Positions 1 through 35,312 of a stretch of DNA of 35,312 bases are shown in pieces. The notes beneath the pieces were generated by a model. The model saw nothing but the letters and a program-made list of their open reading frames with translations. It ran no database searches and was not told where the DNA came from. Positions within the stretch are counted from its first letter, which is position 1. The number at the start of each line of letters is the position of its first letter. Where the stretch lies: IMG/VR virus record IMGVR_UViG_3300023179_000289, positions 1 through 35,312 of that record. One strand, 5' to 3'. Made by a program: the position numbers and the translations under genes. Origin of the DNA: a virus.

Positions 1-1
1 T

Positions 2-178
2 GAAATCCCGCCATATGACGAGATTAACATCAGTTACTATGGTTCTACAAACAATATTGCCACAATACAGTATTTAGAAGGCGGCAATCCAGTAGCTACA
101 TTGACTCTTGTTTATGCTACACAACCACCAACAGTTAATGATACAAACTTGGTAAACGTAAAAATAGCTTACCCATAA
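2..178 (+). CDS. Partial tail-associated protein, C-terminal end
   Basis: Open from the left edge to a TAA at 176-178, about 58 residues with no start inside the window. The fragment is rich in Thr, Asn, Tyr and Val (for example LEGGNPVATLTLVYATQ), a composition typical of beta-rich tail appendage proteins. The following tail gene starts two bases after its stop, so the two probably share a transcript. The family cannot be named from the fragment; the tail role is inferred from position and composition. Confidence 0.6.
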   Translation, partial: EIPPYDEINISYYGSTNNIATIQYLEGGNPVATLTLVYATQPPTVNDTNLVNVKIAYP

Positions 179-179
179 C

Positions 180-3107
180 ATGGCTTTCAAATTCAATCCA
201 TTTATTGGTAAACTTGATATTACAGGATCGGCGGGTGGCGGATCACCAACTGGCCCTGCTGGTGGTGATCTTGCTGGCACTTACCCTAATCCCACTGTAG
301 ATGGATTGCAAGGAACTCCAGTAAGCAATGTCACACCATACAATGGTCAAGTTCTCCAGTATAACGGAACAAACTGGGTTCCCGCAACAACACCATCTGG
401 AGGCGGTGGTGGCGGTATTCTTTACTATTTGAATTTCAATACATCGGCAGACGCTCCAGTAACAAATATTCCTCAAACTCCAAATGCAACTAAAGAATTT
501 GGAATTACCGGAGAAACCACGGCGACAAGTTATACTTCTCCGATTCTTTCTACTGCAAACTATGACTTTCTTGCCTCGTTTGCAACTGATCTCAATGTTC
601 CAAATACTACAACAATTCCAGCAGGCATTTGGGATTTCAATGTATTTGTAGAAAGCACTACTACAAACAATGCAAATCAAATTTATTTTAAAGTTGAGAT
701 TCTAAAATACAATGGAGTAAATGCACCAACATTGATTGCAACATCAAACGACACTTACATCTACGATCCTGCTGAAATTACACAGCAAGTATGTTCAGTT
801 GTAATGCCACAAACAACCATTCTTACAACTGATCGAATCGTTGTTTATATTTATGGCAGAGCGCATCAAAATAACAATAGACTAACCTTCCACTTTGGGG
901 GGCAATATCCAACTCACGCGCATACAACAATCCCTTTATTTACGGGATCAGCAATTGTAAATGGAGGTGGAATTCCAACGATCATTGAACTTACGGAAGC
1001 GCAATACGCTGCATTGACTCCAGCACAAGTTGACCAAACTGCCACTTATCTTGTTAAAGGTAGCTCAACACAAAATTCTACTTCATACGAAGGCAAAGAA
1101 TTTGGTGGATCAAAGCCAGTTTCATTGCTTTCACAGCCAGTAATTGTTGGTAACGCTACTCCTATTTCATCAACAATTCAAATTGGTTCAGTTGATTTTA
1201 TTCAAGCAAGCCCATTTGATGTTAACAAGTTTTATTTCTCGCAAAACATTGGTGGCGGCGCGTTGGCAGCAATGTGGCGTGGAACGCTAACCAAGGATTC
1301 TGCAAATAGGATTTCTGGTGGAACAAACAGTTTTGGTGGGCAGCAAGCGTTGACATATTCTACTTTTAACGGGTCAAAAGGGGGTGGAATCTACGATGCT
1401 GATACGGTATTTATTCCAGATGAAAAAAATTCTGCCACAGACAATTATGGTAGAATTATAAAAGTTGACCTTTCCACAGGTACAACAAGTGAGGCTTGGA
1501 ATTTCCAAACATCAACTCCTGCGGTATCTCGCGCAGACATAGCAAGCCAACTTTGGGCACCGCAAGATTGTATCGTTGATCGTGCAAATAATAAATTGTT
1601 CGTTTCGTCTGTATTTGCTTCATCAAATACGGAAGGAAGTAGCGTAGCGCGATTTTCAATTGATCCAACAACTAAAGTATTGACTCCTGATAGTTGGGTT
1701 AAAGCAGTTACTCCAAACGGGAGTAGTATTTCTTTTATTACGCGACTTGTATTGCTTCCAGACGGTTATATTTTCGTTGCAAACTACAATTATTCAACAA
1801 GCGCATTAGCATTCCAATCATTTAACGCTTATGGCTCTGCATCTGGAAATGCAGCGTCTGTAGGAATTTCTTTTGCATCCGGCAACCTTTGCCAAGGTAT
1901 AGCATTTAAACCAGACACAAATGCTCCAAGTGGTATTGGTTATATATTGCTTGCATTACGCGCAGGCCCAGATGCAGGTAAAATTTACGCTTTCGATTAC
2001 CAAGGCGCAGGCGTGTTTAATACAACTGCAACTGATACTGCAAATCTTACAACTATTGGTAAAAACGCAGGATTGTGGACAAATGCTTTCAATCTTGAAA
2101 TTGGGTCAATTTCTGTAACGGCAGACGGTTCTATTCTGTGTGGCATTCGTAGCACTTCAACAACACCAATCCCACGCGCAGTTATTGCATTTAACTGGAT
2201 TCCATATGCAAAATCTGGATCACTATCTACGCAAAACTCTGAAAATGTAAATATCACTGGAGGCTCGATTAACGGAGTCCGCAACCTTACTCCTAAAGTT
2301 GAGTATATCAATTCAACTCGTTATTGGTATAAAGACGAGCTTGCTAAATATATTCGCGTCCAAGCATGGGGTGCTGGCGGTGGAGGTGGATCGGGCCGCA
2401 AGGATTCTGCTGCAACAGTAGTTCGTTCTGGTGGTGCTGGCGGTGGTGGAGGGGCTTATGTTGATACATTTATTGATGCTTCAATCCTTCCAAACGGTTC
2501 AATTACAATTACAATTGGCGGTGGTGGAAATGGTGGTGCAGCACAAACAACAAATGCTACCAATGGGAATCCCGGCACGGCAGGAGGAACCGCATCATTT
2601 GGATCGTTTGCTCGCGCATCAGGTGGTGCTTTAGGTGGTGGTGGTACTGCCGCTGCCGTTACTGGTGGTAATGGCGCATTGAACGGCAATGCTGGTGGTG
2701 GCTCATCTGCAACTGGCGCTGCTGGATCTGCTGGTTCACCAAGCGCAACTACTGCCCCTGTAGGAATGGGCGGTGTTGGGGGCGGTGCTGGCGGTGGTCT
2801 TACTACTGCTAATGCAACATCTGCTGGTGGAGCAGGCGGCAATTCATATTATGGAGCATCACTTGCTACTGGTGCTGCTGGAACATCTGGTGGCGGCAAT
2901 GGTGGTGCAGGTGTTAATCCAACTAACATTTCCCAAGCAGGAACTGGTGGCGGTGGTGGTGGCTCAAACACTACTGGTGATGGCGGCGCAGGAGGAACTG
3001 GCGGATTTGGTTCTGGCGGTGGCGGTGGCGGAGCATCACAGAGCGGAAACTCTGGCGCAGGAGGAACTGGCGGAAACGGATTCATGATTGTAACAACCTT
3101 TTACTAA
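180..3107 (+). CDS. Large tail fibre / receptor-binding protein with beta-propeller-like middle and glycine-rich C-terminus
   Basis: 975 residues. The N-terminus carries GDLAGTYPNPTV (about residues 30-41), a short motif common in phage tail fibres and collar proteins. Residues about 400-720 hold repeated strand-rich segments (VFIPDEKN, KLFVSSVFASS, GYIFVANYNYS, GSILCGIRSTS) like the blades of a beta-propeller. From about residue 724 to the end the chain is dominated by Gly-Gly-x runs after AWGAGGGGGSG, the arrangement of glycine-rich adhesin tips such as the polyglycine-II sandwiches of T-even-type adhesins. Such domains usually contact the host surface. The start at 180 is two bases after the upstream stop and has no Shine-Dalgarno. 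Receptor binding is inferred from domain type and from its place beside the tail and lysis genes. Confidence 0.75.
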   Translation: MAFKFNPFIGKLDITGSAGGGSPTGPAGGDLAGTYPNPTVDGLQGTPVSNVTPYNGQVLQYNGTNWVPATTPSGGGGGGILYYLNFNTSADAPVTNIPQTPNATKEFGITGETTATSYTSPILSTANYDFLASFATDLNVPNTTTIPAGIWDFNVFVESTTTNNANQIYFKVEILKYNGVNAPTLIATSNDTYIYDPAEITQQVCSVVMPQTTILTTDRIVVYIYGRAHQNNNRLTFHFGGQYPTHAHTTIPLFTGSAIVNGGGIPTIIELTEAQYAALTPAQVDQTATYLVKGSSTQNSTSYEGKEFGGSKPVSLLSQPVIVGNATPISSTIQIGSVDFIQASPFDVNKFYFSQNIGGGALAAMWRGTLTKDSANRISGGTNSFGGQQALTYSTFNGSKGGGIYDADTVFIPDEKNSATDNYGRIIKVDLSTGTTSEAWNFQTSTPAVSRADIASQLWAPQDCIVDRANNKLFVSSVFASSNTEGSSVARFSIDPTTKVLTPDSWVKAVTPNGSSISFITRLVLLPDGYIFVANYNYSTSALAFQSFNAYGSASGNAASVGISFASGNLCQGIAFKPDTNAPSGIGYILLALRAGPDAGKIYAFDYQGAGVFNTTATDTANLTTIGKNAGLWTNAFNLEIGSISVTADGSILCGIRSTSTTPIPRAVIAFNWIPYAKSGSLSTQNSENVNITGGSINGVRNLTPKVEYINSTRYWYKDELAKYIRVQAWGAGGGGGSGRKDSAATVVRSGGAGGGGGAYVDTFIDASILPNGSITITIGGGGNGGAAQTTNATNGNPGTAGGTASFGSFARASGGALGGGGTAAAVTGGNGALNGNAGGGSSATGAAGSAGSPSATTAPVGMGGVGGGAGGGLTTANATSAGGAGGNSYYGASLATGAAGTSGGGNGGAGVNPTNISQAGTGGGGGGSNTTGDGGAGGTGGFGSGGGGGGASQSGNSGAGGTGGNGFMIVTTFY

Positions 3108-3108
3108 T

Positions 3109-3270
3109 ATGTTAGAACGATACGCAATTATTAACGAGGCAGGAAACTGGTTGGAAAACATCATCGTGCTGGATGTAAACGATGCAAATGGGTGGATTCC
3201 AGAAGAAGGAACAATCATCAAATTGGCAAGCGAAGTTGATTTTTCAACATTAGCAGAAAAACCCGAATAA
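3109..3270 (+). CDS. Small tail-fibre-associated protein
   Basis: 53 residues, starting one base after the glycine-rich fibre gene (TAATATG). The pattern RYAIINEAGNWLENIIVLD followed by WIPEEGT resembles small proteins often found next to tail fibre genes, which read roughly YAIV-N-x-VxNVIVWD...WxPPEG. Their function is not established; some are called fibre assembly or tail proteins. Its stop overlaps the next start (TAATG at 3268-3272), so translation is probably coupled to the lysis cassette. The call rests on pattern likeness and context. Confidence 0.55.
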   Translation: MLERYAIINEAGNWLENIIVLDVNDANGWIPEEGTIIKLASEVDFSTLAEKPE

Positions 3271-3449
3271 TGGATACACACTCATTTAACGCAGGAATGG
3301 CAGGAGTTCTTGCTACGGCAACTTCGGTAGGAATTTCATTGCTACCAGAAGTGGAGCAATGGTTGCGTATTGTATCTCTTCTTGTGGGTATCGCAGTTGG
3401 TATCGGATCACTTATCGTTCTTGCGCGTAACTGGAATAAAAACAAATGA
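3270..3449 (+). CDS. Small two-helix membrane protein, candidate holin
   Basis: 59 residues. Two hydrophobic stretches (about residues 9-25 and 33-52, the second rich in I, V, G and L) are separated by the charged PEVEQW turn. The tail NWNKNK is basic. This size and topology fit a small class II holin. It opens a run of four overlapping genes (TAATG at its start, then ATGA junctions at 3446, 3601 and 3768) that end with a lysin-like protein, a typical lysis cassette. Two genes here (this and 3601) could be the holin; one may be the holin and the other an antiholin or accessory protein. Confidence 0.55.
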   Translation: MDTHSFNAGMAGVLATATSVGISLLPEVEQWLRIVSLLVGIAVGIGSLIVLARNWNKNK

Positions 3450-3604
3450 ACCCAAAACAAATCGCACTTGGACTGATTATCATCTCGTTTGCATTTCTCA
3501 CTATGGCATTTTTGACTGGGTGCGAGACACTTGGAATTTCACTACAGACAGATTACGGGCGGTTGACATATGAACTTCCCGAACCAAAAGGAACAAAGAA
3601 ATGA
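3446..3604 (+). CDS. Small lipoprotein, candidate outer-membrane spanin-like component
   Basis: 52 residues. Residues 5-22 form a hydrophobic signal sequence ending in a clear lipobox, LTGC, with the lipidated Cys at residue 26. The mature part is only 27 residues (CETLGIS... to the C-terminus). A short lipoprotein inside a lysis cassette is what Rz1-type outer-membrane spanins look like, which would imply a Gram-negative host. Rz1 is often nested in Rz, but here there is no obvious inner-membrane spanin partner, so the role is uncertain. It overlaps both neighbours by ATGA. Confidence 0.5.
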   Translation: MNPKQIALGLIIISFAFLTMAFLTGCETLGISLQTDYGRLTYELPEPKGTKK

Positions 3605-3771
3605 AAATCGTAAATATACTACTTCAACGCTTGAGTGAAAATAGCACTTGGCGCGGATTGATTCTGATTGCTACGGCAGTCGGAGTAAAGATCGAACCAG
3701 AACTTCAAGAGTCCATTATCGTTGCTGGGCTTGGACTCGTTGGTCTTATCAATGTAATTCGTAAAGGATGA
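3601..3771 (+). CDS. Small membrane protein of the lysis cassette
   Basis: 56 residues. A leader containing TWRG is followed by LILIATAVGVK, a short hydrophilic link (IEPELQES), and a second hydrophobic segment IIVAGLGLVGLINVI ending in RKG. This layout (STWRG, hydrophobic, PE-x-QE, hydrophobic, basic tail) recurs in small phage proteins encoded just before endolysins, usually uncharacterised or called holin. It overlaps the lipoprotein gene and the lysin-like gene by ATGA, so all should be made together. It is an alternative holin or antiholin candidate to the gene at 3270. Confidence 0.5.
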   Translation: MKIVNILLQRLSENSTWRGLILIATAVGVKIEPELQESIIVAGLGLVGLINVIRKG

Positions 3772-4313
3772 TTGTTCCTAATTCCAGACCGCAACAAGCG
3801 AAGGAGAAGACTCTTGCTATGGTAATCAAAGCAGGAATCGAAGATCGTGTTGCTCTGGTTGGAATTCGTGGATACTACTCTGAAACTTTCGCGCCATCTG
3901 GAAACCAAAGGGGCATCTACGACGATGCGATTATACTATTATCTCCTTCTGTTCATGCTACTTTCAACGCCAATACTGATCCATCGGTTTTTAAGAAAGG
4001 TATTGCTGTGCTTAAAACTGGGGTGCATCGCTTTCGTAAAGGCAATCATGGTATCAGTAAACCCGGAGGCGGCTACCCAGCGTTGCGACCTGCTAACGCA
4101 AAGGAAGAACTCCCTGTTACGCGAGATGGCGAAGGTGATTCGATGGGAGTAGCAATCAACATCCATAAGGGCGGGTATAACACAACATCGTCATTGGGAT
4201 GCCAGACGATCTACCCATCGCAATGGGACGGGTTCATAAATCTAGTATACTCTGAAATGAGCAGATACAACCAAAAGACGATACCATATCTATTGGTGGA
4301 ACAAACATCTTGA
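3768..4313 (+). CDS. Candidate endolysin-like / L,D-transpeptidase-like protein
   Basis: 181 residues, the last and largest gene of the lysis cassette. The C-terminal half has INIHKGG (His133) and SSLGCQTI (Ser142-Leu-Gly-Cys145), which resembles the His...S-x-G-C catalytic signature of YkuD-type L,D-transpeptidases, although the His-to-Ser spacing (8 residues) is shorter than usual. The middle segment with NTDPSVFKKGIAVLK and HGISKPGGGYPALRP looks like a conserved phage family seen beside holins. A cell-wall enzyme is inferred from position and the H/SxGC pattern; no signal peptide is seen, as expected for holin-dependent release. The true substrate is unknown. Confidence 0.5.
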   Translation: MIVPNSRPQQAKEKTLAMVIKAGIEDRVALVGIRGYYSETFAPSGNQRGIYDDAIILLSPSVHATFNANTDPSVFKKGIAVLKTGVHRFRKGNHGISKPGGGYPALRPANAKEELPVTRDGEGDSMGVAINIHKGGYNTTSSLGCQTIYPSQWDGFINLVYSEMSRYNQKTIPYLLVEQTS

Positions 4314-4338
4314 CAGAAACCTTAACTATCGTTAACGA
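4310..4338 (+). promoter_or_regulatory. Possible promoter overlapping a palindrome
   Basis: A perfect TTGACA at 4310-4315 is followed at 17 bases by TAACGA (4333-4338), a poor -10 that lies inside the TATCG-TTAA-CGATA palindrome at 4327-4340. The next gene starts at 4347. The overlap would allow a protein bound at the palindrome to block RNA polymerase. The weak -10 keeps this tentative. Confidence 0.3.
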
Positions 4339-4341
4339 TAA
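4326..4341. repeat. Dispersed palindrome, copy 1 (spacer TTAA)
   Basis: CTATCG-TTAA-CGATAA in the gap between the lysin-like gene and the gene at 4347, ending 5 bases before its ATG. The TTAA spacer makes the whole core symmetric. Confidence 0.85.
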
Positions 4342-4346
4342 AAACT

Positions 4347-4691
4347 ATGAGTTGCGGAAATTCCAAAAGTTCTAAATGCAATCCGTGCGGCCCAAGTGAA
4401 GACGCAATGAATGAGATTGCTAATCGTGCAGCTTACTACGCTCGTATAGCAATCGAGGCTGTTAATCAAGCCACAACTGAACCAGAAACTTGGGAATATG
4501 TTTCTGATGGAACTCAAACTACATTTAATATTTCCGAAGGCGTAAGTCAAGTTAGCGGGGGATATATTGTTCACATTGATGGGGTATATCAAAAACCATC
4601 AAATTATTCAATAAATAATACCGCACCTAAAACACTTGTCATGTCAACTCCAGTTCCAGCGGGATCGGAAATAACAATAACCACTCATTAA
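4347..4691 (+). CDS. Small tail appendage protein with Cys-rich N-terminus
   Basis: 114 residues. The N-terminus MSCGNSKSSKCNPCGP has three Cys in 14 residues and precedes a helical stretch (AMNEIANRAAYYARIAIEAV). The C-terminal half is beta-rich, with TFNISEG, GGYIVHIDGVYQKPSNYSI and EITITTH, a pattern seen in phage fibre modules (a VHIDGVYQ-type strand pair). The same Cys-rich start appears in the protein at 6596, which suggests a shared attachment tip. It lies just before the tailspike gene, 2 bases apart, and may be its adaptor. Confidence 0.5.
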   Translation: MSCGNSKSSKCNPCGPSEDAMNEIANRAAYYARIAIEAVNQATTEPETWEYVSDGTQTTFNISEGVSQVSGGYIVHIDGVYQKPSNYSINNTAPKTLVMSTPVPAGSEITITTH

Positions 4692-4693
4692 AT

Positions 4694-6592
4694 ATGCCAC
4701 TAACTAAAGCAACTCAAAACGTAATAGATGGAATTGTTTCTACTGGATCAACTGGAGTATCCGTTGGGTCATTTATTGTAGGACAGCAATACAAAATTAC
4801 TTCTCTCGGAACAACCACGCAATCGCAATGGAATACAATTGCTGGAACCACAGGACAAACTTATGTCGTAGGATCACTATTCACGGCAGCAACTGATGGA
4901 GCAAGTTCTGGTAATGGCGCGGCAGCAGTAGCAAGGACATTGGCAAATCGCTTTGCTGATGTGGTCAATGTCAAAGATTTCGGTGCCGATCCTACTGGAG
5001 TAGTTGACTCCTCAACGGCATTTCAAAATGCTTTGAATCTAATTCAATCAAGATCAAATGGTGGAACTCTTTTTATTCCTGCTGGAAATTACCTTGTAAA
5101 CACAACTCTTACTTATAGTAATAATTCTTTAACAATAGTTGGAGAAAATGAAAAAGTAACAAATATTATAAAATCTTCTGGGACTGATTTGTTTGTTTTT
5201 AATGGTAGAAAATTAGGTGCAACTGCTGATTTTATAACAATTAAAGGAATTAGGTTTTTAAGTGCTAAAACGGGTTCTGGTGCGGGGTCTGCGATTAAGG
5301 CTATTTGGCCAGAAAATATGTTAGCAAGACCATGTTGCCATTTTGAAAATTTAGTATTTTTTCCTAATAGTGAAAATGGAGCAACTAATTGGTGGGATAA
5401 TTCAATTTATATTAAAAACGCATCGCAATCTACGATTACAAATATAAAATCTTGGGCAGTAAATTCAAATATTCAAACACATATCCGATTGGATTACTCC
5501 AATAATCCATCTTCATTTGCCGTGTTGATGCAAAATCTTTTTTTCCAAGGTGGGTTATATGGAATACACCAAACAGGTTGCGTTGAAATGTTGATGATTT
5601 CAAAAGGTGAAATTGTAGGATCACAAATTGGAGTATTTGCAGATTCATCTTCGTCATTACTTCCTACTTCACCTGTTGGATATAACCCATTGATTGATAT
5701 AAAAGATATTCATATAAACTCAAAAGAATGGAATATTAAAACAATAAATTGGGACGCTATAAATATTAGCGGAGTAGATTTTTATCATGGCGTTGGATCA
5801 GGAACAGATATTAATGGTGGGAATATATATATTGAAAATACAACAGACCCATCTGCATCAAGAGGAAGGCATAGAATAATAAATAATAAATTTGAAAGCC
5901 CACTAAGTTTACCAATAAATGATATTGGGTTGCATTTTAAAAGTATTGGTAAAGCAATTGTTTCTGGAAATCTTTTTCTTAAAAATTCATTTAGAAATAT
6001 ATTTTTAGAAAACTGTAATCAAATAACAGTTAGTGGAAATGCATTTTATCCCGGATTTGCAATTGATAATTCTATTCGCGTAGAAAACACAGTTGCTCCA
6101 TTAACTGATTCGGTTAAAACAAGAATCGTAGGAAATACATTTGAAAATGCCACAAATGCTATTCGGATTGAAGGCGGGGCTTCTGATTGTGATATTCTTG
6201 GAAACACATTTGATGATATTTCAATCCCAATTTTACTTGATAATCCAAGAATTTATGGTCAACAAATTGCAATTCAAGGAAATAAATCAGCAGCATGGGA
6301 AAGAAAATTACTTGAAGTAAATTCTGCAACTCCAAGTGTTAGTGGAGCGCAAGAAGGATTGTGTTATTTTGCAAATTCAACATCAACAACAATTACAAAT
6401 TTTATTGATGGATTTGCTGGACAAACTATAGATATTGAATCAACCAATGGAAATACAATCATACAACACAACGCAGATATTAGGCTGCAAGGTGGAGTAA
6501 ATTTTTCTATGACAACCGGGAATAGATTGTATTTGCGAAAAGAAGATTCTTCATCTGGATCATCTTGGTATGAAACTGGAAGATTAACATAA
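4694..6592 (+). CDS. Tailspike with pectate-lyase-type beta-helix (probable polysaccharide depolymerase)
   Basis: 632 residues. Residues about 90-102 carry VVNVKDFGADPTG followed by D-S-x-x-A-x-Q-x-A, the signature opening of the pectate lyase 3 / rhamnogalacturonase-type beta-helix of many tailspikes. Repeated coils follow (TIKGIRFLS, INISGVDFYH, RIVGNTFENATNAIRIEGG, CDILGNTFDD). Before it, residues about 24-78 form a small beta domain (YKITSLGTT...TYVVGSLFTAATDGASSGNG) that reappears inside the nozzle-like protein at 7402. The C-terminal part (TITNFIDGFAGQTIDIES) looks like a capping or trimerisation region. Enzymatic cleavage of host capsule or O-antigen is inferred from family; catalytic acids cannot be assigned by eye. 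Confidence 0.8.
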   Translation: MPLTKATQNVIDGIVSTGSTGVSVGSFIVGQQYKITSLGTTTQSQWNTIAGTTGQTYVVGSLFTAATDGASSGNGAAAVARTLANRFADVVNVKDFGADPTGVVDSSTAFQNALNLIQSRSNGGTLFIPAGNYLVNTTLTYSNNSLTIVGENEKVTNIIKSSGTDLFVFNGRKLGATADFITIKGIRFLSAKTGSGAGSAIKAIWPENMLARPCCHFENLVFFPNSENGATNWWDNSIYIKNASQSTITNIKSWAVNSNIQTHIRLDYSNNPSSFAVLMQNLFFQGGLYGIHQTGCVEMLMISKGEIVGSQIGVFADSSSSLLPTSPVGYNPLIDIKDIHINSKEWNIKTINWDAINISGVDFYHGVGSGTDINGGNIYIENTTDPSASRGRHRIINNKFESPLSLPINDIGLHFKSIGKAIVSGNLFLKNSFRNIFLENCNQITVSGNAFYPGFAIDNSIRVENTVAPLTDSVKTRIVGNTFENATNAIRIEGGASDCDILGNTFDDISIPILLDNPRIYGQQIAIQGNKSAAWERKLLEVNSATPSVSGAQEGLCYFANSTSTTITNFIDGFAGQTIDIESTNGNTIIQHNADIRLQGGVNFSMTTGNRLYLRKEDSSSGSSWYETGRLT

Positions 6593-6595
6593 TTT

Positions 6596-7402
6596 ATGAG
6601 CTACTGCACACCTTGCCCACCATGCGACACGAACTTTCCGTTGTTGTGTGAACCACTTGAAACAACTGCCAATGGTAAACGATTGGTAGTAGAAGACTCT
6701 GCTGCTTGTCAAAAAACAATTCAGTCTCCAGTTGCCCAACAAGTCTTGAAGACTGATGGTGCTGGCAATCTGACTTGGACAAACGGAGCGAGTGGAACTG
6801 TCTTGAGGAAAGATTCAACCGGACTGCTTGAGTTTGCTACGCTTAATAGCGTTCTTCAGTCAGGCCCAGTTGATCTTGGTAGCCAACCATTGACTACTAC
6901 CGGAGCATTGACTGTAGGTTCACTTTCTCCAACGCTTGCTATTACAGCATCGTCACTGACTGTTTCTGGAGCGACATCTACTGGATCATTGAGCGTGAGC
7001 GGAGCGACATCGACCGCCGCGATTACTTCAAGCAGCACTATCCTTGCCAATGGTAACGCATCCAAGATTGGATACAATACTGGTGCTGGCGGGACGATCA
7101 CCCAAGGCGCAGGAGCAAAGACAAACTCTGTTACACTCAATCGCCCTACTGGAATTATCGTAACCGATAACGCTGCACTCGCGGCCGCTACTGCCGTTAC
7201 CTTTAACTTGAGTAATTCGGTAATCGAGGCTACGGACATTGTTGTGATAAGTCACATCTCTGGTGGAACGCTTGGTTCATACAACTTTGCGGTAGCTCCA
7301 GCGGCAGGCAATGCTAACATCGTGATTAGGAATATCACCGCAGCAAGTTTGTCTGAAGCACTGACATTGCGCTTTATCGTAATCAAGAGTGTCAACGCAT
7401 AA
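6596..7402 (+). CDS. Tail appendage / fibre protein with Cys-rich N-terminus and beta-rich tip
   Basis: 268 residues. The N-terminus MSYCTPCPPCDTNFPLLC has four Cys in 18 residues. Residues about 55-150 are Ser/Thr/Gly repeats (SLTVSGATSTGSLSVSGATS) as in thin fibre shafts. The C-terminal about 110 residues (YNTGAGGTITQG, VTLNRPTGIIVTDNAAL, FNLSNSVI, GSYNFAVAPAAGNANIVIRN) match the layout of a tip domain seen at the ends of many prophage and phage tail proteins. It overlaps the next gene by TAATG. A palindrome copy lies in the coding region at 7155-7170, encoding IIVTDN. Confidence 0.6.
   Translation: MSYCTPCPPCDTNFPLLCEPLETTANGKRLVVEDSAACQKTIQSPVAQQVLKTDGAGNLTWTNGASGTVLRKDSTGLLEFATLNSVLQSGPVDLGSQPLTTTGALTVGSLSPTLAITASSLTVSGATSTGSLSVSGATSTAAITSSSTILANGNASKIGYNTGAGGTITQGAGAKTNSVTLNRPTGIIVTDNAALAAATAVTFNLSNSVIEATDIVVISHISGGTLGSYNFAVAPAAGNANIVIRNITAASLSEALTLRFIVIKSVNA
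7155..7170. repeat. Dispersed palindrome, copy 2 (spacer TAAC), in coding region
   Basis: TTATCG-TAAC-CGATAA, perfect six-base arms, inside the fibre gene, read as codons for I-I-V-T-D-N. Confidence 0.85.
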
Positions 7403-9408
7403 TGCCAGCAGAAGGATCAGTCTTTGATGGATTCACAAGTATCATCGCGCAAGACGCAGATACTCATCCATCGTATTTACCAGAATCTGTAGTATCAGAA
7501 TCGGTAAATAGGACATTCCGAGGTGGTATTAACCGGACAAGACCAAGCATTCGGAACATACCGATTATCGCTGGAGCGGGACAAGATGAGACTATCGTTA
7601 ACGATATTCTTGGTGGTAGTTTCCAAGGCGCGTATCCGTATCGGGCGACTAACTTTAGAACAAACGATGGGATTCTGCTATCAGTATCTGGGATTATCTA
7701 CTTCCTCAAGATCGTAAACAACCGAGCATTTGCCTACAAGATCATCGAAGGTAACGATCCGGGTATGATGCACACATGGTTCGTGCAAGCTGAAGATCGG
7801 GCGTATATCCAAAATGGCTACCAGAATGCGATAGCATGGGATGGAGTATTAGGAACTCTGACAGCAAATGAAATCCAAAACGGAGACTACTGCGAGATTG
7901 TATCGGTCGGAACTACAGACTTCACTATAATCGGCGCACCATCCAATACAGTTGGCGTTAAGTTCACCGCAGTCATCACAGACACTCAAAGAGGAACGGG
8001 AACAGGAACAGTCAAGCTGCCTGCCTACCGACTGAATCCATACTTGGCAAAGATGCCGATTGGAACGATCATGGAGTATGCCTTCGGGCGGGTCTTCGTA
8101 GCTGATAGGTTCAACCAAATCTACGCATCTGACATCATTTATGGTGGTGGGTTTACTGACACAAAGAATACCGAAAACTTCACAGAGATTGGATATTGGG
8201 CAGAAGGCGGGGCATTCTCAACACCTGCCATGATGGGAAATATCACAGGGATGAAGGTCATGCCACAGATTGGAACTAACCTTCGCGGCCAAGGCGAGCT
8301 TGTAGTCCTTACTGGTAACGGAGCGTTCTCAATGGATGTGTCTATCCCAAGAAGCCAATGGAATACTTCAAATATCCAGCGCATCTCACTCCTTGGGCGA
8401 GGATGCACATCTCCATACCTTGGACTTGCCAACTCGGAGCTTTGGTTTAGGTCACACGATGGTTGGGCATTCTACTCCAACAGTCAATCTGAGTTTGCCA
8501 GATACTTCTCACTTCGTAAACTATCGAGGGAAGTGAACAAGTGGGTATCAAATGATACCCCATGGTTGAAGCAATTCGCTTCTACGATGTTTTTCAACAA
8601 CTATATTATCAGCACAGTAGCACCACAGACCTATCGCGCAGAAGGTGTAGAAGGGCTGAATAGGTATCATAGGGGTATGGTAGTTCTCGACCTCGACCAA
8701 TCTTCTTCACCCGCACCGGATGCACAGCTTCAATTTCGTTGGAATGGTATCTGGACTGGCATTAGACCAACTCAACTTCTTACTGCATTGATAACAGGAG
8801 AAAAAAGGGGATTCGGATTCTCGTTTGATAAAGACAACAAGAACCGACTTTACGAGTTCACCATAGCCCAAGGTGACGACTACGGCCCAAATGGAAGCAG
8901 GCAGATTGATTCCTTCTTCACAACTGGTAGGTATGACTTCAATCGAAGCGGGGCTACCAACAAGTTCCTCCGCAAGAAGATTACTGGTGGAGAAATGTGG
9001 ATGAGTGAGATTAAAGGACAGGTAGAAAGCGATGTTGATTTCCGTGCTGACTCTAACCCATGTTGGTCACAACTAAAAGTTCCTACGACATTCGGGTGTG
9101 ATCCATGTTCACCAGTAGTAACTGAATGCTTTCCACAACGAGGCGGTAATCGCTACAAACGCTACAAGTTTAACACGCCAGACCCAAGTGAGTGTAATGA
9201 CTTAGCAGGCATTCCATCGGTAGAAGGAAGCGAGTTTCAAATCAGAGTTCATTTAACCGGAGCAGCTACAGTTGACCGAGTAAGGTTGATGGCAAACATC
9301 AAGAACAACGATGACTCTCCAGTTGGTGACTGCCCCGAAGAAAATCAAGAATGTGAACCATTTTTGTGTTGCCAAGAGAAATATTGGGAATACAATATCG
9401 TAAATTAA
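7402..9408 (+). CDS. Nozzle-like tail protein (tail tubular protein B type)
   Basis: 668 residues. The chain reads as a strand-rich, propeller-like structural protein (GELVVLTGNGAFSMDVS, RISLLGRGCTSPYLGLANSELWFRS, FASTMFFNNYIISTV, GFGFSFDKDNKNRLYEFT). Its size, N-terminal segment on initial parameters (YRATNFRTNDGILLSVSG) and neighbours fit podoviral nozzle proteins such as T7 gp12, though this is a fold-and-context call. Residues about 153-204 hold an inserted small beta domain (NGDYCEIVSVGTTDF...GTGTGTVK) shared with the tailspike at 4694. The C-terminus is Cys-rich (CDPCSPVVTEC, CPEENQECEPFLCC), perhaps for bonding to the Cys-rich fibre starts. A palindrome copy lies at 7592-7607. Confidence 0.6.
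   Translation: MPAEGSVFDGFTSIIAQDADTHPSYLPESVVSESVNRTFRGGINRTRPSIRNIPIIAGAGQDETIVNDILGGSFQGAYPYRATNFRTNDGILLSVSGIIYFLKIVNNRAFAYKIIEGNDPGMMHTWFVQAEDRAYIQNGYQNAIAWDGVLGTLTANEIQNGDYCEIVSVGTTDFTIIGAPSNTVGVKFTAVITDTQRGTGTGTVKLPAYRLNPYLAKMPIGTIMEYAFGRVFVADRFNQIYASDIIYGGGFTDTKNTENFTEIGYWAEGGAFSTPAMMGNITGMKVMPQIGTNLRGQGELVVLTGNGAFSMDVSIPRSQWNTSNIQRISLLGRGCTSPYLGLANSELWFRSHDGWAFYSNSQSEFARYFSLRKLSREVNKWVSNDTPWLKQFASTMFFNNYIISTVAPQTYRAEGVEGLNRYHRGMVVLDLDQSSSPAPDAQLQFRWNGIWTGIRPTQLLTALITGEKRGFGFSFDKDNKNRLYEFTIAQGDDYGPNGSRQIDSFFTTGRYDFNRSGATNKFLRKKITGGEMWMSEIKGQVESDVDFRADSNPCWSQLKVPTTFGCDPCSPVVTECFPQRGGNRYKRYKFNTPDPSECNDLAGIPSVEGSEFQIRVHLTGAATVDRVRLMANIKNNDDSPVGDCPEENQECEPFLCCQEKYWEYNIVN
7592..7607. repeat. 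Dispersed palindrome, copy 3 (spacer TTAA), in coding region
   Basis: CTATCG-TTAA-CGATAT inside the nozzle-like gene, encoding T-I-V-N-D-I; the symmetric core TATCGTTAACGATA is intact. Confidence 0.8.
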
Positions 9409-9413
9409 ATCCA

Positions 9414-9932
9414 ATGGACAATCAAGATTCAAGCCCTGCAATTACATTTCCAAATGTTCCAGATGACTTCTGTCCAACTGGTAACTGGCAGAATGTATTT
9501 CAGCAATTCATTGATGAAGTTCTTACTAACGGAACAATCAATGTGCCGGGGCTTGGCGATGTAACTCCACAGCAAGTTGCTCAAATCAACCAAACTCTTG
9601 CTGACCAGCAAACGCAGATTTCGGCAAACACGACGAACATTGCCAATCTTACTACACAGGTTAATGCTATTCCTGTCATTAAAGCGCGTTATGGTAATAT
9701 CGGCAGTGTTCCTGTTGGTGACTCTATCCAGACTGTATCGTTTGCTGCATTGCCTTCGGCGACCTACGGAATTTCTATTACACCTACCTGCAATGCAACG
9801 ATTGGAACTTCTGCTACACCATTGTTTGCTTTGGTTGATGGCAGCAAAACAACTACAGGATTCTCTATCCGTGTAGAAAACAACCTTTCTCAAATAACAA
9901 GCGTGGACTGGATGGCGGTTCACACTTCGTAA
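9414..9932 (+). CDS. Short tail fibre protein with coiled-coil stalk
   Basis: 172 residues from the ATG at 9414 (MDNQDSSPAITFPNVPDD), chosen because it follows the upstream stop by five bases; longer starts would overlap that gene. Residues about 55-85 (VTPQQVAQINQTLADQ and ISANTTNIANLTTQV) form a heptad-like, Asn/Thr-rich coiled coil typical of trimeric phage stalks. The C-terminal about 85 residues (ARYGNIGSVPVGDS, ITPTCNATIG, VDWMAVHTS) look like a compact beta-sandwich tip; endings of the W-x-A-V-H type are common in fibre heads. Trimeric adhesin or fibre role is inferred. Confidence 0.55.
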   Translation: MDNQDSSPAITFPNVPDDFCPTGNWQNVFQQFIDEVLTNGTINVPGLGDVTPQQVAQINQTLADQQTQISANTTNIANLTTQVNAIPVIKARYGNIGSVPVGDSIQTVSFAALPSATYGISITPTCNATIGTSATPLFALVDGSKTTTGFSIRVENNLSQITSVDWMAVHTS

Positions 9933-9959
9933 TAAACAAGCCATAAAGAAAATAAACAT

Positions 9960-10124
9960 ATGACACCACTAAAAGGAACTGATCCGAAGTTGACGAGCGG
10001 AGGCTCACCCACTCGCGGAATGATTCGTGAAGGTATGGGAAACATGAACCCACCTAACACTGGCAAGAACCCATACTCCAGCGCACCGCTTCCTAAATCT
10101 GGCAAGCCAGTAGGCTCAAAATAA
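9960..10124 (+). CDS. Small Gly/Pro/Lys-rich structural-region protein
   Basis: 54 residues with no predicted fold: M-T-P-L-K-G-T-D-P-K followed by GGSPTRGMIREGMGNMNPPN and a KSGKPVGSK tail. Low-complexity basic peptides of this kind occur between tail genes in many podovirus-like genomes, function unknown. The gene starts 27 bases after the fibre gene with an A-rich leader and ends directly in front of palindrome copy 4. Confidence 0.5.
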   Translation: MTPLKGTDPKLTSGGSPTRGMIREGMGNMNPPNTGKNPYSSAPLPKSGKPVGSK

Positions 10125-10140
10125 TTATCGGAAACGATAA
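10125..10140. repeat. Dispersed palindrome, copy 4 (spacer GAAA)
   Basis: TTATCG-GAAA-CGATAA, perfect arms, filling the gap between the small protein at 9960 and the HNH gene, two bases before its ATG at 10143. A degenerate copy with one extra C, TATCCGTAAACGATA, follows at 10147-10161 in the first codons of the HNH gene. Confidence 0.9.
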
Positions 10141-10142
10141 AA

Positions 10143-10811
10143 ATGGTATCCGTAAACGATAGTTGTTGCTCATCTTCTTTGGATCGCAAATTTAAAGTTG
10201 GCGATACCAGAGAGGATGGCTATCGTTTTTCGCAATACCAAAAAAGAAAAAATAGTCTTGGGCAAATCATTGTTTATGAGCAATGGCTATCTCCAGATGT
10301 TTACGATAAAGAGCGATCAGCAAGGCTTGCAAGAGACAGGGAAAGGAAAAGAAAACATAGGGAAAATCCAGAGTATAGGAAAAGGCACAATGAATATATA
10401 AGAAATCAAAGAAAAAGCCCAGAGTTTAGAGAAAAAGACAATAAATACAGAAGCGAAAAAAACAAAATAAGAAGGGCTACCGACGAGCTATTTAGGCTTA
10501 AATGCAGTATGAGGTGTATTATTGCTCAAGCATTTAGATTAAATGGATACAAAAAAAAATCTAAATCTGAAAAAATACTTGGTTGCTCATGGGGTTTTTT
10601 GAAATCATATATTGAAGCCAGATTTCAAGATGGTATGTCGTGGGAGAATCGTAATGAATGGCACATCGACCATATTATTCCACACTCGAAAGCCAAAACA
10701 AAGAAAGATGTAATAAGATTAAATCACTACACAAACCTTCGCCCTTTATGGGCAAAAGATAATCTTATTAAAGCAGACAATTTGATAGAGGAACAATTAA
10801 ACTTAATCTAA
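10143..10811 (+). CDS. HNH endonuclease (free-standing, homing type)
   Basis: 222 residues. The C-terminal part holds the HNH nuclease signature: WHIDHIIPHSKA (first H plus DH), then LNHYTNLRPLWAKDN with the N and final residues. Residues about 60-115 are highly basic with repeated Tyr-Arg-Lys segments (RKRHNEYIRNQR, YRSEKNKIRR), suited to DNA contact. It sits between tail and connector genes and reads more A-rich than its neighbours, as expected for a mobile homing endonuclease that invades phage genomes. The target site is unknown. Its start lies immediately after palindrome copy 4. Confidence 0.85.
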   Translation: MVSVNDSCCSSSLDRKFKVGDTREDGYRFSQYQKRKNSLGQIIVYEQWLSPDVYDKERSARLARDRERKRKHRENPEYRKRHNEYIRNQRKSPEFREKDNKYRSEKNKIRRATDELFRLKCSMRCIIAQAFRLNGYKKKSKSEKILGCSWGFLKSYIEARFQDGMSWENRNEWHIDHIIPHSKAKTKKDVIRLNHYTNLRPLWAKDNLIKADNLIEEQLNLI

Positions 10812-10813
10812 GT

Positions 10814-11776
10814 ATGGCTGACACATTAGAAGAAATGGTTGAGATTGTTAAAGGGTTTTGTGGTGATTCAGGTGTATGCTCTTACGATAGAGCCGTTAAA
10901 TCCATAAACCAAGCGCGACGACTGCTCTGGAATAAGCGCAATTGGACTACACAAGAAGAGTATGTCCAAATTTGCTGCGTGAACGATTGCTTTACGCTTC
11001 CGTCTCGATATGAGCAAATCAGACTGGCGTGGATTGGAAATGAATCTGCCAGTCTCGGAGACGAATGGTTCAATGCGACCAATGCTTTCGCGCTTCATGC
11101 GGATCACTCATGCCATAGGGGGATCGTAGAGGTAGGAGGACTCCATGTTCTCTTCCGCGACTACACAACGCATCCATACCAAATCGGGGTAATGGCCGAG
11201 GAAGCTGAAGACATCGGCGTAGAGTTGATGTTTGAAGCGCAAGACCAGTATGACACCTACCACAAAGTTAAGGTGACTACTGCCAATCCTCCAACGCTGG
11301 CGAAATCTGATCTCCTTGTGAAAGGAATTCGGGCAGTCAGCAAGCCAGTAACCAAAGGCAGGATTCGCGTGTATGCCTATGATACAGCATTAGAAGCAAA
11401 AACTCTCATTGCTATCTACCAACCTAATGATGCTCACCCTACATTTCGTAGGTTCAAAGCACCGAGGACTTGCGAGTGTATCACGCTTTACGCATCCAAA
11501 AAATACTTTGATCTAACTGATCCAAAGGAACTGATGGAGTTTAGCGCGGATGCAATGATCTATGCTGTTCTTGCATTGAACTCGCGTGAGAATCGTAAGG
11601 CACAGGAGTTCTTGAGCAACCTCGCCCTTGCCGTGCAGGAGCAAGAAAAAGAAATGGAGAATGTTGAGATACCAACAGCAGGGCCAATCCGCTTCGCTAA
11701 CTATAGTCGGGCAGAGAACCTAATCGGGTCTGACCTACTATCTCCATCACCAAACGACTACTTCCTCTACCGATGA
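10814..11776 (+). CDS. Connector / tail-tube-like protein (tail tubular protein A type candidate)
   Basis: 320 residues, starting two bases after the HNH stop. The N-terminus is helical (TLEEMVEIVKGFCGD, AVKSINQARRLLWNKRNWTTQEEYV), followed by beta-rich segments (FTLPSRYEQIRLAWIGN, KGRIRVYAYD) and a helical C-terminus (AMIYAVLALNSRENRKAQEFLSNLALAVQEQE). Helix-bundle adaptors with an RLLW-x-K-R/E-W-like start occur in podoviral connectors next to the nozzle gene. It contains several Cys (GFCGDSGVC, ICCVNDC). It overlaps the cupin gene by ATGA. The role is inferred from position and layout. Confidence 0.5.
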   Translation: MADTLEEMVEIVKGFCGDSGVCSYDRAVKSINQARRLLWNKRNWTTQEEYVQICCVNDCFTLPSRYEQIRLAWIGNESASLGDEWFNATNAFALHADHSCHRGIVEVGGLHVLFRDYTTHPYQIGVMAEEAEDIGVELMFEAQDQYDTYHKVKVTTANPPTLAKSDLLVKGIRAVSKPVTKGRIRVYAYDTALEAKTLIAIYQPNDAHPTFRRFKAPRTCECITLYASKKYFDLTDPKELMEFSADAMIYAVLALNSRENRKAQEFLSNLALAVQEQEKEMENVEIPTAGPIRFANYSRAENLIGSDLLSPSPNDYFLYR

Positions 11777-12261
11777 CGCTGACAATTCCAGATAAGATTG
11801 ATGCAAGGAACGTAGTTGGATATGGTGATCCAGACTACGAGCTAAACTTGATGGACTTGGAGATTCTAAAACTTCCTCCACGTGAATGTCCGTTGGTTCA
11901 CAAGTTCACTCCGGGGATGTATATTCGGGAAATCTATATGCCGAAGGATACGATTCTCACAACCTTGCTCCATCTGACTACGCATCCATTTTTCGTGATG
12001 AAGGGTGATGTGACTGTCTGGTATCATGGCATTCCTGCCCATCGTTACAAAACGGGCTACAGTGGCATTACAGAAGCAGGAACAAGGCGTATGCTCTACA
12101 CGCATAGAGATACAATCTGGACTACCTGCCATGTCACAGACTTAACTGATCCAGACGAAATTATTGACAGCATCACTTCCAGAGACTTTAATCCTCACAT
12201 CGCCAAGGAAGACCCAAGGGTGCAGAAGTGGCGGCACAATCGAACCGACTTAATCAAATGA
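11773..12261 (+). CDS. Cupin-fold phage protein
   Basis: 162 residues. The segment from about residue 75 reads FFVMKGDVTVWYHG...EAGTRRMLYTHRDTIWTTCHVTD, the G-D-V then AGT-R-x-L-x-x-H-x-D-T-x-W-x-x-H pattern of small cupin-like proteins found in phage structural regions. Their role is unsettled; some sit in virions. It overlaps both neighbours by ATGA (11773 and 12258), so it is made with the connector and the internal virion protein. The fold call is from pattern only. Confidence 0.55.
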   Translation: MTLTIPDKIDARNVVGYGDPDYELNLMDLEILKLPPRECPLVHKFTPGMYIREIYMPKDTILTTLLHLTTHPFFVMKGDVTVWYHGIPAHRYKTGYSGITEAGTRRMLYTHRDTIWTTCHVTDLTDPDEIIDSITSRDFNPHIAKEDPRVQKWRHNRTDLIK

Positions 12262-13358
12262 GATTTCTTCTACCAAACCCATTAGGCAACGACAAACATT
12301 CTCAGATGTTTCACTCCAGCGGATTCGCTATTGCTGCTGGTGTGGTTGCTGTAGGTGCGGCGGCAGGGTCGGCAGCTATCTCCATGTCGGCAGCGGATAG
12401 GGCAAAAAGAGCGCAAGGTGCAGCATCTAAACAATTTCAAAAACAACAAAGAAAAGCTACCAAAGGATTTGTTAAGGGACAAGAACAAGTCCAAGGAATG
12501 ATTGGTGAAGTCAAGGCTCCAGAGTATAACCTTGGAGCAATGATCGGTGACGCTGGTCAGATTTCAGATTACTATCGTAAACAACTTGAGACATTCCAGC
12601 CCGGAGCAGCACAGCAACGTCAGCAAGCGCAGACTCAAATTGGGCAAGCAATGGACGTGATCTCCACTTACCTCCGTGGAGATATACCACAAGATGTCAA
12701 AGATCAGATCACGCGCAATGTTGCTGAAAGTGCTGGCGCAGGATTCAACCCAGCAACAGCAGGAAGGGCTGGCGGATTCCAAGCAGCACAAGGGCAGATG
12801 GCGCGTAACCTTGGATTGACTTCACTTGATATTCAAAGACAAGGATTGGCAGCAATGCCATCAGTTCAAAACACGGCAATGAACTGGCAGCAGTTGGCGC
12901 GAGCATTCACAGCAGACCCACTCGATGTAGGAAGACTACAACTTGGCTACCAAACTGCCCAAGCAGAAGTTGGCTTGCAAAAAGCTAAGATGACAGGTGA
13001 TGTGTTCAAGAACATTTACGCAGCACAATCCGGTTTGGCAGATCAAATCTACGGAGCGAATAAGGAAAACATTGCTTCAAGTTACGCAGCACAGCAAGCA
13101 GTCGGTCAAGGTGTCTCTGACATTGGTAAGGCTACCTCTGGCGCGTTGATGGGAATGAGTGGTGCTGCTGGAATGATGGGAACATCAACAACGCCAAATG
13201 CTGGAGGATTCTATGGTGGAGAAATAGGTGCGGCCAACGCATATAAGGTAGCCCCATCACAATTATCATATCAAAAACCTACAGGTGGATTTATGGGTAT
13301 TGGTGGAACCAGTGGCGGTTATTACTATGACCCATCTGGGGTATATGGAAGATCATAA
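12258..13358 (+). CDS. Internal virion protein, candidate ejected membrane-channel protein (gp14-like position)
   Basis: 366 residues from the ATG at 12258, preferred because it overlaps the upstream stop as ATGA; a GTG start at 12228 is possible. Residues 22-43 are a long hydrophobic Ala/Gly segment (GFAIAAGVVAVGAAAGSAA), followed by a Gln/Lys/Ala-rich helical region (QFQKQQRKATKGFVKGQEQV) and Ala/Gln-rich helices, then a Gly/Met-rich tail (GMSGAAGMMG). A hydrophobic start plus long amphipathic Gln-rich helices is the usual look of the smallest ejection protein of podoviruses (T7 gp14 type). It is followed by two larger internal proteins, consistent with that order. Confidence 0.5.
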   Translation: MRFLLPNPLGNDKHSQMFHSSGFAIAAGVVAVGAAAGSAAISMSAADRAKRAQGAASKQFQKQQRKATKGFVKGQEQVQGMIGEVKAPEYNLGAMIGDAGQISDYYRKQLETFQPGAAQQRQQAQTQIGQAMDVISTYLRGDIPQDVKDQITRNVAESAGAGFNPATAGRAGGFQAAQGQMARNLGLTSLDIQRQGLAAMPSVQNTAMNWQQLARAFTADPLDVGRLQLGYQTAQAEVGLQKAKMTGDVFKNIYAAQSGLADQIYGANKENIASSYAAQQAVGQGVSDIGKATSGALMGMSGAAGMMGTSTTPNAGGFYGGEIGAANAYKVAPSQLSYQKPTGGFMGIGGTSGGYYYDPSGVYGRS

Positions 13359-13361
13359 TTT

Positions 13362-14669
13362 ATGTCTATCGCAGAACTCATAATGACAGGAACCAACCGC
13401 GCATCGGAATCTACCGCATGGGTTGGAGATTCTTTGGCTAAACTTGGTCAGAATGTAGGACAAGCCTTGGCACAACGCGAGCAGCAGAAGCAAGCGCAGG
13501 AGATGCTGCCATTCTTGCAACAAGGTATGCAGGAGTCGATGGCACTTGCTGGACAAGGGCAATCTGGGGCAGCGTATAGTAAGATGCTTGGTATGTTGAC
13601 TCCAGAAGTGATGAATAACCCACAGTCAATGACACTTGTTAAGTTGGGATTTGATGCTATCGGAAAGTCAACTGATGATTTTCTGTATAGTCAGAAGACT
13701 GGAACTAGCGGACTTGAATCCATGCTTCCAATTCTTGCGATGACAAATCCGCAACTCGCAGCAAACCTATCATCACAATTACATACGAATAAACAAGATT
13801 ATACAACTCCTAATGAATTTGTTGGCCCAACTAATGAGAAAGTTGAACCGGAACTTCCAACAAAAGGCGGAATGGAACCTCGTATTATTCCAGAAGGAGC
13901 TTCTCTAAATGCTATACCACAAACTCCATCTGCTGTAGCTACTCCAAGCCAAGTAGGGCCAACAGAGCAAGCAAATCCACCATCTAAAACGCAAGTAATA
14001 GTAGCAAAAGGGTTTGAGGACATAGACAAAAAATTAAAATCTGGAGTTCCGTTTAGTTCTGTAATGGCTGAATCAACAAAAATGATATGGCCTAAAGATC
14101 AAGTTGAGAAATATTCTAAAGGCTTCATAGCGATTCCAAGACTCGCAAAGTATATTCCCGGCGCTGAAGGCATTGCAAAGCTAGACGATCCAGAGACATT
14201 AAGACAAAAAGGAATGAACATCTCATCAAAAGGCGGTGTATCATTAAGTTTTGAAAACGTAGACCCTCTTTATGATTATCAAGAATCAAACAAGCCATTT
14301 AGAGATACAGTAAACGAGGCCATTTCAACATTGGATGCAGATAACGGCCTGCAAAGAGCAATAAAAATACTAGGCGGATTTGAGAATGTTTCTTTTACAA
14401 CATTGTCTGGGAAAGATTATATTACCTACGAAGAAGATGGTAAAAAGAAAAAGATAGAAGTCAAAAATGATACCCGTAAAGCTGCGACATATATACTCGG
14501 AGTTCCGCAAGCGGCGAAGAATGCAATGATGCCTCTATACGGAACGGAGATTGATATTCCTGCTGTCGGATCAAAAATAGATGTTAAATCATTAGAGGGA
14601 AAGATTGGAACTGATCCAAAAACTGGGAAACAATTTAAGATTGTAAACGGACAACCAGTGCCTCTATAA
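13362..14669 (+). CDS. Internal virion protein of unknown fold (middle ejection protein position)
   Basis: 435 residues, starting in the context AATTTATG three bases after the previous stop. The N-terminal 130 residues are Gln/Ala/Met-rich helices (QALAQREQQKQAQEMLPF, GLESMLPILAM). A Pro/Thr-rich linker follows (about residues 145-205), then a mixed domain (KGFEDIDKKLKSG, SLSFENVDPLYDY, KDYITYEEDGKKKKIEV) and a C-terminal KTGKQFKIVNGQPVPL. It lies between the gp14-like protein and the giant protein. A part in the internal core is inferred from location; the family is not recognised. Confidence 0.45.
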   Translation: MSIAELIMTGTNRASESTAWVGDSLAKLGQNVGQALAQREQQKQAQEMLPFLQQGMQESMALAGQGQSGAAYSKMLGMLTPEVMNNPQSMTLVKLGFDAIGKSTDDFLYSQKTGTSGLESMLPILAMTNPQLAANLSSQLHTNKQDYTTPNEFVGPTNEKVEPELPTKGGMEPRIIPEGASLNAIPQTPSAVATPSQVGPTEQANPPSKTQVIVAKGFEDIDKKLKSGVPFSSVMAESTKMIWPKDQVEKYSKGFIAIPRLAKYIPGAEGIAKLDDPETLRQKGMNISSKGGVSLSFENVDPLYDYQESNKPFRDTVNEAISTLDADNGLQRAIKILGGFENVSFTTLSGKDYITYEEDGKKKKIEVKNDTRKAATYILGVPQAAKNAMMPLYGTEIDIPAVGSKIDVKSLEGKIGTDPKTGKQFKIVNGQPVPL

Positions 14670-14677
14670 TAAACAAT

Positions 14678-17600
14678 ATGAGCATTCGTATTGAAGACCT
14701 CGTTTTCGATGGAGGAGGCAACAAGGTATCTATTGATGATCTTGTATTTGATGAAGGAAAGCAGCAAGCATTCCAAGAACAGGCAAAGATCAACGAATTC
14801 AAGCGAGTCCCAGAGATGATCAATCTCTCTGGCGGTCTTCCTGTAGGCGGAGAGCCTATGGTTGGTGGCCCAGATATATTGGCTATGGAGCCGGGGCAAA
14901 CCAAGACCTTCATGGAAGGTGAACCAGTAAAAGTAGAAAGTGAAAGTGGACGAGGAAAAATCTCTTCTTTTGTTGAAGGCAAACCAGTAGAGGTTCGTCG
15001 CGCCCAAGCAATTGATATTGGTGGTAAGATTATCCAAGAACCAATTAGCCCAGATGGGATGACGCTGGACTTCCGAGGGAATCTGATCAAAGAAAAGACC
15101 AAGGAACTTCAGTCTGCTTCTGGTCTTCCATTCTCTGAATACATGAGCAAGTCCAATGCTCTGCGTTCAGAGTTGTCCAAACTACAGCAGGATCAGCGGA
15201 AGCATGAGGCTAATCAATTAGACTTCTTGAGTAGATTGATTACCGGAAAAAAGGGAGTCTCTGTAGATATAGAGACAGGGCTTGGAGAGGAAAGAGTAAC
15301 TGGAGCAGAAGGTAAAATCACAACTGTTCCAATCCGAACAAGGACTGGCGCGGCCATTAAGGCTATCGGTGATCAGCGCGAGTTCATAGACAACATTATC
15401 GGAAACGATAAATTTTTGGACTACATCAAGACCAAGGGGATCGACACTCCGGGCATGATGTCGCGGATGGCTGGTCAGTATCTGAATATTGGAGAAGCAC
15501 CAGATAGGATTGCTGAACTAAAACAGAATCCAGAAGTAAGGAAGCTCGCAGAGGAATGGGCGATGACAACTCCAGATTTCATGGATACCGCTACGGATAT
15601 CTTCAAGCGAGCATGGGATGGATACGCTGGAGCAGTTGGGTCTGGAACTATTGGCCCGATTGGTATGCTATTGAAGGAAGCTGGATTTGAGCAGTCGGGG
15701 CAATCGCTAATCGAGGCTGCTGAATATGCAGACCAAATGAGACTGAAAGGTCAAGACCCAAGAAAGGTTGGAGCATTAGCTCAGTTCAGCAGAGATGTGT
15801 CCAGCGGACTTGGGTTTACTGGAGCTGCAATCGTTACTGGTGTATTAGGAAATACTGCTCGCGCTGGTCTTGGCTTGAACTCTGCAAGAGCAATTGATCT
15901 ATTTCAAAAAGCGAACACACTTACATTCACTGGACTTAACTCTGCATGGCAGGGATACTCAGAAGCTAAAGCAGATGGAGCTACTGATGATCAAGCAAAG
16001 CAAGCTGCATTATTTACTGGCCTTACTCAAGCTCCATTGGAACTGGTATCTCCATTACAAAAGTGGATAAGTAGATTTGATGGTAAGCAACAGACACGTT
16101 TATACAAAGGTCTTTTTAAAGCTGCCGAGGCAATCGTTGAAGGAACTGAAGAAGCATTTTTTAATGAAATGCCACAGCAGATTGCTGGAAATTTGGTTAA
16201 GAAGTTTGTTTACAATCCTAACCAAGACATCTTTGAAGGAGTAAAATATTCCGGTGAGGTTGGCGGGGCATCTGGTTTAATAGCGTCTATATTTACACAG
16301 ATGATTGCTGGTAAAAAAGCAAAGACCAAAGCAATACAAGGTGATCAACAAGGTTCAGCGGAAACTGATATTGAATCTAAAGCAGATGCTATTGCTGACC
16401 AGTTAGCTCCAGATGCAGTATCTGATCTGGCGCAACAGATGACTGCCGTGAGCGGAGAGATCGACAATCTTAAAGAGGAGATTGCTAACGACGAGATGGG
16501 GCTACAAGCGATTGAAAAGACCGATCCAGCATACCAAGCCGCCGAACTAGCACTGAACGAAAAGAAAGCCAACCTCGCGCAATTACAGGCCCAATTCGAT
16601 AAGCTATCTGCAGGCCCAGCAGAGGCTAAGGAAGCACCATCGGCAGGAGAAGTAAAGCCATCCGCTACCAAGGAAGAAGCTCAAGCCAAGATCGAGGAAC
16701 TCAACAAGGAGTTCGACGCATTGGATGAGAACGACCAAGCGGGGATTGATAGGGTAAACAAAGCTCTCGCAGTAGAGCAGAATAAACTCGCTGAACTTAC
16801 TGCTATCGAGCAAGGCGTCGAACCACAAGGCACAACTCCAACTCGTCAACCACAACTACCAGAGTCTGGACGCAGATCACCATTCGGAACCTTCTATCCA
16901 GAACGCCCAGTCCTCCAAGCGTTCATGTCTGCTACAGACAAGGTTATTGGGAAGATTCAAGCTACAGGTAAACGGGCGCAGAAGCTGAAGAACTCTATCC
17001 GAACAGCAGTAGCAAACAACGCTGGTTTCTTGGCAGGCACAAATACTCAAGTTATCTCCTCCGAGGAATACAATAAGCTGACTGGGAATAAACTTTCCGC
17101 TGATAGTGGAACATACAAAGCTGTCTACTTCAATGGTAAGAAGTATCTAGTTATCCCAGATGTAAACGTCCTACAGCAAAGAGCTATTCAAGGAGAACAA
17201 CGGGCGGCAAGTAGAGACGCTGCACTGGATCAAGAGTCACGGGCAGCAGCCAAGAAACTGGAAGAGGAGATGATCCATCTCTCCATGTTCCAAGGTATCC
17301 AAGACGAGTATAAGGCTCTCAAGAAACCTAAACTCACAGAGCAGGAATACATCGTAAAGCGGCTTGTTGATATAGCTAAAGAAGTAAAGCGCACGAATCC
17401 AAACGCACTGCCGGGCGTATCTGAAGTCTACTTGAATCAAAAGAACAAGAACCTCGATGACCTTACCTTCTCTCAAGAGTTCATGCGAATGGTTGCACAG
17501 CGTGTAAGGACGGGGCAGATCACCGAGGATTTGAATGCTATCAGAGCAGCAGAGAAAGAAGCATTCTCTGACAAAGATAAAGGAATAATCAGGGCATGGA

Positions 17601-20600
17601 AGGACTCACTCCTCAATGCTCTCCAGTTTCTCCGAAACTCCATCGCTCGCTACCTTGGAAAAGGAACCTCGACTAGAGAAGTAGAGAAGATGCTGAACAC
17701 GATGAATACCATCTTGGATGAGTATGGCATCGTGAAGGGTGAGGCTAACTACGAGTTTAAAGATTACTCTGACGCTCAACCTAAAGGTGAAGTGAAGGTA
17801 GCAGAAGTTGCGCCGCTCACTGAGCAAGTTGCGGAAGTTGATAAAAACAAAGTCAGAAGTATTGAAGAGGCCAGTCAAGAGACTGGAGTTCCTCAAGAAA
17901 AGATTCTTGCTGCCGCTCAACGTGGAGAGATAGCAGCGGCAAAAGTTGGAAAGAATTGGAGATTTGGTCAGCGAGCAATAGACGAAATCAATTCTAAATT
18001 ATCGGAAACGATAACTCCAGCAATCGAAGCGAAGGCCCAGCCATACTACGAGATATTTGAAATATTCAACAAGTATGGAGAAAATCGCAGGGAAGAAATG
18101 ATTCAAGCCACTGCTGACAACCCAGAGCAAGCCGCACAACTAATACGTCAGACTGACAAATACAGAAGACTTGCAACGCTAAAAAGAAACAAACAGATAC
18201 GTTTGTTTTCTATGGGGCAACCTGCTGTTAAAAGACTTCCGGGCCAATCTGGAATCATTGCAGAGGCAGGCGTAACTCCAGAAGGTCAACCAATGTCCAA
18301 GAGGTCTGAATCTGCAATGAAGCGGATCAGCAATGGAATAGTGAGTGACTTGAATAGATTGGTGGAATCCTTAAAGCCAAAAGAAAACAAGGCACTCCAA
18401 GAGTATAAGTCTAAAACCACAGAGAAAGGCAAGACATATCCAAGACATTTGATCTCTCCGTATTCTGTAGCCGCTAATCTATTCACATCGAATGCATTCA
18501 CCGCTGGAACAAATGCACTAAACAAAATCTTTGAAGGCAATCCAGATGCAGACTTCTTTAGAGTAGCCCAAGACATGGGCGGCATGGATGAGGCAGCAAT
18601 CCAGCGAGCATACAGCATCAACTCTGAAGAGCAGTTGGTTCTTTCTCAACTGATGTATAAGATGATGCCAACATTCATTGGTCAAGTAATGGATTCAAGT
18701 ATGCCATTGTCTGCCCGTGAAGCATTTGCATTGGATGCAAGAAATGTAGAAGCTAATCTTGCAAGGAAAGTAACCTTATCGCTTCGTGAGTCTGGGCGTA
18801 AAACCCAGTACGCAAATACATTGAGGAATATCGGTGGCGCGGGAATGGCAATCCAGTCCTACAAGTCCAGCATCATTGATGCAATGGGCAACATCTATGC
18901 CCTGACTAAAGTTCCATTTGAAAACATCGCCAATGTAATCAGAGGTGATCGAAGGAAGTCAGTAGATAAAGTAGCCAACATCCAGAGTGTATTCCGCAAG
19001 GCAGTCTCACTCATCAAGCAATCCCAACTGAATCCAGAGAAGGTGCGCCAATCCATCCGCGCCGAGGTTGGTAAGAAGAAGAACGAAAGCACCCGCAAAA
19101 TCCTACTGGATTTCAGTGCAGGACTCTTCGACACCAAAGAAGACAAGTATGCCAACATGGTAGTTGACCAGACTGTTCAAAACATCCTTGCGATTGGGAT
19201 GAACAGGAAAGGATTCTCGATTGATAATGTCAGCAACTTCATGTATCAGTCCTTCGCTACTGCTGCAAGGCAGATGGGAGTCCAGATGGCTGGAGTTCCA
19301 AAGCAGAAGGCTGGAAAGCGGAGCGGAAAATACTTGGAAATGGTGAAGGCGGTTATCGGAAACGATAATGCTTACAAGGCATTCTTGGCCGACCTATCCA
19401 ACCGGATGGCAGAGAAGTATCAGAGCAAAGAAGCATTCAATAAAGACTTCGGTGATTTATTCAAATCCCTCCGTTCAAACGAGTGGGCAGACAGCTTGAG
19501 AACTCAAGCAATCAAAGACGCAACTGATGCTATCAACTACAAGTTCGCCGATCTATTCCAATACCTTGGAGAGAAGAGGAACGCTACCCAAGCTGGAGTT
19601 CGTGAGCATATCCGCGCAGAGCTTCGCGGAACTGGCGCATCAAACGAACTGATCGATAAATTTATTGCAGATGCAGATGCCTATCTCAACCAAGAAACCA
19701 ACAGGATTCTGACAGATAAACTTGGGTTCACAGTCAACGAAGAGACTGGAAAGGTAACTCCAAAGCCACTGATGAGTAAGAAGATTAAAGAGGAGGCGGA
19801 GGCGCAGTTCAAGAACATCAAGAATCTGAAAGATATCACCAAGCTATCCCTAACCGACGAAGGTAACTTCAAGGAAGGATTGATCAGCAGGATCATTACA
19901 GAGATTGGAATGTCCAAGGAGAATGCGACTGAACTAGCAGACTTGATCTCGTCGGAGATGGATAAGGCACTCATTGCCCAGCGGAGCGAGAACCTGACAA
20001 CCGCCTTGAAGAAGGCTGAAGATATCTTAACGAACAACAAAATCAAGAGTAAGACTAACCAGAGGACATTGCTCCAGCGTCTGATTCAAATGGCGAACAT
20101 GGGAGTTCTGGACTCCGAGATGGTCTACGAAGCATTCCGCCAGACCCATGACTTCCAAAAGAACTATCTTCCATACGATGCTGAATTCGTAAACACGATC
20201 CGTCAGTGGGGTGACAGGATCAGCCTGCTCCCAGAGGGTGTGATCCGAAGCATCGAGGAAGAGAAGATGGGTCGAACTTTGATGGAGAAGAGTAAGTTTA
20301 CGGCATCAGATATAAACTCCAGCTACTGGTATTGGAGTTTGCTATCTCAGATTGGAACTCCAGCACTCAACATTATCTCTGGCGTTAACAACTTGTTTGC
20401 AAACATTGCAGTCTGGTCTTTGTATAGTCCGAAGACAGCTCTTCCAATGATGCAGGCACTCTATAGTGCGGTTGCTGGGAAGCAAACCCCAGCAGTGAAC
20501 TCATTCCTGTATGTCATGCGGAATGGATTGAACCCATCTGGAATGCAGGATGAGAGACGAGCCAAGTATCCGAAGACCAATGTCATTGAGTCTGCAACTC

Positions 20601-22222
20601 CGCAGAATGCGCCAAAGATTGTTTACTATCTAACTAACTTTGGTGATGGGAAGATCAACTTCTTACCAGACTGGATGAACACACTTCTAAAGTATGGGAG
20701 TCCAAAAACATTTATGAGATCGCTTCGGGCAACTGATGCGTTCCTTCGTGAAGTTGCATTTGAAGCAAGGATGGCATCAGCAGGGGCAAGGCCATACGCT
20801 CAACAAGGATTTGATATTGCTAAGAGGCAGGCAGAACTTGAACTCGTATCCTCGCAGGCTAAAGGCAAACAGAAAGAGCAGGAGATAATCATTCGTGCCA
20901 ATGAAATCTACAGGCAGCAGAGAGTAGAAGGTGCAAGACTTGAGTTAGCTCAGATCGAGCAGGATGCATTGGAGACTGTATACAACCAAGACCCACAGGG
21001 TGCTATTGGTCAGATCGCAAACTTCGCAAATGGATTCTTGGCAAAATATAAAGGAACAAAATACATCATCCCATTCACGAATGTTGTTGCGAACGTGACT
21101 AATGAATTCATCAACTACACTCCCGGCTTCTCTCAATTCCGACTATATCAAGCCAGAAAAAATGGAGTAAACGATCCATTCACCCAAGGAAGATCAGACA
21201 AACAATGGGAGCTTGGTATCAAAGGAATGCTTGGCTTTGCAGCATTGGTTGTTCCACTTATCATTCAAGCATTTCAAAGTGGAGATGAAGAAGACCAAGA
21301 GAACAGGCCCGCAATTCAGTTGTATGCTGAAGGGCCACGTGATCCAAAGCAGCAACGAATCTGGGCGCAGAATGGCGGCATCAAGTATTCAATCAGAATA
21401 GGAGACAAATACTTCTCACTTCTTGGAACACCATTGGTCGTCCCGCTTGCTATGTCTGCAATGTATGCAGAGGAAATTCAAGGCATAAAGAAACGCCAAG
21501 AAAAATTAAGTGAGATTGATTATAGTGACCTTGCAGCAAAAGTTCTTTCATCTCCTTTCTCGATTGCATTTGTTGCTGTATTGAACCAATCATTCCTCAC
21601 TGGTGTATCTGATGTTCTTGGACTCACTCAAGCCAAAGACCCAGTTAAGGAAGGTGAAGGAATTATCTCTGGCATCTTGTCTCGTATGATTGTTCCGGGT
21701 GCGCTCCGTGACATAACCAAACTCACAACAAATGAACGAGCAGTTGGAAGCACATGGGCAAGCAACCTTCTAAAAGAAATGCCAGGTTCAATTCACTTCT
21801 TGAATAAAGATGTGAACTACTTCGGTGATCCAGCCAGATACCCATCCATTGTAGCAGAAGAAGGATTTGGTCAAAGGTTGGCGAGCTTGTTTGGTAGGTT
21901 GGCTTCACAGGAAACTGTAGACCCAGCATTCAAGATCATGTATGACATGAACCTTACTCCTCCTTCTTGGGATTCAAGTTTGGAATGGTCTAATGGGAAG
22001 CGCATGACGAAGACGCAGGAGTTGGAGTTTATCCGTTCCGCTGGGCCTGCGATGAGGGATTGGATTGTTGAGAATGAGGAAGCATTGCGTGATCCAGAGC
22101 TTGATCAAGAAGAAAGGCAGAATGTTTTGAGCAATGGAATCAGTGGAATACGCCGAGAGTATAAGGCAGAACTTGAGCAGACATACCAAGACGAGATAGG
22201 TCTTGACTTTGAAAATATGTAG
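14678..22222 (+). CDS. Giant internal virion / ejection protein with embedded HTH-like domain
   Basis: 2514 residues. The start repeats itself: IEDLVFDGGGNK then IDDLVFDEGKQQ. Residues about 585-715 are coiled coil (IDNLKEEIANDE, QAKIEELNKEF). Residues 862-867 read EEEMIH, possibly a relic of a metallopeptidase helix. Residues about 1060-1105 (SIEEASQETGVPQEKILAAA and AAKVGKNWRFGQRAIDEI) match the excisionase/MerR-like HTH_17 pattern. The rest is mostly helical; a hydrophobic helix lies at about 2180-2202 (MLGFAALVVPLIIQAF). Last in the structural operon and by far the largest, it fits a gp16-like protein that enters the cell with the DNA. No lysozyme domain is evident. Palindrome copies lie at 15396, 17999 and 19353. 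Confidence 0.6.
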   Translation: MSIRIEDLVFDGGGNKVSIDDLVFDEGKQQAFQEQAKINEFKRVPEMINLSGGLPVGGEPMVGGPDILAMEPGQTKTFMEGEPVKVESESGRGKISSFVEGKPVEVRRAQAIDIGGKIIQEPISPDGMTLDFRGNLIKEKTKELQSASGLPFSEYMSKSNALRSELSKLQQDQRKHEANQLDFLSRLITGKKGVSVDIETGLGEERVTGAEGKITTVPIRTRTGAAIKAIGDQREFIDNIIGNDKFLDYIKTKGIDTPGMMSRMAGQYLNIGEAPDRIAELKQNPEVRKLAEEWAMTTPDFMDTATDIFKRAWDGYAGAVGSGTIGPIGMLLKEAGFEQSGQSLIEAAEYADQMRLKGQDPRKVGALAQFSRDVSSGLGFTGAAIVTGVLGNTARAGLGLNSARAIDLFQKANTLTFTGLNSAWQGYSEAKADGATDDQAKQAALFTGLTQAPLELVSPLQKWISRFDGKQQTRLYKGLFKAAEAIVEGTEEAFFNEMPQQIAGNLVKKFVYNPNQDIFEGVKYSGEVGGASGLIASIFTQMIAGKKAKTKAIQGDQQGSAETDIESKADAIADQLAPDAVSDLAQQMTAVSGEIDNLKEEIANDEMGLQAIEKTDPAYQAAELALNEKKANLAQLQAQFDKLSAGPAEAKEAPSAGEVKPSATKEEAQAKIEELNKEFDALDENDQAGIDRVNKALAVEQNKLAELTAIEQGVEPQGTTPTRQPQLPESGRRSPFGTFYPERPVLQAFMSATDKVIGKIQATGKRAQKLKNSIRTAVANNAGFLAGTNTQVISSEEYNKLTGNKLSADSGTYKAVYFNGKKYLVIPDVNVLQQRAIQGEQRAASRDAALDQESRAAAKKLEEEMIHLSMFQGIQDEYKALKKPKLTEQEYIVKRLVDIAKEVKRTNPNALPGVSEVYLNQKNKNLDDLTFSQEFMRMVAQRVRTGQITEDLNAIRAAEKEAFSDKDKGIIRAWKDSLLNALQFLRNSIARYLGKGTSTREVEKMLNTMNTILDEYGIVKGEANYEFKDYSDAQPKGEVKVAEVAPLTEQVAEVDKNKVRSIEEASQETGVPQEKILAAAQRGEIAAAKVGKNWRFGQRAIDEINSKLSETITPAIEAKAQPYYEIFEIFNKYGENRREEMIQATADNPEQAAQLIRQTDKYRRLATLKRNKQIRLFSMGQPAVKRLPGQSGIIAEAGVTPEGQPMSKRSESAMKRISNGIVSDLNRLVESLKPKENKALQEYKSKTTEKGKTYPRHLISPYSVAANLFTSNAFTAGTNALNKIFEGNPDADFFRVAQDMGGMDEAAIQRAYSINSEEQLVLSQLMYKMMPTFIGQVMDSSMPLSAREAFALDARNVEANLARKVTLSLRESGRKTQYANTLRNIGGAGMAIQSYKSSIIDAMGNIYALTKVPFENIANVIRGDRRKSVDKVANIQSVFRKAVSLIKQSQLNPEKVRQSIRAEVGKKKNESTRKILLDFSAGLFDTKEDKYANMVVDQTVQNILAIGMNRKGFSIDNVSNFMYQSFATAARQMGVQMAGVPKQKAGKRSGKYLEMVKAVIGNDNAYKAFLADLSNRMAEKYQSKEAFNKDFGDLFKSLRSNEWADSLRTQAIKDATDAINYKFADLFQYLGEKRNATQAGVREHIRAELRGTGASNELIDKFIADADAYLNQETNRILTDKLGFTVNEETGKVTPKPLMSKKIKEEAEAQFKNIKNLKDITKLSLTDEGNFKEGLISRIITEIGMSKENATELADLISSEMDKALIAQRSENLTTALKKAEDILTNNKIKSKTNQRTLLQRLIQMANMGVLDSEMVYEAFRQTHDFQKNYLPYDAEFVNTIRQWGDRISLLPEGVIRSIEEEKMGRTLMEKSKFTASDINSSYWYWSLLSQIGTPALNIISGVNNLFANIAVWSLYSPKTALPMMQALYSAVAGKQTPAVNSFLYVMRNGLNPSGMQDERRAKYPKTNVIESATPQNAPKIVYYLTNFGDGKINFLPDWMNTLLKYGSPKTFMRSLRATDAFLREVAFEARMASAGARPYAQQGFDIAKRQAELELVSSQAKGKQKEQEIIIRANEIYRQQRVEGARLELAQIEQDALETVYNQDPQGAIGQIANFANGFLAKYKGTKYIIPFTNVVANVTNEFINYTPGFSQFRLYQARKNGVNDPFTQGRSDKQWELGIKGMLGFAALVVPLIIQAFQSGDEEDQENRPAIQLYAEGPRDPKQQRIWAQNGGIKYSIRIGDKYFSLLGTPLVVPLAMSAMYAEEIQGIKKRQEKLSEIDYSDLAAKVLSSPFSIAFVAVLNQSFLTGVSDVLGLTQAKDPVKEGEGIISGILSRMIVPGALRDITKLTTNERAVGSTWASNLLKEMPGSIHFLNKDVNYFGDPARYPSIVAEEGFGQRLASLFGRLASQETVDPAFKIMYDMNLTPPSWDSSLEWSNGKRMTKTQELEFIRSAGPAMRDWIVENEEALRDPELDQEERQNVLSNGISGIRREYKAELEQTYQDEIGLDFENM
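15396..15411. repeat. Dispersed palindrome, copy 5 (spacer GAAA), in coding region
   Basis: TTATCG-GAAA-CGATAA, perfect arms, inside the giant gene, encoding I-I-G-N-D-K. Confidence 0.85.
17999..18014. repeat. Dispersed palindrome, copy 6 (spacer GAAA), in coding region
   Basis: TTATCG-GAAA-CGATAA just after the HTH-like segment of the giant gene. It is read in a different frame from copies 5 and 7: codons for L-S-E-T-I-T. Confidence 0.85.
19353..19368. repeat. Dispersed palindrome, copy 7 (spacer GAAA), in coding region
   Basis: TTATCG-GAAA-CGATAA inside the giant gene, encoding V-I-G-N-D-N. Confidence 0.85.
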
Positions 22223-22278
22223 TGTAGATTTGCTTCGCAGCATTTCGGGATGTTGTATACGTGTTATTCATTAGGTTG

Positions 22279-22314
22279 ACGCACCTCGGAGAAATCTGGG
22301 GTGCGTTTTCTTTT
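22279..22314 (+). terminator. Rho-independent terminator of the structural operon
   Basis: ACGCACCTC (22279-22287) pairs with GGGGTGCGT (22298-22306), nine pairs with one T-G wobble and a ten-base loop, followed by the T-rich tract TTTTCTTTT. It lies 57 bases after the giant gene and closes the late transcript. Confidence 0.85.
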
Positions 22315-22328
22315 ATCGTTTCCGATAA
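22313..22328. repeat. Dispersed palindrome, copy 8 (spacer TTTC)
   Basis: TTATCG-TTTC-CGATAA, perfect arms, starting in the T tract of the terminator and lying 30 bases before the promoter at 22359. Confidence 0.9.
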
Positions 22329-22358
22329 AAATATTTTTAGAAATATTATAAAAAACTA

Positions 22359-22386
22359 TTGACGATTATCGGAGGATTGGTAGTAT
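22359..22386 (+). promoter_or_regulatory. Sigma70-type promoter of the DNA-metabolism operon
   Basis: TTGACG (22359-22364), 16-base spacer, TAGTAT (22381-22386). The upstream stretch 22325-22357 is almost pure A/T and could act as an UP element. The spacer begins ATTATCGG, a half-site of the dispersed palindrome. It is the only good promoter in the gap between the terminator and the genes at 22428-26116. Confidence 0.6.
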
Positions 22387-22395
22387 CTACATTGT

Positions 22396-22417
22396 TGGAC
22401 GGCACAACCCCCGTCCA
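22396..22417 (+). promoter_or_regulatory. Stem-loop in the 5' leader of the DNA-metabolism operon
   Basis: TGGACGG (22396-22402) pairs perfectly with CCGTCCA (22411-22417) around an eight-base loop CACAACCC. It would sit at the very 5' end of the RNA from the promoter at 22359 and ends 10 bases before the ATG at 22428. A 5' stabilising hairpin or a translation control element are both possible. Confidence 0.45.
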
Positions 22418-22427
22418 CATAAAACTA

Positions 22428-22664
22428 ATGAAAGAAACACCAACAGTAAAAAAAGAAGTAGCAGAAAAACCAGAACCTAAATACGCAACTTGGAATATCA
22501 CGCAACCAAACGACCTCCAACGCGACATCTATCTGCGCTTGGTATCGGCAGCGGCAGCGGACGGACGATTCCTTCTCGGCAATCTTCCCAATGCACAGGC
22601 AGTAGTAAAGCAGGGCGACCACCTCAAAGGTGTAGCTGAAATCCTTGCCAAGTGCTACGAATAA
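22428..22664 (+). CDS. Small protein of unknown function, first gene of the DNA-metabolism operon
   Basis: 78 residues from the ATG at 22428 (MKETPTVKKEVAEKPEPKY). A TTG at 22359 would extend it but falls on the promoter -35 box, so the ATG is preferred. The first 20 residues are Lys/Glu/Pro-rich and probably disordered. The rest is helical (DLQRDIYLRLVSAAAADGRF, AQAVVKQGDHLKGVAEILAKC). No family recognised. Its leader ACTAATG is like that of the gene at 23647. The stop overlaps the next ATG (TAATG). Confidence 0.6.
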   Translation: MKETPTVKKEVAEKPEPKYATWNITQPNDLQRDIYLRLVSAAAADGRFLLGNLPNAQAVVKQGDHLKGVAEILAKCYE

Positions 22665-22801
22665 TGGAAGACGATTACGATTTGAGCAGTGAGATTGAGG
22701 AAGAGCGGCAAGAAAGGCACGACCAAGAATGCGCTCGACTTGATTGGAAACAAGGAATCCGCCGACCATTTGACGAACCTGACGATGACGATCACGAATA
22801 A
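22664..22801 (+). CDS. Small acidic protein of unknown function
   Basis: 45 residues: MEDDYDLSSEIEEERQERHD at the N-terminus and FDEPDDDDHE at the C-terminus, with a basic WKQGIRRPF patch between. Its start overlaps the upstream stop (TAATG), and the nuclease ATG at 22785 lies inside its last codons, a 17-base overlap. Highly acidic small proteins can mimic DNA or bind basic partners, but nothing here proves that. Reality as a gene is supported by the coupled start. Confidence 0.45.
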   Translation: MEDDYDLSSEIEEERQERHDQECARLDWKQGIRRPFDEPDDDDHE

Positions 22802-23654
22802 CTTTGCGCTCCCAGCACCCATGTATCGGGCGTTGGCACACGATGGTTACATGGCAGGTCAAAGGAAAGCTGACATCTCAGTTACTACTTTGATTGGGCC
22901 ACCGAAGATCAACCAACTCAAGAAACGCTACTCTGACCAGATCGTAGAAGACGCATCCGATAGGGTGTGGGCATTGCTTGGTCAGTCAGTGCATAAAGTT
23001 CTTGAGCTGGCAGGAGGCGAAGATGAGATGACCGAGAAGCGTCTATACAAAGAGATCAATGGATGGACGCTGACCGGACAGACTGACCTCTACGAGACTG
23101 GCAATCAAACTATCTCTGACTTCAAAGTAACATCGGTATTCTCCTTCCTCCTCGGCGGCAAGTCTGAGTGGGAAGCACAGATCAACCTCAACGCCATGCT
23201 CTGGAGAGAGTATGGATACGAAGTCAAGAAGGGTCAGATCGTTGCCATCCTCCGTGATTGGCAGGCAAGCAAGGCAGAGTTTGACAAAGAGTATCCTCAG
23301 TGTGCAGTTCACATCGTTGACATACCTCTTTGGGATAACGAAGAGTGCATAGCCTACGCTATGGAGCGGATCAAACTGCACCAAGCGGCGGCAGCAATGC
23401 CAGACGATACCATCCCTGCCTGCGATCCAAAGGAACGCTGGGCTAAACCAGATACCTTTGCCATCAAGAAGGACGGGAACAAACGAGCAGCCAAAGTGTG
23501 CGAGACATTGGAGGAAGCGCAAAACTTACTTCCTACCTATGGGGCGAAACACTCAATCGAAAAACGAAGCGGTGGGGATATGCGATGCGAGCGTTACTGC
23601 TCAGTAGCACCCTTCTGCCACTATTACAAAACAACCTATAAAACTAATGAATAA
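22785..23654 (+). CDS. PD-(D/E)XK exonuclease, Cas4/RecB-like, with C-terminal Cys cluster
   Basis: 289 residues from the ATG at 22785; a TTG at 22689 would add 32 residues in a region already used by the small acidic gene. The pattern is H70 (GQSVH), GQTD ending at D101, D112-F-K114, and Q132 (EAQINLNAM), the His, Asp, D-x-K and Q motifs of RecB-family nucleases. The N-terminal ISVTTLIGPPKINQLKKRY is the usual opening. C-terminal C268-x3-C272-x5-C278 resembles the iron-sulfur cluster of Cas4/AddB nucleases, though those normally have C-x2-C. Upstream Cys could be the fourth ligand. With an SSB-like protein two genes on, a recombination or replication role is likely. Confidence 0.8.
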   Translation: MTITNNFALPAPMYRALAHDGYMAGQRKADISVTTLIGPPKINQLKKRYSDQIVEDASDRVWALLGQSVHKVLELAGGEDEMTEKRLYKEINGWTLTGQTDLYETGNQTISDFKVTSVFSFLLGGKSEWEAQINLNAMLWREYGYEVKKGQIVAILRDWQASKAEFDKEYPQCAVHIVDIPLWDNEECIAYAMERIKLHQAAAAMPDDTIPACDPKERWAKPDTFAIKKDGNKRAAKVCETLEEAQNLLPTYGAKHSIEKRSGGDMRCERYCSVAPFCHYYKTTYKTNE

Positions 23655-23880
23655 GAATCTACCGCCTATCGAAAGACTGGCGATGCTGCCAGAAGAGAAT
23701 AGGCAAGAAGCATTAGACTGGATGGCAAGCCAACCTCCAGCAAGGATAGATGACACTGTTGATCCAATCAGCCGATGGGAAATCCGCATCTCCCTCGGTG
23801 GGTTAGCGGACTTCTATCGCATCTACGACAAAGCAACCAAAGAAATCAAAGAACTGGAAGTAAACGAAGATAACTGGTAA
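23647..23880 (+). CDS. Small protein of unknown function
   Basis: 77 residues, starting eight bases inside the nuclease gene. Helical start (PIERLAMLPEENRQEALDWM) followed by RWEIRISLGGLADFYRIYDK and an acidic end (KELEVNEDNW). No known domain seen. It lies between nuclease and SSB-like genes, so a DNA-metabolism link is possible but not shown. The stop overlaps the following ATG (TAATG). Confidence 0.55.
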   Translation: MNKNLPPIERLAMLPEENRQEALDWMASQPPARIDDTVDPISRWEIRISLGGLADFYRIYDKATKEIKELEVNEDNW

Positions 23881-23990
23881 TGATAATTAATTCTACAACT
23901 AAGTTTGCCATAATAGGAACTCTATTAGGATTCGCAACAGGTATAATTTTTGGAACATTATCCGCAGTAATAACATTAACATTAAAATGA
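23880..23990 (+). CDS. Single-helix membrane peptide
   Basis: 36 residues: MIINSTTK, then a continuous hydrophobic segment (about residues 9-34: FAIIGTLLGFATGIIFG and onward) ending TLK. It is linked on both sides by overlaps, TAATG at 23878-23882 and ATGA at 23987-23990, so it is very probably translated. Function unknown. It is strikingly more A/T-rich than the adjacent SSB-like gene. Confidence 0.6.
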   Translation: MIINSTTKFAIIGTLLGFATGIIFGTLSAVITLTLK

Positions 23991-24805
23991 GTAACCAATT
24001 AGACGGAATCGAACAGAAAGACATCATCAAACGAGTGACTGGTAAGGTCACTAAATTGTGGGAACCTAAGACATTCAATGGCCCCAAGGGTGAGTTCGTC
24101 ATCCAAGGTGGAGACATTGAGATCGACGGGCAAACCTACGGACTCAAGTTCTTCAACAATACGCAGGAACAATCCATCAAGGGAAATGTAGTCACACTCT
24201 CCTCAGTCCGTGGTAAACATGGTCTGACTGGAGTATCGCTGGAGCATGAGTCCTACGATGGTAAGAATGGAAAGGTAGATCGTGACATCATCAAGGTCAC
24301 AGCTACTGGTAAGGTTGAGTTTGACCGACCAAGCGAAGAGCCTGCCCGTGTTACCTCAACACCCAAGGTTATCGTAACCGATAATCCAGAGAAGGCATTG
24401 GATGAGATTGTCGAGCTTCACCAATACATCGATAGCCTCGTTCGCATGGCATACCTTGGCAAGATTACAGACGAAGAAACCCTTCGCTCGTATGTCTCAT
24501 CGGTCTTCATCGAAGCTAACCGCAAGGGCATTCACTACTCGACCAAGGCCGAAGCACCGAAGAAGGAAGAGCCAGTGAAAGATGAAGCTGATCCCGACGA
24601 CTGGGGTTCTGTCATCGTCCCATCTGGATCACACAAGGGCAAGAAGCTGGCAGAGATCGGCAAGCCTGCCCTCACTAAACTCTACGAATACTACTTGAAG
24701 AAAGGATTTAACACTCCATTCGCTAAGTGCGTAGAGAAAGCAGCAGAAGACTTGAACCTCGATAGCGTTACAACAGACGAGGAAGAAGATAACATTCCTT
24801 GGTAA
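23987..24805 (+). CDS. SSB-like single-stranded-DNA-binding protein with ExoX-C-like segment
   Basis: 272 residues. The N-terminal about 125 residues are strand-rich (VTGKVTKLWEPKTF, GEFVIQGGDIEIDGQTYGLKFF, IKGNVVTLSSVRGKHGLTGVS), consistent with an OB fold. The C-terminus EEEDNIPW matches the acidic SSB tip (bacterial DDDIPF) that docks partner proteins. Before it, VPSGSHKGKKLAEIGKPALT resembles the small ExoX C-terminal-like domain (G-x-x-K-G-K...I). A middle helical region spans about residues 135-180. It likely coats single strands for the nearby nuclease. Palindrome copy 9 lies at 24369-24384. Confidence 0.65.
   Translation: MSNQLDGIEQKDIIKRVTGKVTKLWEPKTFNGPKGEFVIQGGDIEIDGQTYGLKFFNNTQEQSIKGNVVTLSSVRGKHGLTGVSLEHESYDGKNGKVDRDIIKVTATGKVEFDRPSEEPARVTSTPKVIVTDNPEKALDEIVELHQYIDSLVRMAYLGKITDEETLRSYVSSVFIEANRKGIHYSTKAEAPKKEEPVKDEADPDDWGSVIVPSGSHKGKKLAEIGKPALTKLYEYYLKKGFNTPFAKCVEKAAEDLNLDSVTTDEEEDNIPW
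24369..24384. repeat. Dispersed palindrome, copy 9 (spacer TAAC), in coding region
   Basis: TTATCG-TAAC-CGATAA, perfect arms, inside the SSB-like gene, encoding V-I-V-T-D-N, the same tetrapeptide core as copy 2. Confidence 0.85.
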
Positions 24806-24808
24806 TCC

Positions 24809-24824
24809 TGTTCTCCCCAGAACA
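24809..24824 (+). promoter_or_regulatory. Short stem-loop in leader of the HTH gene
   Basis: TGTTCT-CCCC-AGAACA: six perfect pairs and a CCCC loop, four bases after the SSB-like stop. It is followed by a CCTAACCTAAACCTAAACAC leader up to the ATG at 24848. No T tract follows, so it is not an obvious terminator. Confidence 0.35.
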
Positions 24825-24847
24825 CCTAACCTAAACCTAAACACAAC

Positions 24848-25825
24848 ATGAAAAAGAAAGAATTAGAATTGTTCAGCCCAACTCAAGAGGGGGTTATTGT
24901 CCCTCTGTCAACCTACCTCCGTCAAATGGGGGAGTTCGTTAAAACCGAATGGCCGGGGATCAACATCACCGAAGCTCACATCAAGAAGGCATGGAGCAAA
25001 CTTCAGAAGAACGAATACCTTGGCGACGATGCACCAGATGAAATGCTGGAGATGTATGAGAAGATGTCCGCTGACTTGGACATGGCCGAAGAGATGGAAG
25101 AGGAACGCCTTGCCATGCCAGCAGTGGAAGCAGAAGAAGTTGAGGTTGAAGTAACTGAAGACGAACCAGTCAACGAATCCCTCGCCCTTGTGGAGAGCGT
25201 GAAGGATGGATTGGAACTCAGTTCATTCACTCAGAAGTTCGACATCGGATCGGGGATGACTCAGTGCGTTCCCAAAGGTAAGGTAGAGATGAAAGACTGG
25301 GTGGCTGCATTCGCCTTCGGTCTGACTCTGGAGTCTGGCGCACAATGGATCATCGGTGATTCGGTGGTAGCCTTGGAGAATGCAGGGCATGAGGATGTGG
25401 TCAATCAACTCTGCTCCAACTTCAAGAAGTCCTATCCAACTGTCTCTGGTTATGCCCGTGCTTGCCGCGCCTTCCCCGCTGACAAGCGTGATCCTGCCCT
25501 TCCATTCACAGTCTATCGTGAGATTGGCAACGCTAACTTCGGAGACAACAGCACAAAGAAGCAGAATGAACTTCTTGAAGCGGCGAAGACTGAGAAGCTA
25601 TCCTCTACTGAGGTTCGCAACCGAGTGCGGCATGAGCAGGGTAAAGACGACAAACCATCTGGTCATCGCTTCCTCCTTCTCAACGTAGGTAACTTCAGCA
25701 ACTCAGAAGTCCTCCGCTCAATGCCCGAAGAAGTGCAGGAACACCAACTCTTGATCGACCTTGGCGACAAGTCATGGTTTGATCCAACCGAAGGAGAATG
25801 GCTGAAATTCATGAAAGAACAATAA
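24848..25825 (+). CDS. HTH DNA-binding protein, LmbU/KorB-like helical domain
   Basis: 325 residues. Residues about 62-110 are very acidic (EEMEEERLAM, EEVEVEVTEDEP). Residues about 165-265 carry W-I-I-G-D...E...G, F-K-K-S-Y-P-T-V-S-G-Y-A-R-A-C-R-A-F-P...R-D-P-A-L-P-F-T, then QNELLEAAKTEKLSSTEVRN. This order (W-x-x-GD, a T-V-x-x-Y helix, R-x-x-x-L-x-F, L-x-x-A...LS-x-x-E-V/L-R) resembles LmbU-like regulators and ParB/KorB-type HTH domains. The C-terminal 55 residues are a small extra domain. It is the best candidate in the window for the protein that reads the dispersed palindrome, purely by inference. Confidence 0.45.
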   Translation: MKKKELELFSPTQEGVIVPLSTYLRQMGEFVKTEWPGINITEAHIKKAWSKLQKNEYLGDDAPDEMLEMYEKMSADLDMAEEMEEERLAMPAVEAEEVEVEVTEDEPVNESLALVESVKDGLELSSFTQKFDIGSGMTQCVPKGKVEMKDWVAAFAFGLTLESGAQWIIGDSVVALENAGHEDVVNQLCSNFKKSYPTVSGYARACRAFPADKRDPALPFTVYREIGNANFGDNSTKKQNELLEAAKTEKLSSTEVRNRVRHEQGKDDKPSGHRFLLLNVGNFSNSEVLRSMPEEVQEHQLLIDLGDKSWFDPTEGEWLKFMKEQ

Positions 25826-25828
25826 TTT

Positions 25829-26116
25829 ATGTCAGAACAAACACCACAAAACGAAACCTCGAAAGCGGTGATGGAAGCATTTACTTTCATCAAGTCCGGT
25901 GACGAGACACTAAACGAACGAGTCCATGCAATGGGGAGCCTATTGCATACAGCAGCGATGATGGTCATCCGATCTGAATCCCGCAAGGGTGAAGGGTTTG
26001 AAGCTATCAAGTATCTGGAACTTGCCTTCATGTATTACCAGAACTCTCAGTTCCGTAAGCGATTCGATCAACCAGACGAAGAGAAGGATAACCAACCCGT
26101 CCTATTCACTCCGTAA
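25829..26116 (+). CDS. Small helical protein, possible Acb2-like cyclic-nucleotide sponge
   Basis: 95 residues, starting in the AATTTATG context three bases after the upstream stop. The core reads FTFIKSGDETLNERVHAMGS, then helices LLHTAAMMVI and FEAIKYLELAFMYYQNSQF. This resembles the spacing of Acb2-type anti-CBASS proteins as I recall them: an F-T-Y start, E-R-Y-x-x-I, a helix, then A-L-x-x-L-E-E-A-V-M-W-A-N. The match is weak and could be chance helix similarity. It is the last gene of the operon, followed by palindrome copy 10 and a terminator. Confidence 0.3.
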   Translation: MSEQTPQNETSKAVMEAFTFIKSGDETLNERVHAMGSLLHTAAMMVIRSESRKGEGFEAIKYLELAFMYYQNSQFRKRFDQPDEEKDNQPVLFTP

Positions 26117-26132
26117 ATATCGGAAACGATAA
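26117..26132. repeat. Dispersed palindrome, copy 10 (spacer GAAA)
   Basis: ATATCG-GAAA-CGATAA, one outer base off the perfect form, directly after the stop at 26116 and eight bases before the bidirectional terminator. Confidence 0.85.
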
Positions 26133-26140
26133 CAACAAAA

Positions 26141-26172
26141 AAGCCCACCTTGGATTTCTCCTTGGTGGGCTT
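26141..26172. terminator. Bidirectional terminator between convergent operons
   Basis: AAGCCCACC (26141-26149) pairs perfectly with GGTGGGCTT (26164-26172). A-rich sequence on the left (AACAACAAAAAA) provides a U tract for minus-strand transcripts, and TTATTGCTTTT on the right serves the plus strand less well. It separates the plus operon ending at 26116 from the helicase ending at 26180. Confidence 0.8.
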
Positions 26173-26179
26173 ATTGCTT

Positions 26180-27814
26180 TTAGGCTTTCACTTCCTTAGG
26201 TGCTACCGAGATAGTTCCATCTACCTCGCCATCCATGAGCGTATCCATGCGCTTGAGTTTAGCATCGAGCGAACTGCATACTGACTCTTCGATGTCTACA
26301 CCAGCGGCGTAGATGAGATACTGGATGGACTTGGACTTACCGCCAGCGCGATGCACTCGACCAAGAACCTGCTTCAGATCAAAGACTGAATAGGTAGGCA
26401 TGATGAGAGCAACACGGGAGTAGTTACCATTCACATCGTGTAGGTTCAGACCCTCGCGGCAGGCTTGGATGATACCGATCATCACGCGAGATCGATCACC
26501 TTGGAAGGCATCGATGTTGCCGCGACGAACTATATCACTCTGACCGCCGTGGATGGAGCAGGTAGTCTTGAGTTCCTTCTCCATGAACTTGAGCGTCTCG
26601 GTGAAGTTGACCGCGATGAAGATACTATTACCCTCCTCGATCAAATCCTTAGCCATAGCACAGACTGCTGGTGCTTTGAAGAGTTCGATTTTCTGACGAG
26701 CGCGGGTCATCTCAGCAAGAACAGCACCCATCGAGGATGCGACATTCTCCTGCATACGAATCTGCTCTACCCTAACGAGTAGGTCTTCATATTCTTTTGC
26801 GATGTCACGGGCAGTATCCATGTCAAATGCTCTGGCTTGGATGAGCGTCTCTGGGAAGGCACTACCAACATCAGATGGTTTGAGTCGATTACCTCGGTCG
26901 GGGAAGATGCGCTTGTGAAGTCCCTTGAGAACTTTATTGCCACCTCTGAACTGCATACCGAACTGAGTCTGCACGCAACCGCAACTATTGAGGAAGCGGA
27001 AGTAATCGCGGCCACCTTTATGTAGGCCGAGGAACTGACCGATTGCCCACATCTTAGTAGGATCATCTGCTATCGTAGCCGATAATGCTATAGTCGGGAT
27101 GTTCTGAATCACAGAATCGCGCAGCAAGAATGCATTCTGAGTATCACCTTGAGCCTTGGCGCGGTGAACCTCATCGAATACAAGATCGGTATCTGGTGGA
27201 AGCATGAACTGGAATTCCTTCTTCTTATCATCTGTCCAGCGTCCGATCTTGCTCTTGCCTGTCTTGACCCATTCCCATCCACAAACCTCGTAGGTTTCCA
27301 CGCCGAGGTATTTCGCCATTCTATGCCAGTCTGTGGTGATGGGCTTGGGGCAGATGACTGCGACCTTCCTGCCTCGTTCTCGCGCAATTGCGAGGGCAAT
27401 AGCAGTCTTGCCCATACCAGTGCCATGACCAAGTAAGGCACGATTGTATTTAGACATGGAACGAAGTCCAAGTTGAACGGAAGTCAGTTGATACTCAAAT
27501 AGTTTCTCTGGATAGAGAAGAGGAGGAAGGTCATACTTAACCTCTGGTTCTTCTTTAACTGCATCGTTAGTCGGGATTATCGGGAACGATAAATCGGCGC
27601 GTGACCACCAAGCAACTTCCCATTCATCTCTGAACTTGGAAAGCTGAAGACCAAGGTCACCCATAGCCTGCTTGTAGTCATCCTTATCCTCTCTATACAA
27701 CTCCCAGAACTCCGAGGTGACGCTCGCCTTCCGAAGAAGACGAGGGCCACGCTTGGTGGAAGTGGACATAGGTTGAGAGAACTCAAGTGTATCGAGTAAT
27801 GCTTTTAGGTTCAC
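26180..27814 (-). CDS. SF2 helicase / SNF2-type ATPase
   Basis: 544 residues. Motifs in order: Q-like LFEYQLTSVQLGL (residues 105-117), Walker A GTGMGKT (131-137), Walker B DEVH (214-217), motif III SAT (245-247), an EGLNL-type motif V, and motif VI QVLGRVHRAGG (482-492). These place it with the SNF2/DEAD-box-like phage helicases. It probably remodels or unwinds DNA during replication or recombination. The start is a GTG at 27814 overlapping the upstream TGA (GTGA); an ATG at residue 16 is an alternative. It is the last gene of the long minus-strand operon. Palindrome copies 11 and 12 lie inside it. Confidence 0.85.
   Translation of the reverse strand: MNLKALLDTLEFSQPMSTSTKRGPRLLRKASVTSEFWELYREDKDDYKQAMGDLGLQLSKFRDEWEVAWWSRADLSFPIIPTNDAVKEEPEVKYDLPPLLYPEKLFEYQLTSVQLGLRSMSKYNRALLGHGTGMGKTAIALAIARERGRKVAVICPKPITTDWHRMAKYLGVETYEVCGWEWVKTGKSKIGRWTDDKKKEFQFMLPPDTDLVFDEVHRAKAQGDTQNAFLLRDSVIQNIPTIALSATIADDPTKMWAIGQFLGLHKGGRDYFRFLNSCGCVQTQFGMQFRGGNKVLKGLHKRIFPDRGNRLKPSDVGSAFPETLIQARAFDMDTARDIAKEYEDLLVRVEQIRMQENVASSMGAVLAEMTRARQKIELFKAPAVCAMAKDLIEEGNSIFIAVNFTETLKFMEKELKTTCSIHGGQSDIVRRGNIDAFQGDRSRVMIGIIQACREGLNLHDVNGNYSRVALIMPTYSVFDLKQVLGRVHRAGGKSKSIQYLIYAAGVDIEESVCSSLDAKLKRMDTLMDGEVDGTISVAPKEVKA
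27070..27085. repeat. Dispersed palindrome, copy 11 (spacer TAGC), in coding region
   Basis: CTATCG-TAGC-CGATAA. On the coding strand it encodes L-S-A-T-I-A, the helicase motif III, so protein constraint may explain part of this copy. Confidence 0.6.
27577..27592. repeat. Dispersed palindrome, copy 12 (spacer GGAA), in coding region
   Basis: TTATCG-GGAA-CGATAA, perfect arms, in the N-terminal part of the helicase gene, read as L-S-F-P-I-I. Confidence 0.8.
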
Positions 27815-27951
27815 TTTTTAGGTTTAGTTGGTTGAGGTTTTGGATAGACCGAAGAACGAAACTTCGGCACATTGTTTTCGCAGTGGCGAATGATGCGGAT
27901 GTATGCCTCTGGTGGAAGGCAGGTTGGTTGGTTTTTTTCTACTGCACTCAT
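27811..27951 (-). CDS. Small protein of unknown function
   Basis: 46 residues: MSAVEKNQPTCLPPEAYIRI, then IRHCENNVPKFRSS and a Pro/Lys-rich end (KPQPTKPKK). It overlaps the upstream gene by ATGA (27948-27951) and the helicase start by GTGA (27811-27814), which supports translation. The basic Pro-rich tail may be disordered. No family recognised. Confidence 0.55.
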   Translation of the reverse strand: MSAVEKNQPTCLPPEAYIRIIRHCENNVPKFRSSVYPKPQPTKPKK

Positions 27952-28151
27952 TGATTATATTTGTTGTTGATGTGTTGGATGAGTTGATCGAGGACAGACT
28001 GCTTGTTACCTTTGAAGCCGAAGTCTTTCTTGACCTTGGCATAGACTGATCCTTTGCTATGTTTCATGCCAGCTACTTCTAACTTGAGTGCTGACTTGAG
28101 TCGGAGAAGAGCATAAAGCTCAAACTCTTGCGGGGTTTCTACTGTATACAT
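27948..28151 (-). CDS. Small helical protein of unknown function
   Basis: 67 residues from the ATG at 28151 (MYTVETPQEFELYALLRLKS); an ATG 33 bases upstream would add 11 residues but increase the overlap with the neighbour. The sequence is basic and helical: ALKLEVAGMKHSKGSVYAKV, KKDFGFKGNKQSVLDQLIQH. The KGNKQSVLDQL part could be a DNA-contacting helix pair, but this is only an impression. It is coupled to the next gene by ATGA. Confidence 0.55.
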   Translation of the reverse strand: MYTVETPQEFELYALLRLKSALKLEVAGMKHSKGSVYAKVKKDFGFKGNKQSVLDQLIQHINNKYNQ

Positions 28152-28398
28152 AGGTTTCTGTTTGTATAGGTTGTGTGTTCTCATTTGATGCTTTAATGAA
28201 GTTTTCCCTTACCATATAGTAATCTAATACGGCATTGAATTTCTCAGAGAATTCCGGCATATTGGAATAAGACATGAGAGTCACTTTTTTTTCCGACTCA
28301 AAGTAACGCTTTGCGTCTTTGTCTTGCTTAGAGTTATGCCATACGCTCGCGCAGTGGTATGCGTGATTGATGACTTGGTTTTCAAGGAATTTATCCAT
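28120..28398 (-). CDS. Small protein of unknown function
   Basis: 92 residues from the ATG at 28398 (MDKFLENQVINHAYHCASVW), which directly follows RNA leader element A and its A-rich spacer; an ATG further upstream would run through the hairpins and is rejected. Mostly helical (SEKFNAVLDYYMVRENFIKA) with a Lys/Asp-rich part (NSKQDKDAKRYFESEKK). No family recognised. Confidence 0.55.
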   Translation of the reverse strand: MDKFLENQVINHAYHCASVWHNSKQDKDAKRYFESEKKVTLMSYSNMPEFSEKFNAVLDYYMVRENFIKASNENTQPIQTETYVYSRNPARV

Positions 28399-28419
28399 GT
28401 TATTTATGTTTTGGTTTTT

Positions 28420-28480
28420 CCGATTACACCATGTAATCAGACTATTCCCCACTATCGTTTCCGATAATGGAGAATGTGTC
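28420..28480 (-). ncRNA. Tandem-hairpin RNA leader, element A
   Basis: Read on the minus strand. Hairpin 2 comes first: ATTCTCCATTATCG (28475-28462), loop GAAA, CGATAGTGGGGAAT (28457-28444), 14 pairs with wobbles; AGAC before and GTCT after could extend it. Hairpin 1 follows: CTGATTAC, loop ATGGT, GTAATCGG (28440-28420). An A-rich leader (AAAACCAAAACATAAATAAC) then leads to the ATG at 28398. Stem sequences differ from elements B-D but remain paired. Confidence 0.65.
28452..28467. repeat. Dispersed palindrome, copy 13 (spacer TTTC)
   Basis: CTATCG-TTTC-CGATAA at the tip of hairpin 2 of RNA element A; GAAA loop on the transcribed strand. Confidence 0.9.
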
Positions 28481-28483
28481 TAA

Positions 28484-28699
28484 CTACTTCCAGACAGGGC
28501 CGAGGGACTCCAAGTATCTATACATTGGAGTTCCGATAGGGATAAGACGCGACTGACCATCGCGGCGAATCCACTCACACCCAGTTAGTTTTCCATTTTT
28601 GGAATACCAAGCCGAGCATTTCCCAGTGAAGTATGATGAGGTTATCTTGTGAAGAGCAAACCCAAGCATTCCATCAAATGTTACTTTTTGTATTTTCAT
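28484..28699 (-). CDS. Small protein of unknown function
   Basis: 71 residues, coupled to the gene upstream by ATGA (28696-28699). Mixed alpha/beta with two aromatic patches: HKITSSYFTGKCSAWYSKNG, then CEWIRRDGQSRLIPIGTPMY. No family recognised. Its stop (28484-28486) is three bases before RNA element A, so A lies between it and the gene at 28398. Confidence 0.55.
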   Translation of the reverse strand: MKIQKVTFDGMLGFALHKITSSYFTGKCSAWYSKNGKLTGCEWIRRDGQSRLIPIGTPMYRYLESLGPVWK

Positions 28700-29142
28700 G
28701 ATTTTATGGCTACTAAAAGGTTTTCAAAGCAAGCGTGATCGTAGCAATCTTCTGCTGAGTTGAATGGGCCTTGAGACATAGCCATGTCATCATAGTAATA
28801 CCATCCGGGATGTTCGATACCTGTCACTTGGAAGGGATCGACATTCTTGATAGCTTCTTTGATGTTGTTGATGAACTCTTGAACTTCTGGAAGCCAGCAA
28901 TTATCGTTATACTCGATCCAATTACCATCGCGGATCATGTAATCTTGATAGTTGTTAACCTCCTCGCGGAAGGCGGTGTAGTCATAGTCTTTAAGGACAT
29001 CACCTGCTGACATATGAGTGAATGGGCCACCTACCTTGTAGAAGTCATATCTTTCATTGAGCATCTCGATAGTAGCTTCTTCGACATCTATGTATTCATG
29101 TTCATCATAGACTTTTTCTTCTAAGTATTGTTCTCTTGTCAT
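28696..29142 (-). CDS. Acidic protein of unknown function
   Basis: 148 residues, very rich in Asp, Glu, Tyr and Asn (EEKVYDEHEYIDVEEATIEM, DYDYTAFREEVNNYQDYM, FNSAEDCYDHACFENLL). The strong negative charge is like that of small phage DNA-mimic or anti-defence proteins, but no known fold is seen and acidity alone is weak evidence. It is the first gene after RNA element B, whose conserved A-rich leader (AACACGAAAC) ends 20 bases before this ATG. Confidence 0.5.
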   Translation of the reverse strand: MTREQYLEEKVYDEHEYIDVEEATIEMLNERYDFYKVGGPFTHMSAGDVLKDYDYTAFREEVNNYQDYMIRDGNWIEYNDNCWLPEVQEFINNIKEAIKNVDPFQVTGIEHPGWYYYDDMAMSQGPFNSAEDCYDHACFENLLVAIKS

Positions 29143-29174
29143 GTTATTGTATTTGGTTATTGTTTCGTGTTTTT

Positions 29175-29234
29175 CTACTTACACCATGTAAGCAGACTGC
29201 TGGCATTATCGTTTCCGATAACACCAGAGTGTCT
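29175..29234 (-). ncRNA. Tandem-hairpin RNA leader, element B
   Basis: Minus strand. CAGAC, then hairpin 2: CTGGTGTTATCG (29227-29216), loop GAAA, CGATAATGCCAG (29211-29200), 12 pairs with two wobbles. Then hairpin 1: CTGCTTAC, loop ATGGT, GTAAGTAG (29195-29175), eight pairs. The leader continues AAAAACACGAAACAATAACC toward the ATG at 29142. Compared with A the hairpin 1 loop is identical while the stem has changed on both sides. Confidence 0.7.
29206..29221. repeat. Dispersed palindrome, copy 14 (spacer TTTC)
   Basis: TTATCG-TTTC-CGATAA, perfect arms, tip of hairpin 2 of RNA element B. Confidence 0.9.
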
Positions 29235-29236
29235 GA

Positions 29237-29401
29237 CTACGCCCAATACTTGCCGTCACATACGCGAATGACTTGCTTGTCTTTCTTTGTTATGATGGTG
29301 ACAAGTTTTTTCTTGGGAGTGGTGGCGCGGACAACGCCGATCTGTTTGATGGGGATGGCATCGAATAGTTTTCGAGCCTTTACCTTACTTATTTCGAGCA
29401 T
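29237..29401 (-). CDS. Small basic protein of unknown function
   Basis: 54 residues: MLEISKVKARKLFDAIPIKQ, then IGVVRATTPKKKLVTIITKK and DKQVIRVCDGKYWA. Lys-rich with alternating strands, so a small beta-barrel or nucleic-acid-binding fold is possible. The start overlaps the end of the membrane peptide gene at 29389. Its stop is two bases before RNA element B. Confidence 0.55.
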   Translation of the reverse strand: MLEISKVKARKLFDAIPIKQIGVVRATTPKKKLVTIITKKDKQVIRVCDGKYWA

Positions 29402-29472
29402 AGGAATATGACTGCAATGGTGAGTTGAAAGAATAGAACGAACATCAATAGTAATAACTTATCTTTGTTCAT
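29389..29472 (-). CDS. Single-helix membrane peptide
   Basis: 27 residues: MNKDK, then an unbroken hydrophobic stretch LLLLMFVLFFQLTIAVIFLC, ending SK. It overlaps the upstream gene by ATGA (29469-29472) and the downstream gene by 13 bases, so it is likely translated. Function unknown. It resembles other coupled single-helix peptides in this window at 23880, 32177 and 34556 in length and layout, not in sequence. Confidence 0.55.
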   Translation of the reverse strand: MNKDKLLLLMFVLFFQLTIAVIFLCSK

Positions 29473-30146
29473 GCTATAGCTTCTACTGCTTTGCGCTTTT
29501 GGTATCCATGAGGATTGATCCATATGGACGGGAGGTTACTGCGGCGGTAATTGCCATCGCATAAACCACACTCTGCACAATGCAATCCCTTGGCATCTGC
29601 GAGACATTCCATATCGTTAACGAGAGGCTCGGTAGTGACAGTGAATGTGCGAAGGCCGAGGTTCTTAGCATACTCTACATTACCTGCATTTGTAGATGCC
29701 ATGAAGTATCTACCATATGCTTTGGCAAGTGGCGCGGGCATTTGATGCCAGTCATGGAAGTATCCTGTGATACGCTTGGCGAGCTTGGCAATGTCATAGA
29801 CCATTTCCAGAGGAATGTGGGATGGATTACCATATGCGCCGAAGCGGACATAAGGAACAGAGAAGAAATCATACCACTCGCGTGTTCCCATATGGAGATA
29901 ACCATACGAGCCGCGCTGATATGCTCGCCAGATTGCACCGAGAGGATTGTCATTTACATAACATCCTTGCTTAGATGCAAACTCACAGCCATTGCATTGA
30001 TTGTCTGCGTCTGGGCCTTTGCGTGATTCGGTAGGATGCATACGCGCATCCATAATCCAAATCTGAACGCTCTTGCCTGTCTTGCGGTTTTTGCTGTTGA
30101 TTGTAGCGATTGCTACAATGTCATTGGTTTCATGTATAATATACAT
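29469..30146 (-). CDS. Conserved-looking phage protein with two Cys clusters, probable metal binding
   Basis: 225 residues. First cluster CNGCEFASKQGCYV (Cys51, 54, 62) and second C181, C190-A-E-C193-G-L-C196, enough ligands for a metal or iron-sulfur site. Between them lie GAIWRAYQRGSYGYLHMG and VPYVRFGAYGNPSHIPLEMV, segments resembling a widespread phage family of unknown function (a DUF type in which a Cys-rich start precedes a P-L-x-x-x-W-R-A-Y-x-R-G motif). The start follows RNA element C. It overlaps a membrane peptide gene by ATGA. A degenerate palindrome (TATCGTTAACGAGA) lies at 29612-29625. Confidence 0.6.
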   Translation of the reverse strand: MYIIHETNDIVAIATINSKNRKTGKSVQIWIMDARMHPTESRKGPDADNQCNGCEFASKQGCYVNDNPLGAIWRAYQRGSYGYLHMGTREWYDFFSVPYVRFGAYGNPSHIPLEMVYDIAKLAKRITGYFHDWHQMPAPLAKAYGRYFMASTNAGNVEYAKNLGLRTFTVTTEPLVNDMECLADAKGLHCAECGLCDGNYRRSNLPSIWINPHGYQKRKAVEAIA

Positions 30147-30161
30147 TAGGTTTCGTGTTTT

Positions 30162-30222
30162 CCGACATGGTTGTATGTCAGACTGCTACCGACTATCGTT
30201 TCCGATAATCGGTAGAGTGTCT
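30162..30222 (-). ncRNA. Tandem-hairpin RNA leader, element C
   Basis: Minus strand. TTAGACACT precedes hairpin 2: CTACCGATTATCG (30215-30203), loop GAAA, CGATAGTCGGTAG (30198-30186), 13 pairs with one wobble. Hairpin 1 is CTGACAT, loop ACAACC, ATGTCGG (30181-30162). The leader GAAAACACGAAACC follows, before the ATG at 30146. The hairpin 1 loop is of the ACAACC type, shared with D. Confidence 0.7.
30193..30208. repeat. Dispersed palindrome, copy 15 (spacer TTTC)
   Basis: CTATCG-TTTC-CGATAA at the tip of hairpin 2 of RNA element C. Confidence 0.9.
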
Positions 30223-30499
30223 AACTGACCAAGTTTTTAACTGAGCGATGTAACTCTCTAAGTTTGTTAATCCTATCTAACATAGTTGGAGTCCAATCAC
30301 CATTTCCATATCGCGACCATTCTACAGATATTGCATCTTTGGGAATACAAGCTCCAGATGGAATATCGCCATGATAGAACTGGAAGAACCATCTATCTAA
30401 AGTTTGCTTTTTAGTTTCACCAACAGCAAATGTCTCTCTGATGTCTTGTCCTGCCCAATAGAAGATACGGAGTCTCCACTTTAATTTAGTTTTTTTCAT
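30221..30499 (-). CDS. Small basic protein of unknown function
   Basis: 92 residues. Starts MKKTKLKWRLRIFYWAGQDI, then KKQTLDRWFFQFYHGDIPSG, VEWSRYGNGDWTPTMLD and a helical end (RINKLRELHRSVKNLV). Aromatic and basic; no family recognised. It begins after RNA element D, with the conserved leader AACACGAAACAA directly before its ATG, and its end overlaps the 5' edge of element C. Confidence 0.55.
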   Translation of the reverse strand: MKKTKLKWRLRIFYWAGQDIRETFAVGETKKQTLDRWFFQFYHGDIPSGACIPKDAISVEWSRYGNGDWTPTMLDRINKLRELHRSVKNLVS

Positions 30500-30514
30500 T
30501 TGTTTCGTGTTTTC

Positions 30515-30579
30515 GCCGACTGGTTGTAGTCAGCCTGCTGTCCTGCTATCGTAAACGATAACAGAACAGAGTGGCTAAT
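30515..30579 (-). ncRNA. Tandem-hairpin RNA leader, element D
   Basis: Minus strand. TTAGCCACT precedes hairpin 2: CTGTTCTGTTATCG (30569-30556), loop TTTA, CGATAGCAGGACAG (30551-30538), 14 pairs with two wobbles. Hairpin 1 is GCTGACT, loop ACAACC, AGTCGGC (30534-30515). The leader GAAAACACGAAACAA runs straight into the ATG at 30499. This copy uses a TTTA loop instead of GAAA. Confidence 0.7.
30546..30561. repeat. Dispersed palindrome, copy 16 (spacer TAAA)
   Basis: CTATCG-TAAA-CGATAA at the tip of hairpin 2 of RNA element D. Confidence 0.9.
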
Positions 30580-30719
30580 TACTTATCTTCAAGATAGCGA
30601 TATGCTTCTACCCAATCACGGATAGATTTGCGCCAGTATGTATCATGTCGCCATTGCCAATGGCGTTTGATGTTCACCATAAGTGATACTTGGAGTGTAA
30701 ACTTGATGTGATAAGGCAT
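30579..30719 (-). CDS. Small basic aromatic protein of unknown function
   Basis: 46 residues: MPYHIKFTLQVSLMVNIKRH, then WQWRHDTYWRKSIRDWVEAY and RYLEDK. High in Trp, Tyr, Arg and Lys, largely helical. It starts one base after the zinc-ribbon gene and ends at the 5' edge of RNA element D. Real translation is supported by tight packing; function is unknown. Confidence 0.5.
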   Translation of the reverse strand: MPYHIKFTLQVSLMVNIKRHWQWRHDTYWRKSIRDWVEAYRYLEDK

Positions 30720-30720
30720 A

Positions 30721-30960
30721 TTATTTAATAATAAGTAAATCCATCAAAAGTAATTGCTCCATACCATATACTTTGCGCTCACCGCAGCATTCGCAAAGAT
30801 ACTTAGAAGCGTCTGGCTCAACGCCATCGACTTCTTCACCGCAGGTTAAGCACCATCCGGGCGAATCCATACCGAACATGATTTGTTCCATCTCTTCGGT
30901 GGAAACGACAGGAACGATATACTCGTTGCCTTTATCGGATACGATAGTCTTTGTTGTCAT
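30721..30960 (-). CDS. Small zinc-ribbon protein
   Basis: 79 residues. A four-Cys zinc site is formed by C37-L-T-C40 and C56-E-C-C59, with GVEPDASKY between and VYGMEQLLL after. This order (C-x2-CG, EPDA, Y-x-C-x2-CG, VYG-x-E-x-L) recurs in small phage and plasmid proteins of unknown role, probably adaptors in nucleic-acid or protein contacts. It overlaps the upstream gene by TAATG and contains palindrome copy 17. Confidence 0.65.
   Translation of the reverse strand: MTTKTIVSDKGNEYIVPVVSTEEMEQIMFGMDSPGWCLTCGEEVDGVEPDASKYLCECCGERKVYGMEQLLLMDLLIIK
30932..30947. repeat. Dispersed palindrome, copy 17 (spacer GATA), in coding region
   Basis: TTATCG-GATA-CGATAG in the first codons of the zinc-ribbon gene (minus strand), encoding T-I-V-S-D-K. 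Confidence 0.8.
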
Positions 30961-31199
30961 TATAAGCCCTCCGGTTTGAATCCTTCTTCACCGCGAAGAA
31001 AGCCCTTGGCGAATGCTGTAATGCAAGCGTCAAGGACAGCTGCGGGAACATGACCATATGTCATCACATGGGAACCAGCGCTCATTACAGAGTAGCCTTT
31101 ACCATTTCCAATGGACTGACAAGACAGATCAAAGTGGATACCAGTTACATTGTAGAGATATCCGAGTCGATCGACTAGATGTTGTTTTGTTATTTTCAT
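30960..31199 (-). CDS. First gene of the minus-strand operon, unknown function
   Basis: 79 residues. MKITKQHLVDRLGYLYNVTG, then HFDLSCQSIGNGKGYSVMSA and a helical half (VPAAVLDACITAFAKGFLRG). The first part K-Q-H-L-x-x-R-L-x-x-L may be an HTH-like helix pair, but no family is recognised. It starts directly after the leader AACACACGAAACAA, the same ending as RNA elements B-D, about 200 bases downstream of the promoter at 31406-31434, so it is the leading gene of that transcript. Confidence 0.6.
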   Translation of the reverse strand: MKITKQHLVDRLGYLYNVTGIHFDLSCQSIGNGKGYSVMSAGSHVMTYGHVPAAVLDACITAFAKGFLRGEEGFKPEGL

Positions 31200-31259
31200 T
31201 TGTTTCGTGTGTTGTGACTCTGCGTTTGCGTTGTGCTTTACGGGCTTGTCACCGATTGA

Positions 31260-31275
31260 TTATCGAACACGATAA
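31260..31275. repeat. Dispersed palindrome, copy 18 (spacer AACA)
   Basis: TTATCG-AACA-CGATAA, perfect arms, in the leader of the minus-strand operon. Confidence 0.9.
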
Positions 31276-31298
31276 CCAAGCCGCATTAACCGCTAACG

Positions 31299-31314
31299 CT
31301 ATCGTAAACGATAA
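31299..31314. repeat. Dispersed palindrome, copy 19 (spacer TAAA)
   Basis: CTATCG-TAAA-CGATAA flanked on both sides by CGCTAACG as a direct repeat (not an inverted one). It lies about 90 bases downstream of the predicted minus-strand transcription start and 39 bases from copy 18. Confidence 0.9.
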
Positions 31315-31405
31315 CGCTAACGGCACACGAAAAACCGAAACTGAAAACCTAAAATGTTAAATGATCTATTGTCGTAGGAAAACTAACTCTTCCTCGACTA
31401 TGAAT

Positions 31406-31434
31406 AGTGTATCACAACATACCCATTTTGTCAA
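31406..31434 (-). promoter_or_regulatory. Strong sigma70-type promoter for the minus-strand operon
   Basis: On the minus strand: TTGACA (31434-31429), 17-base spacer, TACACT (31411-31406), with TGTGA before the -10 (TGTGATACACT). Perfect -35 and ideal spacing. It drives transcription leftward into the gene at 31199 through a leader of about 200 bases that carries palindromes 18 and 19. Confidence 0.75.
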
Positions 31435-31476
31435 TAGTTTAGTGTATTTATTTTACATTTTGTAAAAATATTTTTA

Positions 31477-31505
31477 TTGATTTATCGGACACGATAATCT
31501 ACTTT
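31477..31505 (+). promoter_or_regulatory. Possible promoter of the terminase-like gene with palindrome in its spacer
   Basis: TTGATT (31477-31482), 17-base spacer that is almost entirely palindrome copy 20, TACTTT (31500-31505). The ATG at 31513 would be at or very near the transcription start, giving a leaderless or nearly leaderless mRNA. The boxes are imperfect, so this is tentative. Confidence 0.35.
31482..31497. repeat. Dispersed palindrome, copy 20 (spacer GACA)
   Basis: TTATCG-GACA-CGATAA, perfect arms, 15 bases before the terminase-like ATG. Confidence 0.9.
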
Positions 31506-31512
31506 TCCGACC

Positions 31513-32112
31513 ATGAAAGCAAAGAAACAAGTCGATGCCCGTAAGAAGTGGGATATGGATAAAGTGAGGGCATTATACATCCAAGGCACGGAAATCGCGG
31601 ACATAGTAAAGATGCCAGAGTTCAATGGACTCTCACGCTTCTATGTGAAGAATGTAATGATCAAAGGTAAGTGGTCACAGCAAAGACAGCTCATTAGGAC
31701 GCAGTCCACGGGGATGATTGAGAAGACCATTGTGGACGCAATGAAGGAGCAAACCGAAGACCATCTGAGGTTTATGCTGAAACAGATCAGCGAAGAGCGA
31801 GCCGAGATAGTTGCCAGAAAAAAGATGGGTAACATAAAAGACCAGCGGGAACGCTTGGAAGTGCTGGCAGAATTAGATAAAACTGCGAGAAGGACGCTCG
31901 GCTTGGATGAACAAAACATTGCAGATAAACGAGCAATGAGTGTGAATGCAATGATCAGCCTCCATGTAAGACCACCAAGCAAAGCGGAGGAAGTGGAAGT
32001 AATATCCACGGAACATATCAAGGACGGGGAAGTGGAAGAAGTGGAGGATGCGGCGGCTATCGTTAACGATACTGAGGAGGATGTGGAGGAAGTGGAAAAA
32101 CTGCCGAGCTGA
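31513..32112 (+). CDS. Terminase small subunit-like protein
   Basis: 199 residues. The N-terminal WDMDKVRALYIQGTEIADIV, then YVKNVMIKGKWSQQRQ, fits the HTH of small terminase subunits (W-x-x-I-R-x-x-Y-x-x-G...L...V...W-x-x-Q-R). A middle helical part (DHLRFMLKQISEERAEIVAR) with LEVLAELDKTARRTLGLDEQ resembles the oligomerisation region seen in these proteins. The last 40 residues are acidic (VEEVEDAAAIVNDTEEDVEE). It would bind the packaging site. No large subunit lies in this window, and flanking genes run the other way. Palindrome copy 21 is inside. Confidence 0.65.
   Translation: MKAKKQVDARKKWDMDKVRALYIQGTEIADIVKMPEFNGLSRFYVKNVMIKGKWSQQRQLIRTQSTGMIEKTIVDAMKEQTEDHLRFMLKQISEERAEIVARKKMGNIKDQRERLEVLAELDKTARRTLGLDEQNIADKRAMSVNAMISLHVRPPSKAEEVEVISTEHIKDGEVEEVEDAAAIVNDTEEDVEEVEKLPS
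32057..32072. repeat. Dispersed palindrome, copy 21 (spacer TTAA), in coding region
   Basis: CTATCG-TTAA-CGATAC near the 3' end of the terminase-like gene, encoding A-I-V-N-D-T. Confidence 0.8.
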
Positions 32113-32146
32113 CCGGATTTGACCGATTATTTTTTGGCACAAAAAA

Positions 32147-32178
32147 GGGTGACACCCGAAGATGTCACCCAATTTTTT
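32147..32178. terminator. Bidirectional terminator after the terminase-like gene
   Basis: GGGTGACA (32147-32154) pairs perfectly with TGTCACCC (32163-32170). TTTTTT follows on the plus strand (32173-32178) and AAAAAA precedes (32141-32146), giving a U tract in both directions. It closes the terminase-like gene from the left and the genes at 32177-32987 from the right. Confidence 0.85.
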
Positions 32179-32257
32179 AGAGGAGCCTAAAAGTGATAAA
32201 TGCCGCCATAAGGGCAAGCACCAGCACTTTTAGAAGCACTTTTGTTTTAATATCCAT
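32177..32257 (-). CDS. Single-helix membrane peptide
   Basis: 26 residues: MDIKTKVLLKVLVLALMAAF then ITFRLL. A basic start and one hydrophobic helix. It begins one base after the stop of the 242-residue gene, and its own stop lies in the T tract of the terminator, so it would be the last codons of that transcript. Tight spacing supports it; no function can be given. Confidence 0.4.
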   Translation of the reverse strand: MDIKTKVLLKVLVLALMAAFITFRLL

Positions 32258-32258
32258 T

Positions 32259-32987
32259 TTACTTTTTAGCTTTAAGGGTTTGAACTGCGGCAGCTGCATC
32301 CGCGTGCATTAATAGGTAGCCTACTAAATTTAGCTTTGCGATAACCTGCCTTCCAATCTTTAATCGGTTTTCATGTTCTGCGAGCTTGGCCAGCTTGTCC
32401 GTGTAAGACAAGAGAAGCGATTCCAATTTTCCTACCTCATCACTGATATTTATCGGATGAGAGTCGGTCTTTTCCTCGCTTGTATTGCTTTGAACGGTCG
32501 GCTTAGTGTCGCATGCCTTTTTGACAGCGCGGGGACTTTCCCCTTTATTTAAGAGAGCGAAAGCCTTTTCGTTGCCATCTTTCAAGAGTTTCGATACTTC
32601 GCGCAACCCGTAAAGATCGCGAACCTTTTCGACCGCCAATCCCTTATCCTCAAAAGAGGGGAGGGCTTTGGCTATCGATAACAAGTTAACCGGAGTTGAA
32701 CCCGACCAGCGTGCTTTTAATTGTTCACCGAACGCTTTAGACTCTGCTTCCGGTTTACTCTTAAAAAGCCAACCAGCAAAGAGAATCGCATCACGCATGG
32801 CAGACTGACCAGCGTCCAATTTTGTGACAACATAGCACACAGCGTCTTCAACTGATATGTCCGCCGCTTTGCTGCTTTCCAGATAGCCAAGAGAGTTCCT
32901 CTTGAACATCTGGTCAATTACAATCGGCTCGCGCACTACGCTAAGGTTCACTGATTTTGCTGCTTTTTGTTTAGTTGCTGTTTTCAT
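32259..32987 (-). CDS. Helical protein, possible DNA-binding regulator
   Basis: 242 residues. Basic start (MKTATKQKAAKSVNLSVV). The middle is helical (ADISVEDAVCYVVTKLDAGQ, MRDAILFAGWLFKS, VNLLSIAKALPSF). The segment VRDLYGLREVSKLLKDGNEK then LLNKGESPRAVKKAC resembles the helical end of ParB/LmbU-like HTH proteins in order only. The C-terminus is a likely coiled coil (LESLLLSYTDKLAKLAEHEN). Unlike most genes here it has a clear Shine-Dalgarno (AAAGGAT, seven bases before ATG), and it faces a long repeat-rich gap, suggesting separate origin or its own regulation. Confidence 0.45.
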   Translation of the reverse strand: MKTATKQKAAKSVNLSVVREPIVIDQMFKRNSLGYLESSKAADISVEDAVCYVVTKLDAGQSAMRDAILFAGWLFKSKPEAESKAFGEQLKARWSGSTPVNLLSIAKALPSFEDKGLAVEKVRDLYGLREVSKLLKDGNEKAFALLNKGESPRAVKKACDTKPTVQSNTSEEKTDSHPINISDEVGKLESLLLSYTDKLAKLAEHENRLKIGRQVIAKLNLVGYLLMHADAAAAVQTLKAKK

Positions 32988-33218
32988 GTTTTATCCTTTG
33001 GTGTATCTACAGGCCACAAGCAAAGCATAGTTTCTACGCTAACAGAGTTAATTCTCTGCCATGATGGACTCATTGCCAATAGATTGCCAAAGGCTAAAAA
33101 AGTAAATTCAGATTATTCAAAGAGCGATTGTCAAAAGGAACGTCTCCCATCGACAAGAAAAGAATATCAGCAAACCTTCATTCCGTCAATAGAATCGGAG
33201 AATTATTTTCAAATTATT

Positions 33219-33233
33219 TTATCGTTACGATAA
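33219..33233. repeat. Palindrome variant with three-base spacer
   Basis: TTATCG-TTA-CGATAA: both six-base arms perfect but the spacer is three rather than four bases, so the arms are rotated on the helix relative to other copies. It may not bind the same protein. Confidence 0.6.
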
Positions 33234-33252
33234 TAGCAAAGCCTGACAATAA

Positions 33253-33290
33253 TGTCATATATTCTGTGTCATGTATTCTATGTCATGACA
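33253..33290. repeat. 14-base direct repeats (iteron-like)
   Basis: TGTCATATATTCTG (33253), TGTCATGTATTCTA (33267) and TGTCATGACA (33281) start at an exact 14-base period; the third is a perfect ten-base palindrome. They could be iterons or operators for the gene at 32259-32987. Confidence 0.6.
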
Positions 33291-33325
33291 TAAAAGTAAG
33301 GAATCTCTTTTTTCTGTGAGGCTGG

Positions 33326-33394
33326 ATGCCACCACCGGACTACCCCACCATGCCTGACTGGCTGAAGCCTCCAACGGAATACCCCTCTCCATAG
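33326..33394 (+). CDS. Very short proline-rich open frame, doubtful
   Basis: 22 codons: MPPPDYPTMPDWLKPPTEYP then SP and TAG. The Pro/Tyr/Trp composition is unusual for random A/T-rich DNA, and the segment 33320-33392 is more G/C-rich than its surroundings. No ribosome site or coupling supports it. Kept only as a candidate. Confidence 0.15.
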   Translation: MPPPDYPTMPDWLKPPTEYPSP

Positions 33395-33490
33395 AAAAAC
33401 TCGTTTTTTATGCAATGCGCATATTTATACTCTCCCCATAAAAACTGCCTTTTTGTATGTCAATATAGTTTATTGACGAGTTTTATATGA

Positions 33491-33611
33491 TGCTCATGTG
33501 CAATCCAAGCTAAAGTCGTATGGTTAGCTTGGGTTTTATGCAATGTCGTATGCTAATGTCGTATGGTTAGCTTAGGTCTTATGCTAAAGTCTTATGTGCT
33601 GCTCATGTGCA
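33491..33611. repeat. Repeat block bounded by 12-base direct repeats
   Basis: TGCTCATGTGCA occurs at 33491-33502 and 33600-33611. Between them a 22-base unit occurs twice with one mismatch (33509-33530 and 33552-33573; GCTAAAGTCGTATGGTTAGC form), and GTCKTATG occurs five times (33515, 33545, 33558, 33576, 33589). CCAAGCTAA (33505-33513) and TTAGCTTGG (33524-33532) form a perfect nine-base inverted repeat around the first unit. Confidence 0.7.
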
Positions 33612-33629
33612 GTTATCGTTAACCATCCT

Positions 33630-34175
33630 TTAGTTTTCGCAGGAGTAGATGGTATCTTGGAGTTTGAGTTTTGGGAGGGTGGGTAGGGTGTAGGAGTTAT
33701 CTTGGAAGGTTATTCTGTTGGTGGGTTGGATAGTTAGTCTTCCGTTGTCCAGTTGGGCGAAGATGAATTCTTTGTCTTGGTCTGGGCTATCTGACCAGCC
33801 GTCGTTTAGGTGGGTGGTGGAGAATAGGTATTTACCTTTGTAGGTATTTGGGCCGATCTTCGCGGTTATTGGGAGGCCCGTGAGTATTGGGTTCTGGAGG
33901 ATGGTGAAATTATATGAGTAGCAGTCCCAAAGTTGGCTTTCTTCTATTCTCCATCCTTCTAATGCTTTCTCTTTGAATCTGACTGCGTTTGGTGGGAGGT
34001 TTCTGTAGAGTGCGCCGCCTTCTCTTAGGATTACGTTTATTCCCCATGCTCTGGATGGGATGCTGGTTAGTCCTACCCACATAGCTTCTACTGGGCCTAC
34101 TGGCTTTTCGTGTGTGTATTCGCTATCTATCCAGATGTAGCGGTGAGTTGGGAGTGCGCCGATTTTTGTATTCAT
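33630..34175 (-). CDS. Phage protein of unknown function resembling a widespread family
   Basis: 181 residues. Features: WIDSEYTHEKPVGPVEAMWV near the start, SIPSRAWGINVILREGGALY, RNLPPNAVRF, SQLWDCYSYNFTILQNPIL, then YLFSTTHLNDGWSDSPDQDK, EFIFAQLDNGRLTIQPTNRI. The order W-D-C-Y, G-x-Y-L-F, D-G-x-S-x-x-P-x-Q-x-K-E-x-x-F-x-x-L-D-N-G-R-x-x-x-Q-P-T-N is, as I recall it, conserved in a protein common in tailed phages without known role. Last gene of the right-hand operon, coupled to its neighbour by ATGA. Confidence 0.6.
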   Translation of the reverse strand: MNTKIGALPTHRYIWIDSEYTHEKPVGPVEAMWVGLTSIPSRAWGINVILREGGALYRNLPPNAVRFKEKALEGWRIEESQLWDCYSYNFTILQNPILTGLPITAKIGPNTYKGKYLFSTTHLNDGWSDSPDQDKEFIFAQLDNGRLTIQPTNRITFQDNSYTLPTLPKLKLQDTIYSCEN

Positions 34176-34408
34176 TTTCTCTTAAGATACGCTTGGCAGA
34201 ATAAATTATATTTTCCGCGCCATGCTGCCATAAGGCGAATGTATTTGAACATCTTGATCTGGCGGCTGCGCCACGATTCATATACTTCTTCTGGTGTTTC
34301 TCCTATTAGTTTTAGGGATTTCTTCCAGTGGTTTAGTTCTTCAAGTGCAACCTCTAAAGATTGTTTTGCATCTTCAAGTTCGTATTCAAGTTGTAGTTTT
34401 GTATTCAT
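34172..34408 (-). CDS. Small coiled-coil protein of unknown function
   Basis: 78 residues. Residues 1-35 form a heptad-like coiled coil (LQLEYELEDAKQSLEVALEE, LNHWKKSLKL), followed by ETPEEVYESWRSRQIKMFKY and a basic end. Its start is immediately after palindrome copy 22 (one base from its edge), so a protein bound there could hinder translation or transcription. It overlaps the next gene by ATGA. Confidence 0.5.
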   Translation of the reverse strand: MNTKLQLEYELEDAKQSLEVALEELNHWKKSLKLIGETPEEVYESWRSRQIKMFKYIRLMAAWRGKYNLFCQAYLKRK

Positions 34409-34409
34409 G

Positions 34410-34425
34410 TTATCGGTTACGATAA
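34410..34425. repeat. Dispersed palindrome, copy 22 (spacer GTTA)
   Basis: TTATCG-GTTA-CGATAA, perfect arms, lying exactly between two minus-strand genes; its TAA is the stop codon of the upstream gene and the next ATG is one base away. Confidence 0.85.
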
Positions 34426-34559
34426 TCGTTGGATGCTGCCCAACCTTGTCGGAAGGTTACGCAGATTAGTTCTTGGGAGAATAGCCATATGTTGAAGTCT
34501 TCGTATTGGTCTGTTAGCCACGGATAGTAGTTTAGGAAGGCTTTGTGACAGTCTTTCAT
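34410..34559 (-). CDS. Small protein of unknown function
   Basis: 49 residues from the ATG at 34559, which overlaps the stop of the membrane peptide as ATGA; a longer start 16 codons upstream is less likely because it would cover that gene. MKDCHKAFLNYYPWLTDQYE, then DFNIWLFSQELICVTFRQGW and AASNDYRNR. The last five codons are the palindrome copy 22. Aromatic-rich; no family recognised. Confidence 0.5.
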   Translation of the reverse strand: MKDCHKAFLNYYPWLTDQYEDFNIWLFSQELICVTFRQGWAASNDYRNR

Positions 34560-34639
34560 TTTCTCGTTGTTGTTTCTACTATGAAGCAGGCTACTACTAT
34601 GCTCCATGCTAAGATTATTGCTACAATTTGGTCGTTCAT
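34556..34639 (-). CDS. Single-helix membrane peptide
   Basis: 27 residues: MNDQ, then IVAIILAWSIVVACFIV, then ETTTRK. One hydrophobic helix with a basic end. Overlaps both neighbours by ATGA (34636-34639 and 34556-34559), a strong sign of real coupled translation. Function unknown. Confidence 0.55.
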   Translation of the reverse strand: MNDQIVAIILAWSIVVACFIVETTTRK

Positions 34640-34824
34640 GGGTATAACGCTTTCCGTAGGTTCTTATACTCTTCTTCTAATAAAGAGAATGATCCTGTAG
34701 GCAGTTTTTCGTTTATCGCAGATAGTAGTGCGTGAGCAGCGGCGGCGAGTTTATCATATTCCTCTGCGTTTACATACCAATCTTCGGTTTTGTATGCTTG
34801 TTGTTTTGTGAATTTCTGTATCAT
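34636..34824 (-). CDS. Small helical protein of unknown function
   Basis: 62 residues: MIQKFTKQQAYKTEDWYVNA, EEYDKLAAAAHALLSAINEK, then SFSLLEEEYKNLRKALYP. Helical with two amphipathic segments. It overlaps the dCMP deaminase gene by ATGA (34821-34824) and the membrane peptide gene by ATGA. No family recognised. Confidence 0.5.
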   Translation of the reverse strand: MIQKFTKQQAYKTEDWYVNAEEYDKLAAAAHALLSAINEKLPTGSFSLLEEEYKNLRKALYP

Positions 34825-35312
34825 GTATCGAGTAGTTTTGCTCCATTTTGGTATCCGCCGCAGTGGATGATTTTGTCTCCCCGCTTTACTACAAATACAG
34901 ATGGTTTCCCACTATGATCCCAGTAGGAGGTTAGTTTCTCCTGCTTAAATTGGACTACTGTGACTCCCATTTTTTCTGCTATTTCTAAGGCTATTGGGTC
35001 GGATTTGTAGATTTCTTTGTAGAGGACTCTCTTTATCTTATAGGCGGATATGGTCTTTAAGCAGTCTCTGCATGGAAGTAGGGTGGATACCAGTGTCTTT
35101 CCTTCGCCGGGTTGGGTATACCTCAAGGCATTTTGTTCTGCGTGGATGACGAACTTTGATCTCTCTTCTCTGGATGACCAGTCTTCTTCTACACCTTGAG
35201 GGAATCCGTTATACCCTACTGATGCTATGGAGTTGTCTTCTCTGAGGATCACCGCGCCGACTTTATGCCACGGGTCTTTTGACTTCTTAGACACTACATC
35301 AGCTATACTCAT
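34821..35312 (-). CDS. dCMP deaminase (partial, N-terminus beyond the window)
   Basis: At least 163 residues. Zinc deaminase signature: H57-A-E59 and P80-C81-R-D-C84, where His and two Cys bind zinc and Glu59 is the proton shuttle. VGAVILREDNSIASVGYNGFPQGVEE fits the substrate side. Known dCMP deaminases start a little earlier (a W-D-E-Y-F-M-type segment before S-I-A), so the ATG at the window edge is probably internal. The enzyme makes dUMP for dTMP synthesis and is a common phage nucleotide gene. It heads the right-hand minus-strand operon within the window. Confidence 0.9.
   Translation of the reverse strand: MSIADVVSKKSKDPWHKVGAVILREDNSIASVGYNGFPQGVEEDWSSREERSKFVIHAEQNALRYTQPGEGKTLVSTLLPCRDCLKTISAYKIKRVLYKEIYKSDPIALEIAEKMGVTVVQFKQEKLTSYWDHSGKPSVFVVKRGDKIIHCGGYQNGAKLLDT

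Follow-up and report, generated by a model that had tools for sequence, protein, structure and literature searches.

A stop-codon-linked two-hairpin RNA element at gene junctions of a phage operon and its relatives in several phage groups

Judged by its sequence conservation, the two-hairpin element repeated four times (A–D) in the viral DNA studied here, a stretch of 35,312 nucleotides (the window), is a structured RNA family that is absent from Rfam 15 and occurs in several phage groups. The stop codon of the upstream gene belongs to the anatomy of the element, and we infer from conservation that two mutually exclusive folds are kept, one in which the short helix P0 is closed and one in which the second hairpin, P2, is extended. 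The element is tentatively read as a module between the cistrons of an mRNA, gated by the ribosome as it terminates, at which the RNA is processed or the genes are insulated in the manner of the RNase III sites of phage T7; this reading, in part an analogy, is put forward as possible rather than probable. All four elements proposed in the first-pass annotation were found to be real, and they lie on the minus strand between small genes (Table 1).

Table 1. Coordinates of the elements and associated features in the window.
Feature	Position	Strand	Details	Flanking genes
Element A	28408..28482	-	P0 UAGAC/GUCUG; P1 13 bp; P2 up to 9 bp; degenerate tail	28484-28699 / 28120-28398
Element B	29162..29235	-	P0; P1 12 bp; P2 9 bp; tail AAAACACGAAAC	29237-29401 / 28696-29142
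Element C	30150..30223	-	P1 13 bp; P2 7 bp	30221-30499 (ending in the first bases of C); 29469-30146 next
Stop codon UAG overlapping element C	30221..30223	-		
Element D	30502..30577	-	P0 = AGCC/GGCU; P1 15 bp; P2 6 bp	30579-30719 / 30221-30499
Example of the palindrome TATCGNNNNCGATA at a P1 hairpin tip	30547..30560	.		
Leader closing helix	31203..31332	-	UUUCGUGUG (31332-31324) with CACACGAAA (31211-31203)	
Divergent type-P1 twister ribozyme (apparent), leader of the A-D operon	31212..31292	-	RF03160, 34 bits; predicted cleavage site UAAUG; T1 GUGAC/GUCAC; T2 GGCUU/AAGCC	
Sigma-70-type promoter of the leftward operon	31406..31434	-	TTGACA-N17-TACACT; conserved in relatives	

In gene sense, A–D consist of a stop codon, YAGAC, ACN, the hairpin P1, NA, GUCUG, the hairpin P2 and an A-rich tail. 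P0 (AGAC/GUCU) closes P1 over a 3x2 internal loop, and P2, itself closed by CUG/YRG, adjoins P0 with no linker. Two features listed in the first-pass annotation had to be recast: the GTTAGACACT-like start is present, but it overlaps or directly trails the stop codon of the upstream gene, and the shared CAGTCTG motif is the 3' strand of the short closing helix AGAC/GUCU. As had been described, B, C and D carry the exact tail AAAACACGAAAC, of which A has a degenerate form; in the window the tail is predicted to be unpaired (0.73–0.96). P1 measures 10–15 bp in nearly all copies and is free in sequence. Compared with shuffled sequence, the RNA folding z-scores are -8.7, -5.7, -8.3 and -6.8 for A, B, C and D, respectively.

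The palindrome that tips these hairpins is a different matter. It is present there, as had been reported, but it is not specific to these RNAs: TATCGNNNNCGATA occurs at 22 sites in the window against 0.6 expected, some of them inside genes. Nor is it always on the first hairpin; among 59 distinct rows of the window's clade it lies in P1 in 48, in P2 in five and, with one mismatch, in P1 in five more, is missing from one, and never occurs in both P1 and P2 of one row. TATCGN4CGATA was rejected as a part of the RNA motif, being dispersed and being kept in helicase relatives of 59–66% identity (L071–L073), from which the element is absent. It has the look of a DNA site that a hairpin tip can readily accommodate; a PDB sequence search for a protein binding it gave no useful match.

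Related viral contigs were collected by a search with the neighbouring helicase (15) and by a DNA pattern (one more). Run on whole records, the covariance model R1, built from 34 copies, finds two to seven matches in 16 of 17, all within one block and on the gene strand save for one weak antisense match; the seventeenth locus starts inside the helicase. A covariance model with a phage search and a statistical assessment of covariation had both been proposed beforehand. The former yielded 69 strong copies across these 16 contigs, and in the latter none of 500 shuffles reached the 177 cells with both-side changes that were counted in 53 distinct copies (43.5 in shuffles). In the same copies standard pairs make up 95.7% of 1172 pair cells, against 80.3% in shuffled alignments, and both-side changes drop to 7–20 when the partner is slid by one to three columns; these controls ignore the tree, the slid ones retain relatedness, and the copies of the window's clade are non-independent. 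An enlarged alignment for the wider family described below, of 52 distinct copies, has 94.8% of its cells paired, with 215 both-side changes against 53.2, and the distinct lower arms of P1 (n = 29) are 100% paired, while re-dealt arms reach at most 75%. In 61 parsed copies the paired positions comprise 1174 Watson-Crick, 191 G-U and three A-C combinations. The gene-sense strand is thus the one selected to fold, because the opposite-strand reading turns each G-U into an A-C mismatch. The claim of a folded RNA with covarying stems is therefore upheld by the pairing, the both-side changes and the G-U bias, and a DNA-level hairpin or cruciform was discarded as the main reading, since G-U is common and A-C rare on the sense strand only.

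The same evidence bears on the proposal that the elements are primarily recombination seams at which accessory-gene cassettes are swapped, the RNA fold being secondary. The gene content between neighbouring elements does differ among relatives, the slot between D and C holding at least six different gene inserts, or none. Precedent exists in the PeSL of T4-type phages, which are composite promoter-terminator motifs (Arbiol 2010 and Comeau 2014, as cited in PMC4503421) and which resemble the elements in that intergenic stem-loop modules recur across a region of accessory-gene exchange. Unlike PeSL, the elements contain no T-run and no promoter match, and the tail is A-rich in aligned copies; on these grounds an intrinsic terminator or promoter was rejected as well. 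Furthermore, exchange by homology needs no paired stems of differing sequence, and the G-U bias means that it is the RNA strand which is under selection. Cassette exchange may be driven by homology between copies, which leaves the compensated stems unexplained, and seams as the main function are considered very unlikely. Another folded site, the integron attC, has an R'' box at one end and a complementary R' box at the other. It was excluded for the elements, which have only a 4–5 bp P0, no outer box pair (the boxes as generally defined) and a sense-strand G-U bias.

The family extends beyond these relatives. Three more pattern scans were made and their candidates checked with R1 and a second covariance model, R2; a GC-rich contig with three weak matches (L130) was excluded as doubtful. 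The core shared elsewhere, YAGAC-ACN, hairpin 1, NA-GUCUG, hairpin 2, YRG and an A-rich tail, is present in L084, L087, L088 and L089 (67–82 kb), in L098, L099, L102 and L136 (mostly 68–69 kb), and also in L105, L120, L123, L129, L135 and L086. Within the DNA that was compared, no protein in common with the window was detected in L084, L087, L088, L120, L123 or L129. The P1 and P2 stems of these copies are quite different in sequence, with pairing kept, and the closing helix AGAC/GUCU covaries to AGCC/GGCU and AGCU/AGCU and, further away, to AAGC/GCUU. The element is absent from distant homologues of the 225-aa gene, a scan of genome contigs gave only five chance matches, none with a proper P1, and INPHARED holds no phage close to the window. 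The statement that no named family matches was borne out by Rfam 15, in which, across all families, neither the gathering-threshold nor the E-value search matched the element and no sub-threshold match was credible.

The link to the upstream gene is tight. In 55 of the 69 copies exactly 2 nt separate the end of the upstream stop from the invariant AG, and 67 of the 68 copies with an assignable gene have a distance of -2 to +3; 66 of the stops are UAA or UAG. Of the distant copies tested, most have the stop at 2 or -2 nt as well, namely those in L084, L089, L098, L102, L123, L129, L135 and L136, and larger gaps of 6–11 nt are found in L105 and L120. The central CUG can pair either with the 5' YAG located before P1 or with the 3' YRG located after P2. 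CUG:YRG is kept in 61 of 61 parsed copies, P0 pairing is kept too, and in an L135 copy all three strands have changed in concert (TCG/CGG/CCG), the 2 nt spacing to the stop being preserved; the L123 copies lack full CUG:YRG pairing. In energy predictions for the free RNA the median probability is 0.70 for P0 and 0.30 for extended P2; masking the first 10 nt of the element to mimic a ribosome on the stop codon shifts the values to 0.00 and 1.00.

The elements occur only at cistron junctions, and many of the remaining gene neighbours in the block share a 4-nt overlap. The first-pass annotation had described a phage without Shine-Dalgarno sites and had offered, among other roles, a ribosome-entry element in their place. 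The former holds for the window, where an SD-like motif precedes four of 40 starts. The latter is weakened, and the element is not a simple SD substitute, because phages of the L084 type have an SD-like AAAGGA 3' of the element, followed by the ATG; moreover, the distance from tail to ATG ranges from overlapping up to 27 nt. A related possibility is a translational switch without cleavage, in which termination flips P0 to extended P2 and so controls re-initiation or fresh initiation downstream, coupling the genes on either side or uncoupling them. A fixed stop codon combined with two exclusive conserved folds would suit such a switch, as would block genes that mostly either overlap by 4 nt or carry the element. 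However, the start region is predicted to be largely open in either fold, which leaves the switch no visible output, and the variable distance to the AUG also speaks against it, so that this explanation is regarded as unlikely.

The operon containing A–D begins with a promoter (Table 1) and a strongly conserved leader behind it, which appears to be a divergent twister ribozyme, a view that combines a sub-threshold score with conserved pseudoknots. Against Rfam RF03160 the leader scores 34.0 bits (E 5e-6), below the gathering score of 67.2, and the leader of L018 scores 22.2 bits. The twister core UAAU...CAAGCCCG...GCAGAG and the pseudoknots T1 and T2 are present; T1, GUGAC/GUCAC(U), is paired in 13 of 13 relatives, and T2 covaries from GGCUU/AAGCC to GGAUU/AAUCC, being just GGC/GCC in L016-type leaders. 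The leader closing helix is probably twister P1, and in its UUUCGUG/CACGAAA part the 3' strand CACGAAA is the same as the end of elements B–D. Outside the window's clade no such leader was found. Provided that the ribozyme is active, RNA processing already takes place in the A–D transcription unit. The first-pass annotation, it may be added, had missed this leader, along with the fixed position of the stop codon, the competition among the YAG, CUG and YRG strands and the genome-wide spread of the palindrome.

Twister sister, hatchet and pistol were discovered by looking beside known ribozymes. The elements, of about 65–75 nt, share an operon with a divergent twister, occupy intercistronic sites and combine a conserved core with variable stems, all of which could point to a new self-cleaving class beside a known one. 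But their near-invariant unpaired bases are few (about A6, C7 and A49) and vary in distant copies, and A–D match neither twister nor any other Rfam ribozyme; a new ribozyme class is accordingly given little credence. Other readings concerned tRNA-like structures, of which ARAGORN found none in the window, and an N4-type hairpin promoter, for which no RNA polymerase was seen among the window proteins searched. Phage RNAs acting in cis are known from HK022, whose put sites are about 70 nt long with two stem-loops (PMC9378689), and in this they resemble the elements. An antiterminator of this kind would bind RNA polymerase from the nascent RNA and suppress termination. Its similar size and two stem-loops (PMC9378689) are set against the arrangement: there is one put per early operon near the promoter, whereas the elements number two to seven per record inside one operon, not one per promoter, and their stems are free in sequence. 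The models R1 and R2 have no match in the whole HK022 genome, and the chance of antitermination is rated as slight indeed, the lowest of those considered.

Of the roles suggested in the first-pass annotation, a processing site or an mRNA stabiliser would still be the best candidate. We favour processing or insulation for three reasons: P1 is held to a narrow length and to pairing but not to any particular sequence, a pattern that would suit an enzyme recognising double strands; the elements sit only between cistrons; and the leader of their operon is probably self-cleaving. Each element would be an RNA module where two genes of a polycistronic phage mRNA meet. While terminating at the stop codon, a ribosome would cover the 5' strand of P0 and force the P2-extended fold; after its departure P0 would close on P1, forming a rod of about 18 bp with the fixed 3x2 internal loop. 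In the least certain step, this rod would be cut by a nuclease or would hold it in place; the likeliest candidate is RNase III of the host or an enzyme resembling it. A cut would separate the cistrons, the upstream message keeping a 3' hairpin and the downstream message gaining a 5' hairpin of its own together with a start region that is open and A-rich, and the first leader of the operon would be processed by the twister ribozyme. The T7 RNase III sites R0.3, R1, R1.1 and R1.3, folded for comparison, are likewise repeated intercistronic hairpins in one operon, with a stem of about 10 bp or more and a less structured stretch leading to the next gene; here too the hairpins lie between cistrons of what the gene arrangement suggests is a single transcript. 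The elements differ from them in their second hairpin, near-invariant closing helix, fixed stop distance and A-rich tail, and positions 400–10000 of T7 gave no match with R1 or R2.

The near-invariant P0, AGAC/GUCU in most copies, goes beyond what RNase III by itself should require, which suggests a specific protein or a tertiary contact and argues for an extra specific binder. Taken further, the element could be an operator through which a phage or host RNA-binding protein represses or protects all element-bearing cistrons. Near-invariance of P0 and of the internal loop ACN/NA beside freely varying stems would fit an operator, and so would the presence of the same core in phages with no detected proteins in common with the window, yet no candidate protein was found and the downstream genes are varied. 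This explanation is judged improbable.

Beyond the processing site, the elements could represent a new class of mRNA switch, used by unrelated phages, in which the terminating ribosome picks the helix among YAG, CUG and YRG and thereby sets the fate of the next cistron; we consider this a rather doubtful, if conceivable, extension. The fixed link to the stop codon suggests a strategy, open to phages in general, by which genes sharing a message are kept apart or gated. The family, with up to seven repeats in one operon, shows directly in its sequences that its fold is under selection, and the apparent natural twister in a phage operon leader may offer a rare chance to learn the role of such ribozymes in phages.

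The leftward operon's leader carries a putative twister ribozyme that is kept across relatives, and in their putative twister leaders a variable hairpin is inserted beside the predicted cleavage site. Among the double-hairpin RNA elements, a third hairpin, CUGUCAGAUNAUGACAG, follows the second hairpin (P2) in two other phage contigs, L098 and L102, with a further A/C-rich stretch between it and the ATG; L099 has this arrangement in a weaker form. In the related contig L013 (3447-3616), the counterparts of elements D and C are separated by 20 nt and only a remnant beginning ATGAACATATAG lies between them; the accessory gene present at the same place in L009 is deleted down to its ends.

Features of the window and of related contigs
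Feature	Location	Strand
Putative divergent type-P1 twister ribozyme	window 31212-31292	-
Leader of leftward operon	window 31197-31398	-
2514-aa protein gene	window 14678-22222	+
325-aa protein gene	window 24848-25825	+
Element with third hairpin	L098 1602-1677	-
Element with third hairpin	L102 3686-3772	-
Element with third hairpin (weaker form)	L099 10142-10228	-

The 2514-aa protein, without a Pfam match and with only a marginal PHROG match, is probably a giant protein that either belongs to the virion or is injected. Its gene includes sites of the palindrome TATCGNNNNCGATA (e.g., 15397, 18000, and 19354), which occurs 22 times in the window (0.6 expected), from 4327 to 34411, and also in helicase relatives lacking the RNA elements. 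This phage group probably has a DNA-binding protein whose site is the palindrome. From genome context only, the 325-aa protein, kept in the helicase relatives L071-L073 and matched at 35-36% in L099 and L102, is a candidate for binding the palindrome.
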